DNA from: an uncultured Olsenella sp.
Lineage (GTDB): Bacteria > Actinomycetota > Coriobacteriia > Coriobacteriales > Atopobiaceae
Reading direction: 5' to 3'
DNA: 58,800 nucleotides
Assembly (NCBI GenBank): GCA_900314495.1
Contig: OMVJ01000020.1
Coordinates: forward strand, 1-58,800
Shown here: in pieces, positions 1 through 58,800 of the stretch
Position numbering within the stretch: the first letter of the stretch is position 1
Layout of the letters: every line of letters begins with the position of its first letter
Made by a program: the position numbers and the translations under genes
Notes under the pieces: generated by a model
What the model saw: only the letters and a program-made list of their open reading frames with translations
The model's database searches: none
What the model was told of the DNA's origin: nothing

Positions 1-1044
1 GCGGTGGGCGTCTCGGAGTGGGGCAGCCACAACTTCATGTACTCCCGCGGAGAGTCCTGCAGCTTCATGCAGTCCAGCGCCAACTTCTGGGTGGGGGCCT
101 ACCACTTTGACGGCCTGCGCATGGACGCCATCAGCCGCATCATCTACTGGCAGGGCGACGAGGCCCGCGGCGTCAACGCGGACGCCGTGCGCTTCGTGAA
201 GACCATGAACTCCGGCGTGAAGTCCCTGAACCCCGGGGTCTTCCTCGTCGCGGAGGACTCCACGGACCTGGCAGGCACCACCAAGCCCACGGAGGAGGGC
301 GGCCTGGGCTTTGACTACAAGTGGGACATGGGCTGGATGCACGACACGCTGGACTTCTTCCAGACCGACCCCTACTTCCGCTGTGGCAACTACCACAAGC
401 TGAGCTTCTCCATGATGTACTTTGGCAACGAGCACTACCTGTTGCCGCTCAGCCACGACGAGGTGGTGCACGGCAAGGCGACCATAGCCCAGAAGATGTG
501 GGGCGAGTACGAGCAGAAGTTCCCGCAGGCCCGCTCCCTGTACCTGTACATGATGGTGCACCCCGGCAAGAAGCTCAACTTCATGGGCTCGGAGATTGCC
601 CAGCTGCGCGAGTGGGACGAGAAGCGCGAGCAGGACTGGTTCCTCAAGCAGTACCCCCTGCACGACTCCTTCTACCACTACTGCCGCGACCTCAACCGCC
701 TGTACCTGAAGCACCCCGCCCTGTGGGACCAGGACTACGAGGACGCCGGCTTCCAGTGGCTGGACGTGGCCTCCGAGGAGCGCGTCATGTATGCCATCGA
801 GCGTCGCAGCAAGAAGGGCGAGCGGCTCGTGGCCGTGTTCAACCTCTCTGGAGCGGACCAGGGCGACTACACGGTGAAGATTCCGGGGGCAAAGCACGTT
901 CGCACGCTGATCGACACCTCGTGGGACATCTATTCCGGCGTCACTCCCAAGGGCAAGCAAAGCGTGAGGTACAGCGCAAAAACCGAGGAGCTGGCCTGCA
1001 CGCTACCCGCCTTCGCGAGTATCCTTCTGGAGGTAAAGGAATAG
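1..1044 (+). CDS. glgB: 1,4-alpha-glucan branching enzyme, C-terminal part (5' end outside window)
   Basis: GH13 enzyme that introduces alpha-1,6 branches into glycogen in the cytoplasm. The reading frame is open from base 1, so the gene starts upstream; about 347 codons, roughly half of a usual 620-730 residue GlgB, are visible. Seen: the region II motif FDGLRMDAI with the nucleophile Asp, region III VAEDS with the acid/base Glu, region IV PLSHDEVVHG, then a beta-sandwich C-terminal domain. WGSHNFMYSR upstream of region II is the GlgB-type lead-in. Its partners (glgA, glgC, glgP) are not in the window. The next gene begins 24 bases later on the same strand but is not related in function. The branching-enzyme call is firm; only the missing N-terminus is unknown. 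Confidence 0.93.
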   Translation, partial: AVGVSEWGSHNFMYSRGESCSFMQSSANFWVGAYHFDGLRMDAISRIIYWQGDEARGVNADAVRFVKTMNSGVKSLNPGVFLVAEDSTDLAGTTKPTEEGGLGFDYKWDMGWMHDTLDFFQTDPYFRCGNYHKLSFSMMYFGNEHYLLPLSHDEVVHGKATIAQKMWGEYEQKFPQARSLYLYMMVHPGKKLNFMGSEIAQLREWDEKREQDWFLKQYPLHDSFYHYCRDLNRLYLKHPALWDQDYEDAGFQWLDVASEERVMYAIERRSKKGERLVAVFNLSGADQGDYTVKIPGAKHVRTLIDTSWDIYSGVTPKGKQSVRYSAKTEELACTLPAFASILLEVKE

Positions 1045-1068
1045 CCTCTGACTCCCGCGGGGGGCATC

Positions 1069-2013
1069 ATGCCAGGCACGCCACCCACCCTACCTGCACT
1101 GCTTCTTGTGGCGGCCGCCCTTGTTGTGGCGGCCGCCCTCCTTTTGCGCACGCGCCGCGGCGAGCCCAGCGGCACGGGACGCCGGCGCCGGCCACGCGAC
1201 AGGGGCCAGAACGTGGTGGACTCCGCCCAGGGCATGTTCGGCTCATTGCGCGTCCTCTCGCTTGTTTGGGAGGACGGGGAGCCCGTGCGCGTGCTCGCAA
1301 GCGAGGGGTCGTTCCAGTCCGCAACCTACGTGGCGGAGGCCTCCTGGTACGTGCCCGTCTTCGAGTACTACTACCTGTACGACCTGCTGTTCGAGCTGGG
1401 GCTTCCCGTCCGCCGGGTGCTCATGCTGGGCGGGGGCGGATACTCCTACCCCAAGTGGCTGCTCGTCAACCACCCGCAGGTCCATATGGACGTGGTGGAG
1501 ATTGACCCCGTCGTGACCGGGCTTGCGCGCGACTACTTCTACCTGGACCGGCTGGAGGGGCTCTTCGGCGAGAAGGGAACGCAGGCGCCCGGCGCCCTGG
1601 GGCTGGTGCAGGGGGACGGCCGCGCCTACCTGGAGCATACGGGCGCCCGCTACGACGCCATCCTGAACGACACCTTCTCTGGCAAAGAGCCCACTCCCAC
1701 CCTTGCCAGCCTGCAGGCGGCGCGGCTCGCGCACGACCGGCTGGTGCCGGGCGGCGCCTACCTAGCGAACGTGATTGGCAGCCTGGAGGGCAGGCGGGCG
1801 CGCTACCCCCGCTCCGTGGTGCGGACGCTGGGGCAGGTCTTTGCCCATGTGTACATAGTGCCGTGTGGCAGGAGGGACCCCTCCAAGCTGGGCAACAACA
1901 TGGTCGTCGCCACGGATTCCGACGCGCCCTTCCCGGCGGGGTTCGAGCTGGCCACCACGGAGGCCGACCAAATCCTGCTCGACCCCACGGCCCGCACTGG
2001 GCTAGACTCATAG
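1069..2013 (+). CDS. membrane-anchored spermidine-synthase-fold protein
   Basis: 314 residues. An N-terminal hydrophobic segment (about residues 8-26, rich in Leu, Val and Ala) is followed by an Arg-rich stretch, which fits a single membrane anchor with the enzyme domain on the cytoplasmic side. The Rossmann part carries LMLGGGGYSYPKWLL (SAM-type glycine loop), VEIDP (acidic end of strand 2) and GDGRAYL, the pattern of the spermidine synthase/SpeE superfamily. Where true SpeE has a DSTDP-type catalytic segment this protein has LNDTFSG, so polyamine synthesis is doubtful; many actinobacterial members of this fold have unknown substrates. The ATG is preceded by a G-rich stretch. Function is not assigned beyond a SAM- or decarboxy-SAM-binding fold. 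Confidence 0.7.
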   Translation: MPGTPPTLPALLLVAAALVVAAALLLRTRRGEPSGTGRRRRPRDRGQNVVDSAQGMFGSLRVLSLVWEDGEPVRVLASEGSFQSATYVAEASWYVPVFEYYYLYDLLFELGLPVRRVLMLGGGGYSYPKWLLVNHPQVHMDVVEIDPVVTGLARDYFYLDRLEGLFGEKGTQAPGALGLVQGDGRAYLEHTGARYDAILNDTFSGKEPTPTLASLQAARLAHDRLVPGGAYLANVIGSLEGRRARYPRSVVRTLGQVFAHVYIVPCGRRDPSKLGNNMVVATDSDAPFPAGFELATTEADQILLDPTARTGLDS

Positions 2014-2048
2014 GCCGCACACGCCGGCCAAGACGGAAGAGCTCAGCC

Positions 2049-3044
2049 ATGACCACCCGCAACCACACGCAACCGCAACCCTCCAGCGCCGCCCCTGGCA
2101 AGGCCAGCAGCGTCTGGACCAGCAGCGCGGGCGTCTTCCTCTTCGCCACCATCAGCTGCTTCCTGTGGGGCAGCGCCTTCCCCTGCATAAAGGTCGGCTA
2201 CGGGCTGTTCGGCATTCCGGGTGGCGACGCCGCCTCGCAGATGCTCTTCGCCGGCACGCGCTTCTTCCTGGCCGGAATCGGCGTTATCGTGACCATGAGC
2301 CTCATCCGGCGCAGGCCGCTTCTGCCCAAACGGACGTCCTGGGGCCGCATCGTAGTCCTCTCCCTCTTCCAGACCACCCTGCAGTACCTGCTGTTTTACT
2401 ACGGCATGGCGCACGCCTCGGGCGTGGGCGGCTCCATCGTGGAGTCCACGAACACCTTCTTCTGCGTGCTCATTGCCGCACTGGTCTTCCATCTCGAGCG
2501 CCTGACCCCACGCAAGGTGCTCGGCTGCGCCCTCGGCTTCCTGGGCGTGCTGCTGGTCACGGTCACGGGAACAGGCCAGATGGGCTTCACCCTCGCGGGC
2601 GAGGGCGTCGTCCTGGTGTCCACGCTGGCCGCGGCAACGTCCTCCTCGCTCATCCAGGTCTTCTCGCGCAAGGACGACCCGGTCATGATGTCAGGCTGGC
2701 AGTTCGTGGTGGGCGGACTCACGCTCATTGCCGTCGGCCTGGCTGGCGGCGGCAGGCTCCAGCCAAGCGGGCCGGAGGCGCTCGTTCTGCTTGCCTACAT
2801 GGCCTTCATCTCCGCCGGGGCCTACACCCTCTGGTCCGTGCTGCTGAGCCACAATCCCGTCTCGCGCGTGACCATCTACGGCTTCGCCAACCCCGTCTTC
2901 GGCGTCATTCTCTCCGCCATCATCCTGGGCGAGGCGGACGCCGTCTCGCCGCTCATGGCGGCGGTGGCGCTGGCCCTGGTCGCGGCGGGCACCATCATCG
3001 TGAACATGAGACGGGGGGACGCACCTTTTGTCTCATCTGAATGA
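2049..3044 (+). CDS. EamA/DMT-family transporter (RhaT-like)
   Basis: 331 residues with about ten hydrophobic segments arranged as two EamA repeats, typical of drug/metabolite transporters in the cytoplasmic membrane. The first helix begins near residue 28 (FLFATISCFLWGSAFPCIKV); the WGSAFPCIK signature is characteristic of EamA proteins. I chose the ATG at 2049, preceded by GGAAGAG; an in-frame extension upstream lacks a good ribosome site and is hydrophilic. The substrate cannot be predicted. The stop codon TGA (3042-3044) lies inside the right arm of a 31-bp perfect inverted repeat shared with the convergent gene. Confidence 0.85.
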   Translation: MTTRNHTQPQPSSAAPGKASSVWTSSAGVFLFATISCFLWGSAFPCIKVGYGLFGIPGGDAASQMLFAGTRFFLAGIGVIVTMSLIRRRPLLPKRTSWGRIVVLSLFQTTLQYLLFYYGMAHASGVGGSIVESTNTFFCVLIAALVFHLERLTPRKVLGCALGFLGVLLVTVTGTGQMGFTLAGEGVVLVSTLAAATSSSLIQVFSRKDDPVMMSGWQFVVGGLTLIAVGLAGGGRLQPSGPEALVLLAYMAFISAGAYTLWSVLLSHNPVSRVTIYGFANPVFGVILSAIILGEADAVSPLMAAVALALVAAGTIIVNMRRGDAPFVSSE

Positions 3045-3071
3045 GACAAAAGGTGCGTCCCCCCGTCTCAT
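3006..3071. repeat. 31-bp perfect palindrome, family A (copy 1)
   Basis: Bases 3006-3036 are exactly reverse-complementary to 3041-3071 with a 4-base loop. The right arm reads ATGAGACAAAAGGTGCGTCC then CCCCGTCTCAT. It contains the stop codons of both convergent flanking genes (TGA 3042-3044 on plus; TGA read from 3070-3068 on minus). The right arm recurs with two mismatches at 14174-14204. It probably acts as a bidirectional terminator, although the element is longer and more conserved than a terminator needs to be. Confidence 0.9.
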
Positions 3072-3967
3072 TCGCCGTGAACGTTGACGGTCAGCCCCGC
3101 AGCCTCGCAAGCGTCGACAACCCCCTGCACGTCGGCGTCCGTCAGCTGGCGCACGCCTCGCATGCCGTAGTCCTTGTCCAAGGAATCGTATTTGGCCTCA
3201 CCCAGCTGGTGAAAGGGCAGGACATCCGCCCGCGTAATGCCAAGCTCGCAGATGCGCGCCACGTTCGCGGCCACGTTGTCCGCCGCGTCCGTAAAGCCGG
3301 GAATGATGGGCATGCGGGCGACAACATGGCCGCCCAGGGCCAGCACCTGGCGCAGGTTGGCATCGCGCAGGTCTGGGTCCAGGCCAATCTGCTCCATGCT
3401 GCGAGTGCGGTCGGCAATCTTGAAGTCCACCAGGAAGGTGTCAACGGCGGCAACCAGGCGCTCCACGTTGCCCCCCAGGGGAACGGCCAGGGTCGTCTCC
3501 ACCGCGGTGTTGGCCCCATGGCGGTGGCACTCCTCAAGCACCGCAAGGGCAAAGGAAAGGTTGCGGCCTGCCAGGCACTCGCCGCCGCTCAGCGTGATGC
3601 CCCCGCCAGACTCCTCGAAGAAGGGCATGTCACGCAGGAGGTCTTGGGCGAACTCGGTTACGTTGCGCTCCCGCCCCATGAGCTCCTTGGCCCCCGTGGG
3701 GCACTGCTCGGGCGTGCGGGGGCAGTCGCGAAGGCCGTCCCCGCCCTCGGCCATGCTGCAGTGAATGCACAGGCGGGACTTCCACGAGACCTCGGGCACG
3801 AAGCTCAGGTTCTCCGGGTTGCAGCACCAGGGGCACCGGAAGGGGCACCCCTTCAGAAAGCCCACGGTTCGGATGCCGCCGCCGTCGTGCAGCGAGAACC
3901 GCTGCACGTTGGTCACGGTGCCCACGGGTAGGCCGCTCGCGGTCTTTGTCTGGTCTGATCCCGGCAT
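3068..3967 (-). CDS. glycyl-radical enzyme activating protein (radical SAM)
   Basis: 299 residues. Radical SAM activase of the PflA family, which abstracts a hydrogen from the conserved Gly of its partner enzyme using SAM and a [4Fe-4S] cluster. Seen: CPFRCPWC (Cys41, Cys45, Cys48), the CX3CX2C cluster motif, then an insert with further cysteines (CIHC, DCPRTPEQC; about residues 67-90) that resembles a reduced ferredoxin-like domain, and a glycine-rich GGGITLSGGE segment (SAM binding). It follows the glycyl radical enzyme by 10 bases on the same strand, so the partner is clear. The final codon lies inside the palindrome at 3006-3071. The fewer cysteines in the insert suggest only one auxiliary cluster is certain. 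Confidence 0.93.
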   Translation of the reverse strand: MPGSDQTKTASGLPVGTVTNVQRFSLHDGGGIRTVGFLKGCPFRCPWCCNPENLSFVPEVSWKSRLCIHCSMAEGGDGLRDCPRTPEQCPTGAKELMGRERNVTEFAQDLLRDMPFFEESGGGITLSGGECLAGRNLSFALAVLEECHRHGANTAVETTLAVPLGGNVERLVAAVDTFLVDFKIADRTRSMEQIGLDPDLRDANLRQVLALGGHVVARMPIIPGFTDAADNVAANVARICELGITRADVLPFHQLGEAKYDSLDKDYGMRGVRQLTDADVQGVVDACEAAGLTVNVHGE

Positions 3968-3977
3968 GGTCGCCCTC

Positions 3978-6278
3978 CTACAGCACGTGCTCCGTCCGGT
4001 TGATGATGTCGTTCTGGATGGAGGCGCTCAGCTCAACGAACATGGCGCTGTAGCCAGCCACGCGCACCACCAGGTCGCGGTGGTTCTCTGGGTGAGCCTG
4101 GGCGTCCAAGAGGGTCGCCTTGTCCACCACGTTGAACTGGATGTGCTGGATGTGCAGCCTGCTGAAGGCGCGCAGGTAGGCCATGAGCTTCTGCAGACCC
4201 TGCTCCCCCGCCAGCGCTGAGGGCGAGAACTTCACGTTGAGCAGGCTGCCGTTGGAGTCCTGCACGTTATCCAACTTGGAGACGGACATGAGGCTGGCCG
4301 TGGGGCCATGCTTGTCGCGCCCCACCATGGGCGAGAGGCCACCATCCGCCAGCTGCTCACCCGCATGGCGGCCGTCGGGCGTGGCGCCTACCACCTCGCC
4401 CAGCGGGATGTGGGCAGACACCGTGTAGCTGCCGGGCTGGAAGTGGCCGCCACGGGGGTTGGCGTACTTCTCCACCTCGTGGCCGTAATAGGCGAGGAAG
4501 CGCTCACCCAGCTGGTCCACCTCGTCCACGTCGTTGCCGTACTTGGGGTAGCGGTTCACGAAGCGCTGGCGCAGGGCCTCGTCACCCTCCCCCTGCCAGT
4601 TGCGATCCAGGACGGCCATGAGCTGCGCGTAGGTCATGCTTTTCTCCTGGAAGACCACGCTGCGGATGACCTCCAGGGAGTCCGCCAGATTGGCCGTGCC
4701 CACGCCCTGGACGCCCGAGGGGTTGTAGCGCGCGCCGCCCTCCGTGATGTCGCGGCCGTTCTCCAGCGAGTCGTGCACCAAGGTAGAGAGGAGTGGCGTG
4801 GGGCTGGTGGCGCGGTGGGCCAGGTCGCAGGTGTTGCAGCCGCGCACCATAAGGGCGACGTAGCGGCTGATGGTCCCCTCCACCGCCTGGCACAGGCCCT
4901 CGAAGCTGGGGAATCCCTCAGGATGCTCGCGCAGGGTGATTTCCAGGCACTTCATCATGTTGAACATGCTGATGTCGTGCAGGCCGTACATCCGCCCGGG
5001 GATGGAGAGCTCCACGCAGCCCACCACGGCATAGTCGCGCGCGTCGGGCTCGCTCACACCGCGGTTCAGGAAGGCGGGAATGTTGACCTCGTCGTTGAAG
5101 ACCTGGGGGATGCCGTCACCCAGGCGGATGATCTCGCACGCCTTGTGCAGCAGCTCGTCCGGGGTGTCCTTGCTCACGCGTAGCGAGAGGTTGGGCTGGG
5201 GCAGGCGCGTGTCGCGCTGCAGGTCCAAAAGGAGGATGGAGAGCTCGTTGGTGGCGTCGCGCCCGCCAGCGTCCACGCCGCCCACCACCAGGTTGTAGCC
5301 CGTGGGGAAGCCGCCGAAGAACTTGGCGCTCTCCGTGGAGCGCAGGAAGACCACGGTGTTGGTCTTGAGGTAGAAGCACTGAAGAAGCTCGCGGATCTGC
5401 GCGCGCGTGACACCAGCCTGGATGGATGCGCGGTAGTAGGGCAGGAGGTACTGGTCCATGCGCCCGAGCGAGATGCTGCTGGCGTTGCTCTCGTGCTGCA
5501 GGGCAACGCAGAGGAGCCAGACCAGCTGCAGGGCGTCGTAGAGGTCGCGCGCGGGCTCGGTGGCCACGTGGTGCAGGACCTCCGCCATGCGGGAGAGCTC
5601 GGCAGCACGCTGGGGAGCCGTCGAGGGGTCGGCAATGTGCTCGCGCACCACGGCCTCGTAGCGGCGCACGTAGGCAATAACGCCGTCCATGCACATGAGG
5701 GATGCCTGGTAGAAGAGGTTCTGAGGCGCGCCAGCGGCGAGACTCGCTGCCTGCGCGCGAATACCACCCAGGCCCAGGCGCAAAACCTCCTCGTAGTCGG
5801 GGATGATGTGACCCTGGCCCTTGTCGGTCTGCGCCACGGCAAAGACCTTGTCCTTCTGCGCGGCAGCGACGTCGGCATCCAGATGGGCGCGGAACCAGTC
5901 GTTGAGCGAGCGGCCGCTCCAGTAGGGGGCAAGGACGTCGCGGTAGTAGGCCTTGTCCTCCTCGGACATCTGGAACTGGTCCTGCGGACGCGTGGGGAAC
6001 TTGTCCAGCTCGTCGATGATCCAGTAGGGGCTCATCTCTGGCGAGACCACGCCCGCGCGCGGGGTCGCGGTGCGGTTGCCCACCAGCAGGTCATCGTCGT
6101 CGAGCACGATCCTGTGGTTTGCGAGCAGGTGGCAGAAGGCCTTTGCGCGGCGCATGATGGCCGGCTCGCCCTCCGTCTGCTGGTAGCTCTGCATGTATAG
6201 CGTCGCGCGCTCTAGGTCCACCTGACGCGGGTTGGCAAACATGCCGTCCTTGATGCGCTGCGTCCTCTGCGTGAGCAT
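3978..6278 (-). CDS. glycyl radical enzyme, PflD/PflF (YbiW)-like
   Basis: 766 residues, the usual length for the PFL2-type family. Cys421 and Glu423 in GCVELSIPGR form the thiyl-radical site, and Gly742 in RVAGYSAMF is the glycyl radical site; both are intact. The single Cys followed by V-E marks a dehydratase/lyase-type enzyme and not pyruvate formate-lyase, which has two adjacent cysteines. The GCVELSIPG context is what I remember for E. coli YbiW/PflF, which also sits next to an activase and a fructose-6-phosphate aldolase. From that context I infer a ring-opening or dehydrating step on a phosphorylated polyol or anhydro-sugar; substrate unproven. It begins the operon with the activase, divergent from the DeoR regulator. 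Confidence 0.9.
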   Translation of the reverse strand: MLTQRTQRIKDGMFANPRQVDLERATLYMQSYQQTEGEPAIMRRAKAFCHLLANHRIVLDDDDLLVGNRTATPRAGVVSPEMSPYWIIDELDKFPTRPQDQFQMSEEDKAYYRDVLAPYWSGRSLNDWFRAHLDADVAAAQKDKVFAVAQTDKGQGHIIPDYEEVLRLGLGGIRAQAASLAAGAPQNLFYQASLMCMDGVIAYVRRYEAVVREHIADPSTAPQRAAELSRMAEVLHHVATEPARDLYDALQLVWLLCVALQHESNASSISLGRMDQYLLPYYRASIQAGVTRAQIRELLQCFYLKTNTVVFLRSTESAKFFGGFPTGYNLVVGGVDAGGRDATNELSILLLDLQRDTRLPQPNLSLRVSKDTPDELLHKACEIIRLGDGIPQVFNDEVNIPAFLNRGVSEPDARDYAVVGCVELSIPGRMYGLHDISMFNMMKCLEITLREHPEGFPSFEGLCQAVEGTISRYVALMVRGCNTCDLAHRATSPTPLLSTLVHDSLENGRDITEGGARYNPSGVQGVGTANLADSLEVIRSVVFQEKSMTYAQLMAVLDRNWQGEGDEALRQRFVNRYPKYGNDVDEVDQLGERFLAYYGHEVEKYANPRGGHFQPGSYTVSAHIPLGEVVGATPDGRHAGEQLADGGLSPMVGRDKHGPTASLMSVSKLDNVQDSNGSLLNVKFSPSALAGEQGLQKLMAYLRAFSRLHIQHIQFNVVDKATLLDAQAHPENHRDLVVRVAGYSAMFVELSASIQNDIINRTEHVL

Positions 6279-6360
6279 GGTGATTCCCTTCCTCGCCTAC
6301 GCGATGCCTCCAGCAACCGCGTTACTCCTTTTCGATTCCCATTGTATACCGATATTTCCC

Positions 6361-6390
6361 GTTTATTATTGATTTTCGGATTTATTGATT
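6361..6390. promoter_or_regulatory. candidate DeoR-family operator in the divergent promoter
   Basis: This AT-rich intergenic region (6279-6545) stands out from the GC-rich surroundings. It contains GTTTATTATTGATT (6361-6374) and TTTATTGATT (6381-6390), repeated about 16 bases apart. A closely similar pair (GGTTATTATCGATT at 8246-8259 and TTATTGATT at 8271-8279) precedes the aldolase gene. The shared pattern suggests that the DeoR-type regulator encoded between them binds both sites. The binding is inferred. Confidence 0.5.
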
Positions 6391-6545
6391 GTCTCCCGTT
6401 TGTTCGCGTTTTTTCCATATTTCGCGGACACATCCCAAGTTGCCCTCCCAATTACGCCGATAATAGCTGCTACCCGGCAGACACCGCACAAGGGGACGCC
6501 GTGCAACGCGTCCGCATTCGCCCATGCAGAGAGGCCAAGGGGCTC

Positions 6546-7301
6546 ATGTTTCGCACCGAAAGACAAACCATAATCCTGGAGGAGCTTGCCCGGGTGGGCC
6601 GCGTCTCCACCACCGAGCTCGCGCAGCGCTTCGGCGTGAGCGAGGACAGCATCCGCAAGGACCTTCAACGCCTGAGCGCCGACGGCCTCATCCAGCGCGT
6701 GTACGGCGGCGCCGTGAGCCTGGACGACACACCGGACCGCAACGTCACCGCGCGCGTGGACGACTACCGCCCCCAGAAGCAGCAGATAGCACAGAAGGCG
6801 TACGACCTCATCCAGAACGACCAGACCATCTACCTGGACGTCTCGTCCACCAACCTGTACCTAGCAGACCTCCTGGCCAAGGGCGAGAAGCACGTGATCG
6901 TGGTGTCCACCATGCTGGACGTGATCAAGCGCGTGGCAGCGGGGAAGAACGTCATAGCCCAGTGCCCCGGCGGCAAGATGGACGTGGAGCTCAACGGCTT
7001 CGTGGGCGCCACCACGCTCTCCGTGTTGCAAGACATGTGCTTTGACCTTGCGTTTCTTGGCGCACTGGGCGCCAATGTGGAGGACGACGCCGTCACCGTG
7101 TTTGACATGGAGGACGGCGTGGTCAAGAGGACCGTCCTGCACGGTGCGACGAAGGCATACGTGCTTGCCGATGCGCACAAATTTCACGCGCACGGGAACT
7201 ACCGGTACGCGGGCCTCTCCGACTTCACGGGCGTCATCACCGACGACGCGGGCGTGGCCTACGCGGACGCCATCCGCAAGCTGGGCATCGAGCTGCTGTA
7301 G
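6546..7301 (+). CDS. DeoR-family transcriptional regulator
   Basis: 251 residues from the ATG at 6546, which has AAGGGG close upstream and gives the standard DeoR length; the open frame extends further upstream but without family similarity. N-terminal winged helix-turn-helix: RQTIILEELARVGRVSTTEL, then FGVSEDSIRKDLQRL and the wing with RVYGGAV. The C-terminal part is the isomerase-like sugar-phosphate sensor domain (YLDVSSTN, GALGANVEDDAVTVFD). Such proteins usually repress sugar catabolic genes and release DNA on binding a phosphosugar. It is divergent from the glycyl radical enzyme operon and convergent with the aldolase gene, both of which carry a shared AT-rich motif at their promoters, so it is likely their local regulator. 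Confidence 0.92.
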   Translation: MFRTERQTIILEELARVGRVSTTELAQRFGVSEDSIRKDLQRLSADGLIQRVYGGAVSLDDTPDRNVTARVDDYRPQKQQIAQKAYDLIQNDQTIYLDVSSTNLYLADLLAKGEKHVIVVSTMLDVIKRVAAGKNVIAQCPGGKMDVELNGFVGATTLSVLQDMCFDLAFLGALGANVEDDAVTVFDMEDGVVKRTVLHGATKAYVLADAHKFHAHGNYRYAGLSDFTGVITDDAGVAYADAIRKLGIELL

Positions 7302-7345
7302 CCGACACAGCCCCGCTCGCGACGAAACTACCGAAGGAATACTGA

Positions 7346-7420
7346 TTTCGATTACACGCGTAACACGGTTTCGCATGAGTTTTTTCTTAGCGGTAAAACG
7401 GTTTACGTGTGTAACGAAAA
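7346..7420. terminator. imperfect inverted repeat between convergent genes
   Basis: 7346-7372 (TTTCG then ATTACACGCGTAACACGGTTT) pairs imperfectly with 7395-7420 (AAAACGGTTTACGTGTGTAA then CGAAAA). It lies in the 205-base gap between the convergent regulator and aldolase genes. Probably a bidirectional terminator; the inner TTACACGCGTAAC-like palindromes could also bind a protein. Confidence 0.45.
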
Positions 7421-7506
7421 CCCGCCTTTCTCGAAACGCAGACGCGCCGCCCCAAAGAGGACGGCGCCATCTCAACGGCTTGCCTTCTTTGACCGCTGGC
7501 CCGAAC

Positions 7507-8175
7507 CTACGCCTTGAACGTGGTGCGCCCGTAGGCCGCGTTCCAGGCCTGGGTGAACTCGTCCACGGCGATCTTGGTGCCGGGGTGGTCCACCATGGCG
7601 GAGACCACGGCGGGGGCGACGGTCACCGCCTCCGCGCCGGCGAGGACGAGCTCGTGCACCTGGTTGCCGTTCTTAAAGCTGGCGGCGCAGATCTTGGACG
7701 CGAGGCCGTGGACCTCCAGCATCTCCTGCAGCTCGCGCACGGCCTGGACGCCGTCGCCGTAGTTGCACATGCGGTTGACGTAGGGGGCCAGGTAGTCGGC
7801 GCCGTTCATGGCGGCGAGGAAGGCCTGGTCGGGGCTGTAGATGGCGGTGGCCAGCACGCCCAGGCCCTCGGCCTTGGCGGCCTTGATGGCGCGCAGGCCC
7901 TCGTGGGTGACGGGGATCTTCACGAACATGTTCTTGGGGCGCAGGGAGCAGATCTGGCGCGCCTCGGCGAGGATGCCCTCGTAGTCGGTGGCGACGACCT
8001 GCATGAAGAACTTCTGGTCAGGCGTGAGCACGGCGTTCATCCGCTGGAAGACCTCCTCGGGGGCCTTGCCCGACTTGGTGATGATGGTGGGGTTGGTGGT
8101 CACGCCTGCGATGGTGAGGTACTGGGACATCTCCGCGACCGCCTGCGCGTCCGCCGTGTCAAGAAAGAGCTCCAT
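7507..8175 (-). CDS. fsa: fructose-6-phosphate aldolase / transaldolase-like (FSA family)
   Basis: 222 residues, the short transaldolase subgroup (E. coli FSA has 220). Lys86 in FVKIPVT is the Schiff-base lysine; the N-terminal MELFLDTADAQAVAEMSQYL and GVTTNPTI motifs are standard. FSA enzymes reversibly cleave fructose 6-phosphate and prefer dihydroxyacetone or hydroxyacetone as donor with glyceraldehyde 3-phosphate. It is not in a pentose-phosphate gene context; its neighbours are the glycyl radical enzyme module, and its promoter shares an AT-rich motif with that operon. This suggests cleavage of the product made by the radical enzyme. The start at 8175 has a weak GGGAAT-type ribosome site. 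Confidence 0.92.
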   Translation of the reverse strand: MELFLDTADAQAVAEMSQYLTIAGVTTNPTIITKSGKAPEEVFQRMNAVLTPDQKFFMQVVATDYEGILAEARQICSLRPKNMFVKIPVTHEGLRAIKAAKAEGLGVLATAIYSPDQAFLAAMNGADYLAPYVNRMCNYGDGVQAVRELQEMLEVHGLASKICAASFKNGNQVHELVLAGAEAVTVAPAVVSAMVDHPGTKIAVDEFTQAWNAAYGRTTFKA

Positions 8176-8245
8176 TGCGATTCCCTTCGCTTCCCCGCCG
8201 GCCCCTTGCCGCGCGGATTCCTTTTCACGCTTTTCATGGTATCCC

Positions 8246-8279
8246 GGTTATTATCGATTGCAAGTGTTTTTTATTGATT
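8246..8279. promoter_or_regulatory. candidate DeoR-family operator upstream of the aldolase gene
   Basis: GGTTATTATCGATT (8246-8259) and TTATTGATT (8271-8279) match the pair at 6361-6390, including the preceding CCCG/TCCCG. They lie about 70-100 bases upstream of the aldolase start on the minus strand, in a promoter-like AT-rich patch. Function inferred from the shared motif. Confidence 0.45.
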
Positions 8280-8605
8280 TGTGCTCACCGCCACAACGCT
8301 TAGACACCTGCACGCGCCTTGGACACCCATGGATTCCGTTGCAGCCAGCTGCCCTCGTCTGCGGTGATAGCACCTCCCGTTCCGCATTCGGGCACCACAG
8401 AGAACGACCACGGCACGCAATGGAGCCAGGCAACCCGCCTGAGCTGCCCTTCATTGCTCGTCCCGAGTACTGATTCTATGAAGCGTGAACCTTCCTCGTG
8501 GCATCGCAAGGGTGACCCTGCTATTCTCGTGTCTGGCGCAAGACGCCATTAACCGACAAAATCATGCCGTTAGGCAGTACTTTTTATTGACTAAGTGAGG
8601 TAACT
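8280..8605. other. non-coding stretch before the esterase gene
   Basis: About 325 bases with no supported gene, of lower GC than its surroundings. It holds a short hairpin (8359-8385, TGCGG against CCGCA) and, close to the esterase ATG, the ribosome site TGAGGT. A long 5' leader or a decayed gene is possible; I recognise no riboswitch. Confidence 0.5.
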
Positions 8606-9691
8606 ATGAATCGCAGCATCAACACCATCAAGAGCCAGAAGCTCGGCAAGAACATGCAGGTCATCGCCTATGGCGACGCCAAGGCCTACCCCGTCATCGC
8701 TTTCCCCACCCAGGACCAGATGGCCGACGAGTGGGAGAACAACGGCATGATCGACGTCTTTGCCGAGTACATCGACGCCGGCCGCGTGCAGCTCTTCACC
8801 GTCGACTCCAACGACCTGGAGTCCTGGAGCTCCACCAGCACCGACTTTGCCGCCCGTGCCCAGCGTCAGGAGGACTACTTCCAGTTCGTGTGCGAGGAGC
8901 TGCTGCCCTTCGTGCGCAAGGTCAACGGCACTGAGCTGCGCCCGCTCTGCACCGGCTGCTCCCTCGGCGCCACGCAGGCCACCATCGTCGCCCTGCGTCG
9001 CCCGGACCTCTTCCAGGGTGCCATCGCCCTCTCTGGTATGTTCCACACCAGCTACTTCTTTGGCGACTGGGGCAACGAGGTCTCATACAACAACGATGTC
9101 AACGGCTTCCTGCCCAACATGCCGAGCGACCACCCCTACCTCAAGCTCTTCAAGACCCGCACCTTCGCCTTCTCCATTGGCCAAGCGGCGGACGAGCAGT
9201 TCGGCGTGGACGACCTGCACTTCCTGCAGGCCACCTTCGAAAAGCTGGGCATCCCCGGCTGGTTCGACTTCTGGGGCCCCGAGTGCAACCACGACTGGTT
9301 CTGGTGGAAGCAGCAGATGGCCAAGTTCCTGCCCGAGGCCGTGAAGGAGGTCGAGGCCATCGCCGCCGCCGAGCAGCCCGTCAAGCCCGTGGAGCAGCCC
9401 GCACCCGCCAAGAAGCCTGCCGCCAAGAAGGCCGCCGCGGCCAAGAAGCCAGCTGCCAAGACCGCTACCGGCAAGGCGTCTACCGCCAAGGCCGCTACCA
9501 AGGCCACCGAGGCAGAAACCGAGAAGGAGCCCGCGGCAGCCAAGCCGGCCGCAGCGGCGAAGAAGACCACCGCGCGCAAGACCACGGCACGCAAGTCCTC
9601 TTCCTCCACCTCCACCCGCAAGACGACGGCCCGCAAGCCCGCCGCGCGCAAGGCAGCGGCCGCCAAGACCACTGCGAGGAAGTCGAAGTAA
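8606..9691 (+). CDS. alpha/beta-hydrolase esterase with Lys/Ala-rich histone-like tail
   Basis: 361 residues. Residues 1-250 are a putative esterase (PF00756-like) domain with the nucleophile elbow TGCSLGA (Ser119), a downstream Asp region (DWGNEVSYNN) and His229 in CNHDWFWWK. Residues 251-361 are a low-complexity tail of Lys, Ala, Thr and Pro: repeated AAKK, KKPAAK and TARK/TTARK units, like the C-terminal tail of histone H1 or actinobacterial nucleoid proteins. There is no signal peptide, so the protein should stay in the cytoplasm, where the tail could bind nucleic acid or polyanions. The ATP-grasp gene follows after 3 bases, so the two are cotranscribed. The role is unknown. Confidence 0.85.
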   Translation: MNRSINTIKSQKLGKNMQVIAYGDAKAYPVIAFPTQDQMADEWENNGMIDVFAEYIDAGRVQLFTVDSNDLESWSSTSTDFAARAQRQEDYFQFVCEELLPFVRKVNGTELRPLCTGCSLGATQATIVALRRPDLFQGAIALSGMFHTSYFFGDWGNEVSYNNDVNGFLPNMPSDHPYLKLFKTRTFAFSIGQAADEQFGVDDLHFLQATFEKLGIPGWFDFWGPECNHDWFWWKQQMAKFLPEAVKEVEAIAAAEQPVKPVEQPAPAKKPAAKKAAAAKKPAAKTATGKASTAKAATKATEAETEKEPAAAKPAAAAKKTTARKTTARKSSSSTSTRKTTARKPAARKAAAAKTTARKSK

Positions 9692-9694
9692 CCC

Positions 9695-10888
9695 ATGAAC
9701 GTCGTCTTTCTCTCGCCCAACTTCCCAGATATCTACTGGCAGTTCTGTGCGAGCCTCAAGCGAGACGGCGCCACGGTCCTCGGTATGGGAGACGTACCCC
9801 AGAGCGCCCTCGAGCCTCAGCTCGCGGGCGCTCTTTCCGACTACTACTACACCCCTGACCTGCGCAACTACGAGGACGTGTACCGCGGCGTGGCGTACTT
9901 CTCGTACAAGCACGGCCGCGTGAACTGGCTGGAGTCCAACAACGAGTTCTGGCTCTCCACCGACGCCCGCCTGCGCGAGGACTTCAACATCAACACGGGC
10001 GCCAAGACGCAGCAGATGGCCCGCTGGCGCAGCAAGGCGGACATGAAGGCACTCTATGCGGCGGCAGGCGTGCCAACCGCACGCCAGATTCGGGTCACCT
10101 CGCGCGAGGCTGGCTTTGCCTTCGCACGCGAGGTGGGTTACCCGCTCTTTGCCAAGCCTGAGGTGGGCATGGGAGCCGGCGGCGCATTCAAAATAGCGAA
10201 TGACGACGAGCTCAACACCTTCTTCTACTTTGGCGTGCGCGAGCCCTACGTGCTGGAGGAGTTCGTCCCCGCAAGCGCCATCTGCGCCTACGACGCCATC
10301 CTGGACTCCCACGGCAACCCGCTCTTCCAGAACATGGAGGAGTTCCCGCCCTCCATGAGCGACCTCGTTCGCAGCCGCGGGGACCTCGCCTACTGGTGCC
10401 GCCCCGACGTGGACCCGCGCCTGGCCCAGCTTGGCCAAGCCACCGCGCGCGGCTTCGGCATCACCAGCCGCTTCGTGCACATGGAATTCTTCCGCCTTGC
10501 AACCGAGAAGCCTGGTCTGGGACATGCGGGCGACTACGTGGGGCTCGAGGTCAACTGCCGCCCCACCGGCGGGAACACGCCCGACATGATGAACTACGCC
10601 CACTCCACCAACGTGTTCCAGATCTGGGCCGACATGGTCTGCTTCGACGAGTCGCACGTCACGCCCGGGGCAGAGAGCTTCTGGGCCGTCTATGCCAGCC
10701 GTCGCAACGAGCACCGCTACCGTCACACCCACGAGCAGATCCTCGACGAGTGGGGGCCGCGCATCGTCTCGCACGGGGCCATCTCGCCCGACCTTGCGGA
10801 TGACATGGGAGACTATCAGTACACCGCCCGCCTCCGCACCGAGTCCGAGAAGGACGCCTTCGTCGCCTTCGTGCAGGAGCGCGCCTAG
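9695..10888 (+). CDS. ATP-grasp domain protein (carbamoyl-phosphate-synthase-like)
   Basis: 397 residues. An N-terminal pre-ATP-grasp domain (NVVFLSPNFPDIYWQFCASL) is followed by an ATP-grasp fold: FAKPEVGMGAGGAFKI (phosphate-binding lysine and glycine-rich loop), YVLEEFVP, and GLEVNCRPTGGNTPDMMNYA with the metal-binding Glu/Asn. These enzymes ligate a carboxylate to an amine or thiol via an acylphosphate. It overlaps closely with the esterase gene (3-base gap), and this pairing suggests a joint ligation/hydrolysis pathway. The substrate is not predictable from sequence alone. Confidence 0.85.
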   Translation: MNVVFLSPNFPDIYWQFCASLKRDGATVLGMGDVPQSALEPQLAGALSDYYYTPDLRNYEDVYRGVAYFSYKHGRVNWLESNNEFWLSTDARLREDFNINTGAKTQQMARWRSKADMKALYAAAGVPTARQIRVTSREAGFAFAREVGYPLFAKPEVGMGAGGAFKIANDDELNTFFYFGVREPYVLEEFVPASAICAYDAILDSHGNPLFQNMEEFPPSMSDLVRSRGDLAYWCRPDVDPRLAQLGQATARGFGITSRFVHMEFFRLATEKPGLGHAGDYVGLEVNCRPTGGNTPDMMNYAHSTNVFQIWADMVCFDESHVTPGAESFWAVYASRRNEHRYRHTHEQILDEWGPRIVSHGAISPDLADDMGDYQYTARLRTESEKDAFVAFVQERA

Positions 10889-10969
10889 CCCCACACGTCA
10901 TCTGCCAACACACCAGCCCCTCCCGCGTGTATAGTCTGCTAGGACCAACACAACGAGAGGGGCATTCTC

Positions 10970-11449
10970 ATGCAGATTCGTCGCGCAACAGAGCAGGACA
11001 TTCCGGGCCTTGACGCCCTTCTCCTGCAGGTGTTGAACGTGCACGCCGCAGGCCGGCCAGACCTCTTCAAGCCCAACACCCGCAAGTACACGGACGAGGA
11101 GCTCAAGGCCATCATCGCGGACGACGCGCGGCCCATCTTCGTGGCCGTGGCAGAGGACGCTGCCCCCGGCCAGATCCTTGGCTACGCCTTCTGCGTGTAC
11201 CAGCAGTTCGTGAACTCCAACAACATGACGGACGTGCGCACCCTCTACATTGACGACCTGTGCGTGGACGAGGCCTCCCGCGGCCAGCACATTGGCGAGG
11301 CGCTGTACCACCACGTGCTGGACTTCGCGCGGCGGGAGGGCTTTTACCGAGTGACGCTGAACGTGTGGGCCTGCAACCCCAAGGCCATGGGCTTCTACGA
11401 GCACCTGGGCCTCGTGCCCTACCACATTGGCATGGAGCAGATTCTTTAG
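10970..11449 (+). CDS. GNAT-family N-acetyltransferase
   Basis: 159 residues, a single GNAT domain. The acetyl-CoA-binding region is IDDLCVDEASRGQHIGEALY, with the RGxxIG pyrophosphate loop, followed by VTLNVWACNPKAMGFYEHLG. The start has GAGAGG upstream, and a TATAGT -10-like box lies at about 10931-10936, so it probably has its own promoter. The family acetylates small amines or protein N-termini; the substrate is unknown. Confidence 0.9.
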   Translation: MQIRRATEQDIPGLDALLLQVLNVHAAGRPDLFKPNTRKYTDEELKAIIADDARPIFVAVAEDAAPGQILGYAFCVYQQFVNSNNMTDVRTLYIDDLCVDEASRGQHIGEALYHHVLDFARREGFYRVTLNVWACNPKAMGFYEHLGLVPYHIGMEQIL

Positions 11450-11482
11450 GCAATAGACAAACGGTTTTGGGAGGCGGCTTCC

Positions 11483-12802
11483 ATGTACTGCCCAGGCTGC
11501 GGGAATAAGGTTGACGGGGACAGGAGGTTCTGCCCGCGCTGCGGGCGGCAGCTCCCAGGTACCACGCGCCAGGACACCGGCAACCAGCCCGCACCCGTAA
11601 GCCGACCAAGGCCCGTCTCCAGGCCCGTTTCCCGGCCCGCCCAGTATGCTCAACAACCTGCGCAGGAGCAGCCCAAGGAAGAGACCCCCAAGAAGCCGCG
11701 CAGGAAGGCAACGATTTTGGTGGCGGCTGTTGTCGGCATCCTGCTGCTGTGCCTTGGCGTCGCCCTCTACGTGGCAGACAAGCGCGCCAAGGAGGTCGCG
11801 CCCGTCAGCGTCGTGCTGGCGGTGAAGGCGTACTCCCTGGACGCCCAGTCCTCCCGCATTCCCGTCAAGGTGCAGGGAACGGATGTCCATGGCAACCCGG
11901 TGGACGAGCAGCAGTGGGTCTCATACACCGGCAAGGGCGTCAGGGTTCCCCGCGGCACCTACACCATAGTGGCGCTGGGCTCACCCATCGCAAGCGACGG
12001 CACCGTGTACGCCTACACCCAGACGACGCTCCAGGTGACCATAGGCTCAGACGTGGAGCCTGGGGGAACACTGACGGCACCCCAGAACCAACCCCTGGAG
12101 CTTACGCCCATCGACGCCCTTGAGGTCACCGACCAGCAGATAGACGATGCCGTCGCATGGATTGAGCGTGACCCGCAGTTCGCAGACGATGCCTCCGGCG
12201 CCGGCTCAGGCAGCGGCTCCGGCTCCGGTTCCAGCCTCATCGGTTCCAGCCAGGCGGGCTCCGGCGCAAGCCGCGCCAAGGCCGTTGCACAGAGGCTCCG
12301 CGCGGCCGCCATCGCCCGCAGAGACAAGGCCGTGGAGGCAAAGAAAAAGGCCGACGAGGAGGCAGCGGCCGCCCAGAAGGCCGCAGAGGAAGCCGCTGCC
12401 AAAAAAGCGGAGGAGGAGGCAGCAGCCGCAAAGGAGGCGGAGCACCAGCAGCTCATTGCCGCAGCTCAGGCTGCCGGCTACCAGGTGCTGGTGGGAACGG
12501 TGCAAACCGGCTTTTCTGCCGATGACATCTGCGCCAGGCTCGGCGTGGCGAATCCCAACCCAGGGTCGAGCGGCGGCACGTACGACGTGATCTTGCTGGA
12601 CTCGCCCACCAACGTTAGCGGCAACTCCGTTGACGGTCCATCAACCCGGACCGTCCAAACGGCGGGGCTACCGGGCATAGACCCAAGCACCAACGGCCAG
12701 CACGTTGCCGTGGCCGCAGCCTCGGGCATCTTTGCCTCGGACACCCAGGGCGTCTACGTGCCCATCACCTTCGGCGGCTGCCAGGTGCTCTACACAGACT
12801 GA
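11483..12802 (+). CDS. zinc-ribbon membrane protein with coiled coil
   Basis: 439 residues. Residues 1-26 form a double-CxxC zinc ribbon (MYCPGCGNKV and RRFCPRCGRQL). A Pro/Gln/Arg-rich linker leads to one transmembrane helix (about residues 75-96, ATILVAAVVGILLLCLGVAL). Beyond it is an extracytoplasmic domain (VSVVLAVKAYSLDAQSSRIP onward), a Gly/Ser linker, then an Ala/Glu/Lys-rich coiled coil (about residues 265-330) and a C-terminal globular part. The zinc-ribbon plus single-helix layout is common in actinobacterial and Firmicutes envelope proteins of unknown role. The GGGAGG-like ribosome site supports this start. Confidence 0.8.
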   Translation: MYCPGCGNKVDGDRRFCPRCGRQLPGTTRQDTGNQPAPVSRPRPVSRPVSRPAQYAQQPAQEQPKEETPKKPRRKATILVAAVVGILLLCLGVALYVADKRAKEVAPVSVVLAVKAYSLDAQSSRIPVKVQGTDVHGNPVDEQQWVSYTGKGVRVPRGTYTIVALGSPIASDGTVYAYTQTTLQVTIGSDVEPGGTLTAPQNQPLELTPIDALEVTDQQIDDAVAWIERDPQFADDASGAGSGSGSGSGSSLIGSSQAGSGASRAKAVAQRLRAAAIARRDKAVEAKKKADEEAAAAQKAAEEAAAKKAEEEAAAAKEAEHQQLIAAAQAAGYQVLVGTVQTGFSADDICARLGVANPNPGSSGGTYDVILLDSPTNVSGNSVDGPSTRTVQTAGLPGIDPSTNGQHVAVAAASGIFASDTQGVYVPITFGGCQVLYTD

Positions 12803-12882
12803 CCATCCGGCTGGCCGCCGCGCAACGTGCGCGGCGCCGAAAAGACCACGACCCTCCACCCCAAAGCAGAATGGGAGCCAAC

Positions 12883-14139
12883 ATGCAGCTCAACGTAGGA
12901 ATCGGCACGCGAGAGGAAGTCTTCGAGCTTCCCGAGGCCAATCTCATAGAGGTCATGCACGCAAACGACGTGCAGTTCTCGGCCACTGGAGAGCCAGTGG
13001 TGCGCGAGGCGCTGGCCCACCCCATCGGCACGCCGCACCTGAGCGACCTCGTGCGGCCCGGCCAGCGCATATGCATCATCACCAGCGACGTGACGCGCCC
13101 CCTTCCCACCGCCACGGTACTGCCGCCCGTCATGGACGAGCTGCACGCCGCGGGCGTGCGGGACCAGGACGTGCTGCTGGCGATTGCACTTGGTAGCCAC
13201 CGGCCGCAGACGGAGGACGAGCTGCGCACCATCATGGGGCCCTACTACGGCAAGCTGGCCGTGCTCAACGGGGACTCGGCAGGCCTCGTGCACTTTGGCC
13301 AGACCAGCCATGGCACGCCCGTGGACATCTTGCGGGAGGTTGCCCAGGCCGACGTGCGCATCTCGCTGGGCAACGTGGAGTACCACTACTTTGCCGGCTA
13401 TTCCGGCGGCGCCAAGGCCATCATGCCGGGAGTCAGCACCTTCCAGGCCATCCAGGCCAACCACTCCCTCATGGTGGACCCGGCCGCGCACTCCGGCAAC
13501 ATGGAGAGCCCCGTGCGGCTGGACCTGGAGGAGGCCTGCCGCATGGTGGGGCTGGACTTCATCGTCAACGTGGTGCTGGACGAGGACAAGCGCGTGGTCT
13601 ACGCCGCCTGCGGCGACTTCGTGGCCGCCCAGCGCGACGCCTGCCGCCAGCTGGACCGCCTGTATGGCTGCCAGCTGCACGAATACGCAGACATAGTGGT
13701 GGTGAGCCAGGGCGGCGCACCCAAGGACCTCAACCTCTACCAGCTGCAGAAGGCGCTGGACAACGCCAAGCACCCCGTGCGTGACGGCGGCGTAATCATA
13801 CTGGTGGGTTCCTGCGCGGAGGGCCTGGGGCAGCCCACCTTTGAGCAGTGGATGCACGAGGCGCACAGCCCGCAGGACGTGGTGGACCACCTGCGGCGCG
13901 AGTTCAAGCTCGGCGGCCACAAGGCGGCCGCCGTGGCGCAGATCGAGTGCCGGTGTCAGGTGTGGCTCGTCTCGGACATGCCGGATGACCTGGTGCGGGA
14001 CTGCTTCATGCGGCCCTTCCGCCATGTGCAGGAGGCGCTGGACGCGGCACTGGCAGACCAGCGCGCCAAGCTGGAGCGAGAGCCGCGCGTGCTGGTCATG
14101 CCGCACGGCGGCTCAACACTGCCGCTGATGCGAGTTTGA
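12883..14139 (+). CDS. larA: LarA-family (nickel-pincer) racemase/epimerase
   Basis: 418 residues from the ATG at 12883, chosen over the ATG 12 bases upstream because GGGAG sits 6 bases before it. Conserved LarA features are seen: SDVTRP (substrate Arg region), ALGSHRP (His), YHYFAGYSGGAKAIMPG (His and the Lys that holds the pincer cofactor) and NHSLMV (His). LarA proteins racemise or epimerise 2-hydroxyacids using nickel pincer nucleotide made by LarB, LarC and LarE; none of those is in the window. It could be lactate racemase or one of the many LarA homologues with other hydroxyacid substrates. It is followed by a family A palindrome at 14174. Confidence 0.85.
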   Translation: MQLNVGIGTREEVFELPEANLIEVMHANDVQFSATGEPVVREALAHPIGTPHLSDLVRPGQRICIITSDVTRPLPTATVLPPVMDELHAAGVRDQDVLLAIALGSHRPQTEDELRTIMGPYYGKLAVLNGDSAGLVHFGQTSHGTPVDILREVAQADVRISLGNVEYHYFAGYSGGAKAIMPGVSTFQAIQANHSLMVDPAAHSGNMESPVRLDLEEACRMVGLDFIVNVVLDEDKRVVYAACGDFVAAQRDACRQLDRLYGCQLHEYADIVVVSQGGAPKDLNLYQLQKALDNAKHPVRDGGVIILVGSCAEGLGQPTFEQWMHEAHSPQDVVDHLRREFKLGGHKAAAVAQIECRCQVWLVSDMPDDLVRDCFMRPFRHVQEALDAALADQRAKLEREPRVLVMPHGGSTLPLMRV

Positions 14140-14173
14140 GGCAGTTGAGGCCAAGTCCGACTGCCTTATTCAC

Positions 14174-14232
14174 ATGAGACAAAAGGTACGTCCCCCTGTC
14201 TCATGAGACGCGAGAACCGTCCCCGTGTCTCA
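14174..14232. repeat. two adjacent family A palindromic units (copy 2)
   Basis: 14174-14204 matches the right arm at 3041-3071 in 29 of 31 bases (ATGAGAC, AAAAGGTACGTCCCC, then GTCTCAT). Directly joined is a variant, 14204-14232, also bounded by TGAGAC and GTCTCA and with the inner core GAACCGTCCCC. The last TCA (14230-14232) is the stop codon of the minus-strand GH32 gene. It lies between convergent genes, so a terminator role is plausible. Confidence 0.85.
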
Positions 14233-15669
14233 CACGTTCAGGTCCCAGAACTGGATGTGCGCGCCCGGCGCGTCCACGACCGCTTTGTACTTCTTGGGGT
14301 AGTAGCGGGTGGAGAAGGTCAGCTCGCCGTTGTTCACGAAGACCTCCACCGAGGACATGTCGCCCACGATCCTCATGTTCTCCAGCCGGGCCAGGTGCTC
14401 GTAGCGCACGTGGCGGCCGGCGCCCACGCCATCCTTGGAGTCGTCCAGGAAGCGCAGCTCCAGCACGCCGCTGCCCCAAGTGATGGCAAACTCGTCGGCA
14501 AGCTTCACGTACACGAAGCTCATGTGCTCCGGCATGTCGTCAATCTCGAGGTCGAAGGTGGGAGAGCCCTCAACAAACAGGCTGTGGCCGGCCTCGCGCA
14601 GGTTGGCACGGTAGCCCTCAATCTCCCGCACCGGCCACTGCAGCACGCGGCCGTAGCGCACGGAAACCTCGCGCGGAATGGTGAAGCAGTGCTGCCAGCC
14701 GTCCTCCACCGTGGGGTTGGTGTAGGTCTTCTCGTCCGGCATGCCCATCCAGCCAATGAGGATGCGGCGGCCGTCGTCGGCCTGGAAGGTCTGGGGCGCA
14801 TAGAAGTCAAAGCCGGCGTCCCACAGGGCAAAGGGCTGCAGGCGGTACTCGGCGGTTGGGTCGCCCCTCAGCACAAAGTAGCCAGACTGGTACACGTTCC
14901 TGCGGTCCCAGTCGCCGCCGGTGAGCCCCTGCGGGGAGACGGAGAGAACCTTGGTCAGGTTCCCGTCGCCCAGGTCCGGCAGCCTGAAGTAGTCCGGGCA
15001 CTCCCACATGTAGCCAAAGGGGTACTCCGTGGTAATGCGGTTGAGCAGGGTCCAGCGCTCCATGTCGTCGGACTTGAAGACCAGCACCTCTCCCCTGTCG
15101 TCCGTGCGACGGGCACCCTGCACCATGTAGTAGGTGTCGCCGTCGCGCCAGACCTTGGGGTCACGCACGTGCTCCGTGTCGTCCGCGGGGTAGTCCTCGT
15201 TGCCCATGACCACGTGGCGGTGCTCGAAGTTGATTCCGTCCTTGCTGGAGGTGCGGATGGTGTTGGCCTCGCGGCCCGTGCACACGTAGTCGTAGCCGGC
15301 GGCGTCCAGCTTCTTCACGTTGCCCGTGTAGAAGACGTTCATCACGCCGTCCTCCACGTAGGCACAGCCAGAATACACGCCAGAGACGTCAAACGGCTGG
15401 TCCGGGTACAGCGGCGTGCCCACGTAGTCCCATTTGATGAGGTCATCGCTAACGCTGTGACCCCACATCTTGACGCCGCCCTCCGCATTGAAGGGGGAGT
15501 ACTGGAAGAAGGCGTGGTAAACGTCGTTGAACTGGCACAGGCCGTTGGGGTCGTTGAGCCAGCCCACCGGGGGCATGAGGTGGAAGTGCTGCCCGTACCT
15601 GCCGGGATTTGCGCTGTCTTCAGCCAGGGTGCGAAGGTGTTCCAGATCCTTTGAAAGCGACGTTGACAT
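14230..15669 (-). CDS. scrB: GH32 beta-fructofuranosidase / sucrose-6-phosphate hydrolase (1)
   Basis: 479 residues from the ATG at 15669, which has AGGAG 8 bases upstream; a longer in-frame extension has no family similarity. Five-bladed propeller plus beta-sandwich enzyme that hydrolyses the fructosyl bond of sucrose, sucrose 6-phosphate or fructans. Catalytic residues are seen: GWLNDPNG with nucleophile Asp40, HVRDPKVW with Asp170, MWECPD with acid/base Glu223. No signal peptide, so it is cytoplasmic and suits PTS-imported sucrose 6-phosphate. It is divergent from the LacI-type regulator gene, a standard arrangement for scrB/scrR. The closest biochemical role among five paralogues cannot be fixed. 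Confidence 0.9.
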   Translation of the reverse strand: MSTSLSKDLEHLRTLAEDSANPGRYGQHFHLMPPVGWLNDPNGLCQFNDVYHAFFQYSPFNAEGGVKMWGHSVSDDLIKWDYVGTPLYPDQPFDVSGVYSGCAYVEDGVMNVFYTGNVKKLDAAGYDYVCTGREANTIRTSSKDGINFEHRHVVMGNEDYPADDTEHVRDPKVWRDGDTYYMVQGARRTDDRGEVLVFKSDDMERWTLLNRITTEYPFGYMWECPDYFRLPDLGDGNLTKVLSVSPQGLTGGDWDRRNVYQSGYFVLRGDPTAEYRLQPFALWDAGFDFYAPQTFQADDGRRILIGWMGMPDEKTYTNPTVEDGWQHCFTIPREVSVRYGRVLQWPVREIEGYRANLREAGHSLFVEGSPTFDLEIDDMPEHMSFVYVKLADEFAITWGSGVLELRFLDDSKDGVGAGRHVRYEHLARLENMRIVGDMSSVEVFVNNGELTFSTRYYPKKYKAVVDAPGAHIQFWDLNV

Positions 15670-15813
15670 GGTATGCTCCTCTAGTAGGCCGTTTGTACCC
15701 CACGCTCCACGCACTGCGGCACGCTGGCGCCGCTTGCGCTCACTTATATCATGAGTACCCGCGGAGCACGCGCTCCACAACGGCAGGCGCAGCATTTCCA
15801 CGGAGGGCATGCA

Positions 15814-16803
15814 TTGGACATAAACACCATCGCCACCATGGCTGGCGTCTCACGCGCCACCGTCTCGCGCTACCTCAACAACGGCTACGTCTCGGACGAG
15901 AAGCGCAAGCGCATTGCACAGATCATCCAGGAGACCGGCTACGTTCCCTCCCGCCAGGCGCAGATTCTGCGCACGGGCAAGACCAACGTCGTAGGCGTCA
16001 TCATCCCCAAGATCAACTCGACGTCAATCTCGCGCATGGTTTCCGGCTTGAGCAAGGTCCTGAGCGCGGCAGGGTACCAGATCCTGTTGGCCAACACGTC
16101 AAACGTGGCGCAGACCGAGCTGAAGTACCTCAAGCTCTTCTCGGACACCGGCTCCGTGGATGGAATCATCCTCTCCGCAACCATGCTCACGCCCGAGCAC
16201 GTCGAGGCCCTCGACAACCTTGCCGTCCCGCATGTGATTTTGGGCCAGAAGCTGGATGGCCACCGCTGCGTCTACTACGACGACTACCACGCCGTGCGGG
16301 ACGTCACGCTCTTCGCGCTCAACCACGGCAGCCACCCGGCGTTCATTGGCGTCACGGACGAGGACACCTCCGCAGGCCTCGCCCGACACAAGGGCTTCCT
16401 GGACGCCTGCCACGCCCGCGGCATAGAGCCCGAGGCCCGGGCACAGATGGTGGCCGACTTCAACGTGGACTCCGGCTACCTCATCTGCGAGCTGCTGCTT
16501 GCGGCCTACCCGGAGGTCGACACCCTGATCTGCGCAACCGACAGGATTGCCGCGGGCGCCATGGCCTGCCTCAGGGAGTACGGCAAGCGCATCCCGGAAG
16601 ACGTGCAGGTGACGGGCGTGGGTGACTCGGACCTGGCAAGGGTCGTGACGCCAACGATGACCACCGTGAACCACCACTACAAGTCGAGCGGCGAGGAAGC
16701 GGCCCGTATGCTGCTGGACGGCCTTGGCAAGGCAAAGGACAGCGCCCAGCAGGTGTGCATGACGTACGAGCTCTTCGCGCGCGGCTCCACTCGCTGGGAC
16801 TAG
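15814..16803 (+). CDS. scrR: LacI-family repressor of the sucrose genes (ScrR-like)
   Basis: 329 residues from a TTG start at 15814, chosen because GGAGGG lies 6 bases upstream and the helix-turn-helix then begins at residue 2 (DINTIATMAGVSRATVSRYL), as is normal for the family. The periplasmic-binding-protein-like effector domain follows (VVGVIIPKI, VDGIILSA, FIGVTDEDTSAG, TGVGDSDLARVVTPTMTTV). Located between a divergent GH32 gene and the downstream PTS gene. Three near-identical LacI-type palindromes with a central CG, at 16920, 24938 and 28935, are its likely operators. The effector is probably fructose, fructose phosphate or sucrose phosphate (inference from the regulon). Confidence 0.9.
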   Translation: MDINTIATMAGVSRATVSRYLNNGYVSDEKRKRIAQIIQETGYVPSRQAQILRTGKTNVVGVIIPKINSTSISRMVSGLSKVLSAAGYQILLANTSNVAQTELKYLKLFSDTGSVDGIILSATMLTPEHVEALDNLAVPHVILGQKLDGHRCVYYDDYHAVRDVTLFALNHGSHPAFIGVTDEDTSAGLARHKGFLDACHARGIEPEARAQMVADFNVDSGYLICELLLAAYPEVDTLICATDRIAAGAMACLREYGKRIPEDVQVTGVGDSDLARVVTPTMTTVNHHYKSSGEEAARMLLDGLGKAKDSAQQVCMTYELFARGSTRWD

Positions 16804-16919
16804 GGCAGCGCCAACTCTTACGCGAATGTTACATGCCGTTCACGCTTGTATTTCAACCGCTCATACGTTTGGCCCACATTGAATCATCATTCTTCGCCCA
16901 TCCGCGGTTCAATAAGTAG

Positions 16920-16939
16920 GTGTGAGAACGATTCCATAG
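16920..16939 (+). promoter_or_regulatory. ScrR-type operator 1 (upstream of PTS gene)
   Basis: GTGTGAGAACGATTCCATAG is a LacI-family quasi-palindrome around a central CG, matching the 24938 and 28935 sites in 16 of 20 positions. It lies about 97 bases before the PTS start, where a repressor would block initiation. Confidence 0.75.
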
Positions 16940-17035
16940 GGTATTTGCGCATAGTTCGACGGCACTTGGTTTGAGGCGCTGTACCTAGGAATCGTGTCAA
17001 GCAGGACAAGGTGCGGCAACCATAGAGGAGGGCTT

Positions 17036-18739
17036 ATGGCACTGGACGCCAAACAAGCAGCCAAGGAGCTGCTGGAAGCCGTAGGCGGATCGAGCAACAT
17101 CGTATCCGCAGCGCATTGCGCCACGCGCATGCGTCTCGTAATCGCAGACGATTCTAAGGTCGACAAGGACAAGCTCGAGAACGCCGTGGGCGCCAAGGGC
17201 AACTTCCAGGCGTCTGGCCAGCTGCAGGTCATCTACGGCACTGGCACGGTAAACAAGGTCTACGACGAGTTCATCGCCCAGGGCAACATCTCCGCAGCCA
17301 CCAAGGCAGAGGTCAAGGAAGCCGCCGCCCAGAACCAGAACAAGTTCATGGCGGCCATCAAGGTCCTCTCCGACGTCTTCGTGCCCATCATCCCGGCCAT
17401 CGTCGCCTCCGGTATGCTCATGGGTATCATGAGCGCCGTCCCGTACATCCTCCCGGATGTCGACCTCTCCACCAACGTCTACTGGAAGATCGCCGGCCTC
17501 ATCAACGCCTGCGCCCTGGCCAACCTGCAGATACTCATTGGCTTCTCCGCGGCAACCGTTTTTGGCGGCAACCCCTACCTGGGTGCCTCCCTTGGCGCGC
17601 TGCTCATCAGCTCTGACTTCATCAACGCCTACAGCGCCTCCTCGGCCATGGCCGACGGCACCATGATCACGTTTGACGTCATCCCCGGCCTCTACTCCAT
17701 CGACTGGATTGGCTACCAGGGTCACGTCATCCCCATCATCGTGGGTGTCTGGATTCTCTGCTTCTTCGAGAAGCGCCTCCACAAGGTCGTCCCCGAGATG
17801 TTCGACCTCTTCCTGACTCCGCTGCTGTCCGTCTCCGGCGCCGCCTACATCACCATCCTCTTCATCGGCCCCATCTTCGTGTGGCTCGAGAACAACATCA
17901 TCGGCCTGCTCATGGCTCTGCTCTCTGTGCCCCTGGGCATCGGCTACATCATCATCGGTCTCATCTACTCCCCGTCCGTCGTTACCGGCCTGCACCAGAT
18001 GTACACCATCATCGACGTCTCCCTGCTTGGCCAGTACGGCGTCACCTACTGGCTGCCCATCGCCTCCGCCGCCAACATCGCCCAGGGCGGTGCCTGCCTG
18101 GCCGTCGCACTCAAGACCAAGTCGGTCAAGACCAAGTCCCTGGCCGTGCCCTCTGGCGTCTCCTGCCTGCTGGGCATCACCGAGCCCGCCATCTTCGGTG
18201 TCAACCTGCCTAAGGTCAAGCCCTTCGTGGCTGGCATGATTGGCTCCGCCTGCGGCGCCTTCATCTGCTTCATGACTCACCTCGGCGCCACGGGCACCGG
18301 CGTCACCGGCATCTTCGGCCTGCTGCTCTGCATCGCCCAGCCCATCCAGTACGTCCTCATGTTCGCCGTCGCATTCGGCGTCGCCTTCGGCATCACCACG
18401 GTCATCTACTCCGACGACGCCGACGCCAAGAAGGCCCCCAAGGCTGCCGCCGAGACCAAGGCCGCCGCTGACGAGGAGGCCGCCCTGGCCAAGTCCGAGG
18501 CCGACGAGGCTCCTGCCGCCGCCCTGCAGGCCGAGACCTTCGTGGCTCCCATGACCGGCACCGCCGTGGCCATGACCTCCGTGTCCGACCCCGTGTTCGC
18601 CTCCGAGGCCATGGGCAAGGGCGAGGCCATCGAGCCCACCGAGCAGTGGGCCTGCTCTCCAACGGTGGCGCCGAGATCCTCATCCACATCGGCATCGACA
18701 CCGTGGAGCTCAACGGCGTGCCCTTCACGCCTCACGTGA
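17036..18739 (+). CDS. scrA: sucrose-type PTS permease EIIBC, with EIIA domain broken by a frameshift
   Basis: 567 residues. The EIIB domain has the phosphocysteine Cys28 in AAHCATRMRL. The EIIC domain of about ten membrane segments follows from about residue 105 to 460 (PIIPAIVASGMLMGIMSAVP, then the conserved GITEPAIFGVNLPK loop). An Ala/Lys/Glu linker (about 470-500) leads into an EIIA domain (FVAPMTGTAVAM, VFASEAMGKGEAIEPTE), but after codon 536 the frame shifts into unrelated sequence and stops at 18739. The rest of EIIA continues in another frame at 18646-18918. The transporter imports and phosphorylates sucrose (or a related disaccharide) at the membrane. GAGGAGGG precedes the ATG. EIIBC itself appears intact and could use EIIA from another system. 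Confidence 0.85.
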   Translation: MALDAKQAAKELLEAVGGSSNIVSAAHCATRMRLVIADDSKVDKDKLENAVGAKGNFQASGQLQVIYGTGTVNKVYDEFIAQGNISAATKAEVKEAAAQNQNKFMAAIKVLSDVFVPIIPAIVASGMLMGIMSAVPYILPDVDLSTNVYWKIAGLINACALANLQILIGFSAATVFGGNPYLGASLGALLISSDFINAYSASSAMADGTMITFDVIPGLYSIDWIGYQGHVIPIIVGVWILCFFEKRLHKVVPEMFDLFLTPLLSVSGAAYITILFIGPIFVWLENNIIGLLMALLSVPLGIGYIIIGLIYSPSVVTGLHQMYTIIDVSLLGQYGVTYWLPIASAANIAQGGACLAVALKTKSVKTKSLAVPSGVSCLLGITEPAIFGVNLPKVKPFVAGMIGSACGAFICFMTHLGATGTGVTGIFGLLLCIAQPIQYVLMFAVAFGVAFGITTVIYSDDADAKKAPKAAAETKAAADEEAALAKSEADEAPAAALQAETFVAPMTGTAVAMTSVSDPVFASEAMGKGEAIEPTEQWACSPTVAPRSSSTSASTPWSSTACPSRLT

Positions 18740-18918
18740 AGGTCGGCGACACCGTGAAGAAGGGCGACCTGCTCATGGAGGTCGACCTGGACGCCGTCAA
18801 GGCCGCTGGCAAGCAGACCACCACGATGATCGTGGTCACCAACACGGACGACTACGCGTCCGTGGAGGGCAAGGATGGCGCCGTCAAGGCTGGCGACCCC
18901 TTCATCGAGGTCAAGTAA
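18646..18918 (+). pseudogene. out-of-frame C-terminal EIIA fragment of the PTS permease
   Basis: This frame encodes MGLLSNGGAEILIHIGIDTV and the rest of a crr-type EIIA domain, ending FIEVK. It keeps the phospho-acceptor His in LIHIGIDT. Compared with normal EIIA, about 18-20 residues are missing between GEAIEPTE and GLLSNGG, including the VAPVDG-type segment and the second conserved His (HAxGL). The join is consistent with a deletion of about 55-61 bases (3n+1), which explains the frame change. It is not likely to be translated by itself. Either a real mutation or an assembly fault. Confidence 0.8.
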
Positions 18919-18953
18919 GGCTTTGCGGTGATCACCCACAGAAGCTAGGAACC

Positions 18954-18982
18954 AAGGGGGACGGTCACTCGGCCGTCCCCTT
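18954..18982 (+). terminator. Rho-independent terminator after the PTS gene
   Basis: Hairpin AAGGGGGACGG / CCGTCCCCTT with an 8-base loop followed by CTTA. It is 35 bases after the EIIA fragment stop and separates it from the fructokinase gene. Confidence 0.7.
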
Positions 18983-19046
18983 CTTAGAATCGGGCGCATT
19001 CAGCGCGTCCATACCAAACGGGCAACCAGCCCAGATTGGAGAGACC

Positions 19047-19997
19047 ATGTTCTCTGTTACCGCCCTTGGCGAGCTCCTCATTGACTTCACCGACGCCGGC
19101 ACCTCCCCCTCCGGTCAGAAGCTCTTCGAGCGCAACCCCGGCGGCGCCCCCGCCAACGTGCTGGTCGCGCTTGAGCGCCTGGGCTGCTCCACCGCCTTCA
19201 TTGGCAAGGTGGGCCAGGACATGCACGGTGACTTCCTGCGCGCCACCCTCCTCGCCAACGACATCAACTGCGACGGTCTGATCTCCGACCCCGACACCTT
19301 CACCACCCTGGCCTTCGTGGCGCTGGACGCCAACGGCGAGCGCAAGTTCTCCTTCGCCCGCAAGCCCGGCGCAGACACCCAGCTCAGGACCGCGGAGCTG
19401 CGCGAGGACATCATCTCCAACAGCCAGGTCTTCCACGTGGGCTCCCTCTCCCTCACCAACGAGCCCGCCCGCTCTGCCACCATCGCAGCTCTCAAGGTTG
19501 CCAAGGTTGCCGGCTGCGTCATGTCCTATGACCCCAACTACCGCGACTCCCTGTGGAGCGGCCCCGTCGAGGCTGCCCAGCAGATGCAGTCCATCGTCAG
19601 CTACATGGACCTCATCAAGATCTCCGGCGAGGAGTGCGCGCTCCTGACCGGCGACACCGACCCCGAGGCTGCCGCCAAGGCCCTCCTGGCCCAGGGCGCC
19701 AAGGTCGTGTGCGTCACGCTGGACGCCGAGGGCGCCCTCGTGGCAACCAACGAGGGCTGCGCCACCGTGCCCAGCTTCCGCGTTGAGGCCGTGGACACCA
19801 CCGGTGCCGGCGACTCCTTCTGGGGCGGCTTCCTCTGCGCCTTCCTGGACAGCAAGAAGAAGCCCGAGGAGGTCACGCTGGAGGACGCCAAGTACTTCGC
19901 GCGCTTCGGCAACGCCGTGGCATCCCTGTGCGTGCGCAAGCGCGGCGCCATTCCCGCCATGCCCACCCTTGCCGAGGTCGAGAAGGTCTTGGCCTAA
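19047..19997 (+). CDS. scrK: fructokinase (PfkB family)
   Basis: 316 residues. PfkB/ribokinase-fold kinase that phosphorylates fructose released from sucrose or fructan. Seen: NPGGAPANVLVALERLG near the N-terminus (PfkB signature 1 region), GKVGQDMHGDF, and DTTGAGDSFWGGFL (signature 2, with the catalytic Asp and anion hole). The context with sucrose hydrolases and the PTS favours fructose over other sugars. GGAGAG lies 6 bases before the ATG. A strong terminator follows at 20011, so it forms its own unit or reads through from the PTS gene. Confidence 0.92.
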   Translation: MFSVTALGELLIDFTDAGTSPSGQKLFERNPGGAPANVLVALERLGCSTAFIGKVGQDMHGDFLRATLLANDINCDGLISDPDTFTTLAFVALDANGERKFSFARKPGADTQLRTAELREDIISNSQVFHVGSLSLTNEPARSATIAALKVAKVAGCVMSYDPNYRDSLWSGPVEAAQQMQSIVSYMDLIKISGEECALLTGDTDPEAAAKALLAQGAKVVCVTLDAEGALVATNEGCATVPSFRVEAVDTTGAGDSFWGGFLCAFLDSKKKPEEVTLEDAKYFARFGNAVASLCVRKRGAIPAMPTLAEVEKVLA

Positions 19998-20010
19998 CTA
20001 GCCCCACCCT

Positions 20011-20043
20011 GGCCCAGAGGATTGCTCCCTCTGGGCCTTTTTT
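20011..20043 (+). terminator. Rho-independent terminator after fructokinase
   Basis: Perfect 10-bp stem GGCCCAGAGG / CCTCTGGGCC with a 7-base loop, followed by TTTTTT. A textbook terminator. Confidence 0.93.
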
Positions 20044-20135
20044 ATCGCCGTGCCACGTATTTGTGCGCTTCAACGCGTCCGCATCGGGTTCACACTGGTT
20101 GCAAGACCACCCGCATCGTCCTAGGGAGGCACCTC

Positions 20136-21653
20136 ATGCCCATCAACTATTCCTTCAACCAGAAGCACAACTGGCGCCTCAAGTTCCACCTGCAGACGGA
20201 GTCCGGCGACGTCACGGACCCCAACGGCCTCTGCCAGCTGAACGGCGTCTATCACTTCTCGCACCAGCACCGCCGCCTGTGGCCGGACGCGGCCCACGGC
20301 TGGGCCCACTGGACCAGCACGGACCTGGTGAACTGGCAGTGGTGCGGAAGCCCCATCATGCCCAGCTGCGAGCTCGACAAGAACGGCTCCTACTCCGGCT
20401 CCGCCACCGTGCACGACGGCCAGATGTGGTGCTACTACACGGGCAACCAGCTCCTGCCCGGTGACCACGACTACGACTACTCGGGCCGCCTTGCCAACGA
20501 GATCCTGGTCGTGAGCGACGGCACCAACTACGGCGAGAAGCGCCTGGTCCTTGGCAACGAGGGCTACCCCGCCTACTGCTCCTGCCACGTGCGCGACCCC
20601 AAGGTATGGGAGCAGGACGGCCGTTGGTACATGCTGCTGGGTGCGCGCGCCAAGGGCGACCGCGGCGCCGTGCTGCTGTACGGCAGCGAGGACGGCCTGT
20701 CTTGGAAGCTTGCGGGCAGCGCCACCAACACCGACGAGGACACCTTTGGCTACATGTGGGAGTGCCCCAACCGCATCTGCCTGGACGGCCGCGAGTTCCT
20801 GCTCGTCTGCCCGCAGGGCGTGCCCAAGCGCGACTTCTCGTTCGAGAACGTGCACAACACCGGCTACTTCCCGCTCTCCGGCACCGTGGTGGACACCCTG
20901 GGCAAGGACCCGAAGCTCATGGACGCCGACGGCCCCTACCCCTGCATGGACCCCAAGGACTTCGTGGAGATGGACTACGGCTTTGACTTCTATGCGCCGC
21001 AGGCCTTCGAGGACGAGTCCGGCCGCACCCTGCTTGTGGGCTGGGTGGGCCTGCCGGACATCGAGACCCAGTACGACAACCCCACCCGCGAGTGGACGCA
21101 CACCCTCACGGTGCCGCGCGTGCTAAGCCTCAACGAGGCTGGCAACATCTGCCAGTGGCCCGCGCCGGAGATCGAAGTGCTGCACGGCGAGCCCGCCGAG
21201 TTCTCTGGCCAGGGGCTGCACGGCACCACCGGCACCGTGGGCTCCGCCAAGAACGACGAGTACGAGCTCTCCGACGCCATTGGCGCCACCTTCCAGGGAG
21301 GCACCTGCGACCTGCTGCTGGATGACATCAAGGGCGAGGGCCGCATCCTCCTCAACGGCGACCTGGAGCTCATGGTGAGGAAGGACCTGGTTGAGCTAGC
21401 CTTCTTGAGCCCCGCAGGCGCCTACCGCACCGTGCGCCGCCTGAGCACGGCAAAGCTCTCCGCTGGCGCCGTCCAGAGCCTGCGTCTGCTGGTGGACACC
21501 TCCGTGGTAGAGATCTACGTCAACGGCGGCGAGAAGACCTTCACCACCCGCTGGTACCCCGAGGACATCAGCAAGCTGCACGTTGCGTCCACGCTGGACG
21601 CCGAGCACCGCGCGTGGACCATGGGCAGCATGACCTATGGGATCCGCGGGTAG
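20136..21653 (+). CDS. GH32 family enzyme (2), divergent nucleophile motif
   Basis: 505 residues from the ATG at 20136 (AGGGAGG 7 bases upstream). GH32 propeller with Asp154 in HVRDPKVW and Glu209 in MWECPN both present. The usual W-(M/L)-N-D-P-N-G motif reads GDVTDPNG here: the nucleophile Asp28 is kept but the Trp and Asn before it are replaced. A beta-sandwich domain with SVVEIYVNGGEKTFTTRWY, typical of GH32, ends the protein. No signal peptide. It may hydrolyse or transfer fructosyl groups with altered substrate binding. It is preceded by a terminator, so it probably has its own promoter in 20044-20135. Confidence 0.85.
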   Translation: MPINYSFNQKHNWRLKFHLQTESGDVTDPNGLCQLNGVYHFSHQHRRLWPDAAHGWAHWTSTDLVNWQWCGSPIMPSCELDKNGSYSGSATVHDGQMWCYYTGNQLLPGDHDYDYSGRLANEILVVSDGTNYGEKRLVLGNEGYPAYCSCHVRDPKVWEQDGRWYMLLGARAKGDRGAVLLYGSEDGLSWKLAGSATNTDEDTFGYMWECPNRICLDGREFLLVCPQGVPKRDFSFENVHNTGYFPLSGTVVDTLGKDPKLMDADGPYPCMDPKDFVEMDYGFDFYAPQAFEDESGRTLLVGWVGLPDIETQYDNPTREWTHTLTVPRVLSLNEAGNICQWPAPEIEVLHGEPAEFSGQGLHGTTGTVGSAKNDEYELSDAIGATFQGGTCDLLLDDIKGEGRILLNGDLELMVRKDLVELAFLSPAGAYRTVRRLSTAKLSAGAVQSLRLLVDTSVVEIYVNGGEKTFTTRWYPEDISKLHVASTLDAEHRAWTMGSMTYGIRG

Positions 21654-21741
21654 CGCAAAGAGCGGCCACGTAAGGCGGCCCGAAAGGGTCACGCCGTCAA
21701 GCCGCGGCTAGAATTACAGCAGAGGAAGAGTTGCCGAAACG

Positions 21742-21776
21742 GCGGCCGTGGAAGTTCAACCTCCACGGCCGCAGGC
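21742..21776 (+). terminator. hairpin terminator between two GH32 genes
   Basis: GCGGCCGTGGA (21742-21752) pairs perfectly with TCCACGGCCGC (21762-21772), followed by AGGCATTTT. It terminates the upstream GH32 transcript or attenuates entry into the next gene, whose ATG is 24 bases on. Confidence 0.75.
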
Positions 21777-21795
21777 ATTTTGGGGAGTGAGATTC

Positions 21796-23226
21796 ATGGA
21801 CACGCTCAGCATCGCGCAGGCACCACTCCATTGGGAGCCGCACTTCCACCTGACACCGGGCCACGGCTGGATGAACGATCCCAACGCCCTGTGCCAGTTC
21901 CGCGGCACCTATCACTTCTGCTATCAGTACGGGCCGGATTGGCCCAACAGTGACACCAAGTGGTGGGGCCACGCAACAAGCCCGGACCTGCTGACTTGGA
22001 CACGCACCGAACCCGCCATGGCGCCCGAGCTTCCGGAGGAGCGCGACGGCGTGTGGTCAGGATGCGCCTTGGTAGAGACGGGGCCGGACGGAACGGAGCG
22101 CATCCGCGTCTTCTACACCGCCCACCTGGTGCCGGAGGGTGCAGTCCCCCACACCGCCTATGACCACGTTGCCCACCAGGTTGCCACCCACAGCTCGGAC
22201 GGGGTGCGCTACCAGGACAGGCACGTAATCCTCTCCCCCGCGGACTACCCTGCGGAGGTCTGCGCCCACGTGCGCGACCCCAAGGTCTGGCGCGAGGCAG
22301 ACGGCACGTGGTGGATGCTCCTGGGCACGCGCCTTGTGGTGGACGAGAGCAGGGAAAGGGACACGGGCGCGGTCATGCTTTGGTCCTCCCCCGACGGCGA
22401 GGCGTGGACCTTTAACCGCTTCGTCCGTCCGATGGAGCGGCTGGGCTATATGTGGGAGTGCCCCAACATAGTGCGGCTGGGCGGCCGCGACTACCTTGCC
22501 GTCTGCCCCCAGGGCATGCCGCACGAGGAGCTTCGCTGGCAAAACCGCTGGCAGGCCGGCTACTTCCCTCTGGCAGGCCGCATGCAGCAAGCCGACACCG
22601 TGGATGCCGCAAGCTTCACCGAATGGGACCACGGCTTTGACTTCTATGCGCCGCAGATCTTCGTGGACCAGCAGGGTCGCAGCATCCTCGTGGGCTGGAT
22701 GGGCACCTTTGACCCCTCATATTCCAGCGCACCGGAGGGTCTGGCCTGGTGCCACTGCCTTACGTTGCCGCGCGAGCTCAGCCTTGCCACAGACGGCAGC
22801 CTGCTGCAATGGCCGGTGCGGGAGCTGGACGCCCGGCGCGGCACGCCCATTCAGCTCGCTCCCAACGTCCCCCTGACCTGCGCGAACATGCACGCGGACA
22901 TACTTCTGAAGGACATCCGCGGCACTGGCGCGCTGGCCTTGGGGACCACGGAGGAGGGAGAGCTGCTGTCCCTTGCCTTCAACGGAGAACGGCTTTCCCT
23001 TGTGTTCGGGCAGACCGACGCCGCCAAGGCAGCGGCTCTCGGCCGCACGCACCGGACCATTGCCTGCAGCGCCCTTACCGACCTGCGCGTCGTTGTGGAC
23101 GGCTCCACCGTGGAGGTCTACGCCAACCGCGGGGCCCAGGTCTTCTCCACCCGTTGGTTCCCAGCTGGCAACCAGCTGGTCGTGAACTCCAGTCTTACCG
23201 CCCAGGGCGTCGCTTACCCGCTATAA
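21796..23226 (+). CDS. GH32 beta-fructofuranosidase (3)
   Basis: 476 residues from the ATG at 21796 (GGGAG about 9 bases upstream). Full GH32 triad: GWMNDPNA with Asp28, HVRDPKVW with Asp161, MWECPN with Glu221. One substitution is notable: the usual DPNG is DPNA. The C-terminal beta-sandwich ends with STVEVYANRGAQVFSTRWF. No signal peptide, so it acts on imported sugar. Same strand and close to enzyme (2), from which it is separated by a hairpin. Confidence 0.9.
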   Translation: MDTLSIAQAPLHWEPHFHLTPGHGWMNDPNALCQFRGTYHFCYQYGPDWPNSDTKWWGHATSPDLLTWTRTEPAMAPELPEERDGVWSGCALVETGPDGTERIRVFYTAHLVPEGAVPHTAYDHVAHQVATHSSDGVRYQDRHVILSPADYPAEVCAHVRDPKVWREADGTWWMLLGTRLVVDESRERDTGAVMLWSSPDGEAWTFNRFVRPMERLGYMWECPNIVRLGGRDYLAVCPQGMPHEELRWQNRWQAGYFPLAGRMQQADTVDAASFTEWDHGFDFYAPQIFVDQQGRSILVGWMGTFDPSYSSAPEGLAWCHCLTLPRELSLATDGSLLQWPVRELDARRGTPIQLAPNVPLTCANMHADILLKDIRGTGALALGTTEEGELLSLAFNGERLSLVFGQTDAAKAAALGRTHRTIACSALTDLRVVVDGSTVEVYANRGAQVFSTRWFPAGNQLVVNSSLTAQGVAYPL

Positions 23227-23258
23227 CCGCCACAGCGAGAACAAGTTCCAGCAAGGAC

Positions 23259-23302
23259 GACCCCGGCCAGTGACCGTAGATTCACTGGCCGGGGTCTTCT
23301 GT
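23259..23302 (+). terminator. Rho-independent terminator after GH32 (3)
   Basis: Perfect 15-bp stem: 23259-23273 GACCCCGGCCAGTGA with 23282-23296 TCACTGGCCGGGGTC, loop of 8 bases, then TTCTGTT. Confidence 0.88.
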
Positions 23303-23319
23303 TGGAAGGCTCTATGAAT

Positions 23320-23347
23320 GCCGGCGCACCAACGGAGGTGCGCCGGC
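23320..23347. terminator. second hairpin, probably terminator of the minus-strand GH32 gene
   Basis: GCCGGCGCACC (23320-23330) pairs perfectly with GGTGCGCCGGC (23337-23347). It lies 12 bases beyond the 3' end of the minus-strand GH32 gene; a U-tract is weak. Confidence 0.5.
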
Positions 23348-23359
23348 CTTGTGGTGCCG

Positions 23360-24841
23360 TTACCTGTCGACCACGTAGTTGATAGAGATGGGATCCATGG
23401 GATACCAGGTGCCCTGGGCGCCCGGCAGGTCGGCGGTGATCGTCAGCTCGTCCGTCTCGGCGAAGTAGCGGGTGCTGAGTACGGTCTCGCCACCGTTGAG
23501 GTAAATCTCAAGCACGGAGGTGTCAACCAGCACGCGGATGTCGTGCACGTCGCCGCAGAGGGCGCGACGAACCTTGCGGCCCTGGCCAACCGTGTCGTCC
23601 GTGAAGACCAGCTCGACCACGCCGTCCTTGATGCGCAGCTCCAGCGCCTCGGCAAAGCGGAGGGTGCCGTCACCCGTGATGCCGCTGATAACCGCGTCAG
23701 CGCACTTGGGCAGGGTTGCCTTGGCACCGTCGAAGGCCTGGGCGCCGCCGCGCAGCGCGGTGATCTCCTCCGCGGGCCACTGCAGGACGCGGCCGTTGGC
23801 GCCCATGGAGAGCACGCGCGGCACGGTGAGGCAGCCGCGCCAGGTGTCCGTGGGGTTGTCGTAGGGACGCACGTCGTACTTGTCGTGCGGGAGGCTCATC
23901 CAGCCAATGAGCATGGTGCGGCCGTCCTCCGCAGCCAGCGTCTGGCAGGCGTAGAAGTCGAAGCCGTGGTCCCACTCCACGAAGGTCTCTTGGTCAATGG
24001 CGGGGTGCGGGCCCTCCGCGGCCATGAGCTCCGTGTCCTGGTGCATGAGGGCGAGCAGATCGCCATCCAGCGGGAAGTAACCGTTGCCGTGCACGTTCTG
24101 CAGCATGTAGGGCAGGTTCAGCTCGTTGGTGCCCTGGGGGCAGGTGGCCAGGAACTGGTGCTCGGCGCCGTCGGCGTCCTTCAGGACAATGCGGTCCGGG
24201 CACTCCCACATGTAACCGAAGGGCTCGGCGCCCGTGTTGGTGACGGAGCCCTCCAGCGCCCACTTGACGCCGTCGTCAGAGCCGTAGCACAGGATGGAGC
24301 CGCGGGAGTCCTTGCGCGTGCGGGCGCCCAACAGCATGTGCAGGCGACCATCCTGACGCCAGACCTTGGGGTCGCGAACGTGGTTGGAGCAGTAGGAGGG
24401 GTAGTCCGCGTTGGTGATTACTACCTCCTTGGGCCCCAGGTTGATGCCGTTGTAGCTGCGCATGCGGGTCTGGTTGGCAAGGCGGCCGGCGTAGGTGCCG
24501 TCACCGGCGGGCCAGCGGATGTTGCCCGTGTAGTAGTACCACACCTCGCCGCCGTGGGGTGCCTCGTCGGGGCCGGCAACGTACGCGCCGCCGGAGTAGG
24601 AACCGTCCTTGTCGCTGGGGGCGTCGGGCATAACGTGGCAGCCCAGGAAGACCCAGTTCACAAGGTCGCGGCTCACATAGTGGCCCCAACCGTGCGGGCT
24701 GTCATAGTTGCCGGGGTACTCGGGCGCGTTCTGGCAGCAAACGTGGTAGGTGCCGCGGAACTGGCAGAGTCCGTTGGGGTCGCTGATGGAGCCGTTGTAG
24801 GGGGCGAGGTGCAGCTTGGGACGCCAACTGTCGTTGCTCAT
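23360..24841 (-). CDS. GH32 family enzyme (4), divergent nucleophile motif
   Basis: 493 residues from the ATG at 24841, with AAAGGA 8 bases upstream. GH32 fold with Asp157 in HVRDPKVW and Glu213 in MWECPD. The nucleophile region is GSISDPNG with Asp21 kept, again lacking the W-x-N before DPNG, as in enzyme (2) at 20136. These two enzymes also share the motif GCHVMPDAPSDKDGSYSGG / SPIMPSCELDKNGSYSGS and so form one subgroup. Its promoter carries ScrR-type operator 2 (24938-24957) next to a TATCAT -10-like box. Cytoplasmic, since no signal peptide is seen. Substrate unknown within sucrose/fructan space. Confidence 0.86.
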   Translation of the reverse strand: MSNDSWRPKLHLAPYNGSISDPNGLCQFRGTYHVCCQNAPEYPGNYDSPHGWGHYVSRDLVNWVFLGCHVMPDAPSDKDGSYSGGAYVAGPDEAPHGGEVWYYYTGNIRWPAGDGTYAGRLANQTRMRSYNGINLGPKEVVITNADYPSYCSNHVRDPKVWRQDGRLHMLLGARTRKDSRGSILCYGSDDGVKWALEGSVTNTGAEPFGYMWECPDRIVLKDADGAEHQFLATCPQGTNELNLPYMLQNVHGNGYFPLDGDLLALMHQDTELMAAEGPHPAIDQETFVEWDHGFDFYACQTLAAEDGRTMLIGWMSLPHDKYDVRPYDNPTDTWRGCLTVPRVLSMGANGRVLQWPAEEITALRGGAQAFDGAKATLPKCADAVISGITGDGTLRFAEALELRIKDGVVELVFTDDTVGQGRKVRRALCGDVHDIRVLVDTSVLEIYLNGGETVLSTRYFAETDELTITADLPGAQGTWYPMDPISINYVVDR

Positions 24842-24937
24842 GGAGGTCCTTTCATCCGGCCGCGCGGGTGCGCAAGACAAACTTCTTTGGGCGAGACACG
24901 CAGGACGTGCGGCATGGTTGCATGCGCCTTTTATGAT

Positions 24938-24957
24938 ATGCGAGAACGATTCCACAT
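24938..24957 (-). promoter_or_regulatory. ScrR-type operator 2 (upstream of GH32 (4))
   Basis: ATGCGAGAACGATTCCACAT, a 20-bp LacI-type quasi-palindrome with central CG. Read on the minus strand it is followed directly by CATATCAT, a likely -10 box (TATCAT), so a bound repressor would cover the promoter. The block 24932-24955 is almost identical to 28929-28952. Confidence 0.82.
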
Positions 24958-25015
24958 CCCGCCAGTGCGCGGCGAGCGGCATACGCGCATGGCGAGCGGC
25001 GCACGTGTCAGCCGT

Positions 25016-25142
25016 GTGTCAGGGGGACGTTTCCCGTTTGACACAGAGGGGGCGCGCCGGAGGGGAAACCTCCCCCCTCCCAGCGCGCCCCCATCACCCA
25101 ACAAAAGGGGTATGACAAAAGGGAAACGTCCCCCTTTGACAC
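25016..25142. repeat. nested palindromes with GGGGACG cores, family A-like (copy 3)
   Basis: Unit 1 (25016-25044) runs from GTGTCAGGGGGACGTTTCCC to TTTGACAC; unit 2 (25112-25142) runs from ATGACAAAAGGGAAACGTCC to TTTGACAC. The two are inverted copies of each other. Between them GGGGGCGCGC (25049-25058) pairs with GCGCGCCCCC-like sequence near 25083-25092, enclosing a GGAGGGG/CCCCTCC hairpin. It ends 1 base before the stop codon of the HAD gene and resembles the other TGAGAC/TGACAC-bounded elements. Confidence 0.8.
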
Positions 25143-25143
25143 G

Positions 25144-26043
25144 TTAGAGCTTATAGTAGGTGCCCTCGCAGGCGGCCTCGAGCCACTTGGCAACGCCGTC
25201 GTCCCAAATGGAATCAACGATGCAGTCCGCAACCTTCTTGACCTCCGCAGAGGCGTTGTCCACGGCAACGAAGGTACCCACGGCGGGACGCATGGGCAGG
25301 TCGTTGCCAGAGTCGCCAAAGGCAACCAGCTGGTCCTTCTGCAGGCCCAGGTGCCTCATCACCCACTCCACGCCGGAGCCCTTCTCCACGCCCATGATGG
25401 TGATCTCGATCTCTGTGGGTGTGACGACGGCAATCTGCAGGTCGCCCCGGGCCTTGAGCTCTGCCACATCGCGCTCAAGGTCTTCGTGGGTGTTGAAGCA
25501 GGCGCCCATCTTCTCCACGAAGTTGGTCGCATCGTCCACGGCCTCAAGCTGGGGTGTGATGTCCTTCACCGTGAACTTGTTGGGCTGGCTGGTGATCTCC
25601 TCCGTCAGCGCCTCGTCGGTCAGGCGGTCGCTGTTCTCAACGCGGTGCACGGCCTGAGTCATGTAGCTCACCAGCCGGTCCTCGAAGTAGGCACCCGTGG
25701 AGGTCAGGCAGTTCAGGCCCGCGCCGCGCCCGTGCAGCCAGGCGGCAAGCTCCAGCGCCATGCTGCGGGGAATGGCCTTGCTCAGCAGGTGGTTGCCCTC
25801 CGCGTCCAGAATCTGGCCACCGTTGACGGTGATGTAGTAGTCAATGAAGTCGTCCTTCACCACATCGGGCACGATGGGCAGGTTGCGGCCGGTGCACACG
25901 ACGTTGGCCATGCCGTCCTCGTGCGCCTTCCTCATGGCGGCAATGGTGCGCGGAGAGACGTAGTCCAAGTTGAGGATGGTGCCGTCCAAGTCGTAGAAGC
26001 CGGCGCCTATGCCATGCGGGAACTGCTCGTTTGCAGGAAGCAT
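25144..26043 (-). CDS. HAD-superfamily hydrolase (Cof type)
   Basis: 299 residues. Phosphatase of the Cof/YbiV subfamily: motif I FYDLDGTI (nucleophile Asp18, acid Asp20), a C2-type cap, and motif IV FGDSGNDLPM with Mg-binding Asp residues; Lys in MGVEKGSGVEWV. It follows sucrose phosphorylase by 12 bases on the minus strand, so it is the third gene of the GH32-phosphorylase operon and may dephosphorylate a sugar phosphate formed there. Substrate range in this family is broad. Its 3' end abuts the repeat at 25016-25142. Confidence 0.9.
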   Translation of the reverse strand: MLPANEQFPHGIGAGFYDLDGTILNLDYVSPRTIAAMRKAHEDGMANVVCTGRNLPIVPDVVKDDFIDYYITVNGGQILDAEGNHLLSKAIPRSMALELAAWLHGRGAGLNCLTSTGAYFEDRLVSYMTQAVHRVENSDRLTDEALTEEITSQPNKFTVKDITPQLEAVDDATNFVEKMGACFNTHEDLERDVAELKARGDLQIAVVTPTEIEITIMGVEKGSGVEWVMRHLGLQKDQLVAFGDSGNDLPMRPAVGTFVAVDNASAEVKKVADCIVDSIWDDGVAKWLEAACEGTYYKL

Positions 26044-26055
26044 GCGCTTACCTCC

Positions 26056-27477
26056 CTAGGAGTGGGTGATGGTGTAGTCGTGCGTGGCCAGGTTGGCGTC
26101 CAGCTGCGCCCAGGCGTCGCCCGCGGTACGGCGGATGGTGAAGGCGCCACCCTCGCCGCAGGTGACCTCCATGTTGCCCTCGATGTCGAAGGCGGGGTGA
26201 GCGTTGCGCAGCTCCATCATGCTCACCAGCTCCTGCACCACCGGGCGCTCCACCTCCGTGGCAATCTCGTCCAGCGAGTAGTAGTGGCGGTTGATGTTCC
26301 GCCCCTCCTTGGTGGCCTCCAGCAGCTTGAGGTCGTTGGCACCGGCAAGAAGGCCCACGTAGTAGACCATGGGGACGCCGGGGGCAAAGAACTGGATGGC
26401 GCGCGCCAGGTCGTAGGCCTTGTCGTCGTTGCCCAGGGCGGAGTAGTAGGTGGTGTTCACCTGGTAGATGTCCAGGTTGTTGTAGGCCTCGGTGTTGTAG
26501 ATCTTCTTCACGTTGGCGCCCTCGGAGAACATCTTCTCCTTGGTCCAGTCAACCTGGTCGTCGGGCAGGAGGTCCTTCACGTCCACGATGCCCAAGCCGT
26601 CGTGGGTGTCCAACGTGGTGAACTGGTGCTTGGGGCTCATCTCCAGCCAGCGCTTGAGGTACTGGCCGTCACCGGAATAGAGGGCGTGCAGGGTCAGGAC
26701 GGGCAGGGCGAAGTCGTACACCCAGTAACCCATCTGCGAGACCTTCATCTGCATGGTGTAGTGCTCGTGAATCTCCGGCAGGACCATGACGTCCTTGCCC
26801 AGCACGTCCTGCATGGCGTTGAGCAGGTCGGAGGTGTCGGGCTGCTCGAAGAAGCAGGAGCCGCCCGCGCGCTTGCAGGCGTATGCGAAGGCGTCCAGGC
26901 GGATGATGGCGGCGTTGTTGGCCGCCATGTTGGTGAGCGTCTCCTTAAAGAACTGCTGGGCGCGGGCGCTCTTGACGTTGATGTCAATCTGCTCCTCGCC
27001 GAAGGTGCACCACACCTTCTCGGTGGTGCCGTCGGCAAACTGGGCCTCCACGTAGGGCGCGCGGGGCTTGCGCTTGTAAATGGCGTCCACCTGCTCCGGC
27101 GTGGGGAAGCCGCCCTCCGCCGCCCAGAAGTCCTTGTAGCGAATGAAGAAGTCCGCGAACTCGCTATTGTCCTTCTTGGCCAGGAAGTCCTGGAAGTAGG
27201 GGGACTGGCGCGAGATGTGGTTGATCATGAAGTCGAACATGAGGTAGCGCTTCTCGCCAATGCGACGCACGTCATCCCAGGTGCCGAAGGCGGGGTCAAC
27301 TATGTCGTAGCGCATGGGGGCGAAGCCGCGGTCGGCAGAGCTGGGGAAGAAGGGCAGGATGTGCACGCCGCCGATGGCGTCCTTGAAGTACGTGTCCAGC
27401 ACGTGGTCAAGGTCAGCCAGGTTCTTGCCCAGGCTGTCGGCGTAGGTGATGAGCATGATCTTGTTGTTGACCTTCAT
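26056..27477 (-). CDS. sucrose phosphorylase (GH13_18)
   Basis: 473 residues from the ATG at 27477 (GGAGAG 4 bases upstream). Phosphorolyses sucrose to alpha-glucose 1-phosphate and fructose in the cytoplasm. Seen: SSADRGFAPMRYDIVDPAFG near residue 46, nucleophile Asp195 in IIRLDAFAYA, acid/base Glu235 in VLPEIHEHY, and Asp290 in LDTHDGLGIVDV; these positions agree well with characterised enzymes. YYVGLLAGANDLKLLEATKE is family-typical. Sucrose 6'-phosphate phosphorylase and glucosylglycerate phosphorylase are close relatives in the same subfamily and are not excluded; a PTS nearby makes the phosphate-specific option worth considering. Second gene of a three-gene minus-strand operon. Confidence 0.88.
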   Translation of the reverse strand: MKVNNKIMLITYADSLGKNLADLDHVLDTYFKDAIGGVHILPFFPSSADRGFAPMRYDIVDPAFGTWDDVRRIGEKRYLMFDFMINHISRQSPYFQDFLAKKDNSEFADFFIRYKDFWAAEGGFPTPEQVDAIYKRKPRAPYVEAQFADGTTEKVWCTFGEEQIDINVKSARAQQFFKETLTNMAANNAAIIRLDAFAYACKRAGGSCFFEQPDTSDLLNAMQDVLGKDVMVLPEIHEHYTMQMKVSQMGYWVYDFALPVLTLHALYSGDGQYLKRWLEMSPKHQFTTLDTHDGLGIVDVKDLLPDDQVDWTKEKMFSEGANVKKIYNTEAYNNLDIYQVNTTYYSALGNDDKAYDLARAIQFFAPGVPMVYYVGLLAGANDLKLLEATKEGRNINRHYYSLDEIATEVERPVVQELVSMMELRNAHPAFDIEGNMEVTCGEGGAFTIRRTAGDAWAQLDANLATHDYTITHS

Positions 27478-27530
27478 GAACTCTCCTTTCCTGCGGGATA
27501 GCCCTCTTGGCGCTCCCAGCGAATGTGAGG

Positions 27531-28835
27531 CTACAGGCCAAGCACCGCAATCTCGGCGTTGGCGTCGGTCTTGAACCAACCACCCAGGTCGTACACGATG
27601 TTCGAGACCACGTATTGACCGTCGTTTATGTACATCTCCACCAAGTGGCCGTGAACCAGGATCTCAACCTTGTTGGTGTCCCCCACCTCGGGCGTCACGG
27701 AGTGCACGTGCTCGTAGCCGGGGTGCACCCTGTAGACCCTGGACCTGTCCACATGAATCTGGTGGCCCTCCTGCCAAATGTGCAGGCCGCCCACGTTTAT
27801 GTGGTTGCCCTCAGACAGGTTGGTCGCAAACAGGTAGGGCCGGTGCGTGGTGGTTGCCAGGTTGTTGTGCACGAGCGCGTAGCGCACGTTGGGGTGCAGG
27901 TTGGTGTACACGTGGCCGTCGTGCACCTCCACCACGCGCGGGGCGCAGAACATGCCAATCCACCTGTCGTTCACGGGCTCGGGCATGCGCATCCAGCCAA
28001 TCATGACGCGGCGGCCTGCCTCGTCCGTGGTGGTTTGGGCGGCATAGAAGTCGTGGCCGTAGTCCACAAGTCGCGGCTCGCTTTGCAGCTGCAGGTCACA
28101 GTTGGCCTCGTCAAAGCTGCCGGTGAAGCAGACCGACTCGTCGCGGCCCTGGCCCATGTAGTCCATCATGGACGCAAGCAGCACGGTTTCGCCGGTGTCC
28201 ACCGTGAACAGGTCCGGGCACTCACACATCCAGCCATAGCTGGGGTCCAGCAGGGTGCGGTTGACGTACTCCCAGTTCACGAGGTCATAGCTCTTGTAGA
28301 AGAGCACCTCGCCCTGCTTGCGGTCGATGTTGCTGCCCAAAGACATGTACCAGGCGTTGTGACCGTGCCAGACCTTGGGGTCGCGCGTGTGCACGCGGTC
28401 TCCCAGCGCGGGGTCGTCTAAGGGCGGGATGATCACGGACTTGTCCGCAAAGTTGTCGAAGGTGCACCCGTCCGGAGAGCTCACCGTCAGCTGGGCCGAG
28501 GTCAGGTGGTCGGGAATGCACTTGTTGATGTTGGTGGGATCCACCTCGTCGTAGTGGACGCCGGTATAGAAGAGGCGCAGCTGGCCGCCAATCTCCACCG
28601 CGCTGCCCGAGAAGCAACCGTTCTGGTCCTCCGGCAGTGTGGGGAAGAGGGCTATTTCCTGCTGCTCCCAGTTGACCAAGTCCTTGCTGGTGGCGTGGCC
28701 CCAGCAGATGGTGCCCCACTCGGGCGCATAGGGAAAGTACTGGTAGAAGAGGTGATACTCGCCTTTGTAGTAGATGAAGCCGTTGGGGTCATTCATCCAA
28801 CCCTTGGTAATGTGGAAGTGGACGCTGCGTGCCAT
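27531..28835 (-). CDS. GH32 fructosidase (5), short form
   Basis: 434 residues, shorter than the other four copies. Triad: GWMNDPNG with Asp16, HTRDPKVW with Asp152, MCECPD with Glu205 (Trp of the usual WECP replaced by Cys). The sequence is distant from the other four enzymes and closer to bacterial exo-inulinase/levanase-type GH32 (WGTICWGHATSKDLVNW). No signal peptide. AGAGGAC precedes the start. It heads an operon with sucrose phosphorylase (53-base gap) and a HAD phosphatase, under ScrR-type operator 3 at 28935-28954. Confidence 0.9.
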   Translation of the reverse strand: MARSVHFHITKGWMNDPNGFIYYKGEYHLFYQYFPYAPEWGTICWGHATSKDLVNWEQQEIALFPTLPEDQNGCFSGSAVEIGGQLRLFYTGVHYDEVDPTNINKCIPDHLTSAQLTVSSPDGCTFDNFADKSVIIPPLDDPALGDRVHTRDPKVWHGHNAWYMSLGSNIDRKQGEVLFYKSYDLVNWEYVNRTLLDPSYGWMCECPDLFTVDTGETVLLASMMDYMGQGRDESVCFTGSFDEANCDLQLQSEPRLVDYGHDFYAAQTTTDEAGRRVMIGWMRMPEPVNDRWIGMFCAPRVVEVHDGHVYTNLHPNVRYALVHNNLATTTHRPYLFATNLSEGNHINVGGLHIWQEGHQIHVDRSRVYRVHPGYEHVHSVTPEVGDTNKVEILVHGHLVEMYINDGQYVVSNIVYDLGGWFKTDANAEIAVLGL

Positions 28836-28934
28836 AAGGTCCTCTCTTGCCGTTCGCGTGACGTGGCATCTATCCTAGCGTTGGTTTGCGTCGTGCTGCG
28901 TTCGTACGGACGGTCTCCACGTACTGCTAATGAT

Positions 28935-28954
28935 ATGCGAGAACGATTCCACAC
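28935..28954 (-). promoter_or_regulatory. ScrR-type operator 3 (upstream of GH32 (5) operon)
   Basis: ATGCGAGAACGATTCCACAC differs from operator 2 in one base. On the minus strand it is followed by CATATCATTAGC, the same TATCAT -10-like box, about 100 bases before the GH32 start. Confidence 0.82.
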
Positions 28955-29108
28955 TTCACGTAAAGATTCGCTTCGAAGACAAACGGCCGGGATGCAACGC
29001 CAGCGGAAGGAACGACTCCCACGCCATTGGTGTTCGCATGAAGACACGGGTCTTCCTGGGCCAGTTCATGCTATGATTCGGAAAATCTTCTGAATTTGGA
29101 GGTAGGAG

Positions 29109-29396
29109 ATGCCAATCGTCAGAACCGCATCGGACCTGCAGCGCAACATCAACGAGATTTACGACGTGTGCGAGCGTACCAAGGAACCCGTCTACATCAC
29201 CAGGAACGGCAGGTCAAACCTCGTGGTCATGGATGCCTCCGCCTACGAGGAGCAGGAATCGATTAAGCGCGCGCTTTACGAGTCCGAGATGCGCAGGTAC
29301 AAGGCACTGATGCAGTCAGAGGATGAGGTTGTGGCTGGCCGCACGTTTACACTCGATGAGGCCCGTGCCGCCCGCAAGCAGAAGCGGGCCTCATGA
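29109..29396 (+). CDS. type II antitoxin, Phd/YefM family
   Basis: 95 residues. The N-terminal DNA-binding Phd/YefM fold is seen (RTASDLQRNINEIYDVCERT, then EPVYITRNGRSNLVVMD), and the C-terminal part (from about residue 45) is the charged toxin-binding tail. GGAGG lies a few bases before the ATG and a TATGAT box at 29072-29077 may be the -10 element. Its stop overlaps the toxin start (ATGA, 29393-29396), the standard coupled arrangement. Such antitoxins repress their own operon, usually together with the toxin. Confidence 0.9.
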   Translation: MPIVRTASDLQRNINEIYDVCERTKEPVYITRNGRSNLVVMDASAYEEQESIKRALYESEMRRYKALMQSEDEVVAGRTFTLDEARAARKQKRAS

Positions 29397-29692
29397 GCTT
29401 TGAAGTCGTATTCACAGAGACCGCACTGCAAGCCTACGTGGCAATTCCCGACTGGCGCATCCAGCGGGTGGACAGCACGATTGACGCGCTTGGACTCGCG
29501 CCCTGGGTGGGGCGCGTATATGACCCCGTGTACGAAGCGGCGCGGCCACCCTTCGAGGTCAGGGTTGTTTACGCGGACATCTACGGCATCTATTACACCG
29601 TAGACGAAGACGCCTCAACCGTGGTCATTCGCTTCATCGAGGACCAGCGCATGGACCCCGCAACACGGTTCGTCGGACGGCTCGGTGGTTAG
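29393..29692 (+). CDS. type II toxin, RelE/ParE family
   Basis: 99 residues, overlapping the antitoxin by 4 bases. The RelE/ParE fold pattern is seen: VFTETALQAYVAIPDWRIQR, then PPFEVRVVYADIYGIYYTVD and VVIRFIEDQRMDP. Members either cleave mRNA on the ribosome or poison gyrase; the catalytic pattern does not decide which. A hairpin after it (29726-29753) ends the transcript. Confidence 0.87.
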   Translation: MSFEVVFTETALQAYVAIPDWRIQRVDSTIDALGLAPWVGRVYDPVYEAARPPFEVRVVYADIYGIYYTVDEDASTVVIRFIEDQRMDPATRFVGRLGG

Positions 29693-29725
29693 ATCGGTCC
29701 GCCCAACGAATGGTTGCAAGTAAGG

Positions 29726-29753
29726 GGTGCCGCAGGTCGCGACTCGCGGCACC
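29726..29753. terminator. hairpin between convergent toxin and HIT genes
   Basis: GGTGCCGC (29726-29733) pairs perfectly with GCGGCACC (29746-29753). It sits between convergent genes; there is no clear T-tract. Confidence 0.5.
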
Positions 29754-29761
29754 ACAGGTCG

Positions 29762-30172
29762 CTAGCCGCAAATCTTGTTGCCGTCCTTGTCGTAGATCTT
29801 GTCGGCGTTGGTGGCGAAGCGGCCCCAATCCTGGTCGTTGGGGCGCGGCATCAGGCCGCCGCCCAGCACGTGCACGTGGAAGTGGCGCACGCTCTGTGAG
29901 GCGTCGTGGCCGGTATTGATGAGGGTGCGCCAGCCGTTGGTCAGGCCCTTGATCTCCGCGATCTTCTTGGTGACCTTGAGGCAGTGGCCCAGGACCTCCT
30001 CGGGTACGTCGTCGTCCAGGCCGGTGTAGTGGTCCTTGGGGATGATCAGCACGTGCACGGGCATGAGCGGCTCCATGTCGTCAAACGCGATGCACATGTC
30101 ATCCTCGTATACCTTCTTGGTGGGAATCTCGTGCGCGCCAATCTTGCAGAAGATGCAGTTCTCGTCCTTCAT
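29762..30172 (-). CDS. HIT-family (HINT-like) nucleotide hydrolase
   Basis: 136 residues. HIT motif HFHVHVLGGG with His97, His99 and His101; His99 is the expected nucleophile. N-terminal Cys6 and Cys9 (CIFC) suggest a structural zinc site, as in HINT proteins. These proteins hydrolyse AMP-lysine or purine phosphoramidates. Own transcription unit on the minus strand, start at 30172 preceded by AGGAGA-like sequence. Confidence 0.92.
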   Translation of the reverse strand: MKDENCIFCKIGAHEIPTKKVYEDDMCIAFDDMEPLMPVHVLIIPKDHYTGLDDDVPEEVLGHCLKVTKKIAEIKGLTNGWRTLINTGHDASQSVRHFHVHVLGGGLMPRPNDQDWGRFATNADKIYDKDGNKICG

Positions 30173-30428
30173 GGGTGGTCTCCTATGTCTCCTGAGTCTC
30201 CACTTGCGGAGTCACGTCGTTTTGCAGTCAATGACTTGAAACTTTAGCGCAAGCTGCCTGCAGCCGCACGAGAAAGGGCACATCGTGGCGGGCAATCGCA
30301 CGGGGCAAACGCGGCCCGCGCCACCTCACAACCGGATGTATCCGCTTGCAATCACGCGCTGAGGACACCCGCCAAACGCTGGCGTTCGTGGGTACAATCT
30401 GTGCAATCACCGTAGAGAGGAACCGCCC

Positions 30429-30701
30429 ATGATGCATCCGTATATGACTTTGGCCGATGGTACGCAGGTCGTCCATTCCGACCTCATACCGGATGAGGAC
30501 GGTGGCCGTGTCCTCGTCCACTTTGAACGTCCCACCGAGGATGGATTCGATTCCGTTCGCTTTGAATTGCCCAGCTACAAGATAGAAGTCTGGGAAGGCA
30601 GCTATACCGACGAGGAATTGGCGAAGTTTCGGCAGTTCTTGGAGTGCAACTCTCACCTTCTCTACGGGTATGCCGCGCAGGGAGGGTTAAAGATTGCCTA
30701 G
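30429..30701 (+). CDS. small protein paired with a DUF4160-type gene
   Basis: 90 residues, acidic, soluble and beta-rich (MTLADGTQVVHSDLIPDEDG, VRFELPSYKIEVWEG). I do not recognise a characterised family. A TACAAT box at 30393-30398 and AGAGG before the ATG suggest an independent promoter. It overlaps the start of a broken DUF4160-like gene (30694), a pairing that resembles the DUF2442/DUF4160 two-gene modules and has been suspected to be toxin-antitoxin-like; this is inference. Confidence 0.7.
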   Translation: MMHPYMTLADGTQVVHSDLIPDEDGGRVLVHFERPTEDGFDSVRFELPSYKIEVWEGSYTDEELAKFRQFLECNSHLLYGYAAQGGLKIA

Positions 30702-30972
30702 TCTCTTTACCATCGCCGGCTACCGCGTATATTTCTAGTCCAACGAGGGGCTTGAGCCTGTACACGTACACGTTTGCCGCGGAGTACCATCAGCACGAGC
30801 CACGAAGATATGGCTGACACGCGCCGGCACCTGCGTACTAGCCAACAATGACAGCAACATCCCACCTAAGGACTTGCGCGAACTGCTAGATATTATTCAG
30901 GCCCAGCATACCTTCATATGCGATCAGTGGAAGAGGTTCTTCGCTACCGATAGCGTCTCCTTCTTCTGCTAG
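30694..30972 (+). pseudogene. DUF4160 family gene with an in-frame amber codon
   Basis: Starting from TTG at 30694 (GGAGGG 7 bases upstream, overlapping the previous gene by 8 bases) the frame reads MPSLFTIAGYRVYF, then TAG at 30736-30738, then SNEGLEPVHVHV, and continues open to TAG at 30970-30972. The MP-x-hydrophobic-GYR-x-hydrophobic-F start and EPVHVHV match DUF4160. Later parts (PPKDLRELLDIIQAQ, WKRFF) also fit the family's C-terminal helices. Only one stop separates it from a complete 92-codon gene. A nonsense mutation, a sequencing error or readthrough would all produce this. Confidence 0.75.
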
Positions 30973-31036
30973 AGCCGTTCTAGCGCTGCAAATCGTTGGT
31001 CCTCGGGATGTGCCACATGAAGTCACTTGAAGCGCC

Positions 31037-31149
31037 ACCCCACAACCGGAGACCTCCGGTTGTGGGGTAAACGGACGTACCCTTGTTTACCTGCGGGTTT
31101 ATCGGGAAAACCCGCTACCCCACAACCGACGGGCGACGGTTGTGGGGTA
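31037..31149. repeat. two CCCCACAACCGG palindromes, family C
   Basis: 31037-31050 ACCCCACAACCGGA pairs with 31055-31068; 31116-31128 TACCCCACAACCG pairs with 31137-31149. Both stems are perfect and share the same sequence. Between them 31093-31115 forms a third hairpin (GCGGGTTT/AAACCCGC). They lie 120-230 bases before the helicase start, in a 294-base gap that holds no gene. Confidence 0.8.
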
Positions 31150-31266
31150 AGCCCCAGGAGTTCCGCCAGGTTCTACAACGAGAAAAGGCGGGCATTCGCC
31201 CCATCCCCCGCGCCGCTCCCACTTGTGCGACACTGGTACGTCGAGAAACGCACAAAGGAGCACCAC

Positions 31267-33858
31267 ATGGCAGACACCACCAATGACCCCGAACTCGTGG
31301 ACGAGGGCCCCAACGGGGCAGGCTCGCTGGGCCGCCTGGCACCGGACTGGGCCGTGGAAGACCCGCACATCCCGCTGGACGATTCGCTGGAGACCTTCCT
31401 GGAGTGGGTGGAGGCCCGCGGCATAACCCTCTGGGAGCACCAGGAGGAGGCGCTGCTGGACATTGCCTCTGGCGACAACGTGATCCTGGGCACGCCAACG
31501 GGGTCCGGCAAGTCCATGGTGGCCCTGGGCATGTGCTTCATGGCCATGTGCGCGGGCGAGCGCAGCTACTACACGGCGCCCATCAAGGCCCTGGTCAGCG
31601 AGAAGTTCTTCAACCTGGTGGACCTGCTCGGCCAGGAAAACGTGGGCATGATCACGGGCGACGTGGTCATCAACTCCGAGGCGCCCGTCATCTGCTGCAC
31701 GGCGGAGATCCTGGCCCAGGACGCCCTGCGCTTTGGCGAGGACGCGGACATTGGCTTCGTGGCAATGGACGAGTTCCACTTCTACGCGGACCACGACCGC
31801 GGCTGGGCCTGGCAGGTGCCTCTGCTCACCCTCCCCCACGTGCAGTTCCTCCTCATGAGCGCCACCCTGGGAGACACCACGCAGATTTCGGAAACCCTGG
31901 AGCTGCACACCGGCAAGCCCGTGGACGACGTGTCCCAGGCGGAGCGGCCCATCCCCCTCAGCTACCAGTTTGTGGACACGGCGCTGGAGGCCACGGTTGA
32001 GCTGGCGCTCAAGAACGGCGACGCACCCATATACATAGTGCACTTCGCGCAGGACGCCGCCCTAGCCAGCGCGCAGAGTCTGGCCAGCTACGGCGTCAGC
32101 ACCCGCGAGCAGCGCGACGCCATCAAAGAGGCAATCAAGGGCACGCGCTTCACCACCACCTTCGGCAAGACGCTGCGCCGCCTGCTGGGCCAGGGCGTGG
32201 GCGTGCACCACGCTGGCATGCTGCCGCGCTACCGCCTGCTGGTGGAGAAGCTTGCCCAGCAGGGGCTCCTGCCCGTCATCTGCGGCACGGACACGCTGGG
32301 CGTGGGGATCAACGTGCCCATCCACACCGTGCTCCTCACGCAGCTGACCAAGTACGACGGCCGCCGCCAGCGCCGCCTGAACGCACGCGAGTTCCACCAG
32401 ATTGCCGGCCGCGCCGGCCGTTCCGGCTACGACACGGAGGGCATGGTCATCGCGGAGGCCACCGAGTACGACATAGACAAGGCCCGCGCCCTGCGCAAGG
32501 CCGGCGGAGACCCCAAGAAGGCCAAGAGCATCAAGACCAAGAAGCCCCGCGAGGGCTTCGTGGGCTGGAACAAGAACACCTTCGACCACCTGATCGAGGC
32601 GCAGCCGGAGACCCTGAAGCCCCACCTGCGAATAACGCACTCCATGGTGCTTGCGGAGGTGGAGCAGGGCGGCGACGCCTGGGCCCGCACCCACAAGCTG
32701 GTGGAGGACTCCAACCAGACCCCGGAGGAGAAGGTCCAGCTCGGCACGCGCGTGGACGAGGTCTTCGCCACCCTCATGGACGCCGGAGTGGTGGAGAAGA
32801 CCACGGACGACGAGGGCAACGACTCCTACGCGGTCACCGTTGACCTGCCGGAGGACTTCGCGCTGGACCAGCCCCTCTCGCCCTTCCTGCTTGCGGCCCT
32901 GGAGCTACTGGACCCAGAGTCCGAGACCTACGCGCTGGACCTCATCTCCATGGTGGAGTCCACGCTGGAGAACCCCTACCAAATCCTTCGCGCTCAGGAG
33001 CGCCAGGCCCGAGACCGCGCCTGGGAGGAGATGAAGGCAGACGGCGTGGACTTTGAGGAGCGGAAGGAGCGTCTGGAGGACGTCACCTACCCCAAGCCAC
33101 TGGAGGAGCTGCTGCTGGCCGCCTTCGGCCGCTACTGCGAGGACGTGCCCTGGGCCGCCGACTACGAGCTCAGCCCCAAGTCCATCCTGCGCGACATGGT
33201 GGAGCGCGCCGCCGACTTCAAGGGCTACTGCGCCACCTACAACATTGCCCGCAGCGAGGGCCTGCTCCTGCGCTACCTCTCCGACGCCTACCGAGTGCTG
33301 GACCGCACCATCCCGCTGGACAAGCGCAACAACCAGCTGGACGACATAGTCTCATGGCTGCGGCTGGTGGTGCGCACCGTGGACTCCTCCCTGGTGGACG
33401 AGTGGGAGAACTCCGGCACGGACGACGGGTCTGGCACCGAGCTTGCCGCCCCGCAGCTGGAAGAGGAGGTCGTGCACGACCGCCGCGCCCTCACGGTGCT
33501 GGTGCGCAACGCCCTCTTTGCCCGCGTGCGCCTGGCTGCGCACGGCAAGTTCGACCGCCTGGGCGAGATGGACGCGGACTGGGGCTGGCGCGCGCCGCGC
33601 TGGAAGGAGGCCATCGACGCCTACTTTGCCGAGCACGACGAGCTACTGCTGGATGCCGACGCCCGTAGCAACGCCTACCTGGTCATAGACGAGAAGGACG
33701 AGAGACCCCTGCACGTGTGGCATGTGACGCAGATCTTCCACGACGCGGACGGCGACGGAGACTTCCGCATTGCGGCCGACGTCAAGCTGGACGAGACGCA
33801 AGACGAGGGCGAGGTCGTGTTCGACAACTACCGAGTGGGCTTCGTGGAAGACCTGTAG
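31267..33858 (+). CDS. DEAD/DEAH-box superfamily 2 RNA helicase (Ski2-like, DUF3516)
   Basis: 863 residues from the ATG at 31267 (AAAGGAG 6 bases upstream). Superfamily 2 helicase core: motif I GTPTGSGKS (about residue 78), motif II MDEFHFY, motif III SAT, motif VI HQIAGRAGRSGYD. The long C-terminal part (from about residue 420) matches the actinobacterial DUF3516 helicase type, related to Ski2/Mtr4 RNA helicases. It likely unwinds RNA in turnover or ribosome quality control. Its leader contains the family C hairpins. It is the single gene of its unit. Confidence 0.88.
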   Translation: MADTTNDPELVDEGPNGAGSLGRLAPDWAVEDPHIPLDDSLETFLEWVEARGITLWEHQEEALLDIASGDNVILGTPTGSGKSMVALGMCFMAMCAGERSYYTAPIKALVSEKFFNLVDLLGQENVGMITGDVVINSEAPVICCTAEILAQDALRFGEDADIGFVAMDEFHFYADHDRGWAWQVPLLTLPHVQFLLMSATLGDTTQISETLELHTGKPVDDVSQAERPIPLSYQFVDTALEATVELALKNGDAPIYIVHFAQDAALASAQSLASYGVSTREQRDAIKEAIKGTRFTTTFGKTLRRLLGQGVGVHHAGMLPRYRLLVEKLAQQGLLPVICGTDTLGVGINVPIHTVLLTQLTKYDGRRQRRLNAREFHQIAGRAGRSGYDTEGMVIAEATEYDIDKARALRKAGGDPKKAKSIKTKKPREGFVGWNKNTFDHLIEAQPETLKPHLRITHSMVLAEVEQGGDAWARTHKLVEDSNQTPEEKVQLGTRVDEVFATLMDAGVVEKTTDDEGNDSYAVTVDLPEDFALDQPLSPFLLAALELLDPESETYALDLISMVESTLENPYQILRAQERQARDRAWEEMKADGVDFEERKERLEDVTYPKPLEELLLAAFGRYCEDVPWAADYELSPKSILRDMVERAADFKGYCATYNIARSEGLLLRYLSDAYRVLDRTIPLDKRNNQLDDIVSWLRLVVRTVDSSLVDEWENSGTDDGSGTELAAPQLEEEVVHDRRALTVLVRNALFARVRLAAHGKFDRLGEMDADWGWRAPRWKEAIDAYFAEHDELLLDADARSNAYLVIDEKDERPLHVWHVTQIFHDADGDGDFRIAADVKLDETQDEGEVVFDNYRVGFVEDL

Positions 33859-33915
33859 TTGCAAGCGCGCCTGAGCCGCGCCGACGATTGGCCCAGCCCA
33901 GGCGCATCTCAGGCG

Positions 33916-34797
33916 TTACTCGATGCCGAACTCCTGAAGAAGCTTCTCCCTTACGGCAGAATCCTGCATCGCAGCGACCAGCTCATCCGACCGGCCTGCC
34001 TCGGTGAGCGCCGCCGCAAGGCGCCCCAGCTTGTCATAGGCACTGGCCTCGCCCTCGACCTTGCCCTCGGCGCGTCCCTCGGCTGCTGCAGATCGGCGGG
34101 CATCCATCAAATCGGCCTCGTACTTCATGAATTCCCTCCTGTTCGTCTCAGACGAAAGCACCTCGTCGACGGTGCTCTCTATGTCCTTGATTAAGTCTCC
34201 CTCTCGGTCATTATGCCCCAGCAGGTAGTCGAGGACCCCTTGAAGGTCCTCGCTCACCTGGCCCGTCTTCCCCTTCGCGTTGAGGAAAATCCGGCTCGTC
34301 CCGTCCCAAGGCTTGGTAGAACCGTCCTCAACGCAGGTTTGGCGGTAGGTATACTTCCTCAACCCGCGCCCAAAGGGATCAAAGGTGCAGAAGAAGATCA
34401 CGTACGTATTAGGCAGGTCGTCGAACCGCATGCCCTTGTCGAGCTGCTCGGTATCCATGATGGATTGGTAGTATCGTGCGCGCTTTGGCAGCTGAACCTC
34501 GTTGTTCTTCTGCATCTCCACGTCGAACACCCTGCCGGAGCCATCCTTCACATACGCGTCCAACCTGACCGACTTCGCCCTTTGTGAGACGCTAAGGTCC
34601 TTTTGCGTCGTGACAAGCTCCACTCGGTCGATCGGCACCTCAAGCACCGATTCCAGCAGCCGCCGACACACATCAAGGTTGGTTCTCAAGACGGCGCCAA
34701 ACATGAAGTCGTTGTCGAACGTAAGCCCAGCCCAACGGGCCTTCAGCAGCTCCTCGTCGTACTTGTTGCGACGCTGTTCCCTGGTCAATTGCTCCAT
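33916..34797 (-). CDS. Rpn-family PD-(D/E)XK nuclease / putative transposase
   Basis: 293 residues from the ATG at 34797 (GGGAG 8 bases upstream). PD-(D/E)XK core: RLDAYVKDGSGRVFDVEMQK, with the Asp and the ExQ catalytic pattern typical of Rpn (recombination-promoting nuclease) proteins, then RARYYQSIMDT and YVIFFCTFDPFG. The C-terminal third is Ala/Glu/Arg-rich and helical (AEGRAEGKVEGEA, as in many relatives). Similar genes are often numerous per genome and are suspected in DNA recombination or phage defence. No inverted repeats typical of an insertion sequence are evident at its ends. Confidence 0.85.
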   Translation of the reverse strand: MEQLTREQRRNKYDEELLKARWAGLTFDNDFMFGAVLRTNLDVCRRLLESVLEVPIDRVELVTTQKDLSVSQRAKSVRLDAYVKDGSGRVFDVEMQKNNEVQLPKRARYYQSIMDTEQLDKGMRFDDLPNTYVIFFCTFDPFGRGLRKYTYRQTCVEDGSTKPWDGTSRIFLNAKGKTGQVSEDLQGVLDYLLGHNDREGDLIKDIESTVDEVLSSETNRREFMKYEADLMDARRSAAAEGRAEGKVEGEASAYDKLGRLAAALTEAGRSDELVAAMQDSAVREKLLQEFGIE

Positions 34798-35311
34798 AGT
34801 CTTTCTCCCTCTGTAAGACCCGCACGAGGCAGGCCACCCAACATCCGAAATTGCTAGGCCAATGGGAACTATGGAGAGCGGGATCGCGGCATAATAACAC
34901 CTCCAATCACAAAACGATCCAAACGGATGTCTTGCTACGGAGGCGTTCACTGCGGAGTTGAAAACCCTCCCCGAGCGAGGGAACCTTATAGCCACAGGGT
35001 TATTACGCCAAAGGATTGAGGCCCGCGCACGTCAGACAGCGTCGTAACTCCCAGTCAGACGGTCTCGCACCTTGCAGCGAGCATAATATAACACAGAATA
35101 AGGTACATTTGTTCGCAATTCTTCGAATTCACCAAGGATTTCTTGGAGTCCTCGCCCTTGCCGTCCACCAACGTAAACAACCCTTTACATGCGAAGAATT
35201 GCGCTGAATATACACTTCTGGTACTATTCCCTAACCACATCATCTTGTGGCTTCACGCGTCCAGAGGCACAAGCCAGGCAACCACGATTCGGCAACATAA
35301 AGGAACAAACC
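34798..35311. other. AT-richer gap with a 12-bp inverted repeat
   Basis: 514 bases without a gene and with lower GC than its surroundings from about 35060. CGCAATTCTTCG (35114-35125) and CGAAGAATTGCG (35192-35203) are perfect inverted repeats 66 bases apart. The sequence near 35218 (GGTACTATTCC) could hold a promoter for the NifX-like gene. No gene, RNA or mobile element is recognised. Confidence 0.55.
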
Positions 35312-35656
35312 ATGCGCGTCGCCATTCCCTATGAGGACGGCCAGATTTTTCAGCACTTTGGCCAGACCCAGCACTTCAAGTTGTACGAGATTGAGCACGG
35401 TGCCGTCACCTCCACGAAGGTGATTGGCGTGGACGGCGCAAGCCACGGCGCGCTGGTTGGCGTGCTGGCTGACGTGGGCGCCAACGTCCTTGTATGCGGC
35501 GAAATTGGCACCGGTGCAGTCGAGCGCCTCAAGAACCACGGCATCATCCTCTACTCCGCCAACGCCGGCAGCGCGGACGAGGCGGCCCAGGCCCTGGCAG
35601 CGGGCACGCTTCCCAAGAACAGCCAGGCCACTCACGTCTGCCACCACGACCACTAG
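35312..35656 (+). CDS. NifX/NafY-like dinitrogenase cofactor biosynthesis protein
   Basis: 114 residues from the ATG at 35312 (AAAGGA 7 bases upstream). The whole protein is a NifX/NifB-C-like domain (RVAIPYEDGQIFQHFGQTQH, VLADVGANVLVCGEIGTGAV). Members bind and carry iron-molybdenum-type cofactors or Fe-S clusters. The C-terminus ends HVCHHDH, a short Cys/His metal-binding tail. Such proteins also occur in non-diazotrophs. Its nearness (about 3 kb) to the nitrogenase-like operon at 38920-51608 makes a cofactor-carrier role plausible, though it is on the other strand and not in that operon. Confidence 0.85.
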   Translation: MRVAIPYEDGQIFQHFGQTQHFKLYEIEHGAVTSTKVIGVDGASHGALVGVLADVGANVLVCGEIGTGAVERLKNHGIILYSANAGSADEAAQALAAGTLPKNSQATHVCHHDH

Positions 35657-35717
35657 TTTCTGGCGGTAGCCGCTGGCACGGGCTGCGCACGCGCCAAGCG
35701 AAAAGACACCATAACAC

Positions 35718-35775
35718 AACCCACGGCAGGACAATTCGTTCCTGCCGTGGGTTAATTGTCCCTGCCGTGGGGTAT
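35718..35775 (+). promoter_or_regulatory. mutually exclusive hairpins upstream of the HelD-like gene
   Basis: AACCCACGGCAGGA (35718-35731) pairs perfectly with TCCTGCCGTGGGTT (35740-35753). The left arm extended to GGACAATT (35730-35737) can instead pair with AATTGTCC plus CTGCCGTG (35754-35770). The two folds exclude each other, as in attenuators; the first may also be the terminator of the NifX-like gene. Function inferred. Confidence 0.45.
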
Positions 35776-35823
35776 CCTTTTCAGATGCGAAACTCAGACG
35801 CGAGCATGAGCGAAAGGCATTGC

Positions 35824-37965
35824 ATGGAAGAGCACGACGCAATCTTCGACGAGGAGCAGGCCCACCTGACGGACGTATACGCCCAGGTGAAGGCCATCCA
35901 TGACGAGCTCGTCACCAAGCTGGAGACCACCCACAAGGAGGCCGCGCAGGACCTGCGCGACATGTCCGAGGAGGTCACCACGGACTTCGGCGGCGAGGAC
36001 GAGACCATGGAGACCCTGGCCGCCATCGAGACGCTCAACGCCGTCATCGACGCCTACAACCAGGCGCATGACTTCGACGTGGACCGCCTGCGCCGCACCA
36101 TGCTGCTGCTGAACCAGCCCTACTTCGCCAAGGTCCGCCTCAAGATGCGGCCCAACCGCCCCGCGCGCGACGTCTACATTGGCTCCGTCGGCATGACGGA
36201 CAAGGACCGGCGGCCGCTCATCATTGACTGGCGCAGCCCCGTGGCAGAGACCTACTACAACCAGGAGACCGGCCCCACCTCCTACATGGTGGACGGCAAG
36301 GTGCGCCACGTGAACCTGGAGCTGCGCCGCCAGTTTGACATCACTCGCAACGTGCTCAAGTCCTACTTCGACACCACCGTCGCCATCGAGGACTCGCTGC
36401 TGCTCAAGGCCCTGCGCGGCCACCACTCAGAGAAGCTCCGCGCCATCACGGCCACCATACAGCGCGAGCAGAACCAGGTCGTCCGCCACGAGGACGTGCC
36501 CGTGCTGCTGGTCAACGGTATCGCGGGCTCCGGCAAGACGTCCGTCATGCTGCAGCGCATCGCCTTCCTCTTCTACAACGAGCGCGAGAACCTGACGCCC
36601 CAGCAGGTCTACCTCTTCACGCCCAACGACGTGTTCGAGAAGTACATTGACACCGTCCTCCCCAGCCTGGGAGAGTCCAACCCCCAGGTCTTCACCTGGC
36701 GGCAGTTCATGGAGGACCGCGGCCTTGCGGACCGCAACCCCGGCCGCGACACGGACCCAGCCATGCTGCGCGCGCTGGAGCAGAGCCTGCACGGCCTGCA
36801 GCTGGACGAGCGCGACTTCCGCGACATCCGCCTGAACGACCACCAGCTCATCACCGCCGCCCAGGCCTTCAAGGCCTGGAACAAGTACCCGCGCGTGCCC
36901 ATGGGGCCGCGTCGCGCCACCGTCACCAAGGAGGAGCTGCACGACGCGCTGGACCGCAAGCTGACGCAGCTCGCCAAGACGGAGGACATTCGCGAGGAGC
37001 TCTTCCAGCTGGACACGGAGGACCAGCTGGAGGTCTTCGGCGAGCCCGTCAACCCCGCGGACGAGGAGGAGACGCTCGAGCTTTGCAAACAGTACGTGCA
37101 GCACGCCTACGGCCCCGCGCACGACCTCATCGAGTCCGCTGACTGGCTGCGCATAGACCGCATCGGCATGCGCGTCACAGGTTCCGCCACGCTCAACGCG
37201 GTGGAGTGGCTGTGGGTCATGCTGCTGCTCACGGGCGACGGCGCGGCAGGCGCCCGCTACGTCATGGTGGACGAGGTGCAGGACTACTCCGAGGCCCAGC
37301 TCATGGTGCTGGCACGCTACTTCCAGAGCGCCCACTTCCTCCTGCTGGGCGACGGGAACCAGGCCATCCACGAGGGCACCGCCACGTTCCGGCAGATTCG
37401 CACCGTCTTCGAGGCCAGCCACGGCAGCGTGGACGAGCTGCGCCTGCTCACCAGCTACCGCTCCAGCCCAGAGATCACGGCACTCTTCATGTCCCTGGTG
37501 GAGAGGGACGACCAGGTGAAGACCGCCTCCGTGCAGCGCGAGGGCATTCAGCCCGTCATCCGCGCGTACGCAGACAGGGATGAGTACCTCCGTGAGCTGC
37601 GGCGCATTGCAGACGTGGCGCACACCGGCACAGGCGCCGGCGAGGGCCTCACCGCCATTGTCGCCGCGGACAAGAACCGCGTCAGCTGGCTCAAGAAGCA
37701 GCTGGGCGATGCCGTGCGCACGCTCAAGAAGGACGAGCCCATGCCCGCGGGCGGCATCGTCCTGCTGGACCTTGCCACAGCAAAGGGCCTGGAGTTCGAT
37801 CACGTGGTCATCCCCGACGCCTCCGCCTCCGTCTACCCCGACACGCCGCTCTGCCGCCGCAGGCTCTACACCGCCGTCAGCCGTGCAATGCACCGCGTGA
37901 CGCTCCTTGCGCAGGACGAGCTCTCGCCGCTGGTCAGCAGCTACGCCACCCCAGCCGACAACTAG
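35824..37965 (+). CDS. helD: HelD-like UvrD/Rep-family DNA helicase
   Basis: 713 residues from the ATG at 35824 (AAAGG 7 bases upstream); ATGs at 35785 and 35806 are in frame and could extend it. N-terminal coiled coil (about residues 1-60), then superfamily 1 helicase motifs: NGIAGSGKTS (Walker A, about residue 235), VMVDEVQDYSEAQ (motif II), GDGNQAIH, TSYRSSPEI, ATAKGLEFDHVVI and LYTAVSRAM. Long insertion between Walker A and B is typical of HelD, the factor that releases and recycles stalled RNA polymerase in Gram-positive bacteria. Rep/UvrD-type repair helicases are the alternative, but the coiled coil favours HelD. Confidence 0.88.
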   Translation: MEEHDAIFDEEQAHLTDVYAQVKAIHDELVTKLETTHKEAAQDLRDMSEEVTTDFGGEDETMETLAAIETLNAVIDAYNQAHDFDVDRLRRTMLLLNQPYFAKVRLKMRPNRPARDVYIGSVGMTDKDRRPLIIDWRSPVAETYYNQETGPTSYMVDGKVRHVNLELRRQFDITRNVLKSYFDTTVAIEDSLLLKALRGHHSEKLRAITATIQREQNQVVRHEDVPVLLVNGIAGSGKTSVMLQRIAFLFYNERENLTPQQVYLFTPNDVFEKYIDTVLPSLGESNPQVFTWRQFMEDRGLADRNPGRDTDPAMLRALEQSLHGLQLDERDFRDIRLNDHQLITAAQAFKAWNKYPRVPMGPRRATVTKEELHDALDRKLTQLAKTEDIREELFQLDTEDQLEVFGEPVNPADEEETLELCKQYVQHAYGPAHDLIESADWLRIDRIGMRVTGSATLNAVEWLWVMLLLTGDGAAGARYVMVDEVQDYSEAQLMVLARYFQSAHFLLLGDGNQAIHEGTATFRQIRTVFEASHGSVDELRLLTSYRSSPEITALFMSLVERDDQVKTASVQREGIQPVIRAYADRDEYLRELRRIADVAHTGTGAGEGLTAIVAADKNRVSWLKKQLGDAVRTLKKDEPMPAGGIVLLDLATAKGLEFDHVVIPDASASVYPDTPLCRRRLYTAVSRAMHRVTLLAQDELSPLVSSYATPADN

Positions 37966-38010
37966 CGCAACCGCCAGCACACCGCCCCACAACGACCCCA
38001 AGGAGTTGCC

Positions 38011-38595
38011 ATGCCCATCAAGTACGAGACCGCGCGCTTCGTCGCGTCCTACGGTTCCATTGACCAGCTGCCCCCCAGCACCCTGCCGGAGGTCTCCTTC
38101 GCCGGCCGTTCCAACGTGGGCAAGTCCTCGCTCATGAACAAGCTCTTCGGCCGCAAGGCCCTGGTCAAGGTGTCGTCCCGCCCCGGCAAGACGGCCAACA
38201 TCAACTTCTTCGAGGCGGACGGCGTGCACTTCGTGGACCTGCCGGGCTACGGCTTTGCCAGGGTCTCCGCCGCGGAGAAGCAGCGCTGGGCGGACCTCAT
38301 CGGCGGATACTTCCAGGCTGACCGCAGCCACAACCTGGTGGTGGTCCTGGTGGACATCCGCCTGGACGCCCAGAAGCTGGACGTGCAGATGATCAACTAC
38401 CTCTCCGCCGCCGAGCTGCCCTTCATTGTGGCGCTGACCAAGTGCGACAAGCTCAGCCGTCCCAAGCAGCAACAGGCCAAGGCCAAGCTTGCCAAGCAGT
38501 TCGGACTGGACCCCATGGCCATGATCGTGACCTCGGCCGAGAAGGGCGACGGCATCCAGGACCTCAAGCGCTTCATTCAGAACGCCGTGGAGTAG
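38011..38595 (+). CDS. ysxC: ribosome biogenesis GTPase YsxC/EngB
   Basis: 194 residues, usual for the family. Small GTPase needed for 50S subunit assembly. G1 GRSNVGKS (about residue 32), G2 region KTANINFF, G3 DLPGYG, G4 TKCD and G5 VTSAEKGDG are all present. AGGAG lies 6 bases before the ATG. It follows the helicase gene by 45 bases on the same strand. Confidence 0.96.
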   Translation: MPIKYETARFVASYGSIDQLPPSTLPEVSFAGRSNVGKSSLMNKLFGRKALVKVSSRPGKTANINFFEADGVHFVDLPGYGFARVSAAEKQRWADLIGGYFQADRSHNLVVVLVDIRLDAQKLDVQMINYLSAAELPFIVALTKCDKLSRPKQQQAKAKLAKQFGLDPMAMIVTSAEKGDGIQDLKRFIQNAVE

Positions 38596-38919
38596 GGCGG
38601 CTGGGCTTGGCCGCGCGCAAGTAACCTTGGCTGCCCTACCCACATTTATTAGGTTAACGCACAACCTTATAGATTTGACGTACTAGGCTAAGGCCAGCGA
38701 ACGCATCGGATGAACTGGGTTTCTCACGTGACGTGGGGCTCCACTGGTATCACGTAGTCGTCCATGTTTGCGCCTAGAATCACCCGCACGTGCATAGGGC
38801 ATTGTGTCCCATGTAATCTTGGACAAGGAAGGGGCCTGCCAGGGTCAGTTTTGTCCAGAATTCCATGGGGCACGGTTGTGAGACCACGGAGCTGCCGTGG
38901 GGCAACCGCGAGCAGCGTC
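38596..38919. other. intergenic gap with a hairpin
   Basis: 324 bases between EngB and the convergent nitrogenase-like operon, with no gene. It is of lower GC near 38640-38700. A bipartite hairpin, CGGTTG plus CCACGG pairing with CCGTGG plus CAACCG (38873-38908), lies just beyond the 3' end of the operon and is its probable terminator. Confidence 0.55.
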
Positions 38920-40071
38920 CTACGCCCGCTTCAGCGACTCCTCCGCCTGGCGCAGAACGGAACAGGCCTCACCGCCAGCTGCGCCTGCACGCAGCAGCGC
39001 ATCCCCGCTCGACTGCCCCGCCTGCCAGCCAGCGTGGTCGCCGCGGCTGACCACCACCTGGTAGCCCACGCTGGCGCAGCGGCGGGCCATGCACAGGCGG
39101 CACTCCGCCGCCTCGTCCCCGGTGCAGGTCTTGCCGTCGTACAGCAGGTACTTGCTGCGCACGTCACGCGGCGAGAGGTTGGGCATCACCACGTTTGCGC
39201 CCGCAAGCAAGCCCAGCTCGCGGCCGCGCGGGTTGATGGTGCCCAGCGCCGTCGTGGCAGGCAGCAGCACGTCTGGCAGCATGAGGCGAATCACAGCCAG
39301 TAGGTGCAGGGTGTCATCCAGCGTGCCCGCCGGCTTGTCGCGGAAGGGCGTGTCCTTGTGCGGGATGAAGGGACCTATGCCCACCATGTCCGGCTGGAAG
39401 TCCGCCATCCACAGCAGGTCCTCCACCACGAAGTCCCAGGTCTGGTAGGGCGTGCCCACCATGATGCCGCAACCCACCTGGTAGCCAATGTCCTTCAGGT
39501 CACGCAGGCACCGCTTGCGGTTCTGGATGCTCAGCTCCGCGGGGTGCAGCTTGCCGTAGTGCCAGGGGTTGGAGGTCTCCTGCCGCAGCAGGTAGCGCTC
39601 GGCGCCGGCGGCAAAGTAGGCCTCGTAGCTGGCACGGGGTTTCTCGCCAATGGAGAGGGTCACGGCGCAGTCCGGATGCGCGGCGCGTATGCCGCTCACA
39701 ATGCTGCAGATGTCGTCGTCGGAGTAGGTCAGGTCCTCCCCGCTCTGCAGCACGAAGGTGCGAAAGTCCAGCTCGTAGCCGGCGTCGCAGCACTCCAGAA
39801 TCTGCTGCTTGCTCAGGCGGTAGCGCTGGGCGTTGCCGTTGCTGCGACGCAACCCGCAGTACAGGCAGTCGTTGCGGCAGTAGCTGGAAAACTCGATAAG
39901 CCCGCGCAGGTAGACCTCGCGCCCGTAGTGCTCCTCCCGCACCTCGCGCGCCTGTGCGTACAGGAGCTCCGCCTCCTCCGGCGTCATGGTCGCCAGCAGG
40001 CCCACCAGCTCCTCCGCGGGCAGGGTCCTCTCCGAACGAAGGCGCACGATGCGCCGGCCGTTTGCCGTCAT
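38920..40071 (-). CDS. hydE: HydE-type radical SAM enzyme
   Basis: 383 residues. Radical SAM core with Cys65, Cys69, Cys72 (SYCRNDCLYCGLRRSN), the HydE lead-in RGLIEFSSYC, and ILECCDAGYELDFRTFVLQS. The second cluster motif CX7CX2C is present (Cys316, Cys324, Cys327), as in Thermotoga HydE. HydE acts on the cysteine-linked Fe(CO)2(CN) unit in [FeFe] hydrogenase cofactor assembly. Here HydF, HydG and HydA are absent and the gene is the last of the nitrogenase-like/Hyp operon, overlapping the NifK-like gene by 4 bases. So its substrate is probably a related Fe-CN/CO intermediate. A close homologue such as PylB is less likely because of the second cluster. Confidence 0.87.
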   Translation of the reverse strand: MTANGRRIVRLRSERTLPAEELVGLLATMTPEEAELLYAQAREVREEHYGREVYLRGLIEFSSYCRNDCLYCGLRRSNGNAQRYRLSKQQILECCDAGYELDFRTFVLQSGEDLTYSDDDICSIVSGIRAAHPDCAVTLSIGEKPRASYEAYFAAGAERYLLRQETSNPWHYGKLHPAELSIQNRKRCLRDLKDIGYQVGCGIMVGTPYQTWDFVVEDLLWMADFQPDMVGIGPFIPHKDTPFRDKPAGTLDDTLHLLAVIRLMLPDVLLPATTALGTINPRGRELGLLAGANVVMPNLSPRDVRSKYLLYDGKTCTGDEAAECRLCMARRCASVGYQVVVSRGDHAGWQAGQSSGDALLRAGAAGGEACSVLRQAEESLKRA

Positions 40072-41270
40072 CGCTGGCCTCCCTCGCGAAGCAGCTCCGC
40101 CGGCCGCAGCCGCACCAGGTCAGGAACCTCGCGCAGCCACTGGCGGCCCGAATAGGCAAAGTGCGGCAGGCGAACGAACCGCTGGCCAGCACACACGAAT
40201 TGCAGGAAGGGGTCCCCCACCACGGTGCTCGCACCCGCAATGGCCCTCACGATGCCCTCCTCGCCACGCACGCAAGTGTCGCCCAAGCGGTCGTTCACCA
40301 GCGCGTCCGTTTCCTCTAAGGGGCTGACGACGCGAGCACGGACACCCGCCACCGCCAATGCTGCCGCAACGGAACCCATCTGCACCGGCTCGCCCACCAA
40401 GGCAACCTCGGCACTGGCCGCATCTGCAGCCTCCGTACCCAAGGCCTCCGCACGTGTGTCCTGGTAGGCCAGCCGACAGACGCCGTCCTCGCACGAGCGC
40501 GCAAGCGCCCGCTGCAACCCCGCGGAGAAGCCCTCCATGGGCACGCCCACCACGTAGGGCGTCCCGAACCGCTGGCGCAGCGCCCGCGCCGCGCGAAGCC
40601 CCGTTGCGGACACGACCAGGTTGGCATCCGCACACGCCGCGGCACGAACGGATTCCAGCCCGTCCCCCATCGCCCAGCAAGACACCACCGAGAAGCCCAG
40701 CATCCTCAGCCACGTGCGCACCGAGTCTGGGTCCGTGCCAGCGAAGTCAAGCGGGGTCATGCCCAGCACGTTGACCCTGCGGCCGGCGGCACCGTGCAGC
40801 TTGGTGCAATCCGCCGCATCGGGCTCGCGCACCTGGTGCTCAGCCAGCATCTGGAAGGCAAGACCCGCGCCGCGCACGTAGTCGTGCATGCCGTTGGTGG
40901 CCACTTGGTAGGTGGGGACGCCCGTCTGGGCCTGCACCTCGCGCGCGATGGCCGCGAAGTCCCGCCCCACCTGGTAGGGAATGGGCGAGCACACAAGGGT
41001 CACGAAGGCGGGGTGGGTCTCGCGCACCGCGGCAACAACGTCTCGCACGAGCTTCTCGTCGTCGCCCATGATGGCGTCCACGTCGCGCAGGCCGCTGATG
41101 AAGATGAGGCTGTCCTGGTCGTACCAGCGGGTCTCGTCGTGGGTGTTGTAGGTGGAGTTGCAGCCGGAGGGGTCGTCTATGACGGTCATGCCGCCCAGCT
41201 CGAAGAGGGCCGACGCGACGCCCGAGACGTCACCCGCGTACACGGGAAGCACCCCGTATGCCTGTCTCAT
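40068..41270 (-). CDS. NifK/NifN-like oxidoreductase subunit (set A)
   Basis: 400 residues, nitrogenase component 1 type oxidoreductase fold. Cys37 (DPSGCNSTYN) and Cys94 (TLVCSPIPYQVGRD) fall where component 1 proteins hold the cluster between subunits. Its sequence aligns with the C-terminal half of the fused protein at 48325-50826: GLRDVDAIMGDDEKLVRD against GLRDMDAIMGRDDLLVRK. Cys94 has no counterpart there. No cofactor His/Cys pair of nitrogenase MoFe protein is recognised. It starts 12 bases after the set A NifD-like gene, with which it probably forms a heterotetramer. Reaction unknown. Confidence 0.83.
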   Translation of the reverse strand: MRQAYGVLPVYAGDVSGVASALFELGGMTVIDDPSGCNSTYNTHDETRWYDQDSLIFISGLRDVDAIMGDDEKLVRDVVAAVRETHPAFVTLVCSPIPYQVGRDFAAIAREVQAQTGVPTYQVATNGMHDYVRGAGLAFQMLAEHQVREPDAADCTKLHGAAGRRVNVLGMTPLDFAGTDPDSVRTWLRMLGFSVVSCWAMGDGLESVRAAACADANLVVSATGLRAARALRQRFGTPYVVGVPMEGFSAGLQRALARSCEDGVCRLAYQDTRAEALGTEAADAASAEVALVGEPVQMGSVAAALAVAGVRARVVSPLEETDALVNDRLGDTCVRGEEGIVRAIAGASTVVGDPFLQFVCAGQRFVRLPHFAYSGRQWLREVPDLVRLRPAELLREGGQR

Positions 41271-41282
41271 GTCACTTCCCTC

Positions 41283-42635
41283 CTAGCGCGGCAGCTGGCA
41301 GACGCACGGCATGCCCAGCCCCTTGCGCGGAACCAGCTCGCGCGCGTCCTTGCGATTTGCCCACGCGTCACGCATGAGGCGCACAAGCCCGCGTATGGCG
41401 GAGTAGCCCCACATGCCGTCAGTCTCGATGATGTTGGCGAAGTGGCTGGTGCCGCAGAACCAGGCCGCCTTGGGGCCAACGGCCAGCCAGGCGTCTCCGC
41501 CGTCGCGCGGCACCTGCCGCAGGGTGGGGTGGATGGTGCTCCAGAGCTCCAGGTCCGGCGCGTTGGCGCGCAGCCACTCCAGAGCCCCCTCCTCCTCCGG
41601 GCTAACCACGTCCAGGTACACCCGCCGCACGTCCAGCCCGTGCTCCAGCAGCAGCTGCGCAAGCTCCAACGGGTGGTTGACGGCCAGGTAGTCAATGGCA
41701 ATGGGCACGCCGGCCAGGTCCCTGGCAAGCGAGCGCAGCAGCTCGTCCGCCTCCGCGCGCGCCTGCGCAGTGTCCGGGCAAGGGACTCCCAACGCGTCGG
41801 CGAAGCGCGCGAGGCCCTCGTCTATGCCCTGGTAGCTCAGAGCCGGCGGCAGGTAGAGCCCGGTGCGGCCCATTCGCCTGCACATCTTCTGCAGGCCCCA
41901 GTCCGCAAAGAGCGTGCGCGTCACGAACAAGCGTGCCGCGCCCAGGCCCAGGTACTCGTCGTAGCTGGCGCAGTCGTGCAGCTGCCGCACGCGGAAGCCG
42001 TTCTGGGCGGCAAGGCGGGCCAGGTCGGAGTCGCCGGGCAGGCGCAGGTCATCGGAGACCACGGCAACCAGGCGCGGGTCCTCCGCCAGCGGCTGAATGG
42101 GGTCCAGCATGGCCTTGCGCTCCTTCTGCTCCGGCGTTATGCCCGTCTTCTGCATGATGGGGTCCATCCAGCAGCGCATGAAGAAGATGTCCGGGAAGCG
42201 GCGCTCAAGCTCGCGGTACACGTAGCCCACGTCCGTGCCCACAAAGTGGTGCAGGCACACCAGGAACACCATGACCACGCGGGGCCGGTAGGGCAGCTTG
42301 TTGATGGCGTCAGTCACACCCTCTATGGTCACGGTCTCAAGGTTGTCCTGGTACAGGTCCGCCTCCTCAATGGCCACGCTCGAGAAGCGCTGGCTCGCGC
42401 CCATCTCCGCCGCGGTGAGGATGACGCCGCGCAGGCAGTTGTCCGCGCACACGTATACCTGGTGCGCCTCCGGCACCAGCATGCCCGTATGCACGATGTT
42501 CCAGTTGCCGTGCACGGGCGCGTTGAACTCCAGGGCGTTGGGAATGGGCCGCGGGAAGCTTGCGTCCGCCGCCCGCACGAAGGCCGGCGAGGCGTCAACG
42601 GACCGCAGGTCATCGGGGCTGACACGGGTCAGCAT
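41283..42635 (-). CDS. NifD/NifE-like oxidoreductase subunit (set A)
   Basis: 450 residues from the ATG at 42635, which has GGGAGG 8 bases upstream and overlaps the preceding NifH-like stop by 7 bases. Component 1 fold. Candidate cluster ligands: Cys63 and Cys67 ([10 protein letters not shown]) and Cys127 ([10 protein letters not shown]); Cys155 (FFMRCWMDP) is also near. It aligns with the N-terminal half of the fused protein at 48325: [19 protein letters not shown] against RPSVVMVCITCVDALLGTD. The partner is the set A NifK-like protein; its reductase is the NifH-like protein encoded just before it. Similar in size to DPOR or F430-pathway subunits but not closely matching either. Confidence 0.83.
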
Positions 42636-43417
42636 GCCGGGACCTCCCCCGCGGGCACCGCGGCACCAAAGCCGCAGCGCCTCTCTATGGAGTCCGCCAG
42701 CGCGCGGTAGGCCTCCGCCATGGCGGAGTCCGGTGCCGCCTCCATGAGGGTCAGGCCGCCTTCCTCTGCGTCCGTCACCAGGCTGCTGTGCGGCAGCGCG
42801 CCAACGATGTCGCAACCCAGGTCGCCCGCAAGCTCGCGCACCTTGGCCTCCTCGTCGCGAACGTCGCGGCGGTTGAGGACCAGGCCTCCCATCTGCGCGT
42901 AGCCCCGCTTCTGGAAGTTCTGCACCGCCACGCCTATGTTGGCCGCCGCATGGATGGACATGTTCTCCCCGCTGGTCACCACCAGCACGTAGTTGGCGTA
43001 GCCCTCGCGCATGGGCACGGCGAAGCCGCCGCACACCACGTCACCCAGCACGTCGAAGAGTACGACGTCCGGCTGGTAGCGCTCGTAGACGCCCTTCTGC
43101 TCCAGCGTCTCCAGCGCGGTGATGATGCCGCGGCCGGCACAGCCCAGGCCCGGCAGCGGGCCGCCGGCCTCCGCGCAGAGCACCCCGGCAAAGCCCTGGC
43201 ACACCACGTCGTCCAAGCCGAAGGGCCGGCCAGACCGCACGCTGTCCATGACCGTGGGCAGCTCACGGCCGTGGCGCAGCAGGATGGTGGAGTCCGCCTT
43301 GGGGTCACAGCCAACCTGCAGCACGCGGTGGCCACGCTCCGCCCATATGACGGCCAGGTTGGACACCGTGGTGGACTTGCCAATGCCGCCCTTGCCGTAG
43401 AACGCCAGCTTTATCAT
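42629..43417 (-). CDS. NifH-like iron protein (set A)
   Basis: 262 residues from the ATG at 43417 (GGGGAGGAG upstream). A NifH/BchL/CfbC-type ATPase that donates electrons through a subunit-bridging [4Fe-4S] cluster. Seen: Walker [19 protein letters not shown], cluster ligands Cys93 (GLGCAGRG) and Cys129 (GDVVCGG), and Arg96, the position ADP-ribosylated in NifH. All functional residues are in place, so it should be an active reductase. It sits between hypE (34-base gap) and the set A NifD-like gene (overlap), so it likely serves that complex. Confidence 0.92.
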
Positions 43418-43452
43418 GTCTCTCCTCCCCGCCGCTCCGGGTAACCCACGGG

Positions 43453-44457
43453 CTAGCAGATCCTGGGCAGCAGCTCGTTTCCAGGCTCGGGCAGGATGGT
43501 GCGGGTGCCGATCTCCGTCCGCATGACCACGCGACCGCGCGCCTCGTCCGTGACGCGGCCAATGACAACGGCGCCCTCCGTGTGGGGGCTGGCATGCAGC
43601 GCCTGCAGCACCGCGTCCGCTTCCTCCGCGGGGCAGACGATCACCAGCCGGCCCTCGCAGGCCAGGTACAGGGGCTCCAGGCCCAGCATGCCGCACACGC
43701 CAGCCACCTCCGGGGCAACGGGGACCGCCGTCGCGTCCAGCTCTATGCCCACGCCGCTCTGGTGGGCAATCTCGTACAGCACGGTGCCCACGCCACCGCG
43801 CGTGGCGTCGCGAATGGTGTGGATGTCGGTCGCCGCGGCAAGCGCGGCACGGATGGCGGCCGCCAGGGGCGCGCAGTCGCTGGTAACGTCCGCCTCTATG
43901 CCGTACTCGTCGCGCGCGAGCAGGATGGCGCAGCCATGCCGTCCCACGTCGCCCGTCACGATGATGGCGTCGCCGGGCCGCGCGTCCGCGCCGGAGGTCT
44001 TCACTCCCTCGTACACGCGGCCGATGCCCGTGGTGGTGATGAAGACGCCGTCCACCTGCCCCTTGCCGGCCACCTTGGTGTCACCCGCAACGATGCGCAC
44101 GCCGGCCTCGGCCGCGGTCTTCTCCATGGCGGAGGCAATCTGCTCCAGCCGCTCCATGGGGAAGCCCTCCTCTATGACGAAGCTGCAGGTAAGGTAGAGG
44201 GGCTCCGCGCCCATGCAGGCAACGTCGTTCACGGTGCCGCAGATGGAGAGCTTGCCCACGTTGCCGCCGGGGAAGAAGGCGGGCGAGACGATGAACCCGT
44301 CCGTGGAGACGGCGATCCTGCCAGCCGGCACCTCCAGCACGGCGGCGTCGTCCGCCGTGAGGTCCGGGTTGGCAAAGTGCGCCTTGAAGATGCGGTCTAT
44401 GAGCTCCGATGTCTGCTTCCCGCCCGCACCGTGCGCGAGCGTCACAATGTCCTTCAT
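43453..44457 (-). CDS. hypE: HypE, carbamoyl dehydratase (Fe-cyanide synthesis)
   Basis: 334 residues from the ATG at 44457 (GAGGAAG upstream). HypE converts the carbamoyl group placed by HypF on its C-terminal cysteine into thiocyanate, the source of the CN ligands. Seen: [13 protein letters not shown] (N-terminal PurM-like ATP-binding region), [29 protein letters not shown], and the C-terminal PRIC with the essential Cys as the last residue. So the enzyme looks functional. It lies between hypD and the set A NifH-like gene. Confidence 0.95.
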
Positions 44458-44541
44458 GCTCTTCCTCACTGGGCCACGGGGCCCCTTGAACCCTTGCCAC
44501 AACCGGTTCCGCGCATCCCGCGAGCCCGGCCGCCGCAAGCC

Positions 44542-45591
44542 TTAGATGTCACCGCCATACAGGTAGAACGCCGAGCAGGCCCCCTCGCTGGAGACCATGC
44601 ACGCGCCAACGGGGTGCTCCGGCGTGCAGGCCCTGCCGAACAGGGGGCAGTCCCCCGGCTTGCAGGCTCCCTGAAGCACTTGGCCGCACCGGCACGCGCG
44701 GTTCTCGCGCCCCTCTATGGGCTCCAGGCCGTGCTTGGAGCGGGCGTCGTAGGCGGCGTACTCCTCGCGCAGCCGCATGCCGGATTGCGGAATGACGCCG
44801 ATGCCGCGCCAGCGGGAGTCGCACGGCTCCATCATCTGGGCGACCAGGCGCTGTGCGCTGGGCGAGCCCTCCGGCCTCACCACGCGCGGGTAGCAGTTTA
44901 CGAAGAAGGGCTTGCCCTCCTGGAACTTGGTCACGGCCACCGCAAGGGCGGTCACCAACTCGCGGGCCGTGAAGCCGGCCACCACGCCGCTCACGCCCTG
45001 GGCCACCAGGTCCTCGCAGGCCTTGGTGCCGGCAATGGCGCAGACGTGGCCGGGGTACAGGAAGGCGTCGCACGAGTCCTTCATGGCCTCGTAGGCGCCG
45101 GGCATGGTCTTGTTCGCCGTGAGGATGCTGAAGTTCCCCACGCCGTGCTCCTGCGCCGTGCGCACGGCAATGCAGCTGGAGGGCGTGGTCGTCTCGAACC
45201 CCACGGAGAGGAAGACCACGTCCTCCTGCGGGTGACGCTCCGCGTACGCCTCGCCGTCCTGCGGCGAGTACACCACCTGCACCTTGGCGCCGCGCGCACG
45301 GGCATCCTGCAGTGACATGGTGGAGCCGGGAACGCGCACAAGGTCGCCGAAGGTGGTTATGGTGCAGCCATGGTCCAGCGCCAGCGCTATGGCCTCGTCT
45401 ATGTAGCCCACGGGGGTCACGCATACCGGGCACCCCGGGCCGGAGATGAGCTCCACCGCAGGCGGCAGTATGCGCCGGATGCCCTGGCGGAAGATCTCGT
45501 GCGTGTGGGTGCCGCACACCTCCATGATGCGCACGTGCGGCCCGTCGTAGCCCTCCAGGATCTGGCGGGCGCTCTTGGTCTGCCGGGTCAT
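44542..45591 (-). CDS. hypD: HypD, Fe(CN)2CO assembly scaffold
   Basis: 349 residues. Fe-S protein that with HypC holds the iron while CN and CO ligands are attached. Seen: MEVCGTHTHEI, GPGCPVCVTPVGYI, GFETTTP, GHVCAIAG, and the C-terminal cluster motif with CRCGQVL, CKPGDCPLFG and GACMVSSEGAC. All key cysteines are present. Its ATG overlaps the hypC stop by one base (TAATG), so HypC and HypD are made together, as their complex requires. Confidence 0.96.
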   Translation of the reverse strand: MTRQTKSARQILEGYDGPHVRIMEVCGTHTHEIFRQGIRRILPPAVELISGPGCPVCVTPVGYIDEAIALALDHGCTITTFGDLVRVPGSTMSLQDARARGAKVQVVYSPQDGEAYAERHPQEDVVFLSVGFETTTPSSCIAVRTAQEHGVGNFSILTANKTMPGAYEAMKDSCDAFLYPGHVCAIAGTKACEDLVAQGVSGVVAGFTARELVTALAVAVTKFQEGKPFFVNCYPRVVRPEGSPSAQRLVAQMMEPCDSRWRGIGVIPQSGMRLREEYAAYDARSKHGLEPIEGRENRACRCGQVLQGACKPGDCPLFGRACTPEHPVGACMVSSEGACSAFYLYGGDI

Positions 45592-45803
45592 TACAGGAAC
45601 TCCTCCACCAAGCCGTCGGTCTCGTCCTCGTCGTCGTCCGTGATGCGGGCGATGGCAGAGCCCGCGTGCACCATGACGAAGTCGCCGGGCTCCAAGTCGT
45701 CCAGCAGCTCCGCGGAGACCTGCCTCCGAGCACCCGTCGCCTCCACAACGGCCGTGCCGTCGTCCTGCACCCTAATGACCCGAGCGGCCAATCCTACGCA
45801 CAT
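45591..45803 (-). CDS. hypC: HypC/HybG chaperone
   Basis: 70 residues. Starts MCVGLAARV with the essential Cys2 exposed after removal of Met, then the OB-like beta barrel (VEATGARRQVSAELLDDLEP, GDFVMVHAGSAIARI). The acidic tail DDDEDETDGLVEEFL is somewhat longer than usual. In [NiFe] systems HypC shuttles the Fe(CN)2CO unit from HypD to the hydrogenase large subunit; here no such subunit is visible and the acceptor is unknown. Confidence 0.94.
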   Translation of the reverse strand: MCVGLAARVIRVQDDGTAVVEATGARRQVSAELLDDLEPGDFVMVHAGSAIARITDDDEDETDGLVEEFL

Positions 45804-45879
45804 GTGGTTCCCCCAATCGCACCGGGAGACTCGCGCCTCCCGAGAAGTTCAATCGCATACCAGTCTCGCGCTGGCCGGC

Positions 45880-48324
45880 TCAGCCGTCCGTGCGATTTCC
45901 AACACCTTCCGGTGCCTCGCCAGCCCCCTTGCCGGCGCCCGGCACCCTTCCGTCCAGCACCCGCTGCGCGGCCACCACGGCCTGGCCCAGGGCGATGCCC
46001 CCGTCGTTGGGAGGCACCAGGCCGTGCGTCAGCACCACGAGACCGCCCTCCTCCAAGTATCGCTTGGTCAGGCCCAAAAGCAACGTGTTCTGGAAGCAGC
46101 CGCCGCTCAGCGCAACCGTGTCCAGGCCGCACTCGCCGCAGGCAACCGCGCATGCCGCGGCAACCTGGCGCGCCATGGCATCGTGGAAGGCGTAGGCAAG
46201 CGCAGCCGCGTCCTCGCCCGCGAGCCTGCGGTCCACGAGCCAGCCGAACAGCTCGTCCGTGGGCAGCTCCAGCTGGCCGTCGGGACCGCGCCGGGGCTCC
46301 ACGGCGCGCGGTGGCAGGGCGGCCCCCGCCCCACCGGCCTCCGCATGCGCCTCCGCCGCGTACTGCAGCGCGCACGAGGCCTCGCCCTCGAAGGTGGACT
46401 CGCGGCGTATGCCCAGGATGGCGCTGGCCGCGTCGAAGAGCCTGCCCGCGCTGGTGGAGGTGACGGCGTTGAGCTTCCTCTCCGCCATCATTACCTGGGC
46501 GCGCGCCGTGCGCTCGTCCGTAAGGCCCAGCGCGGCCACCACGTCCAGGGTGTCCCCAAGGCTCCCCTGCAAGCCGTGCACCAGCACCGTTGCCACGCGC
46601 CAGCCCTCGCGCGAGGCGCGGTCGCCGCCCACCTGCGTGAACGGCACCACGTGGCCCACGCGCCGAAAGCCGTGGTAGTCGCAGACCATGAGCTCCCCAC
46701 CCCAGACGGTGCCGTCCGTTCCGTAGCCCGTTCCGTCGAACGAGACGCCCAGCACCCGCCCCGGGTGGTCGTTCTCCGCCATGCAGGAGACGACGTGCGC
46801 GTAGTGGTGCTGCACCTCCACGAGGGGCAGGCCGGCCTCCCGGGCGATCTTCTCCGCCACGGCGCGGGAGTTGTAACGCGGGTGCAGGTCCGCCGCGACA
46901 ACGGCGGGAGCGGCCTCCAGCAGGCACTCCATGCGCTCCACGGACTCCTCCAACGCGCGAACGCTCCGCAGGTCAGACAGGTCGCCCACGTAGGCGGAGG
47001 GGTACATGAGCTCGCCCTTGCCCACGCAGAAGCAGTTCTTGAGCTCGCCGCCCACGGCCAGGACGGGAAGCTCCTCCCCCAGGCCCGAGACCACCACGGG
47101 CAGGGGCGCATAGCCACGCGAGCGGCGAATCATGTACGGCTGGCCCTGGAAGAAGTCCATGACGGAGTCGTCCGCGCGCGTGAGGATGGGCCTGTCGTTG
47201 GAGAGTACCAGGTCCGCCAGGCCGGCAAGCTCGCTGGCCGCGGACTCGTCGTCGCGGCAGATGGGAGCGCCGGAGACGTTGCCGCTGGTCATGACCAGGC
47301 AGTCCGGCATGGTCACGCCGTCGTCGTAGCGGAAGAGCAGCAGCTGTATGGGCGCGTAGGGCAGCATGACGCCCACGCGCGGGTTGCCCGGCGCCACGGA
47401 GGGGGCAAGGCAGGAGCCCGTGCGGCGCGACATTAGAACGATGGGCTTCTGGTGGCCCGTCAGCACCTCCTGGCGCGCTGGGTCCAGCTGGCACTCGCGC
47501 CGTGCCACCTCCTCGTTGGCCATCATGACGGCGAAGGGCTTCTGAGGCCGGCGCTTGCGCTCCCGCAGCAGGGCAACAGCGGCCTCGTTGGTGGCGTCGC
47601 AGCACAGGTGGAAGCCGCCAATGCCCTTCACCGCAACTATGCCGCCGCCCGCGATGCACCTGCGCGCGGCCGTTATGGCGTCGCGGCCCCGTTCCGGCCG
47701 GCCGAGCAGGTACACGCTTGGCCCGCAGTCGTTGCAGCACACGGGCTGGGCATCGTAGCGGCGGCTTGCCGGGTCGTGATACTCGTTCGAGCATTCCGGG
47801 CACATGGGGAACTTGCCCATGCTGGTGCGCTCCCGGTCGTATGGCAGGGAACGCAGGATGGTCAGGCGCGGCCCGCAGCAAGTGCAGTTTATGAAGGGGT
47901 GCAGGTACCTGCGGTTCGTTGGGTCGAAGAGCTCCCGCTTGCAGTCGTCGCAGATGGCGATGTCCGGCGAGACGAAGATCGCGCCACGGGTGTGCTCGCT
48001 CTCCTTGATGGCGAAGCCGTCGTACGCGCCTGCCTCGGCAGCCGGCACGTCCGCAACCTCGACCTTTATGACGTCGGCCCGCCTGGGCGGTTGCGTGCGC
48101 ACCAGGTGGCAGAAGTCATCCAGCTGACGGGGCGTGCCTTGGGCGAAAATCTCCACGTAGGGGCCCTTGTTGCAGACGGTGCCCGCAACGCCCGCCCGGG
48201 CGGCGTGCCGCGCGATGGTGGGGCGCATGCCCACGCCCTGCACAATGCCGTAGCAGCGCAGCCGCTTGGTCACCACCCCACGCTCGTGGCGCGGGATTCC
48301 GCCTGTCACTTCACGCACCGCCAT
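45880..48324 (-). CDS. hypF: HypF carbamoyltransferase
   Basis: 814 residues, slightly longer than usual at both ends. It makes carbamoyl-adenylate from carbamoyl phosphate and transfers the carbamoyl to HypE. Domains in order: acylphosphatase (RLRCYGIVQGVGMRPTIARH, about 22-105), double zinc finger (CDDCKRELFD, CTCCGPR, CPECSNEYHD, CCNDCGP), YrdC-like domain (about 210-400, VAVKGIGGFHLCCDA), and the Kae1-like catalytic domain with VQHHYAHVVSC and ALSGGCFQNTLL. The C-terminal Gly/Ala-rich tail is nonconserved. The ATG follows directly after the stop of the fused NifDK-like gene, showing cotranscription. Confidence 0.95.
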   Translation of the reverse strand: MAVREVTGGIPRHERGVVTKRLRCYGIVQGVGMRPTIARHAARAGVAGTVCNKGPYVEIFAQGTPRQLDDFCHLVRTQPPRRADVIKVEVADVPAAEAGAYDGFAIKESEHTRGAIFVSPDIAICDDCKRELFDPTNRRYLHPFINCTCCGPRLTILRSLPYDRERTSMGKFPMCPECSNEYHDPASRRYDAQPVCCNDCGPSVYLLGRPERGRDAITAARRCIAGGGIVAVKGIGGFHLCCDATNEAAVALLRERKRRPQKPFAVMMANEEVARRECQLDPARQEVLTGHQKPIVLMSRRTGSCLAPSVAPGNPRVGVMLPYAPIQLLLFRYDDGVTMPDCLVMTSGNVSGAPICRDDESAASELAGLADLVLSNDRPILTRADDSVMDFFQGQPYMIRRSRGYAPLPVVVSGLGEELPVLAVGGELKNCFCVGKGELMYPSAYVGDLSDLRSVRALEESVERMECLLEAAPAVVAADLHPRYNSRAVAEKIAREAGLPLVEVQHHYAHVVSCMAENDHPGRVLGVSFDGTGYGTDGTVWGGELMVCDYHGFRRVGHVVPFTQVGGDRASREGWRVATVLVHGLQGSLGDTLDVVAALGLTDERTARAQVMMAERKLNAVTSTSAGRLFDAASAILGIRRESTFEGEASCALQYAAEAHAEAGGAGAALPPRAVEPRRGPDGQLELPTDELFGWLVDRRLAGEDAAALAYAFHDAMARQVAAACAVACGECGLDTVALSGGCFQNTLLLGLTKRYLEEGGLVVLTHGLVPPNDGGIALGQAVVAAQRVLDGRVPGAGKGAGEAPEGVGNRTDG

Positions 48325-50826
48325 CTAGAACCTCACCAGGTGTCCGGAAAGCGCAAAGTGCGTCTCGTCGTACCAAGTGCCCCGGAAGTCCGGCACCAGC
48401 TTTCGCAGCACCGCGTCGGCAAGGATCACGTCTGGTGCCACGTCCGACACGGCGCGCACGAAGTCCCCCTCGGACCGCAGGCGCACGTCCTCCTGCCGCG
48501 TGACCTCCTCCGGCTGGCAGAAGAAGCTCGCCGCCACAACGTGGGCTGCGCCGCGCCCCAGCAGCTCGCGCCGGATTGCGTCTGCGGCAACCTGCTGGTG
48601 CACCACCAGCACGCACCGGCCCATCCACTCGTTCTGCGGCACAAGCCTCTCCGCCAGCGGAAAGCCGATGTCGTACGGCGTACCGAAGCGCTTCTGCAGC
48701 CACTTGGCCGCGGCAAGGCCGGAGGGGGCCACCACCAGGTTGCGCTCCGCCGCACCCGCCGTGCGAACGTCTTCCAGAGTCGCGCCCATGCCGAAGCACG
48801 TGACGTGCCTCCAACCCCGCTCCCCCAGCCTGGCAGCCAGCAACCCACCCGCGGAGGGGTCCGAAACGTCCATGGGCGTGCTGCCAAGCACGCCAATGCG
48901 CCCCTGCTCAGGGGTGGTGTCCTTCTCTGCGAACGAGGTCACCAGCGCCAGGTAGGCCTTCTCGGCGCCAGAGTCGTACAGGCGCATGCCGTCGGTGTCC
49001 ACGCTGATCACCGGAAGCCCGCAGCCGCGCTCCGCCAAGCGGCGCAGGGCGTGCAGGTCCGTGCCGATGACGGAGGGCACCGGCGTGCCGATGAGCGCCG
49101 CAAAGCTGGCATCCACCTTGCGCGCCGCGTCGGACAGCTTGCGCACCAAGAGGTCGTCCCGGCCCATGATGGCGTCCATGTCGCGCAGGCCCGCGCTGAA
49201 GACGGCGTCGCGGTTGGCAAACCAGCGCGGCTCGTCAAAGCCGCAGATGTTGCCCACGCAGCCGCCCGCGTCTATGACCACGGAGATTCCGCCCATGCCA
49301 TACAGCACGGAGACGGCACCGGACTGGTCCGGCGCGAAGGGGGTGAGCACACGCCGCAGGCCGCGCACCTCCTCCGCCGGGCGCAGGGCGCAGGAGGAAT
49401 GCGGAGCGGGGACCGGCCGGGGCCCGGACAGGTGCGAGAGGGACTCCGTCCCCCGGGCGCGTTCGCTCCTCAGCGAGACGGCGCCCTCCACCCCCGCGCG
49501 ACCACCGGCAGAGGCTCCCGCGGCCACGTCCCCCAGCGCAAGGAAGAGGTCGCGGACGGCGCGGTAGCCAAAGGGCTGAACGTCGCTGTTCCAAGCCAGG
49601 TTGGGGCACTCCGGGTGGTAGTAGCCGGCGTCGCGGCCAATGGTCAGCGTGACGCCCGTCCCCGCCGGGCTGTAGTCGATCATGCTGGGCTCCAGGTTGG
49701 AGTACACCATGGTCTGCGGGGAAAGCTCTGCCAGCTTCCGCAGGTACACGAAGTGGTCCGCCGAGACGGTGCAGAAGACCTCCGCCACCCGGAAGCCGTA
49801 GCGCACCAGCGCCAGCGCCAGCTCCAGCGGGTTCGAATTGGACCCCTCGCCAACGGCAAATACCTCGCCTGCGTGCGCCGCCCGGAACGCACGCATGGCC
49901 GCGGCTGCCTCCTCGCGGAAGGCCTCCTGCTCAAAGCTCGTTCCCAGCACCGATGCCAGGGCCTCGTACTGCCTGTGGATGCGGTCCACCTCGTAGAAGC
50001 GGTGCAGCTCGATCCACGGCATGCCCAGGCGCTCCTGCAGGTCCTGCGCCGCGGGCCCCGCCTCCGGGTTCAGCACCAGGTTGAAGTTGGCCTGGGCCAT
50101 GCGTTGGAAATCCTCGTAGTCGGCCGCGGTTGAGATTTCCCGCACGTGGCGAACGCCGGCCTGGCCCAGAAGCTCGCGCAGCTCCGACCCCGCATCCACC
50201 GGAGCGAAGTAGCCCAGCAGGTTGCACGCCCTGCGGTCGCGCTCGGCAGGTTCCAGCAGCGAGTACAGAGACTGGCGCACGTTCACCATGGGCGGCTTGC
50301 GGCCCTCGCGCGTGAGGGCGTACATGTAGCACGGCCGCACTCGCACCCCGGCAAGCTTCTCCGCCGCGCGGCACACGCGCTCCATGTCAGTCCCCAGCAG
50401 GGCGTCCACGCAGGTTATGCACACCATCACCACGGACGGCCGCGTGGGCAGGCTGTCGCACACGGCCTTCACGGCCTTGGGAATGCGCTTCAGGTGGCGG
50501 GCGGTAATCAGGTCCGTCTCGCTCATCTCAAGGTAGAAGAAGCGGTTCTCATACCCGGGCAGCTCCGAGATGGAGCTGGTGTTGCGCCCGCAGCAGCCCG
50601 GGGAGACCACCAGCATGACCGAGCCCGGCACTGCCAGGCCGGCGCGCTTTACACCGAAGCCCTCCGCTCCCGGCGAGTTGAAGGCCAGCGCGGCGGGTGA
50701 GCTGTATATGAGGTGCGTGTTGGAGACGAGCTCCGGCGGAATGTCCTGCGGCCCGCGCGCGGCAAGCTCCGCCACGGTATAGCCGAAGGCACGCCGTCCG
50801 GCAACGGGGTGCGCTATGGCCTGCAT
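48325..50826 (-). CDS. fused NifD-NifK-like oxidoreductase (set B)
   Basis: 833 residues, two nitrogenase component 1 domains in one chain. The N-terminal half (about 1-430) has Cys78/Cys79 (SPGCCGRN), Cys136/Cys139 (VCITC) and LEMSETDLITA, a NifD/NifE-like segment. A Gly/Ala/Pro/Ser-rich linker (about 432-495) joins the C-terminal half (about 496-833) with Cys523 and Cys528 (AGGCVGNICGFDE). The position equivalent to Cys94 of the set A NifK-like protein is Gly580 (ALIGTPVPSVIGTD). The ATG overlaps the stop of the set B NifH-like gene (TGATG). The two halves equal the separate set A subunits, so the protein should act as a homodimer with a four-domain core. Reaction unknown. Confidence 0.85.
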   Translation of the reverse strand: MQAIAHPVAGRRAFGYTVAELAARGPQDIPPELVSNTHLIYSSPAALAFNSPGAEGFGVKRAGLAVPGSVMLVVSPGCCGRNTSSISELPGYENRFFYLEMSETDLITARHLKRIPKAVKAVCDSLPTRPSVVMVCITCVDALLGTDMERVCRAAEKLAGVRVRPCYMYALTREGRKPPMVNVRQSLYSLLEPAERDRRACNLLGYFAPVDAGSELRELLGQAGVRHVREISTAADYEDFQRMAQANFNLVLNPEAGPAAQDLQERLGMPWIELHRFYEVDRIHRQYEALASVLGTSFEQEAFREEAAAAMRAFRAAHAGEVFAVGEGSNSNPLELALALVRYGFRVAEVFCTVSADHFVYLRKLAELSPQTMVYSNLEPSMIDYSPAGTGVTLTIGRDAGYYHPECPNLAWNSDVQPFGYRAVRDLFLALGDVAAGASAGGRAGVEGAVSLRSERARGTESLSHLSGPRPVPAPHSSCALRPAEEVRGLRRVLTPFAPDQSGAVSVLYGMGGISVVIDAGGCVGNICGFDEPRWFANRDAVFSAGLRDMDAIMGRDDLLVRKLSDAARKVDASFAALIGTPVPSVIGTDLHALRRLAERGCGLPVISVDTDGMRLYDSGAEKAYLALVTSFAEKDTTPEQGRIGVLGSTPMDVSDPSAGGLLAARLGERGWRHVTCFGMGATLEDVRTAGAAERNLVVAPSGLAAAKWLQKRFGTPYDIGFPLAERLVPQNEWMGRCVLVVHQQVAADAIRRELLGRGAAHVVAASFFCQPEEVTRQEDVRLRSEGDFVRAVSDVAPDVILADAVLRKLVPDFRGTWYDETHFALSGHLVRF

Positions 50827-51608
50827 CAGGCATCCGCCCCCGTCGCGGCCTGAGCCGCATCCTCTTCCAGCAGGCGCTGGGCCAGGTCCAGGAACACGTG
50901 CGAGATGGGCAGGCTGGCGTCTCCCTCTATGACGGTCTTGCCCTCGTCCTCAAAGCGGTTGATGTCGTCTGACCGTGGGATGTCACCAACAATGCGCAGG
51001 TTGGAGGCATCGGCGAAGGCCCGGACCTTCTCCAGCTCCCCAGGCACGTTGCGGCGGTTCAGGATGATGCCGCCCACCTCCGCGTAGCCACGGTCCTCGA
51101 AGTTGCGAACCGCGGTTGCAATGTTGTTGGCCGCGTAGAGGGCCATCTTCTCCCCGCTGGTCACAATGAGCACGCGCTTGGCGTAGCCCTCGCGAATGGG
51201 CGCGGCGAAGCCGCCGCACACCACGTCACCCAGCACGTCGTACAGGACGACGTCGGGCCGGTAGGTCTCGAACAGCTTCAGGTCCTCCAGCAGGCCGAAC
51301 GTGGCGATGATGCCGCGGCCGGCGCAGCCCAGGCCCGGCGTGGGGCCGCCCGTCTCTATGCAGAGGACGCCGCCAAAGCCCACCTTGGAGATCTGCTCTA
51401 TGGACTCCGGGTCCTCGTCCTCCTGGCGCAGGTAGTCCATGACGGGGCGCAGGGGCTGGCCTCCCAGCAGGTTTATGGTGGAGTCGGCCTTGGGGTCGCA
51501 GCCAATTTGGATCACGCGCTTGCCCAGCGCCGCAAAGGCGGCCGAGAGGTTGCTTGTGATGGTGGACTTGCCGATTCCCCCCTTGCCATACACCGCAATC
51601 TTGAGCAT
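50826..51608 (-). CDS. NifH-like iron protein (set B)
   Basis: 260 residues from the ATG at 51608. NifH-type ATPase with Walker [19 protein letters not shown], Cys95 (GLGCAGRG), Arg98 and Cys131 (GDVVCGG). It is clearly related to, but distinct from, the set A protein at 42629, and closer to nitrogenase NifH in the [11 protein letters not shown] segment. First gene of the ten-gene operon and translationally coupled to the fused NifDK-like gene. GGGGG lies about 8 bases before the start. Confidence 0.92.
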
Positions 51609-51867
51609 GCGCGTTCCCCCATACACAGCACTGAGCCCCATACGTCGGGCACCGCCACCCCTGCCTTCGAATGCCATTCAGACAATAGCAATTGGCAATG
51701 CCACTCCGTGATTTTACCGTCTTGTGGTTGTACCGCGAATAGCCCTGCGCTAACCCACAAGAACGGGCAGCGTAGGGCTTTGTTCGGTAAACGCGATTAT
51801 TTTAATAGTACTTGACACGCGAGTTCTTGCGAGGTGGTTAGATTGTGCGTTGCGAATCAGCGCACGC
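51609..51867 (-). promoter_or_regulatory. leader/promoter region of the nitrogenase-like operon
   Basis: 259-base gap, AT-richer than the neighbours. On the minus strand it has promoter-like TATTAAAAT (51797-51805 region) and GGTAAAAT (51713-51720 region). GCCCTGCGCT (51742-51751) and AGCGTAGGGC (51769-51778) form a hairpin in the possible leader. TTGACA with TTAGAT at 51810-51845 looks like a promoter on the plus strand but faces no gene. The exact promoter is not resolved. Confidence 0.4.
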
Positions 51868-52356
51868 CTATGACTCGTTGACCAGCTTGCCCGTCATGTG
51901 CTCTATGTCCAGCTCATAGCAGAAGACGCGCTTGCCTGCGGAGGCAATCTCACGCTCCACGTCCTCCTCTGTGGGGTAGACGCTGCCCAGGTAGCGCATG
52001 CCCAGCTTGCGCACGGCGGCAATGGTGGCCTCCCCTGGCTCCACCTGACGCAGGCGGCCGAAGCAGATGACGCTCCGGATGTTCAGGCCGAACTTGCCCT
52101 CCACGCGGCAGCCCTCGTCCATGACGCAGAAGCTGGCCTTGTCGTGCGCGCGCATGGCGTCCACCTTGTGGCCCTCCCTGGCGCCGTGGAAGTAGAGCTT
52201 GCCCGCCGCCACGTCGTATGCGTAGTCCAGCGGCACGGCGTAGGGGTAGTCGTCGTCACCCAGGAAGGCCATGACGCCGCGCATGCAGGCGTTCAGCACT
52301 TGGTCGCACTCCTCCCGCGTGAGCTGCTGCTTGGACCTGCGCATGGGTCGGAACAT
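51868..52356 (-). CDS. pyridoxamine-phosphate-oxidase-like flavoprotein (NimA type)
   Basis: 162 residues from the ATG at 52356, which has GGAGG 5 bases upstream. FMN-binding split-barrel fold of the PNPOx-like/NimA group (REECDQVLNACMRGVMAFLG, YPYAVPLDYAYD, GKLYFHGAREGHKVDAM, KASFCVMDEGCRVEG). NimA-like proteins can reduce nitroimidazoles, but most family members have unknown roles. Single gene upstream of the operon promoter, same strand. Confidence 0.85.
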   Translation of the reverse strand: MFRPMRRSKQQLTREECDQVLNACMRGVMAFLGDDDYPYAVPLDYAYDVAAGKLYFHGAREGHKVDAMRAHDKASFCVMDEGCRVEGKFGLNIRSVICFGRLRQVEPGEATIAAVRKLGMRYLGSVYPTEEDVEREIASAGKRVFCYELDIEHMTGKLVNES

Positions 52357-52426
52357 GGGAGCCTCCAATGGCCTGACGGTTTCCTAACGAGCCCCTGGCA
52401 CCAGTGCCGCCAGCGGCCAAGAAGCC

Positions 52427-53224
52427 CTAGGCGAACAGCTCCTCCAGCGCCACCAGCACGCCGTCATCCGCGTTGCTCGAGCAAACGCGGTCAGCCGCGG
52501 CCTTGACCTCGTCGGACGCGTTCTCCATAGCATAGCCGATTCCCGCCCAGCGCAGCATTTCTATGTCGTTGCCGCCGTCACCGAACGCGACGCACTCCTC
52601 CGGCGCGATGCCCCAGCGGTCTGCCAGGCGCTGCAGGCCGCTGGCCTTGTGGCAGCCGGGCACGATGAGGTCAATCTCGCCGTGGCCACTGGACGTGGGC
52701 TCCACGCCCGCGGGCAGCTCCGTACGGAAGCGGCGGACGTACTCCCACGTCTGGTCCGACGGCACATTCAGGGCGAGCTTCAGCACGGGAACGCCCACGG
52801 TGCGCAGGTCGTCCGCCCAGCTAAGGTGGTGGTAGTACTTCTGCATGATGCGGAAGTACTCCTCCGACGTACCCCGCTGCATGTAGGCCATATCCTCGCA
52901 GCTCAGGATGGTCTTCACCTGCGGGTCCGCCTCAATCCAGTCCAGCGTGGCGTCCACCACGTCCGGCGCAAACTGGCCGCAGAAGATCACCTCGTCCGCC
53001 TCGCGCACGTAGGCGCCGTTCTCCGCCACGAAGGTAAGCTCCTGCCAGTAGCCGGGGAAGAAGTCGCGCAGCTGGAAGTACTGGTTGCCGCTGGCGACCA
53101 CAAAGTGGCAACCCGCGGCTTTCATCTTCGCGAGCAGGGCCTGGAAGCGCGGAACGTCAAAGGTGAGGTCGGGACGGCAGAACGTGCCGTCCATGTCAAC
53201 GGCGACCATGCGGATGTTGGACAT
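52427..53224 (-). CDS. HAD-superfamily hydrolase (Cof type)
   Basis: 265 residues. Motif I VAVDMDGTF (Asp10 and Asp12), a Cof-type cap, and motif IV FGDGGNDIEML; Lys in CHKASGLQRL. Sugar-phosphate or flavin-phosphate phosphatase group; substrate not predictable. Independent gene with AGGAGAAA before the ATG. Confidence 0.9.
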   Translation of the reverse strand: MSNIRMVAVDMDGTFCRPDLTFDVPRFQALLAKMKAAGCHFVVASGNQYFQLRDFFPGYWQELTFVAENGAYVREADEVIFCGQFAPDVVDATLDWIEADPQVKTILSCEDMAYMQRGTSEEYFRIMQKYYHHLSWADDLRTVGVPVLKLALNVPSDQTWEYVRRFRTELPAGVEPTSSGHGEIDLIVPGCHKASGLQRLADRWGIAPEECVAFGDGGNDIEMLRWAGIGYAMENASDEVKAAADRVCSSNADDGVLVALEELFA

Positions 53225-53359
53225 GCTGTTTCTCCTGACTGGCGATTGGTGACGTGTGACGTGTTAGATGATGCAGCACGCCAGCGGCCGGCGGAGGCCA
53301 CAGGCCAGCGTTCGGAACGAGCTGGAACGCACGGGTTGGAAACGCCAGGCAGGAGTCAC

Positions 53360-54175
53360 CTACGCCAGGCGCGGTGGCGGCACCAGGCAGTCATAGCGCA
53401 CGGCCTTGCCGGCAATGGAGTAGCTTGGCTTGACGCCTGCGAGGTACGGTCCCTTGGCCGGCCGCTTGATGACCACCTTGCGCGGGTGAGCCGCAAGCGC
53501 CGCGCGCACGAGCTCATCCTCGTCCCCGCAGGGGCTCTCCAGCCGCTGCAGCAGCTGCATCTTCTTCTTGACCGAGGCGCTCTTGTGCCGCTCCGGGAAC
53601 ATGGGGTCCAGCAGGACAACGTCAGGCTGGGCCGCAGCGGCTCCGGCGTCCAGCGCGTCCGACAGCCCCCACAGTGCCGCCACGGAGTCACCCTCCACCA
53701 GCGTCATGCGAGAAACGACCCCTTTGAGCTGCGGTTCATTGGCCGCCCGCTCCAACGCATCCGCCAAGAGCGCCGCAATCACAGGGTCTCTCTCGTACAG
53801 CGTGACGCGAAAACCCGCCGCGGCAAGCAGCAGCGAATCCTCCCCCAAGCCGGCAGTCGCGTCGATTGCCCACGGCGCGGTTGCGCCCTTGGTGCGCGCC
53901 GCCCTTACCAGCAGCTCCCGCTGCAGTGCGCCCTGTCGTATGCGGGGAAGCATGCGAGTCAGGTCCCCGCGCAGCTCCATGCCAGAGCCGACCAGCGAGA
54001 TGCCCTTCTCGTCCACGCGCAGCAGCAGGGCATCCGGCGCCGGCTCTGCGCAAACCACGACGCCAAGGCGCGCGGCCAGTTGCTCGGCGCGCGGCGCAAA
54101 GGCATCACCCGCGGGATGCACCACCACGGGGCATGCCACCGCGGTGCCTTTCTCGATGTCCGCTTGACCAGCCAT
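53360..54175 (-). CDS. rsmJ: RsmJ-like 16S rRNA m2G methyltransferase
   Basis: 271 residues from the ATG at 54175 (GGGGAGGAGG upstream). Rossmann SAM methyltransferase with DATAGLGEDSLLLAAAGFRV and LYERDPVIAALL. The catalytic segment LLDPMFPERHKSASVKKKMQ is diagnostic of RsmJ (E. coli YhiQ), which methylates G1516 of 16S rRNA. The N-terminal extension (PDALLLRVDEKGISLVG) is typical. Confidence 0.85.
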   Translation of the reverse strand: MAGQADIEKGTAVACPVVVHPAGDAFAPRAEQLAARLGVVVCAEPAPDALLLRVDEKGISLVGSGMELRGDLTRMLPRIRQGALQRELLVRAARTKGATAPWAIDATAGLGEDSLLLAAAGFRVTLYERDPVIAALLADALERAANEPQLKGVVSRMTLVEGDSVAALWGLSDALDAGAAAAQPDVVLLDPMFPERHKSASVKKKMQLLQRLESPCGDEDELVRAALAAHPRKVVIKRPAKGPYLAGVKPSYSIAGKAVRYDCLVPPPRLA

Positions 54176-54276
54176 GAGACCTCCTCCCCTGCCATGGTAC
54201 GCGACGGCACCTCCCTTACGGCACAACTTCCGACGCGGAGGTTGTCGCGCTCGGAGGTTGCCGAGTTTGGATGGTG

Positions 54277-54360
54277 CCGAACTTGGAGTACACCAACTTC
54301 GGACGTAATTGGCCCAAAATGCGGCCTGTTTTGTCGGTAGTTGGAGTACTCCAGTTTCGG
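54277..54360. repeat. family B palindrome (copy 1)
   Basis: CCGAACTTGGAGTACACCAA (54277-54296) pairs with the complement of TAGTTGGAGTACTCCAGTTT then CGG (54338-54360), about 21 of 24 matches. The centre ATTGGCCC plus GGCC plus GTTTTGTC (54307-54335) recurs in the palindrome at 55490-55555. It lies in the 403-base gap between the divergent RsmJ and small-protein genes, which holds no other recognised element. Confidence 0.7.
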
Positions 54361-54578
54361 ACAAGGGCATGATACAGGGATGGCCTTGGGGTAGAATGGC
54401 TGTCACTTCATCTTCTAGGCGGGCTGGTCCACTGGTTATGGCGCCCGATGTTCCCATTCATTCCAACGAATTGCAGACTTGCGCGCGGAACGCACATGCG
54501 TCGGCCTCTCTCAGCCGGCCACATGCTGCCGCGCAGTGCCGCATTGGCACCATGACCACCGCCCAAGGAGAATCGCCC

Positions 54579-54800
54579 ATGAGCAAACGCAACAAGAAGC
54601 GCGCCGGCAAGCGCGTGCGGAAGGACAGCCGCTTCCGCGGGGAGGGCAACACCGTCTTCCACATGGACGGCGTCGACGTGACGCTGACACGCATGCCGCG
54701 CATAGACGGTTGGGTGTGCCGCGGCGGCGTCCACGGGGACACCAAGTACAACCGTCGCAAGCAGAAGGCCGACCTGCGCCGGCTGATCGACGAAAGCTAG
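54579..54800 (+). CDS. small basic protein of unknown function
   Basis: 73 residues from the ATG at 54579 (AAGGAG 9 bases upstream). Very rich in Lys and Arg: MSKRNKKRAGKRVRKDSRFR, then a predicted beta segment (TVFHMDGVDVTLTRMPRIDG) and a basic end (KYNRRKQKADLRRLID). Size and charge suggest nucleic-acid binding. I do not recognise a family. The in-frame upstream extension is rejected because it crosses the repeat region. Confidence 0.65.
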   Translation: MSKRNKKRAGKRVRKDSRFRGEGNTVFHMDGVDVTLTRMPRIDGWVCRGGVHGDTKYNRRKQKADLRRLIDES

Positions 54801-54914
54801 CGTGTCGGCAGCCTCGGCATTTGAAGGCCCGAATGCCGCAAGCTCGACCGCCACCCCTGCACCACGAAGCATCGTACAATCATGCCAAACCAAACCCCGG
54901 CCAAGGAGGCACGC

Positions 54915-55460
54915 ATGAACCGCAAGCGAATCAATCCCATGGGGTACGCAAACACCATCGAGCAGGCCATTCCCAAGGGTGTGCTCCTTACCACCAAGGC
55001 CGAAGGCAAGGTCAACAGCATGGTCATTGGTTGGGGCATGCTGGGCCGCGTGTGGTCGCTGCCCACGTTCATCGCCTTCGTCCGCACCAGCCGCTACACG
55101 CACGAGATGCTGGAGAAGAACCCGCAGTTCACCATCAACGTGCCGCTGGATGGGCGGCTACCGCGCGACATCTTCAAGGTCTGTGGCACCCAGAGCGGGC
55201 GCGACCTGAACAAGGTGGAGGCCGCGGGACTCACGCTCGTCAACGGCGACGAGGTGGACGTGCCGGGCATCGCCCAGGCGCCGCTCACGCTGGAGTGCGA
55301 CGTCATGTACCACGCCCTCATGGTCGGTGACGCCCTGCCCGAGGACGTGCGCGCCAACTTCTACCCCGCAGACGTGGACGACATCCGCGCCAGCGGCAGC
55401 CGCTACCTGCACGAGGTCTACTACGGCGAGATCGTGAACGCGTATGTGATCGAGGAGTAG
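54915..55460 (+). CDS. flavin reductase-like FMN-binding split-barrel protein
   Basis: 181 residues from the ATG at 54915 (AAGGAGG 7 bases upstream). Flavoredoxin/flavin-reductase-like domain: PKGVLLTTKAEGKVNSMVIG (FMN-binding N-terminus), WSLPTFIAFVRTSRYTHEML, FTINVPL and AGLTLVNG. Such proteins bind FMN and transfer electrons; family members in anaerobes act on flavins or nitro compounds. Single gene followed by a strong palindrome at 55490. Confidence 0.88.
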   Translation: MNRKRINPMGYANTIEQAIPKGVLLTTKAEGKVNSMVIGWGMLGRVWSLPTFIAFVRTSRYTHEMLEKNPQFTINVPLDGRLPRDIFKVCGTQSGRDLNKVEAAGLTLVNGDEVDVPGIAQAPLTLECDVMYHALMVGDALPEDVRANFYPADVDDIRASGSRYLHEVYYGEIVNAYVIEE

Positions 55461-55489
55461 GCGGCCGCGCCACCACCTCACGCGTAGGG

Positions 55490-55555
55490 GTCAACACCAG
55501 TTCGAGACAGAATTGGCCCGTCGCGGGCCCCGTTTTGTCTCGAACTGGTGTTGAC
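55490..55555. repeat. family B palindrome (copy 2), bidirectional terminator
   Basis: Arms GTCAACACCAGTTCGAGACA (55490-55509) and 55536-55555 are perfect over 20 bp. The centre has GGCCCG/CGGGCC, with ATTGGCCC and GTTTTGTC shared with copy 1. It lies between the flavin-reductase-like gene and the convergent nitroreductase gene. Family A elements share only the GAGACA piece. Confidence 0.8.
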
Positions 55556-55678
55556 GTCACATTGAGACAAGTCTAGGGACGCATAAGAGAGGCGCGGGCA
55601 CCCCGGCCGAGGTGCCCGCGCCATGTTCGAGAAGCTCTGAGAAGCGCTCGCGGTATCAAAGAGGCGTCTCAAGCGCCC

Positions 55679-56251
55679 TTACGCGAACACCTTCACACGG
55701 TCGTCGATGTTCTCGCCGGCCTTCTCTCCCGCGGGGGCAACAATGCCGCCGAAGGGCATCTGGGCAACGAGGCTCCAGCTTTCGGGCACGTCGAAGAGCT
55801 TGCGCACGGCGTCATCGATGACGGGGTTGTAGTGCTGCACGTTTGCGCCGAGCCCCAGGTCGCGCAGGCCGGCCCACACGCTAATCTGCAGCATGCCGTT
55901 GGACTGGGCCGCCCACACGGGGAAGTTGGCGGCGTAGGCGGCGAACTGCTCCTGCAGGCCCTTGACCACGTCGTCGTCCGTGAAGTAGAGCACGGTGCCG
56001 GCCGCGGCCTTGAAGCCGTCAATCTTCTCGCGCGCAACCTTGCCGCCGAAGACGTCGTAGATGGCATCCCAAAGCTCGTCCTGCTTGCTGCCGAGCGCGA
56101 CCACAACGCGCTGGCTCCTCATGTTGAATGCGTCGGGCACCAGCTCCGTGATGCGCTTGATGTCCGCCACGACCTGCTCCTGCGGGACGGGGAGCTCCTT
56201 GTTGAGCGCGTAGACCGAACGCCTCTGTGCCAGGGAATCGATAACTGCCAT
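55679..56251 (-). CDS. nitroreductase-family protein
   Basis: 190 residues. FMN-dependent NAD(P)H oxidoreductase: RRSVYALNKELPVPQEQV (N-terminal RRSxR-type FMN site), FNMRSQRVVVALG, ISVWAGLRDLGLGANVQHYN, and a C-terminal MPFGGIV. Short form of the family, close to the stress-linked nitroreductases of Gram-positive bacteria. AAAGGA precedes the start. It neighbours an extradiol dioxygenase gene and an HxlR regulator. Confidence 0.9.
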   Translation of the reverse strand: MAVIDSLAQRRSVYALNKELPVPQEQVVADIKRITELVPDAFNMRSQRVVVALGSKQDELWDAIYDVFGGKVAREKIDGFKAAAGTVLYFTDDDVVKGLQEQFAAYAANFPVWAAQSNGMLQISVWAGLRDLGLGANVQHYNPVIDDAVRKLFDVPESWSLVAQMPFGGIVAPAGEKAGENIDDRVKVFA

Positions 56252-56332
56252 TGCTCTGTCCTTTCTGTTGTGTGACCCGCCGGCCAGCTGCCGGCGAGGC
56301 CCTTGGTCCTGAAATCCTAACAGTCGAGAATC

Positions 56333-57127
56333 CTACATGCCGAACGCAAGGCCCGTCATAGCAATGCTGCCCAGGTCAAGCGAGTCGTTGAAGACCTGCG
56401 GCCTCTCCCCCTGCGACGCGCCCAGCATGTACACCAGCGGGAGGAAGTGCTCCGGCGTGGGGGCCGCCTTCTTGTAGTTGGGCAGCTTGGCCGCGTTGAC
56501 CACGCGGTCGTCGTCGCGCGCCAGCACCGCGTCGCGCACGGTGGCATTGAAGTCCTTGGCCCAATCGTAGCCGTCGGCAGGCATGTTCCACGTCACGCGG
56601 TACAGGTTGTGCACCACGTTGCCGCTTGCCAACAGCAGGTAGCCCTCGTCGCGCAGGGCCGCAAGCCGCTTGCCCATCTGGTACGACTGCGCCGCGTCCG
56701 CCTGGCGGTTCACGGAGAGCTGCACCAGCGGCACGTCCGCCTGGGGGAAGACGTGGCAGAGCGTGGTCCAGGTACCGTGGTCTATGCCCCAGGTTGTCGG
56801 GGAGTCCGCCTTGGTGCCAAAGTCCGCGCCGGTCAAATCCAGCACGCGCTGCGCCAGCTCAGGGCTACCATCCACGGGATACTTGAAGTCGTACAGCTCC
56901 TGCGGGAAGCCGTACATGTCGTAGACCTGCTCCGGCTTGGGGTCCGTCTGCACCAGCCAGCCGTTGGTGAACCAGTGGGCAGAGACCACCAGCGCGGCCT
57001 TGGGCTTGCCGTGGCGCGCCACAATCTGCCTGCCCACCTGAGCCAGGCCGCGGGTGAACTCGTTGTTGTCCAGCGCTAGGGTGGGGCTGCCGTGCCCCAT
57101 GAACACCGCCGGCATCCTGTTCGTCAT
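56333..57127 (-). CDS. DODA-type extradiol ring-cleavage dioxygenase (YgiD-like)
   Basis: 264 residues from the ATG at 57127. LigB-superfamily, zinc- or iron-dependent: FMGHGSPTLALD (His12), SAHWFTNGW (His51), WGIDHGTWTTL and SGNVVHNLYRV. YgiD-type 4,5-DOPA dioxygenases are closest by motif, but the true substrate is unknown and the need for O2 in an anaerobe is unexplained. Divergent from the HxlR regulator, which likely controls it. Confidence 0.9.
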   Translation of the reverse strand: MTNRMPAVFMGHGSPTLALDNNEFTRGLAQVGRQIVARHGKPKAALVVSAHWFTNGWLVQTDPKPEQVYDMYGFPQELYDFKYPVDGSPELAQRVLDLTGADFGTKADSPTTWGIDHGTWTTLCHVFPQADVPLVQLSVNRQADAAQSYQMGKRLAALRDEGYLLLASGNVVHNLYRVTWNMPADGYDWAKDFNATVRDAVLARDDDRVVNAAKLPNYKKAAPTPEHFLPLVYMLGASQGERPQVFNDSLDLGSIAMTGLAFGM

Positions 57128-57225
57128 GGTCGTTCCTCTCCTGACCCGCCGTCGGGCGGGCGATTCTGCGCTCATGCTGCGTAGAGAGGCACCGCCGCTC
57201 CCGCAGCCGCTAAGATACAAAACAT

Positions 57226-57236
57226 GTACTTGGTAC
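57226..57236. promoter_or_regulatory. candidate HxlR operator between divergent genes
   Basis: GTACTTGGTAC is a palindrome in the 206-base intergenic region 57128-57333; AGTAGGTACC (57290-57299) is a related second site. HxlR-type regulators bind TACT/GTAC-rich palindromes. Inferred from position and motif. Confidence 0.35.
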
Positions 57237-57333
57237 GACTATGATTCTGCATAGGTAAATCCCAGTGCGCAAGAGGGATTTTTCGCAATAGTAGGTACCT
57301 TTCGGCATACCAATGGCAACCACGGAGAGAGAC

Positions 57334-57768
57334 ATGGCACAGACAGGCGCAACGAGCCCGCACACCACCAGCAAGGCCTTCGACAAGGGCGCCGTTCAGG
57401 GGCTGGAGGCGCGCGCCGGCATCCCCAACGGGGCGGAGGTCGTGCCCTGTCCCTTCGTCACCGCCCAGCAGGTGCTGCAGGGCAAGTGGTCCATCCTGGT
57501 GCTTCACCACCTGGCAGACGGCCCCATGCGCTTCAACGAGCTGCGCCGCCGCATGCCGCAGCTGACGGCGGCCACCCTCTCCAACCAGCTGCGCTACCTG
57601 GAAGAGCACGGCATGGTGGCGCGCCAGGTCTTCGCCGAAGTGCCGCCGCGCGTGGAGTACTCGCTCACGCCCATAGGCATCAAGTTCAAGCCCGTGCTGG
57701 ACCAGATACAGATTTGGGGCATGGAGTACATGGCGGAACGGGAGCACGACGGGACGGCCGAGGCTTAG
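57334..57768 (+). CDS. HxlR-family transcriptional regulator
   Basis: 144 residues from the ATG at 57334, with GGAGAG 6 bases upstream; an ATG 21 bases before is in frame but poorly placed. HxlR winged helix-turn-helix: PCPFVTAQQVLQGKWSILVL, RFNELRRRMPQLTAATLSNQ and LRYLEEHGMVARQVF. Cys39 precedes the helix-turn-helix at the position of the redox-sensing Cys of YodB/HypR-type regulators. This, with a nitroreductase and a dioxygenase next door, suggests an electrophile or quinone response. Confidence 0.92.
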   Translation: MAQTGATSPHTTSKAFDKGAVQGLEARAGIPNGAEVVPCPFVTAQQVLQGKWSILVLHHLADGPMRFNELRRRMPQLTAATLSNQLRYLEEHGMVARQVFAEVPPRVEYSLTPIGIKFKPVLDQIQIWGMEYMAEREHDGTAEA

Positions 57769-57907
57769 TCGCCATGTGCCAAGCTAACGCACACTGCCAA
57801 CATCAAGCTGAAATGCATTTCACTGAAATCAGTTTAGGTGAAATTGATTTCAGTTAAAGTAGAGCTGCCACACAACAATCTTGTCAGCCGCAGGAAGGAC
57901 GAGGCGT

Positions 57908-58735
57908 ATGTTTATCGGCAGGGCAAACGAGATGAAGGCTCTCAATACGGCGCTCAACCGTCCAGGTTTCCAGATGGCGGTCATATACGGGCGTCGGCGC
58001 ATTGGCAAGACTACCCTCATCAACCAGTTCGTGAATGCATCCGGCTGCAGGAACGTCTCCTTTGTCGCAACGCAGCGCGACGAACGAGACCTGCTCGAAA
58101 TGCTGGGCGATGCTGTCCTGAGTTCTCTTGCGGAAGACCTTCAGGGTACGGTGCACTTTGATAGCTTCGAGAAGGTGTTCGACTTCATTGCACGGATGGC
58201 TGCGCGAGAGCGAGTCATCTTCTGTATAGATGAGTACCCCTACCTCGCAAGGGAATGTCGCTACATGAATTCGCTCATCCAAGAGTATGCCGACCACGCT
58301 TGGAAGGAGACTCAGCTTTACCTCATCCTATGCGGGTCACTCGTGAGTTTCATGCGAGATGAGGTGCTCAGTGAGAATGCTCCCCTGCATGGCAGGAGCA
58401 CGCTTGAGCTGCAAGTGCGACCAATGGGGTATCGCGACGCCGCCGAATTCGTTCCCAGCTACAGCCTTGAGGACAAGGCCATCGTCTATGGCCTCACCAG
58501 TGGTGTTCCCAAGTATCTGGAGCAGTTCGACGATGCAAGGTCACTCGATGACAACATAGTTGAACAGTTTTTCTCCAGCGGAGGATACTTCTCGGAGGAG
58601 CAAATCCACACGCTCGTCACGGGGGACCGGGCGAATCCCACCGCCTTCAATTCCATTGTCGAGTCAATTGCGACCGGTCACACCAAGTACGGAGAGATTT
58701 CTGAGGCTTCGGTAGTTTGTGTGACAAGGGGCTAG
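57908..58735 (+). CDS. AAA ATPase (archaeal-type, DUF234), C-terminally truncated
   Basis: 275 residues from the ATG at 57908. Typical start MFIGRANEMKALN, Walker A YGRRRIGKTTLI (about residue 28), Walker B VIFCIDEYPYLA and GSLVSFMRDEVL (sensor region). It ends after the start of the winged-helix part (GHTKYGEISEAS then VVCVTRG and a stop), whereas full relatives run to about 450 residues with a C-terminal DUF234 nuclease-like domain. GC is lower here than elsewhere, and the family is often mobile. Probably a broken gene or one cut by a rearrangement near 58700. Confidence 0.78.
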   Translation: MFIGRANEMKALNTALNRPGFQMAVIYGRRRIGKTTLINQFVNASGCRNVSFVATQRDERDLLEMLGDAVLSSLAEDLQGTVHFDSFEKVFDFIARMAARERVIFCIDEYPYLARECRYMNSLIQEYADHAWKETQLYLILCGSLVSFMRDEVLSENAPLHGRSTLELQVRPMGYRDAAEFVPSYSLEDKAIVYGLTSGVPKYLEQFDDARSLDDNIVEQFFSSGGYFSEEQIHTLVTGDRANPTAFNSIVESIATGHTKYGEISEASVVCVTRG

Positions 58736-58736
58736 C

Positions 58737-58800
58737 CTAGGCAGCAACGCTCTTCGCTCCCTTCACGCCCTTCTTCCTCGCCTTCACCGGGCGACCCGGG
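58737..58800 (-). CDS. possible C-terminal end of a minus-strand gene cut by the window
   Basis: Reading in from base 800 the frame is open for 20 codons and ends PGRPVKARKKGVKGAKSVAA then TAG (58739-58737). It is Lys/Arg/Ala-rich with an AT-hook-like GRPVK. Too short to classify. Confidence 0.3.
   Translation of the reverse strand, partial: PGRPVKARKKGVKGAKSVAA

Follow-up and report, generated by a model that had tools for sequence, protein, structure and literature searches.

A ten-gene operon of Hyp, nitrogenase-like and HydE proteins as a probable replacement for HydG in [FeFe]-hydrogenase maturation

The DNA studied here, a stretch of 58,800 nucleotides from an uncultured Olsenella sp. 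that we refer to as the window, carries a ten-gene operon that we take, with a probability of about 0.72, to be a HydG-replacing module for the assembly of the H-cluster of [FeFe]-hydrogenases. The CO and CN- ligands of this cluster are ascribed to HydG. Synteny and co-occurrence tie the cassette to HydE, to HydF and to the absence of HydG; the chemistry by which it would do the work of HydG is proposed below with more reserve.

The Operon and Its Parts

The operon (38920-51608, minus strand) reads nifH1, a fused nifD-nifK1, hypF, hypC, hypD, hypE, nifH2, nifD2, nifK2 and hydE (Table 1). The nitrogenase-like genes on both sides of the hyp genes and the terminal hydE had no place in an earlier note on this DNA, which dealt with the hyp genes.

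Table 1. Genes of the operon, in order of transcription, with their positions in the window.
Feature	Position	Strand	Remarks
NifH-like ATP-dependent reductase 1 (260 aa)	50826..51608	-	operon gene 1; Fer4_NifH E 5e-86
Fused NifD-NifK-like protein, D1K1 (833 aa)	48325..50826	-	Oxidored_nitro E 6e-57, two stretches
HypF carbamoyltransferase	45880..48324	-	TIGR00143 689 bits, cut-off 466; full domain set
HypC	45591..45803	-	TIGR00074 53 bits, cut-off 48; PF01455 E 8e-20
HypD scaffold	44542..45591	-	TIGR00075 369 bits, cut-off 193; PF01924 E 4e-131
HypE	43453..44457	-	TIGR02124 420 bits, cut-off 252; start set at [10 protein letters not shown]
NifH-like ATP-dependent reductase 2 (262 aa)	42629..43417	-	Fer4_NifH E 6e-84
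NifD-like protein 2, D2 (450 aa), strongly diverged	41283..42635	-	Oxidored_nitro E 3e-7
NifK-like protein 2, K2 (400 aa)	40068..41270	-	Oxidored_nitro E 2e-23
HydE, [FeFe]-hydrogenase H-cluster radical SAM maturase	38920..40071	-	last operon gene; TIGR03956 547 bits, cut-off 255

Both NifH-like proteins have the P-loop KGGIGKST, and their cysteines are invariant among orthologs, the cluster cysteines C95 and C131 in the first (99 orthologs) and C93 and C129 in the second; the closest solved structures of the first are nitrogenase Fe proteins. The AlphaFold model of D1K1 (pLDDT 85.5) has the nitrogenase component-1 fold in both halves, and C78, C79, C136, C139 and C523 vary little or not at all across about 97-99 orthologs. 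The D2 model (pLDDT 88) has a nitrogenase/DPOR fold with a Z of 22, with C67 and C127 invariant among orthologs, and C37 of K2 is conserved at 96%. Of the two NifD-like proteins, D1 shows much the stronger conservation, and its invariant loops may form an active site. HydE has T. maritima HydE as its top PDB match (E 1.5e-87), and its CX3CX2C motif consists of C65, C69 and C72.

Hyp Proteins and a Nickel-Free Target

The earlier note described a complete and intact HypCDEF set, and the profile search agrees, as each of the four proteins exceeds its curated TIGR cut-off. The residues that it named are present and invariant in 83-89 orthologs: Cys2 of HypC (89 orthologs), the iron and [4Fe-4S] cysteines of HypD (C26, C54, C57, C300, C302, C315, C322, C331 and C339), the C-terminal Cys334 of HypE in ...LLPRIC (85 orthologs) and the zinc-finger cysteines of HypF, which has its zinc fingers and its acylphosphatase and carbamoyltransferase domains all in place.

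A nickel-free target for these proteins had also been suggested, and it is now well supported. In the host assembly (99% complete, 65 contigs), a genome-wide search brought up neither a [NiFe] large subunit nor HypA or HypB above cut-off: HypA gave only a 21-bit fragment match against a cut-off of 28.9, and HypB an 86-bit match below its cut-off of 121, which is probably a UreG-like protein. The large subunit is likewise missing from all 45 genomes of the window's family, 35 of them with HypD, while positive controls matched. The case that would have spoken for nickel, a [NiFe] hydrogenase with hypA and hypB elsewhere in the genome, was thus looked for and not found. HypA was considered as a co-evolving part of the cassette and rejected, since it turns up in family genomes both with and without the cassette.

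The same conclusion is favored by the lineage of the Hyp proteins. The cassette HypD of C. carboxidivorans is 68% identical to that of the window, whereas a second HypD, beside the [NiFe] hydrogenase of that organism, is only 45% identical to the cassette copy. Judged by these identities, the cassette HypCDE and the [NiFe]-linked copy of C. carboxidivorans belong to distinct lineages.

The Nitrogenase-Like Genes and Their Fixed Neighborhood

The Oxidored_nitro domain and the component-1 fold place the nitrogenase-like proteins in the nitrogenase superfamily, and no closer assignment was reached. None of the cassette proteins attains the NCBIfam equivalog cut-offs for nifD, nifK and nifH or those for BchL/N/B (DPOR); the CfbC model gives 298 and 293 bits against a cut-off of 402, and CfbD 26 bits against 268. 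An ordinary nitrogenase or tetrapyrrole reductase was rejected on these cut-offs and on the fixed hyp/hydE context.

This context is widely conserved. The block is found again in Atopobiaceae (Olsenella among them), in Lachnospiraceae and Oscillospiraceae and in Clostridium acetogens, with 421 relatives confirmed by tblastn, and the order nifH1-nifDK1-hypFCDE-(nifH2)-nifD2-nifK2-(hydF)-hydE is kept across two phyla, with the block often ending in hydF-hydE. Almost every locus read that extends far enough has hypCDEF together with the nitrogenase-like genes, and in a set of 121 genomes HypD and the nitrogenase-like genes occur together in 35 of 36 (p 1e-29).

HydE and HydF Without HydG

Within the window's family, HydE is found in 33 of the 35 carriers and HydF in 34, and neither in any of the 10 non-carriers; HydG is absent from all 45 genomes. 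The host genome follows this pattern, with HydF on another contig (G000:C12:13817-15019; 561 bits, cut-off 326) and a HydG search that returned only a cross-match to HydE (58 bits, cut-off 312). It also encodes two [FeFe]-hydrogenases with H-cluster motifs, one of group A (contig C48; 475 bits, cut-off 406) and one of group B1 (contig C44; 602 bits, cut-off 450). The earlier note had raised the idea of a new acceptor of the Hyp-made unit; none is needed, as the loss of HydG and the association with HydE and HydF point to the known H-cluster of [FeFe]-hydrogenase.

Further afield, HydG is absent from 24 of 26 named carriers, the two exceptions being C. drakei and C. thailandense. A sample of 248 Lachnospiraceae genomes was surveyed for the cassette and HydG, and HydG was present in none of the 23 carriers versus 111 of the 225 non-carriers (Fisher p 5.6e-7). 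C. ljungdahlii was searched for HydG, which is absent; for its close relative C. autoethanogenum, a published survey (PMC9431212) assigns a HydG that is putative and unusual in its motif. Table 4 of that survey gives CLAU_RS01730-01745 as the hypCDEF genes of C. autoethanogenum, which have nifHDK-like neighbors; its hydE is CLAU_RS08145 and its hydF CLAU_RS10040. In 20 HydG loci that were read, HydG lies beside HydE in 13 and beside HydF in 16, and cassette genes are missing from them except for one HypF-like match. This pairing argues that both gene sets fill the same genomic role.

Of the 99 positions conserved in both cassette HydE and HydG-partnered HydE, every one has the same residue in the two. 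A specialized variant of HydE was considered and dropped: no conserved position is altered, and the HydE tree has no supported split between the two groups.

A Proposed Route to the H-Cluster

In the route we propose, HypF and HypE would convert carbamoyl phosphate to cyanide, and HypC-HypD would assemble iron with CN- and CO; the residues for these steps are seen in the cassette, while their chemistry is transferred from [NiFe] maturation. NifH1 with D1K1 and NifH2 with D2-K2 would deliver ATP-driven, low-potential electrons to complete the synthon, most likely by furnishing an extra CO or by swapping one CN- for CO. The finished product would go to HydE, which would yield the di-iron precursor for HydF and finally HydA. 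We infer both the passing of the Hyp-made unit to HydE and the ligand chemistry of the combined HypCDEF and nitrogenase-like route; what the nitrogenase-like parts catalyze is proposed.

The need for an added reaction arises at HydE. The substrate of the unaltered cassette HydE is probably still a synthon of the Fe(CO)2(CN) type, and since HypCD makes Fe(CN)2CO, a conversion step has to be assumed. The earlier statement that Fe(CN)2CO can be made holds for the HypCDEF equipment, which is intact, but Fe(CN)2CO as the unit delivered intact is doubtful. Tentatively, and at somewhat less than even odds, the nitrogenase-like pair may turn HypCD-made Fe(CN)2CO, or CO2, into an Fe(CO)2(CN) synthon acceptable to HydE in an ATP-driven reaction, so that the cofactor pathways of nickel hydrogenases, nitrogenases and [FeFe]-hydrogenases would merge without tyrosine or HydG.

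Alternative Explanations

The most serious alternative, unlikely in our estimate yet deserving attention, is that D1K1 or D2K2 is itself the final enzyme and carries a new Fe(CN)x(CO)y cofactor on which HydE acts, with HydF and HydA linked only through the shared HydE. Two nitrogenase-like systems are indeed a large outlay for one maturation step, and the conservation of D1 and its loops noted above would suit an enzyme in its own right. Moreover, cassette-free relatives retain HydA with intact H-cluster motifs while HydE, HydF and HydG are all missing, and so the presence of HydA alone is no proof of maturation by the cassette. A HydF that accompanies the cassette in 34 of 35 family genomes, and often lies inside it, is harder to reconcile with this alternative, as are the usual lack of HydG in cassette genomes and the unaltered conserved residues of HydE.

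It is quite improbable that the nitrogenase-like genes encode a nitrogenase, tetrapyrrole reductase or methylthio-alkane reductase of the ordinary kind and lie beside hyp and hydE by chance: the component 1 fold, nearest to DPOR, NifEN and related structures, would allow it, but the nif, bch and cfb cut-offs are all missed, HypD and the nitrogenase-like genes co-occur as stated above, and the genome has a separate nitrogenase-like operon beside an O-acetylhomoserine sulfhydrylase. Another idea is that HypCDEF works for a [NiFe]-type hydrogenase that escaped detection, or is a leftover, among coincidental neighbors. It draws on the facts that HypCDEF has no known role outside [NiFe]-hydrogenase maturation and that C. 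ljungdahlii-type acetogens have a group 1a [NiFe] hydrogenase (PMC9431212), and it is the least probable of all and already largely refuted by the large subunit missing from all 45 family genomes (which, with HypA and HypB also lacking in the host genome, led us to reject ordinary [NiFe] maturation), the constant gene order, the separate HypD lineage and the invariance of every catalytic cysteine.

Relation to Earlier Work

The absences that the HydG-replacing module would account for have been noticed before. In excerpts of Di Leonardo et al. (2022, PMC9431212), HydE and HydF without HydG are listed for C. ljungdahlii and C. carboxidivorans, and HypCDEF without HypA/HypB for C. ljungdahlii; the acetogen absences of hydG, hypA and hypB are reported there and left unexplained. 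These excerpts neither connect the two absences nor discuss nitrogenase-like genes, whereas here one cassette explains both. For C. autoethanogenum, a bifurcating [FeFe]-hydrogenase complex specific for NADP is on record (PMC9004356, citing Wang 2013). No published description of the cassette was found in the literature searched, which mostly excluded subscription papers and bioRxiv preprints, so an earlier description is possible.

If the reading is true, a widespread HydG-free route would change the picture of HydG as the source of H-cluster ligands, would explain why gas-fermenting acetogens such as C. ljungdahlii combine [FeFe]-hydrogenases with a lack of hydG, and hypCDEF with a lack of hypAB, and would add a new role to those of nitrogenase-like enzymes. 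Gut Lachnospiraceae, Olsenella and industrial acetogens are among the carriers, which gives the cassette a bearing on gas fermentation and on H2 metabolism in the gut, and it is testable in genetically tractable strains.

Comparison with Known Systems

With the HypABCDEF system of [NiFe] maturation, the cassette shares HypC, HypD, HypE and HypF with all catalytic cysteines; it differs in that the host genome lacks HypA, HypB and the large subunit, in its separate HypD lineage and in an operon shared with nitrogenase-like genes and hydE. With NifEN, DPOR, CfbCD and methylthio-alkane reductase it has in common a NifH-type ATPase and the component-1 fold, with conserved cysteines that could bind an interface cluster. 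Geobacter NifEN is fused as D1K1 is, and NifE is the best sequence match. Unlike NifEN and the nitrogenase-like reductases, the cassette falls below all curated cut-offs, has the cysteine pattern C78/C79/C136/C139/C523 and is accompanied by hypCDEF. HydEFG maturation employs the tyrosine lyase HydG, described as the producer of the Fe(CO)2(CN) synthon and of CO and CN- (PMC12752695), together with HydE, HydF and the aminomethyl-lipoyl H-protein. The system described here has the canonical HydE and HydF and a HydA with H-cluster motifs, while the place of HydG, which is absent, is apparently taken by HypCDEF and two nitrogenase-like systems.

The operon and its hydrogenase context

The hypFCDE genes form the central part of a longer operon with nitrogenase-like genes on either side, which we refer to as the cassette. 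Its ten genes run in the same direction, and several overlap or abut. The earlier note had taken the HypCDEF set to be complete, and this was borne out: all four genes beat the curated cut-offs, and neither their catalytic residues nor the NifH cluster cysteines vary across 83-99 orthologs. For HydE, the top match among solved structures is T. maritima HydE.

Features of the cassette in the window
Feature	Position	Strand	Remark
NifH-like protein 1	50826-51608	-	upstream of hyp genes
Fused NifD-/NifK-like protein (D1K1), 833 aa	48325-50826	-	upstream of hyp genes
HypF	45880-48324	-	above curated cut-off
HypC	45591-45803	-	above curated cut-off
HypD	44542-45591	-	above curated cut-off
HypE	43453-44457	-	above curated cut-off
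NifH-like protein 2	42629-43417	-	downstream of hyp genes
NifD-like protein (D2)	41283-42635	-	downstream of hyp genes
NifK-like protein (K2)	40068-41270	-	downstream of hyp genes
Radical SAM protein, HydE	38920-40071	-	547 bits against HydE equivalog model (cut-off 255)

The assembly (2.80 Mb, 99% complete, 65 contigs), one contig of which the window spans in full, has Olsenella species as its closest named relatives. That hypA, hypB and a [NiFe] large subunit are missing from the window, as the same note had remarked, holds genome-wide above the cut-offs; HypA gave a 21-bit fragment match within an 811-aa frame, and the best HypB match, at 86 bits, is probably UreG-like. The genome encodes two [FeFe]-hydrogenases with H-cluster motifs, one of group A (contig C48; TSCCPGW, MPCTAKK, EVMACPGGC) and one of group B1 (contig C44). 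HydF (561 bits) sits on another contig, and no HydG was found in this genome. The window also encodes a protein resembling the lactate racemase LarA (12871-14139, +); because members of this family have a nickel-pincer cofactor, the organism may use nickel. Elsewhere in the window are a pyruvate formate-lyase type glycyl radical enzyme (3978-6278, -; PF02901, E 2e-189) and, read by eye at 15751-28835, a LacI-type regulator, a PTS transporter, a fructokinase and three GH32-like enzymes, by appearance a sucrose/fructan utilisation cluster.

Distribution of the cassette and of HydG

Of the 121 genomes of the window's family (Atopobiaceae), 35 have HypD and 36 encode a relative of the fused protein or its paralogue, all 35 with HypD being among these 36 (p 1e-29). 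HydF scored above cut-off in 34/35 cassette carriers vs 0/10 non-carriers of this family; the corresponding counts for HydE, recognised because it cross-matches the HydG model, are 33/35 vs 0/10. Neither HydG above cut-off nor a [NiFe] large subunit was found in any of these 45 genomes; HypA and HypB do occur in many family genomes without [NiFe] hydrogenase. Cassette-free members of the family keep [FeFe]-hydrogenase genes (loci L099, L100; genomes G002, G003, G005, G015, G017, G020, G024), with intact motifs in the group A enzyme of G002, yet a search for HydE, HydF and HydG gave nothing above cut-off; the presence of HydA alone thus proves nothing.

A genome scan confirmed 421 cassette relatives, among them Olsenella, Lachnospiraceae, Oscillospiraceae, Anaerobutyricum hallii, Acetitomaculum ruminis, C. 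ljungdahlii, C. carboxidivorans and C. drakei. In the 80 loci kept, where many contigs stop before all ten genes are visible, the most frequent order is nifH1-nifDK1-hypF-hypC-hypD-hypE-(nifH2)-nifD2-nifK2, often followed by hydF-hydE, and some loci are rearranged. The window has the commonest order, but with hydF relocated. In some carriers the second nitrogenase-like set seems to be elsewhere or missing.

HydG is absent from 24 of 26 named carrier genomes. The exceptions, C. drakei (948 bits) and C. thailandense (683 bits), hold the cassette and a genuine HydG, showing that two routes can coexist. C. autoethanogenum, outside this search, was assigned a putative HydG with an unusual motif in PMC9431212. 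In the A. hallii family (Lachnospiraceae), 111 of 248 genomes have HydG vs none of the 23 carriers (NifD half of the fused protein matched at >400 bits), although the Fisher p of 5.6e-7 overstates independence because the genomes are kin. Of 20 loci surrounding genuine HydG genes, 13 have HydE close by and 16 have HydF; apart from these, the only cassette gene seen is one HypF-like match.

A possible route to the H-cluster

In the established route, HydG makes [Fe(Cys)(CN)(CO)2]-, which HydE reduces and dimerises, and HydF finishes the dithiomethylamine-bridged cluster and hands it to HydA (PMC12752695). The HydE of carriers agrees with HydG-partnered HydE at 99 of 99 positions conserved in both groups, and no position is conserved but different. 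With HydE unchanged and HydF retained, the most straightforward interpretation has the cassette yielding the HydG product in a different way. Judging from the residues seen here and the chemistry known from [NiFe] systems, HypEF would turn carbamoyl phosphate into cyanide, and HypCD would carry Fe with CN- and CO. The ligands do not match: HypCD usually bears two CN- and one CO, whereas the HydE substrate has two CO and a single CN-. For the step that is missing here, the nitrogenase-like systems suggest themselves as candidates; as a proposal, they would supply CO or exchange a ligand. CO supply has a known precedent, in that nitrogenase Fe proteins can reduce CO2 to CO.

Comparison with known systems

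The cassette Hyp proteins are, as far as sequence can tell, a lineage separate from [NiFe]-linked Hyp. In C. carboxidivorans a second HypCDE set adjoins its [NiFe] hydrogenase, HypA and HypB; the cassette HypD shares 45% identity with that copy and 68% with the window's HypD, from another phylum. In the HypD tree, a branch with full support has the cassette sequences of two phyla together on one side; just two [NiFe]-linked sequences were part of the comparison.

Di Leonardo et al. 2022 (PMC9431212) describe several Clostridium acetogens with HydE, HydF and HypCDEF and without HydG or HypA/HypB, and state that they could not readily explain why hydG is missing. The cassette would explain both absences. 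No description of this link was found in the literature covered, which included few subscription papers and no preprints.

A third nitrogenase-like operon, outside the window on contig C17 of its genome (locus L113:3346-9116), encodes NifD-like, NifK-like and NifX-like proteins, a NifH that passes the nifH cut-off with 450 bits and an O-acetylhomoserine sulfhydrylase-like protein, and resembles a methylthio-alkane reductase neighbourhood. As for the cassette, predicted models show the nitrogenase component-1 fold for both D1K1 (pLDDT 85.5) and D2 (87.6), and D1 is nearest in sequence to NifE, a cofactor scaffold. The cysteines kept (D1 C78, C79, C136 and C139; K1 C523; D2 C67 and C127; K2 C37) are arranged as would fit an iron-sulfur cluster located between the subunits, like that of NifEN and DPOR.
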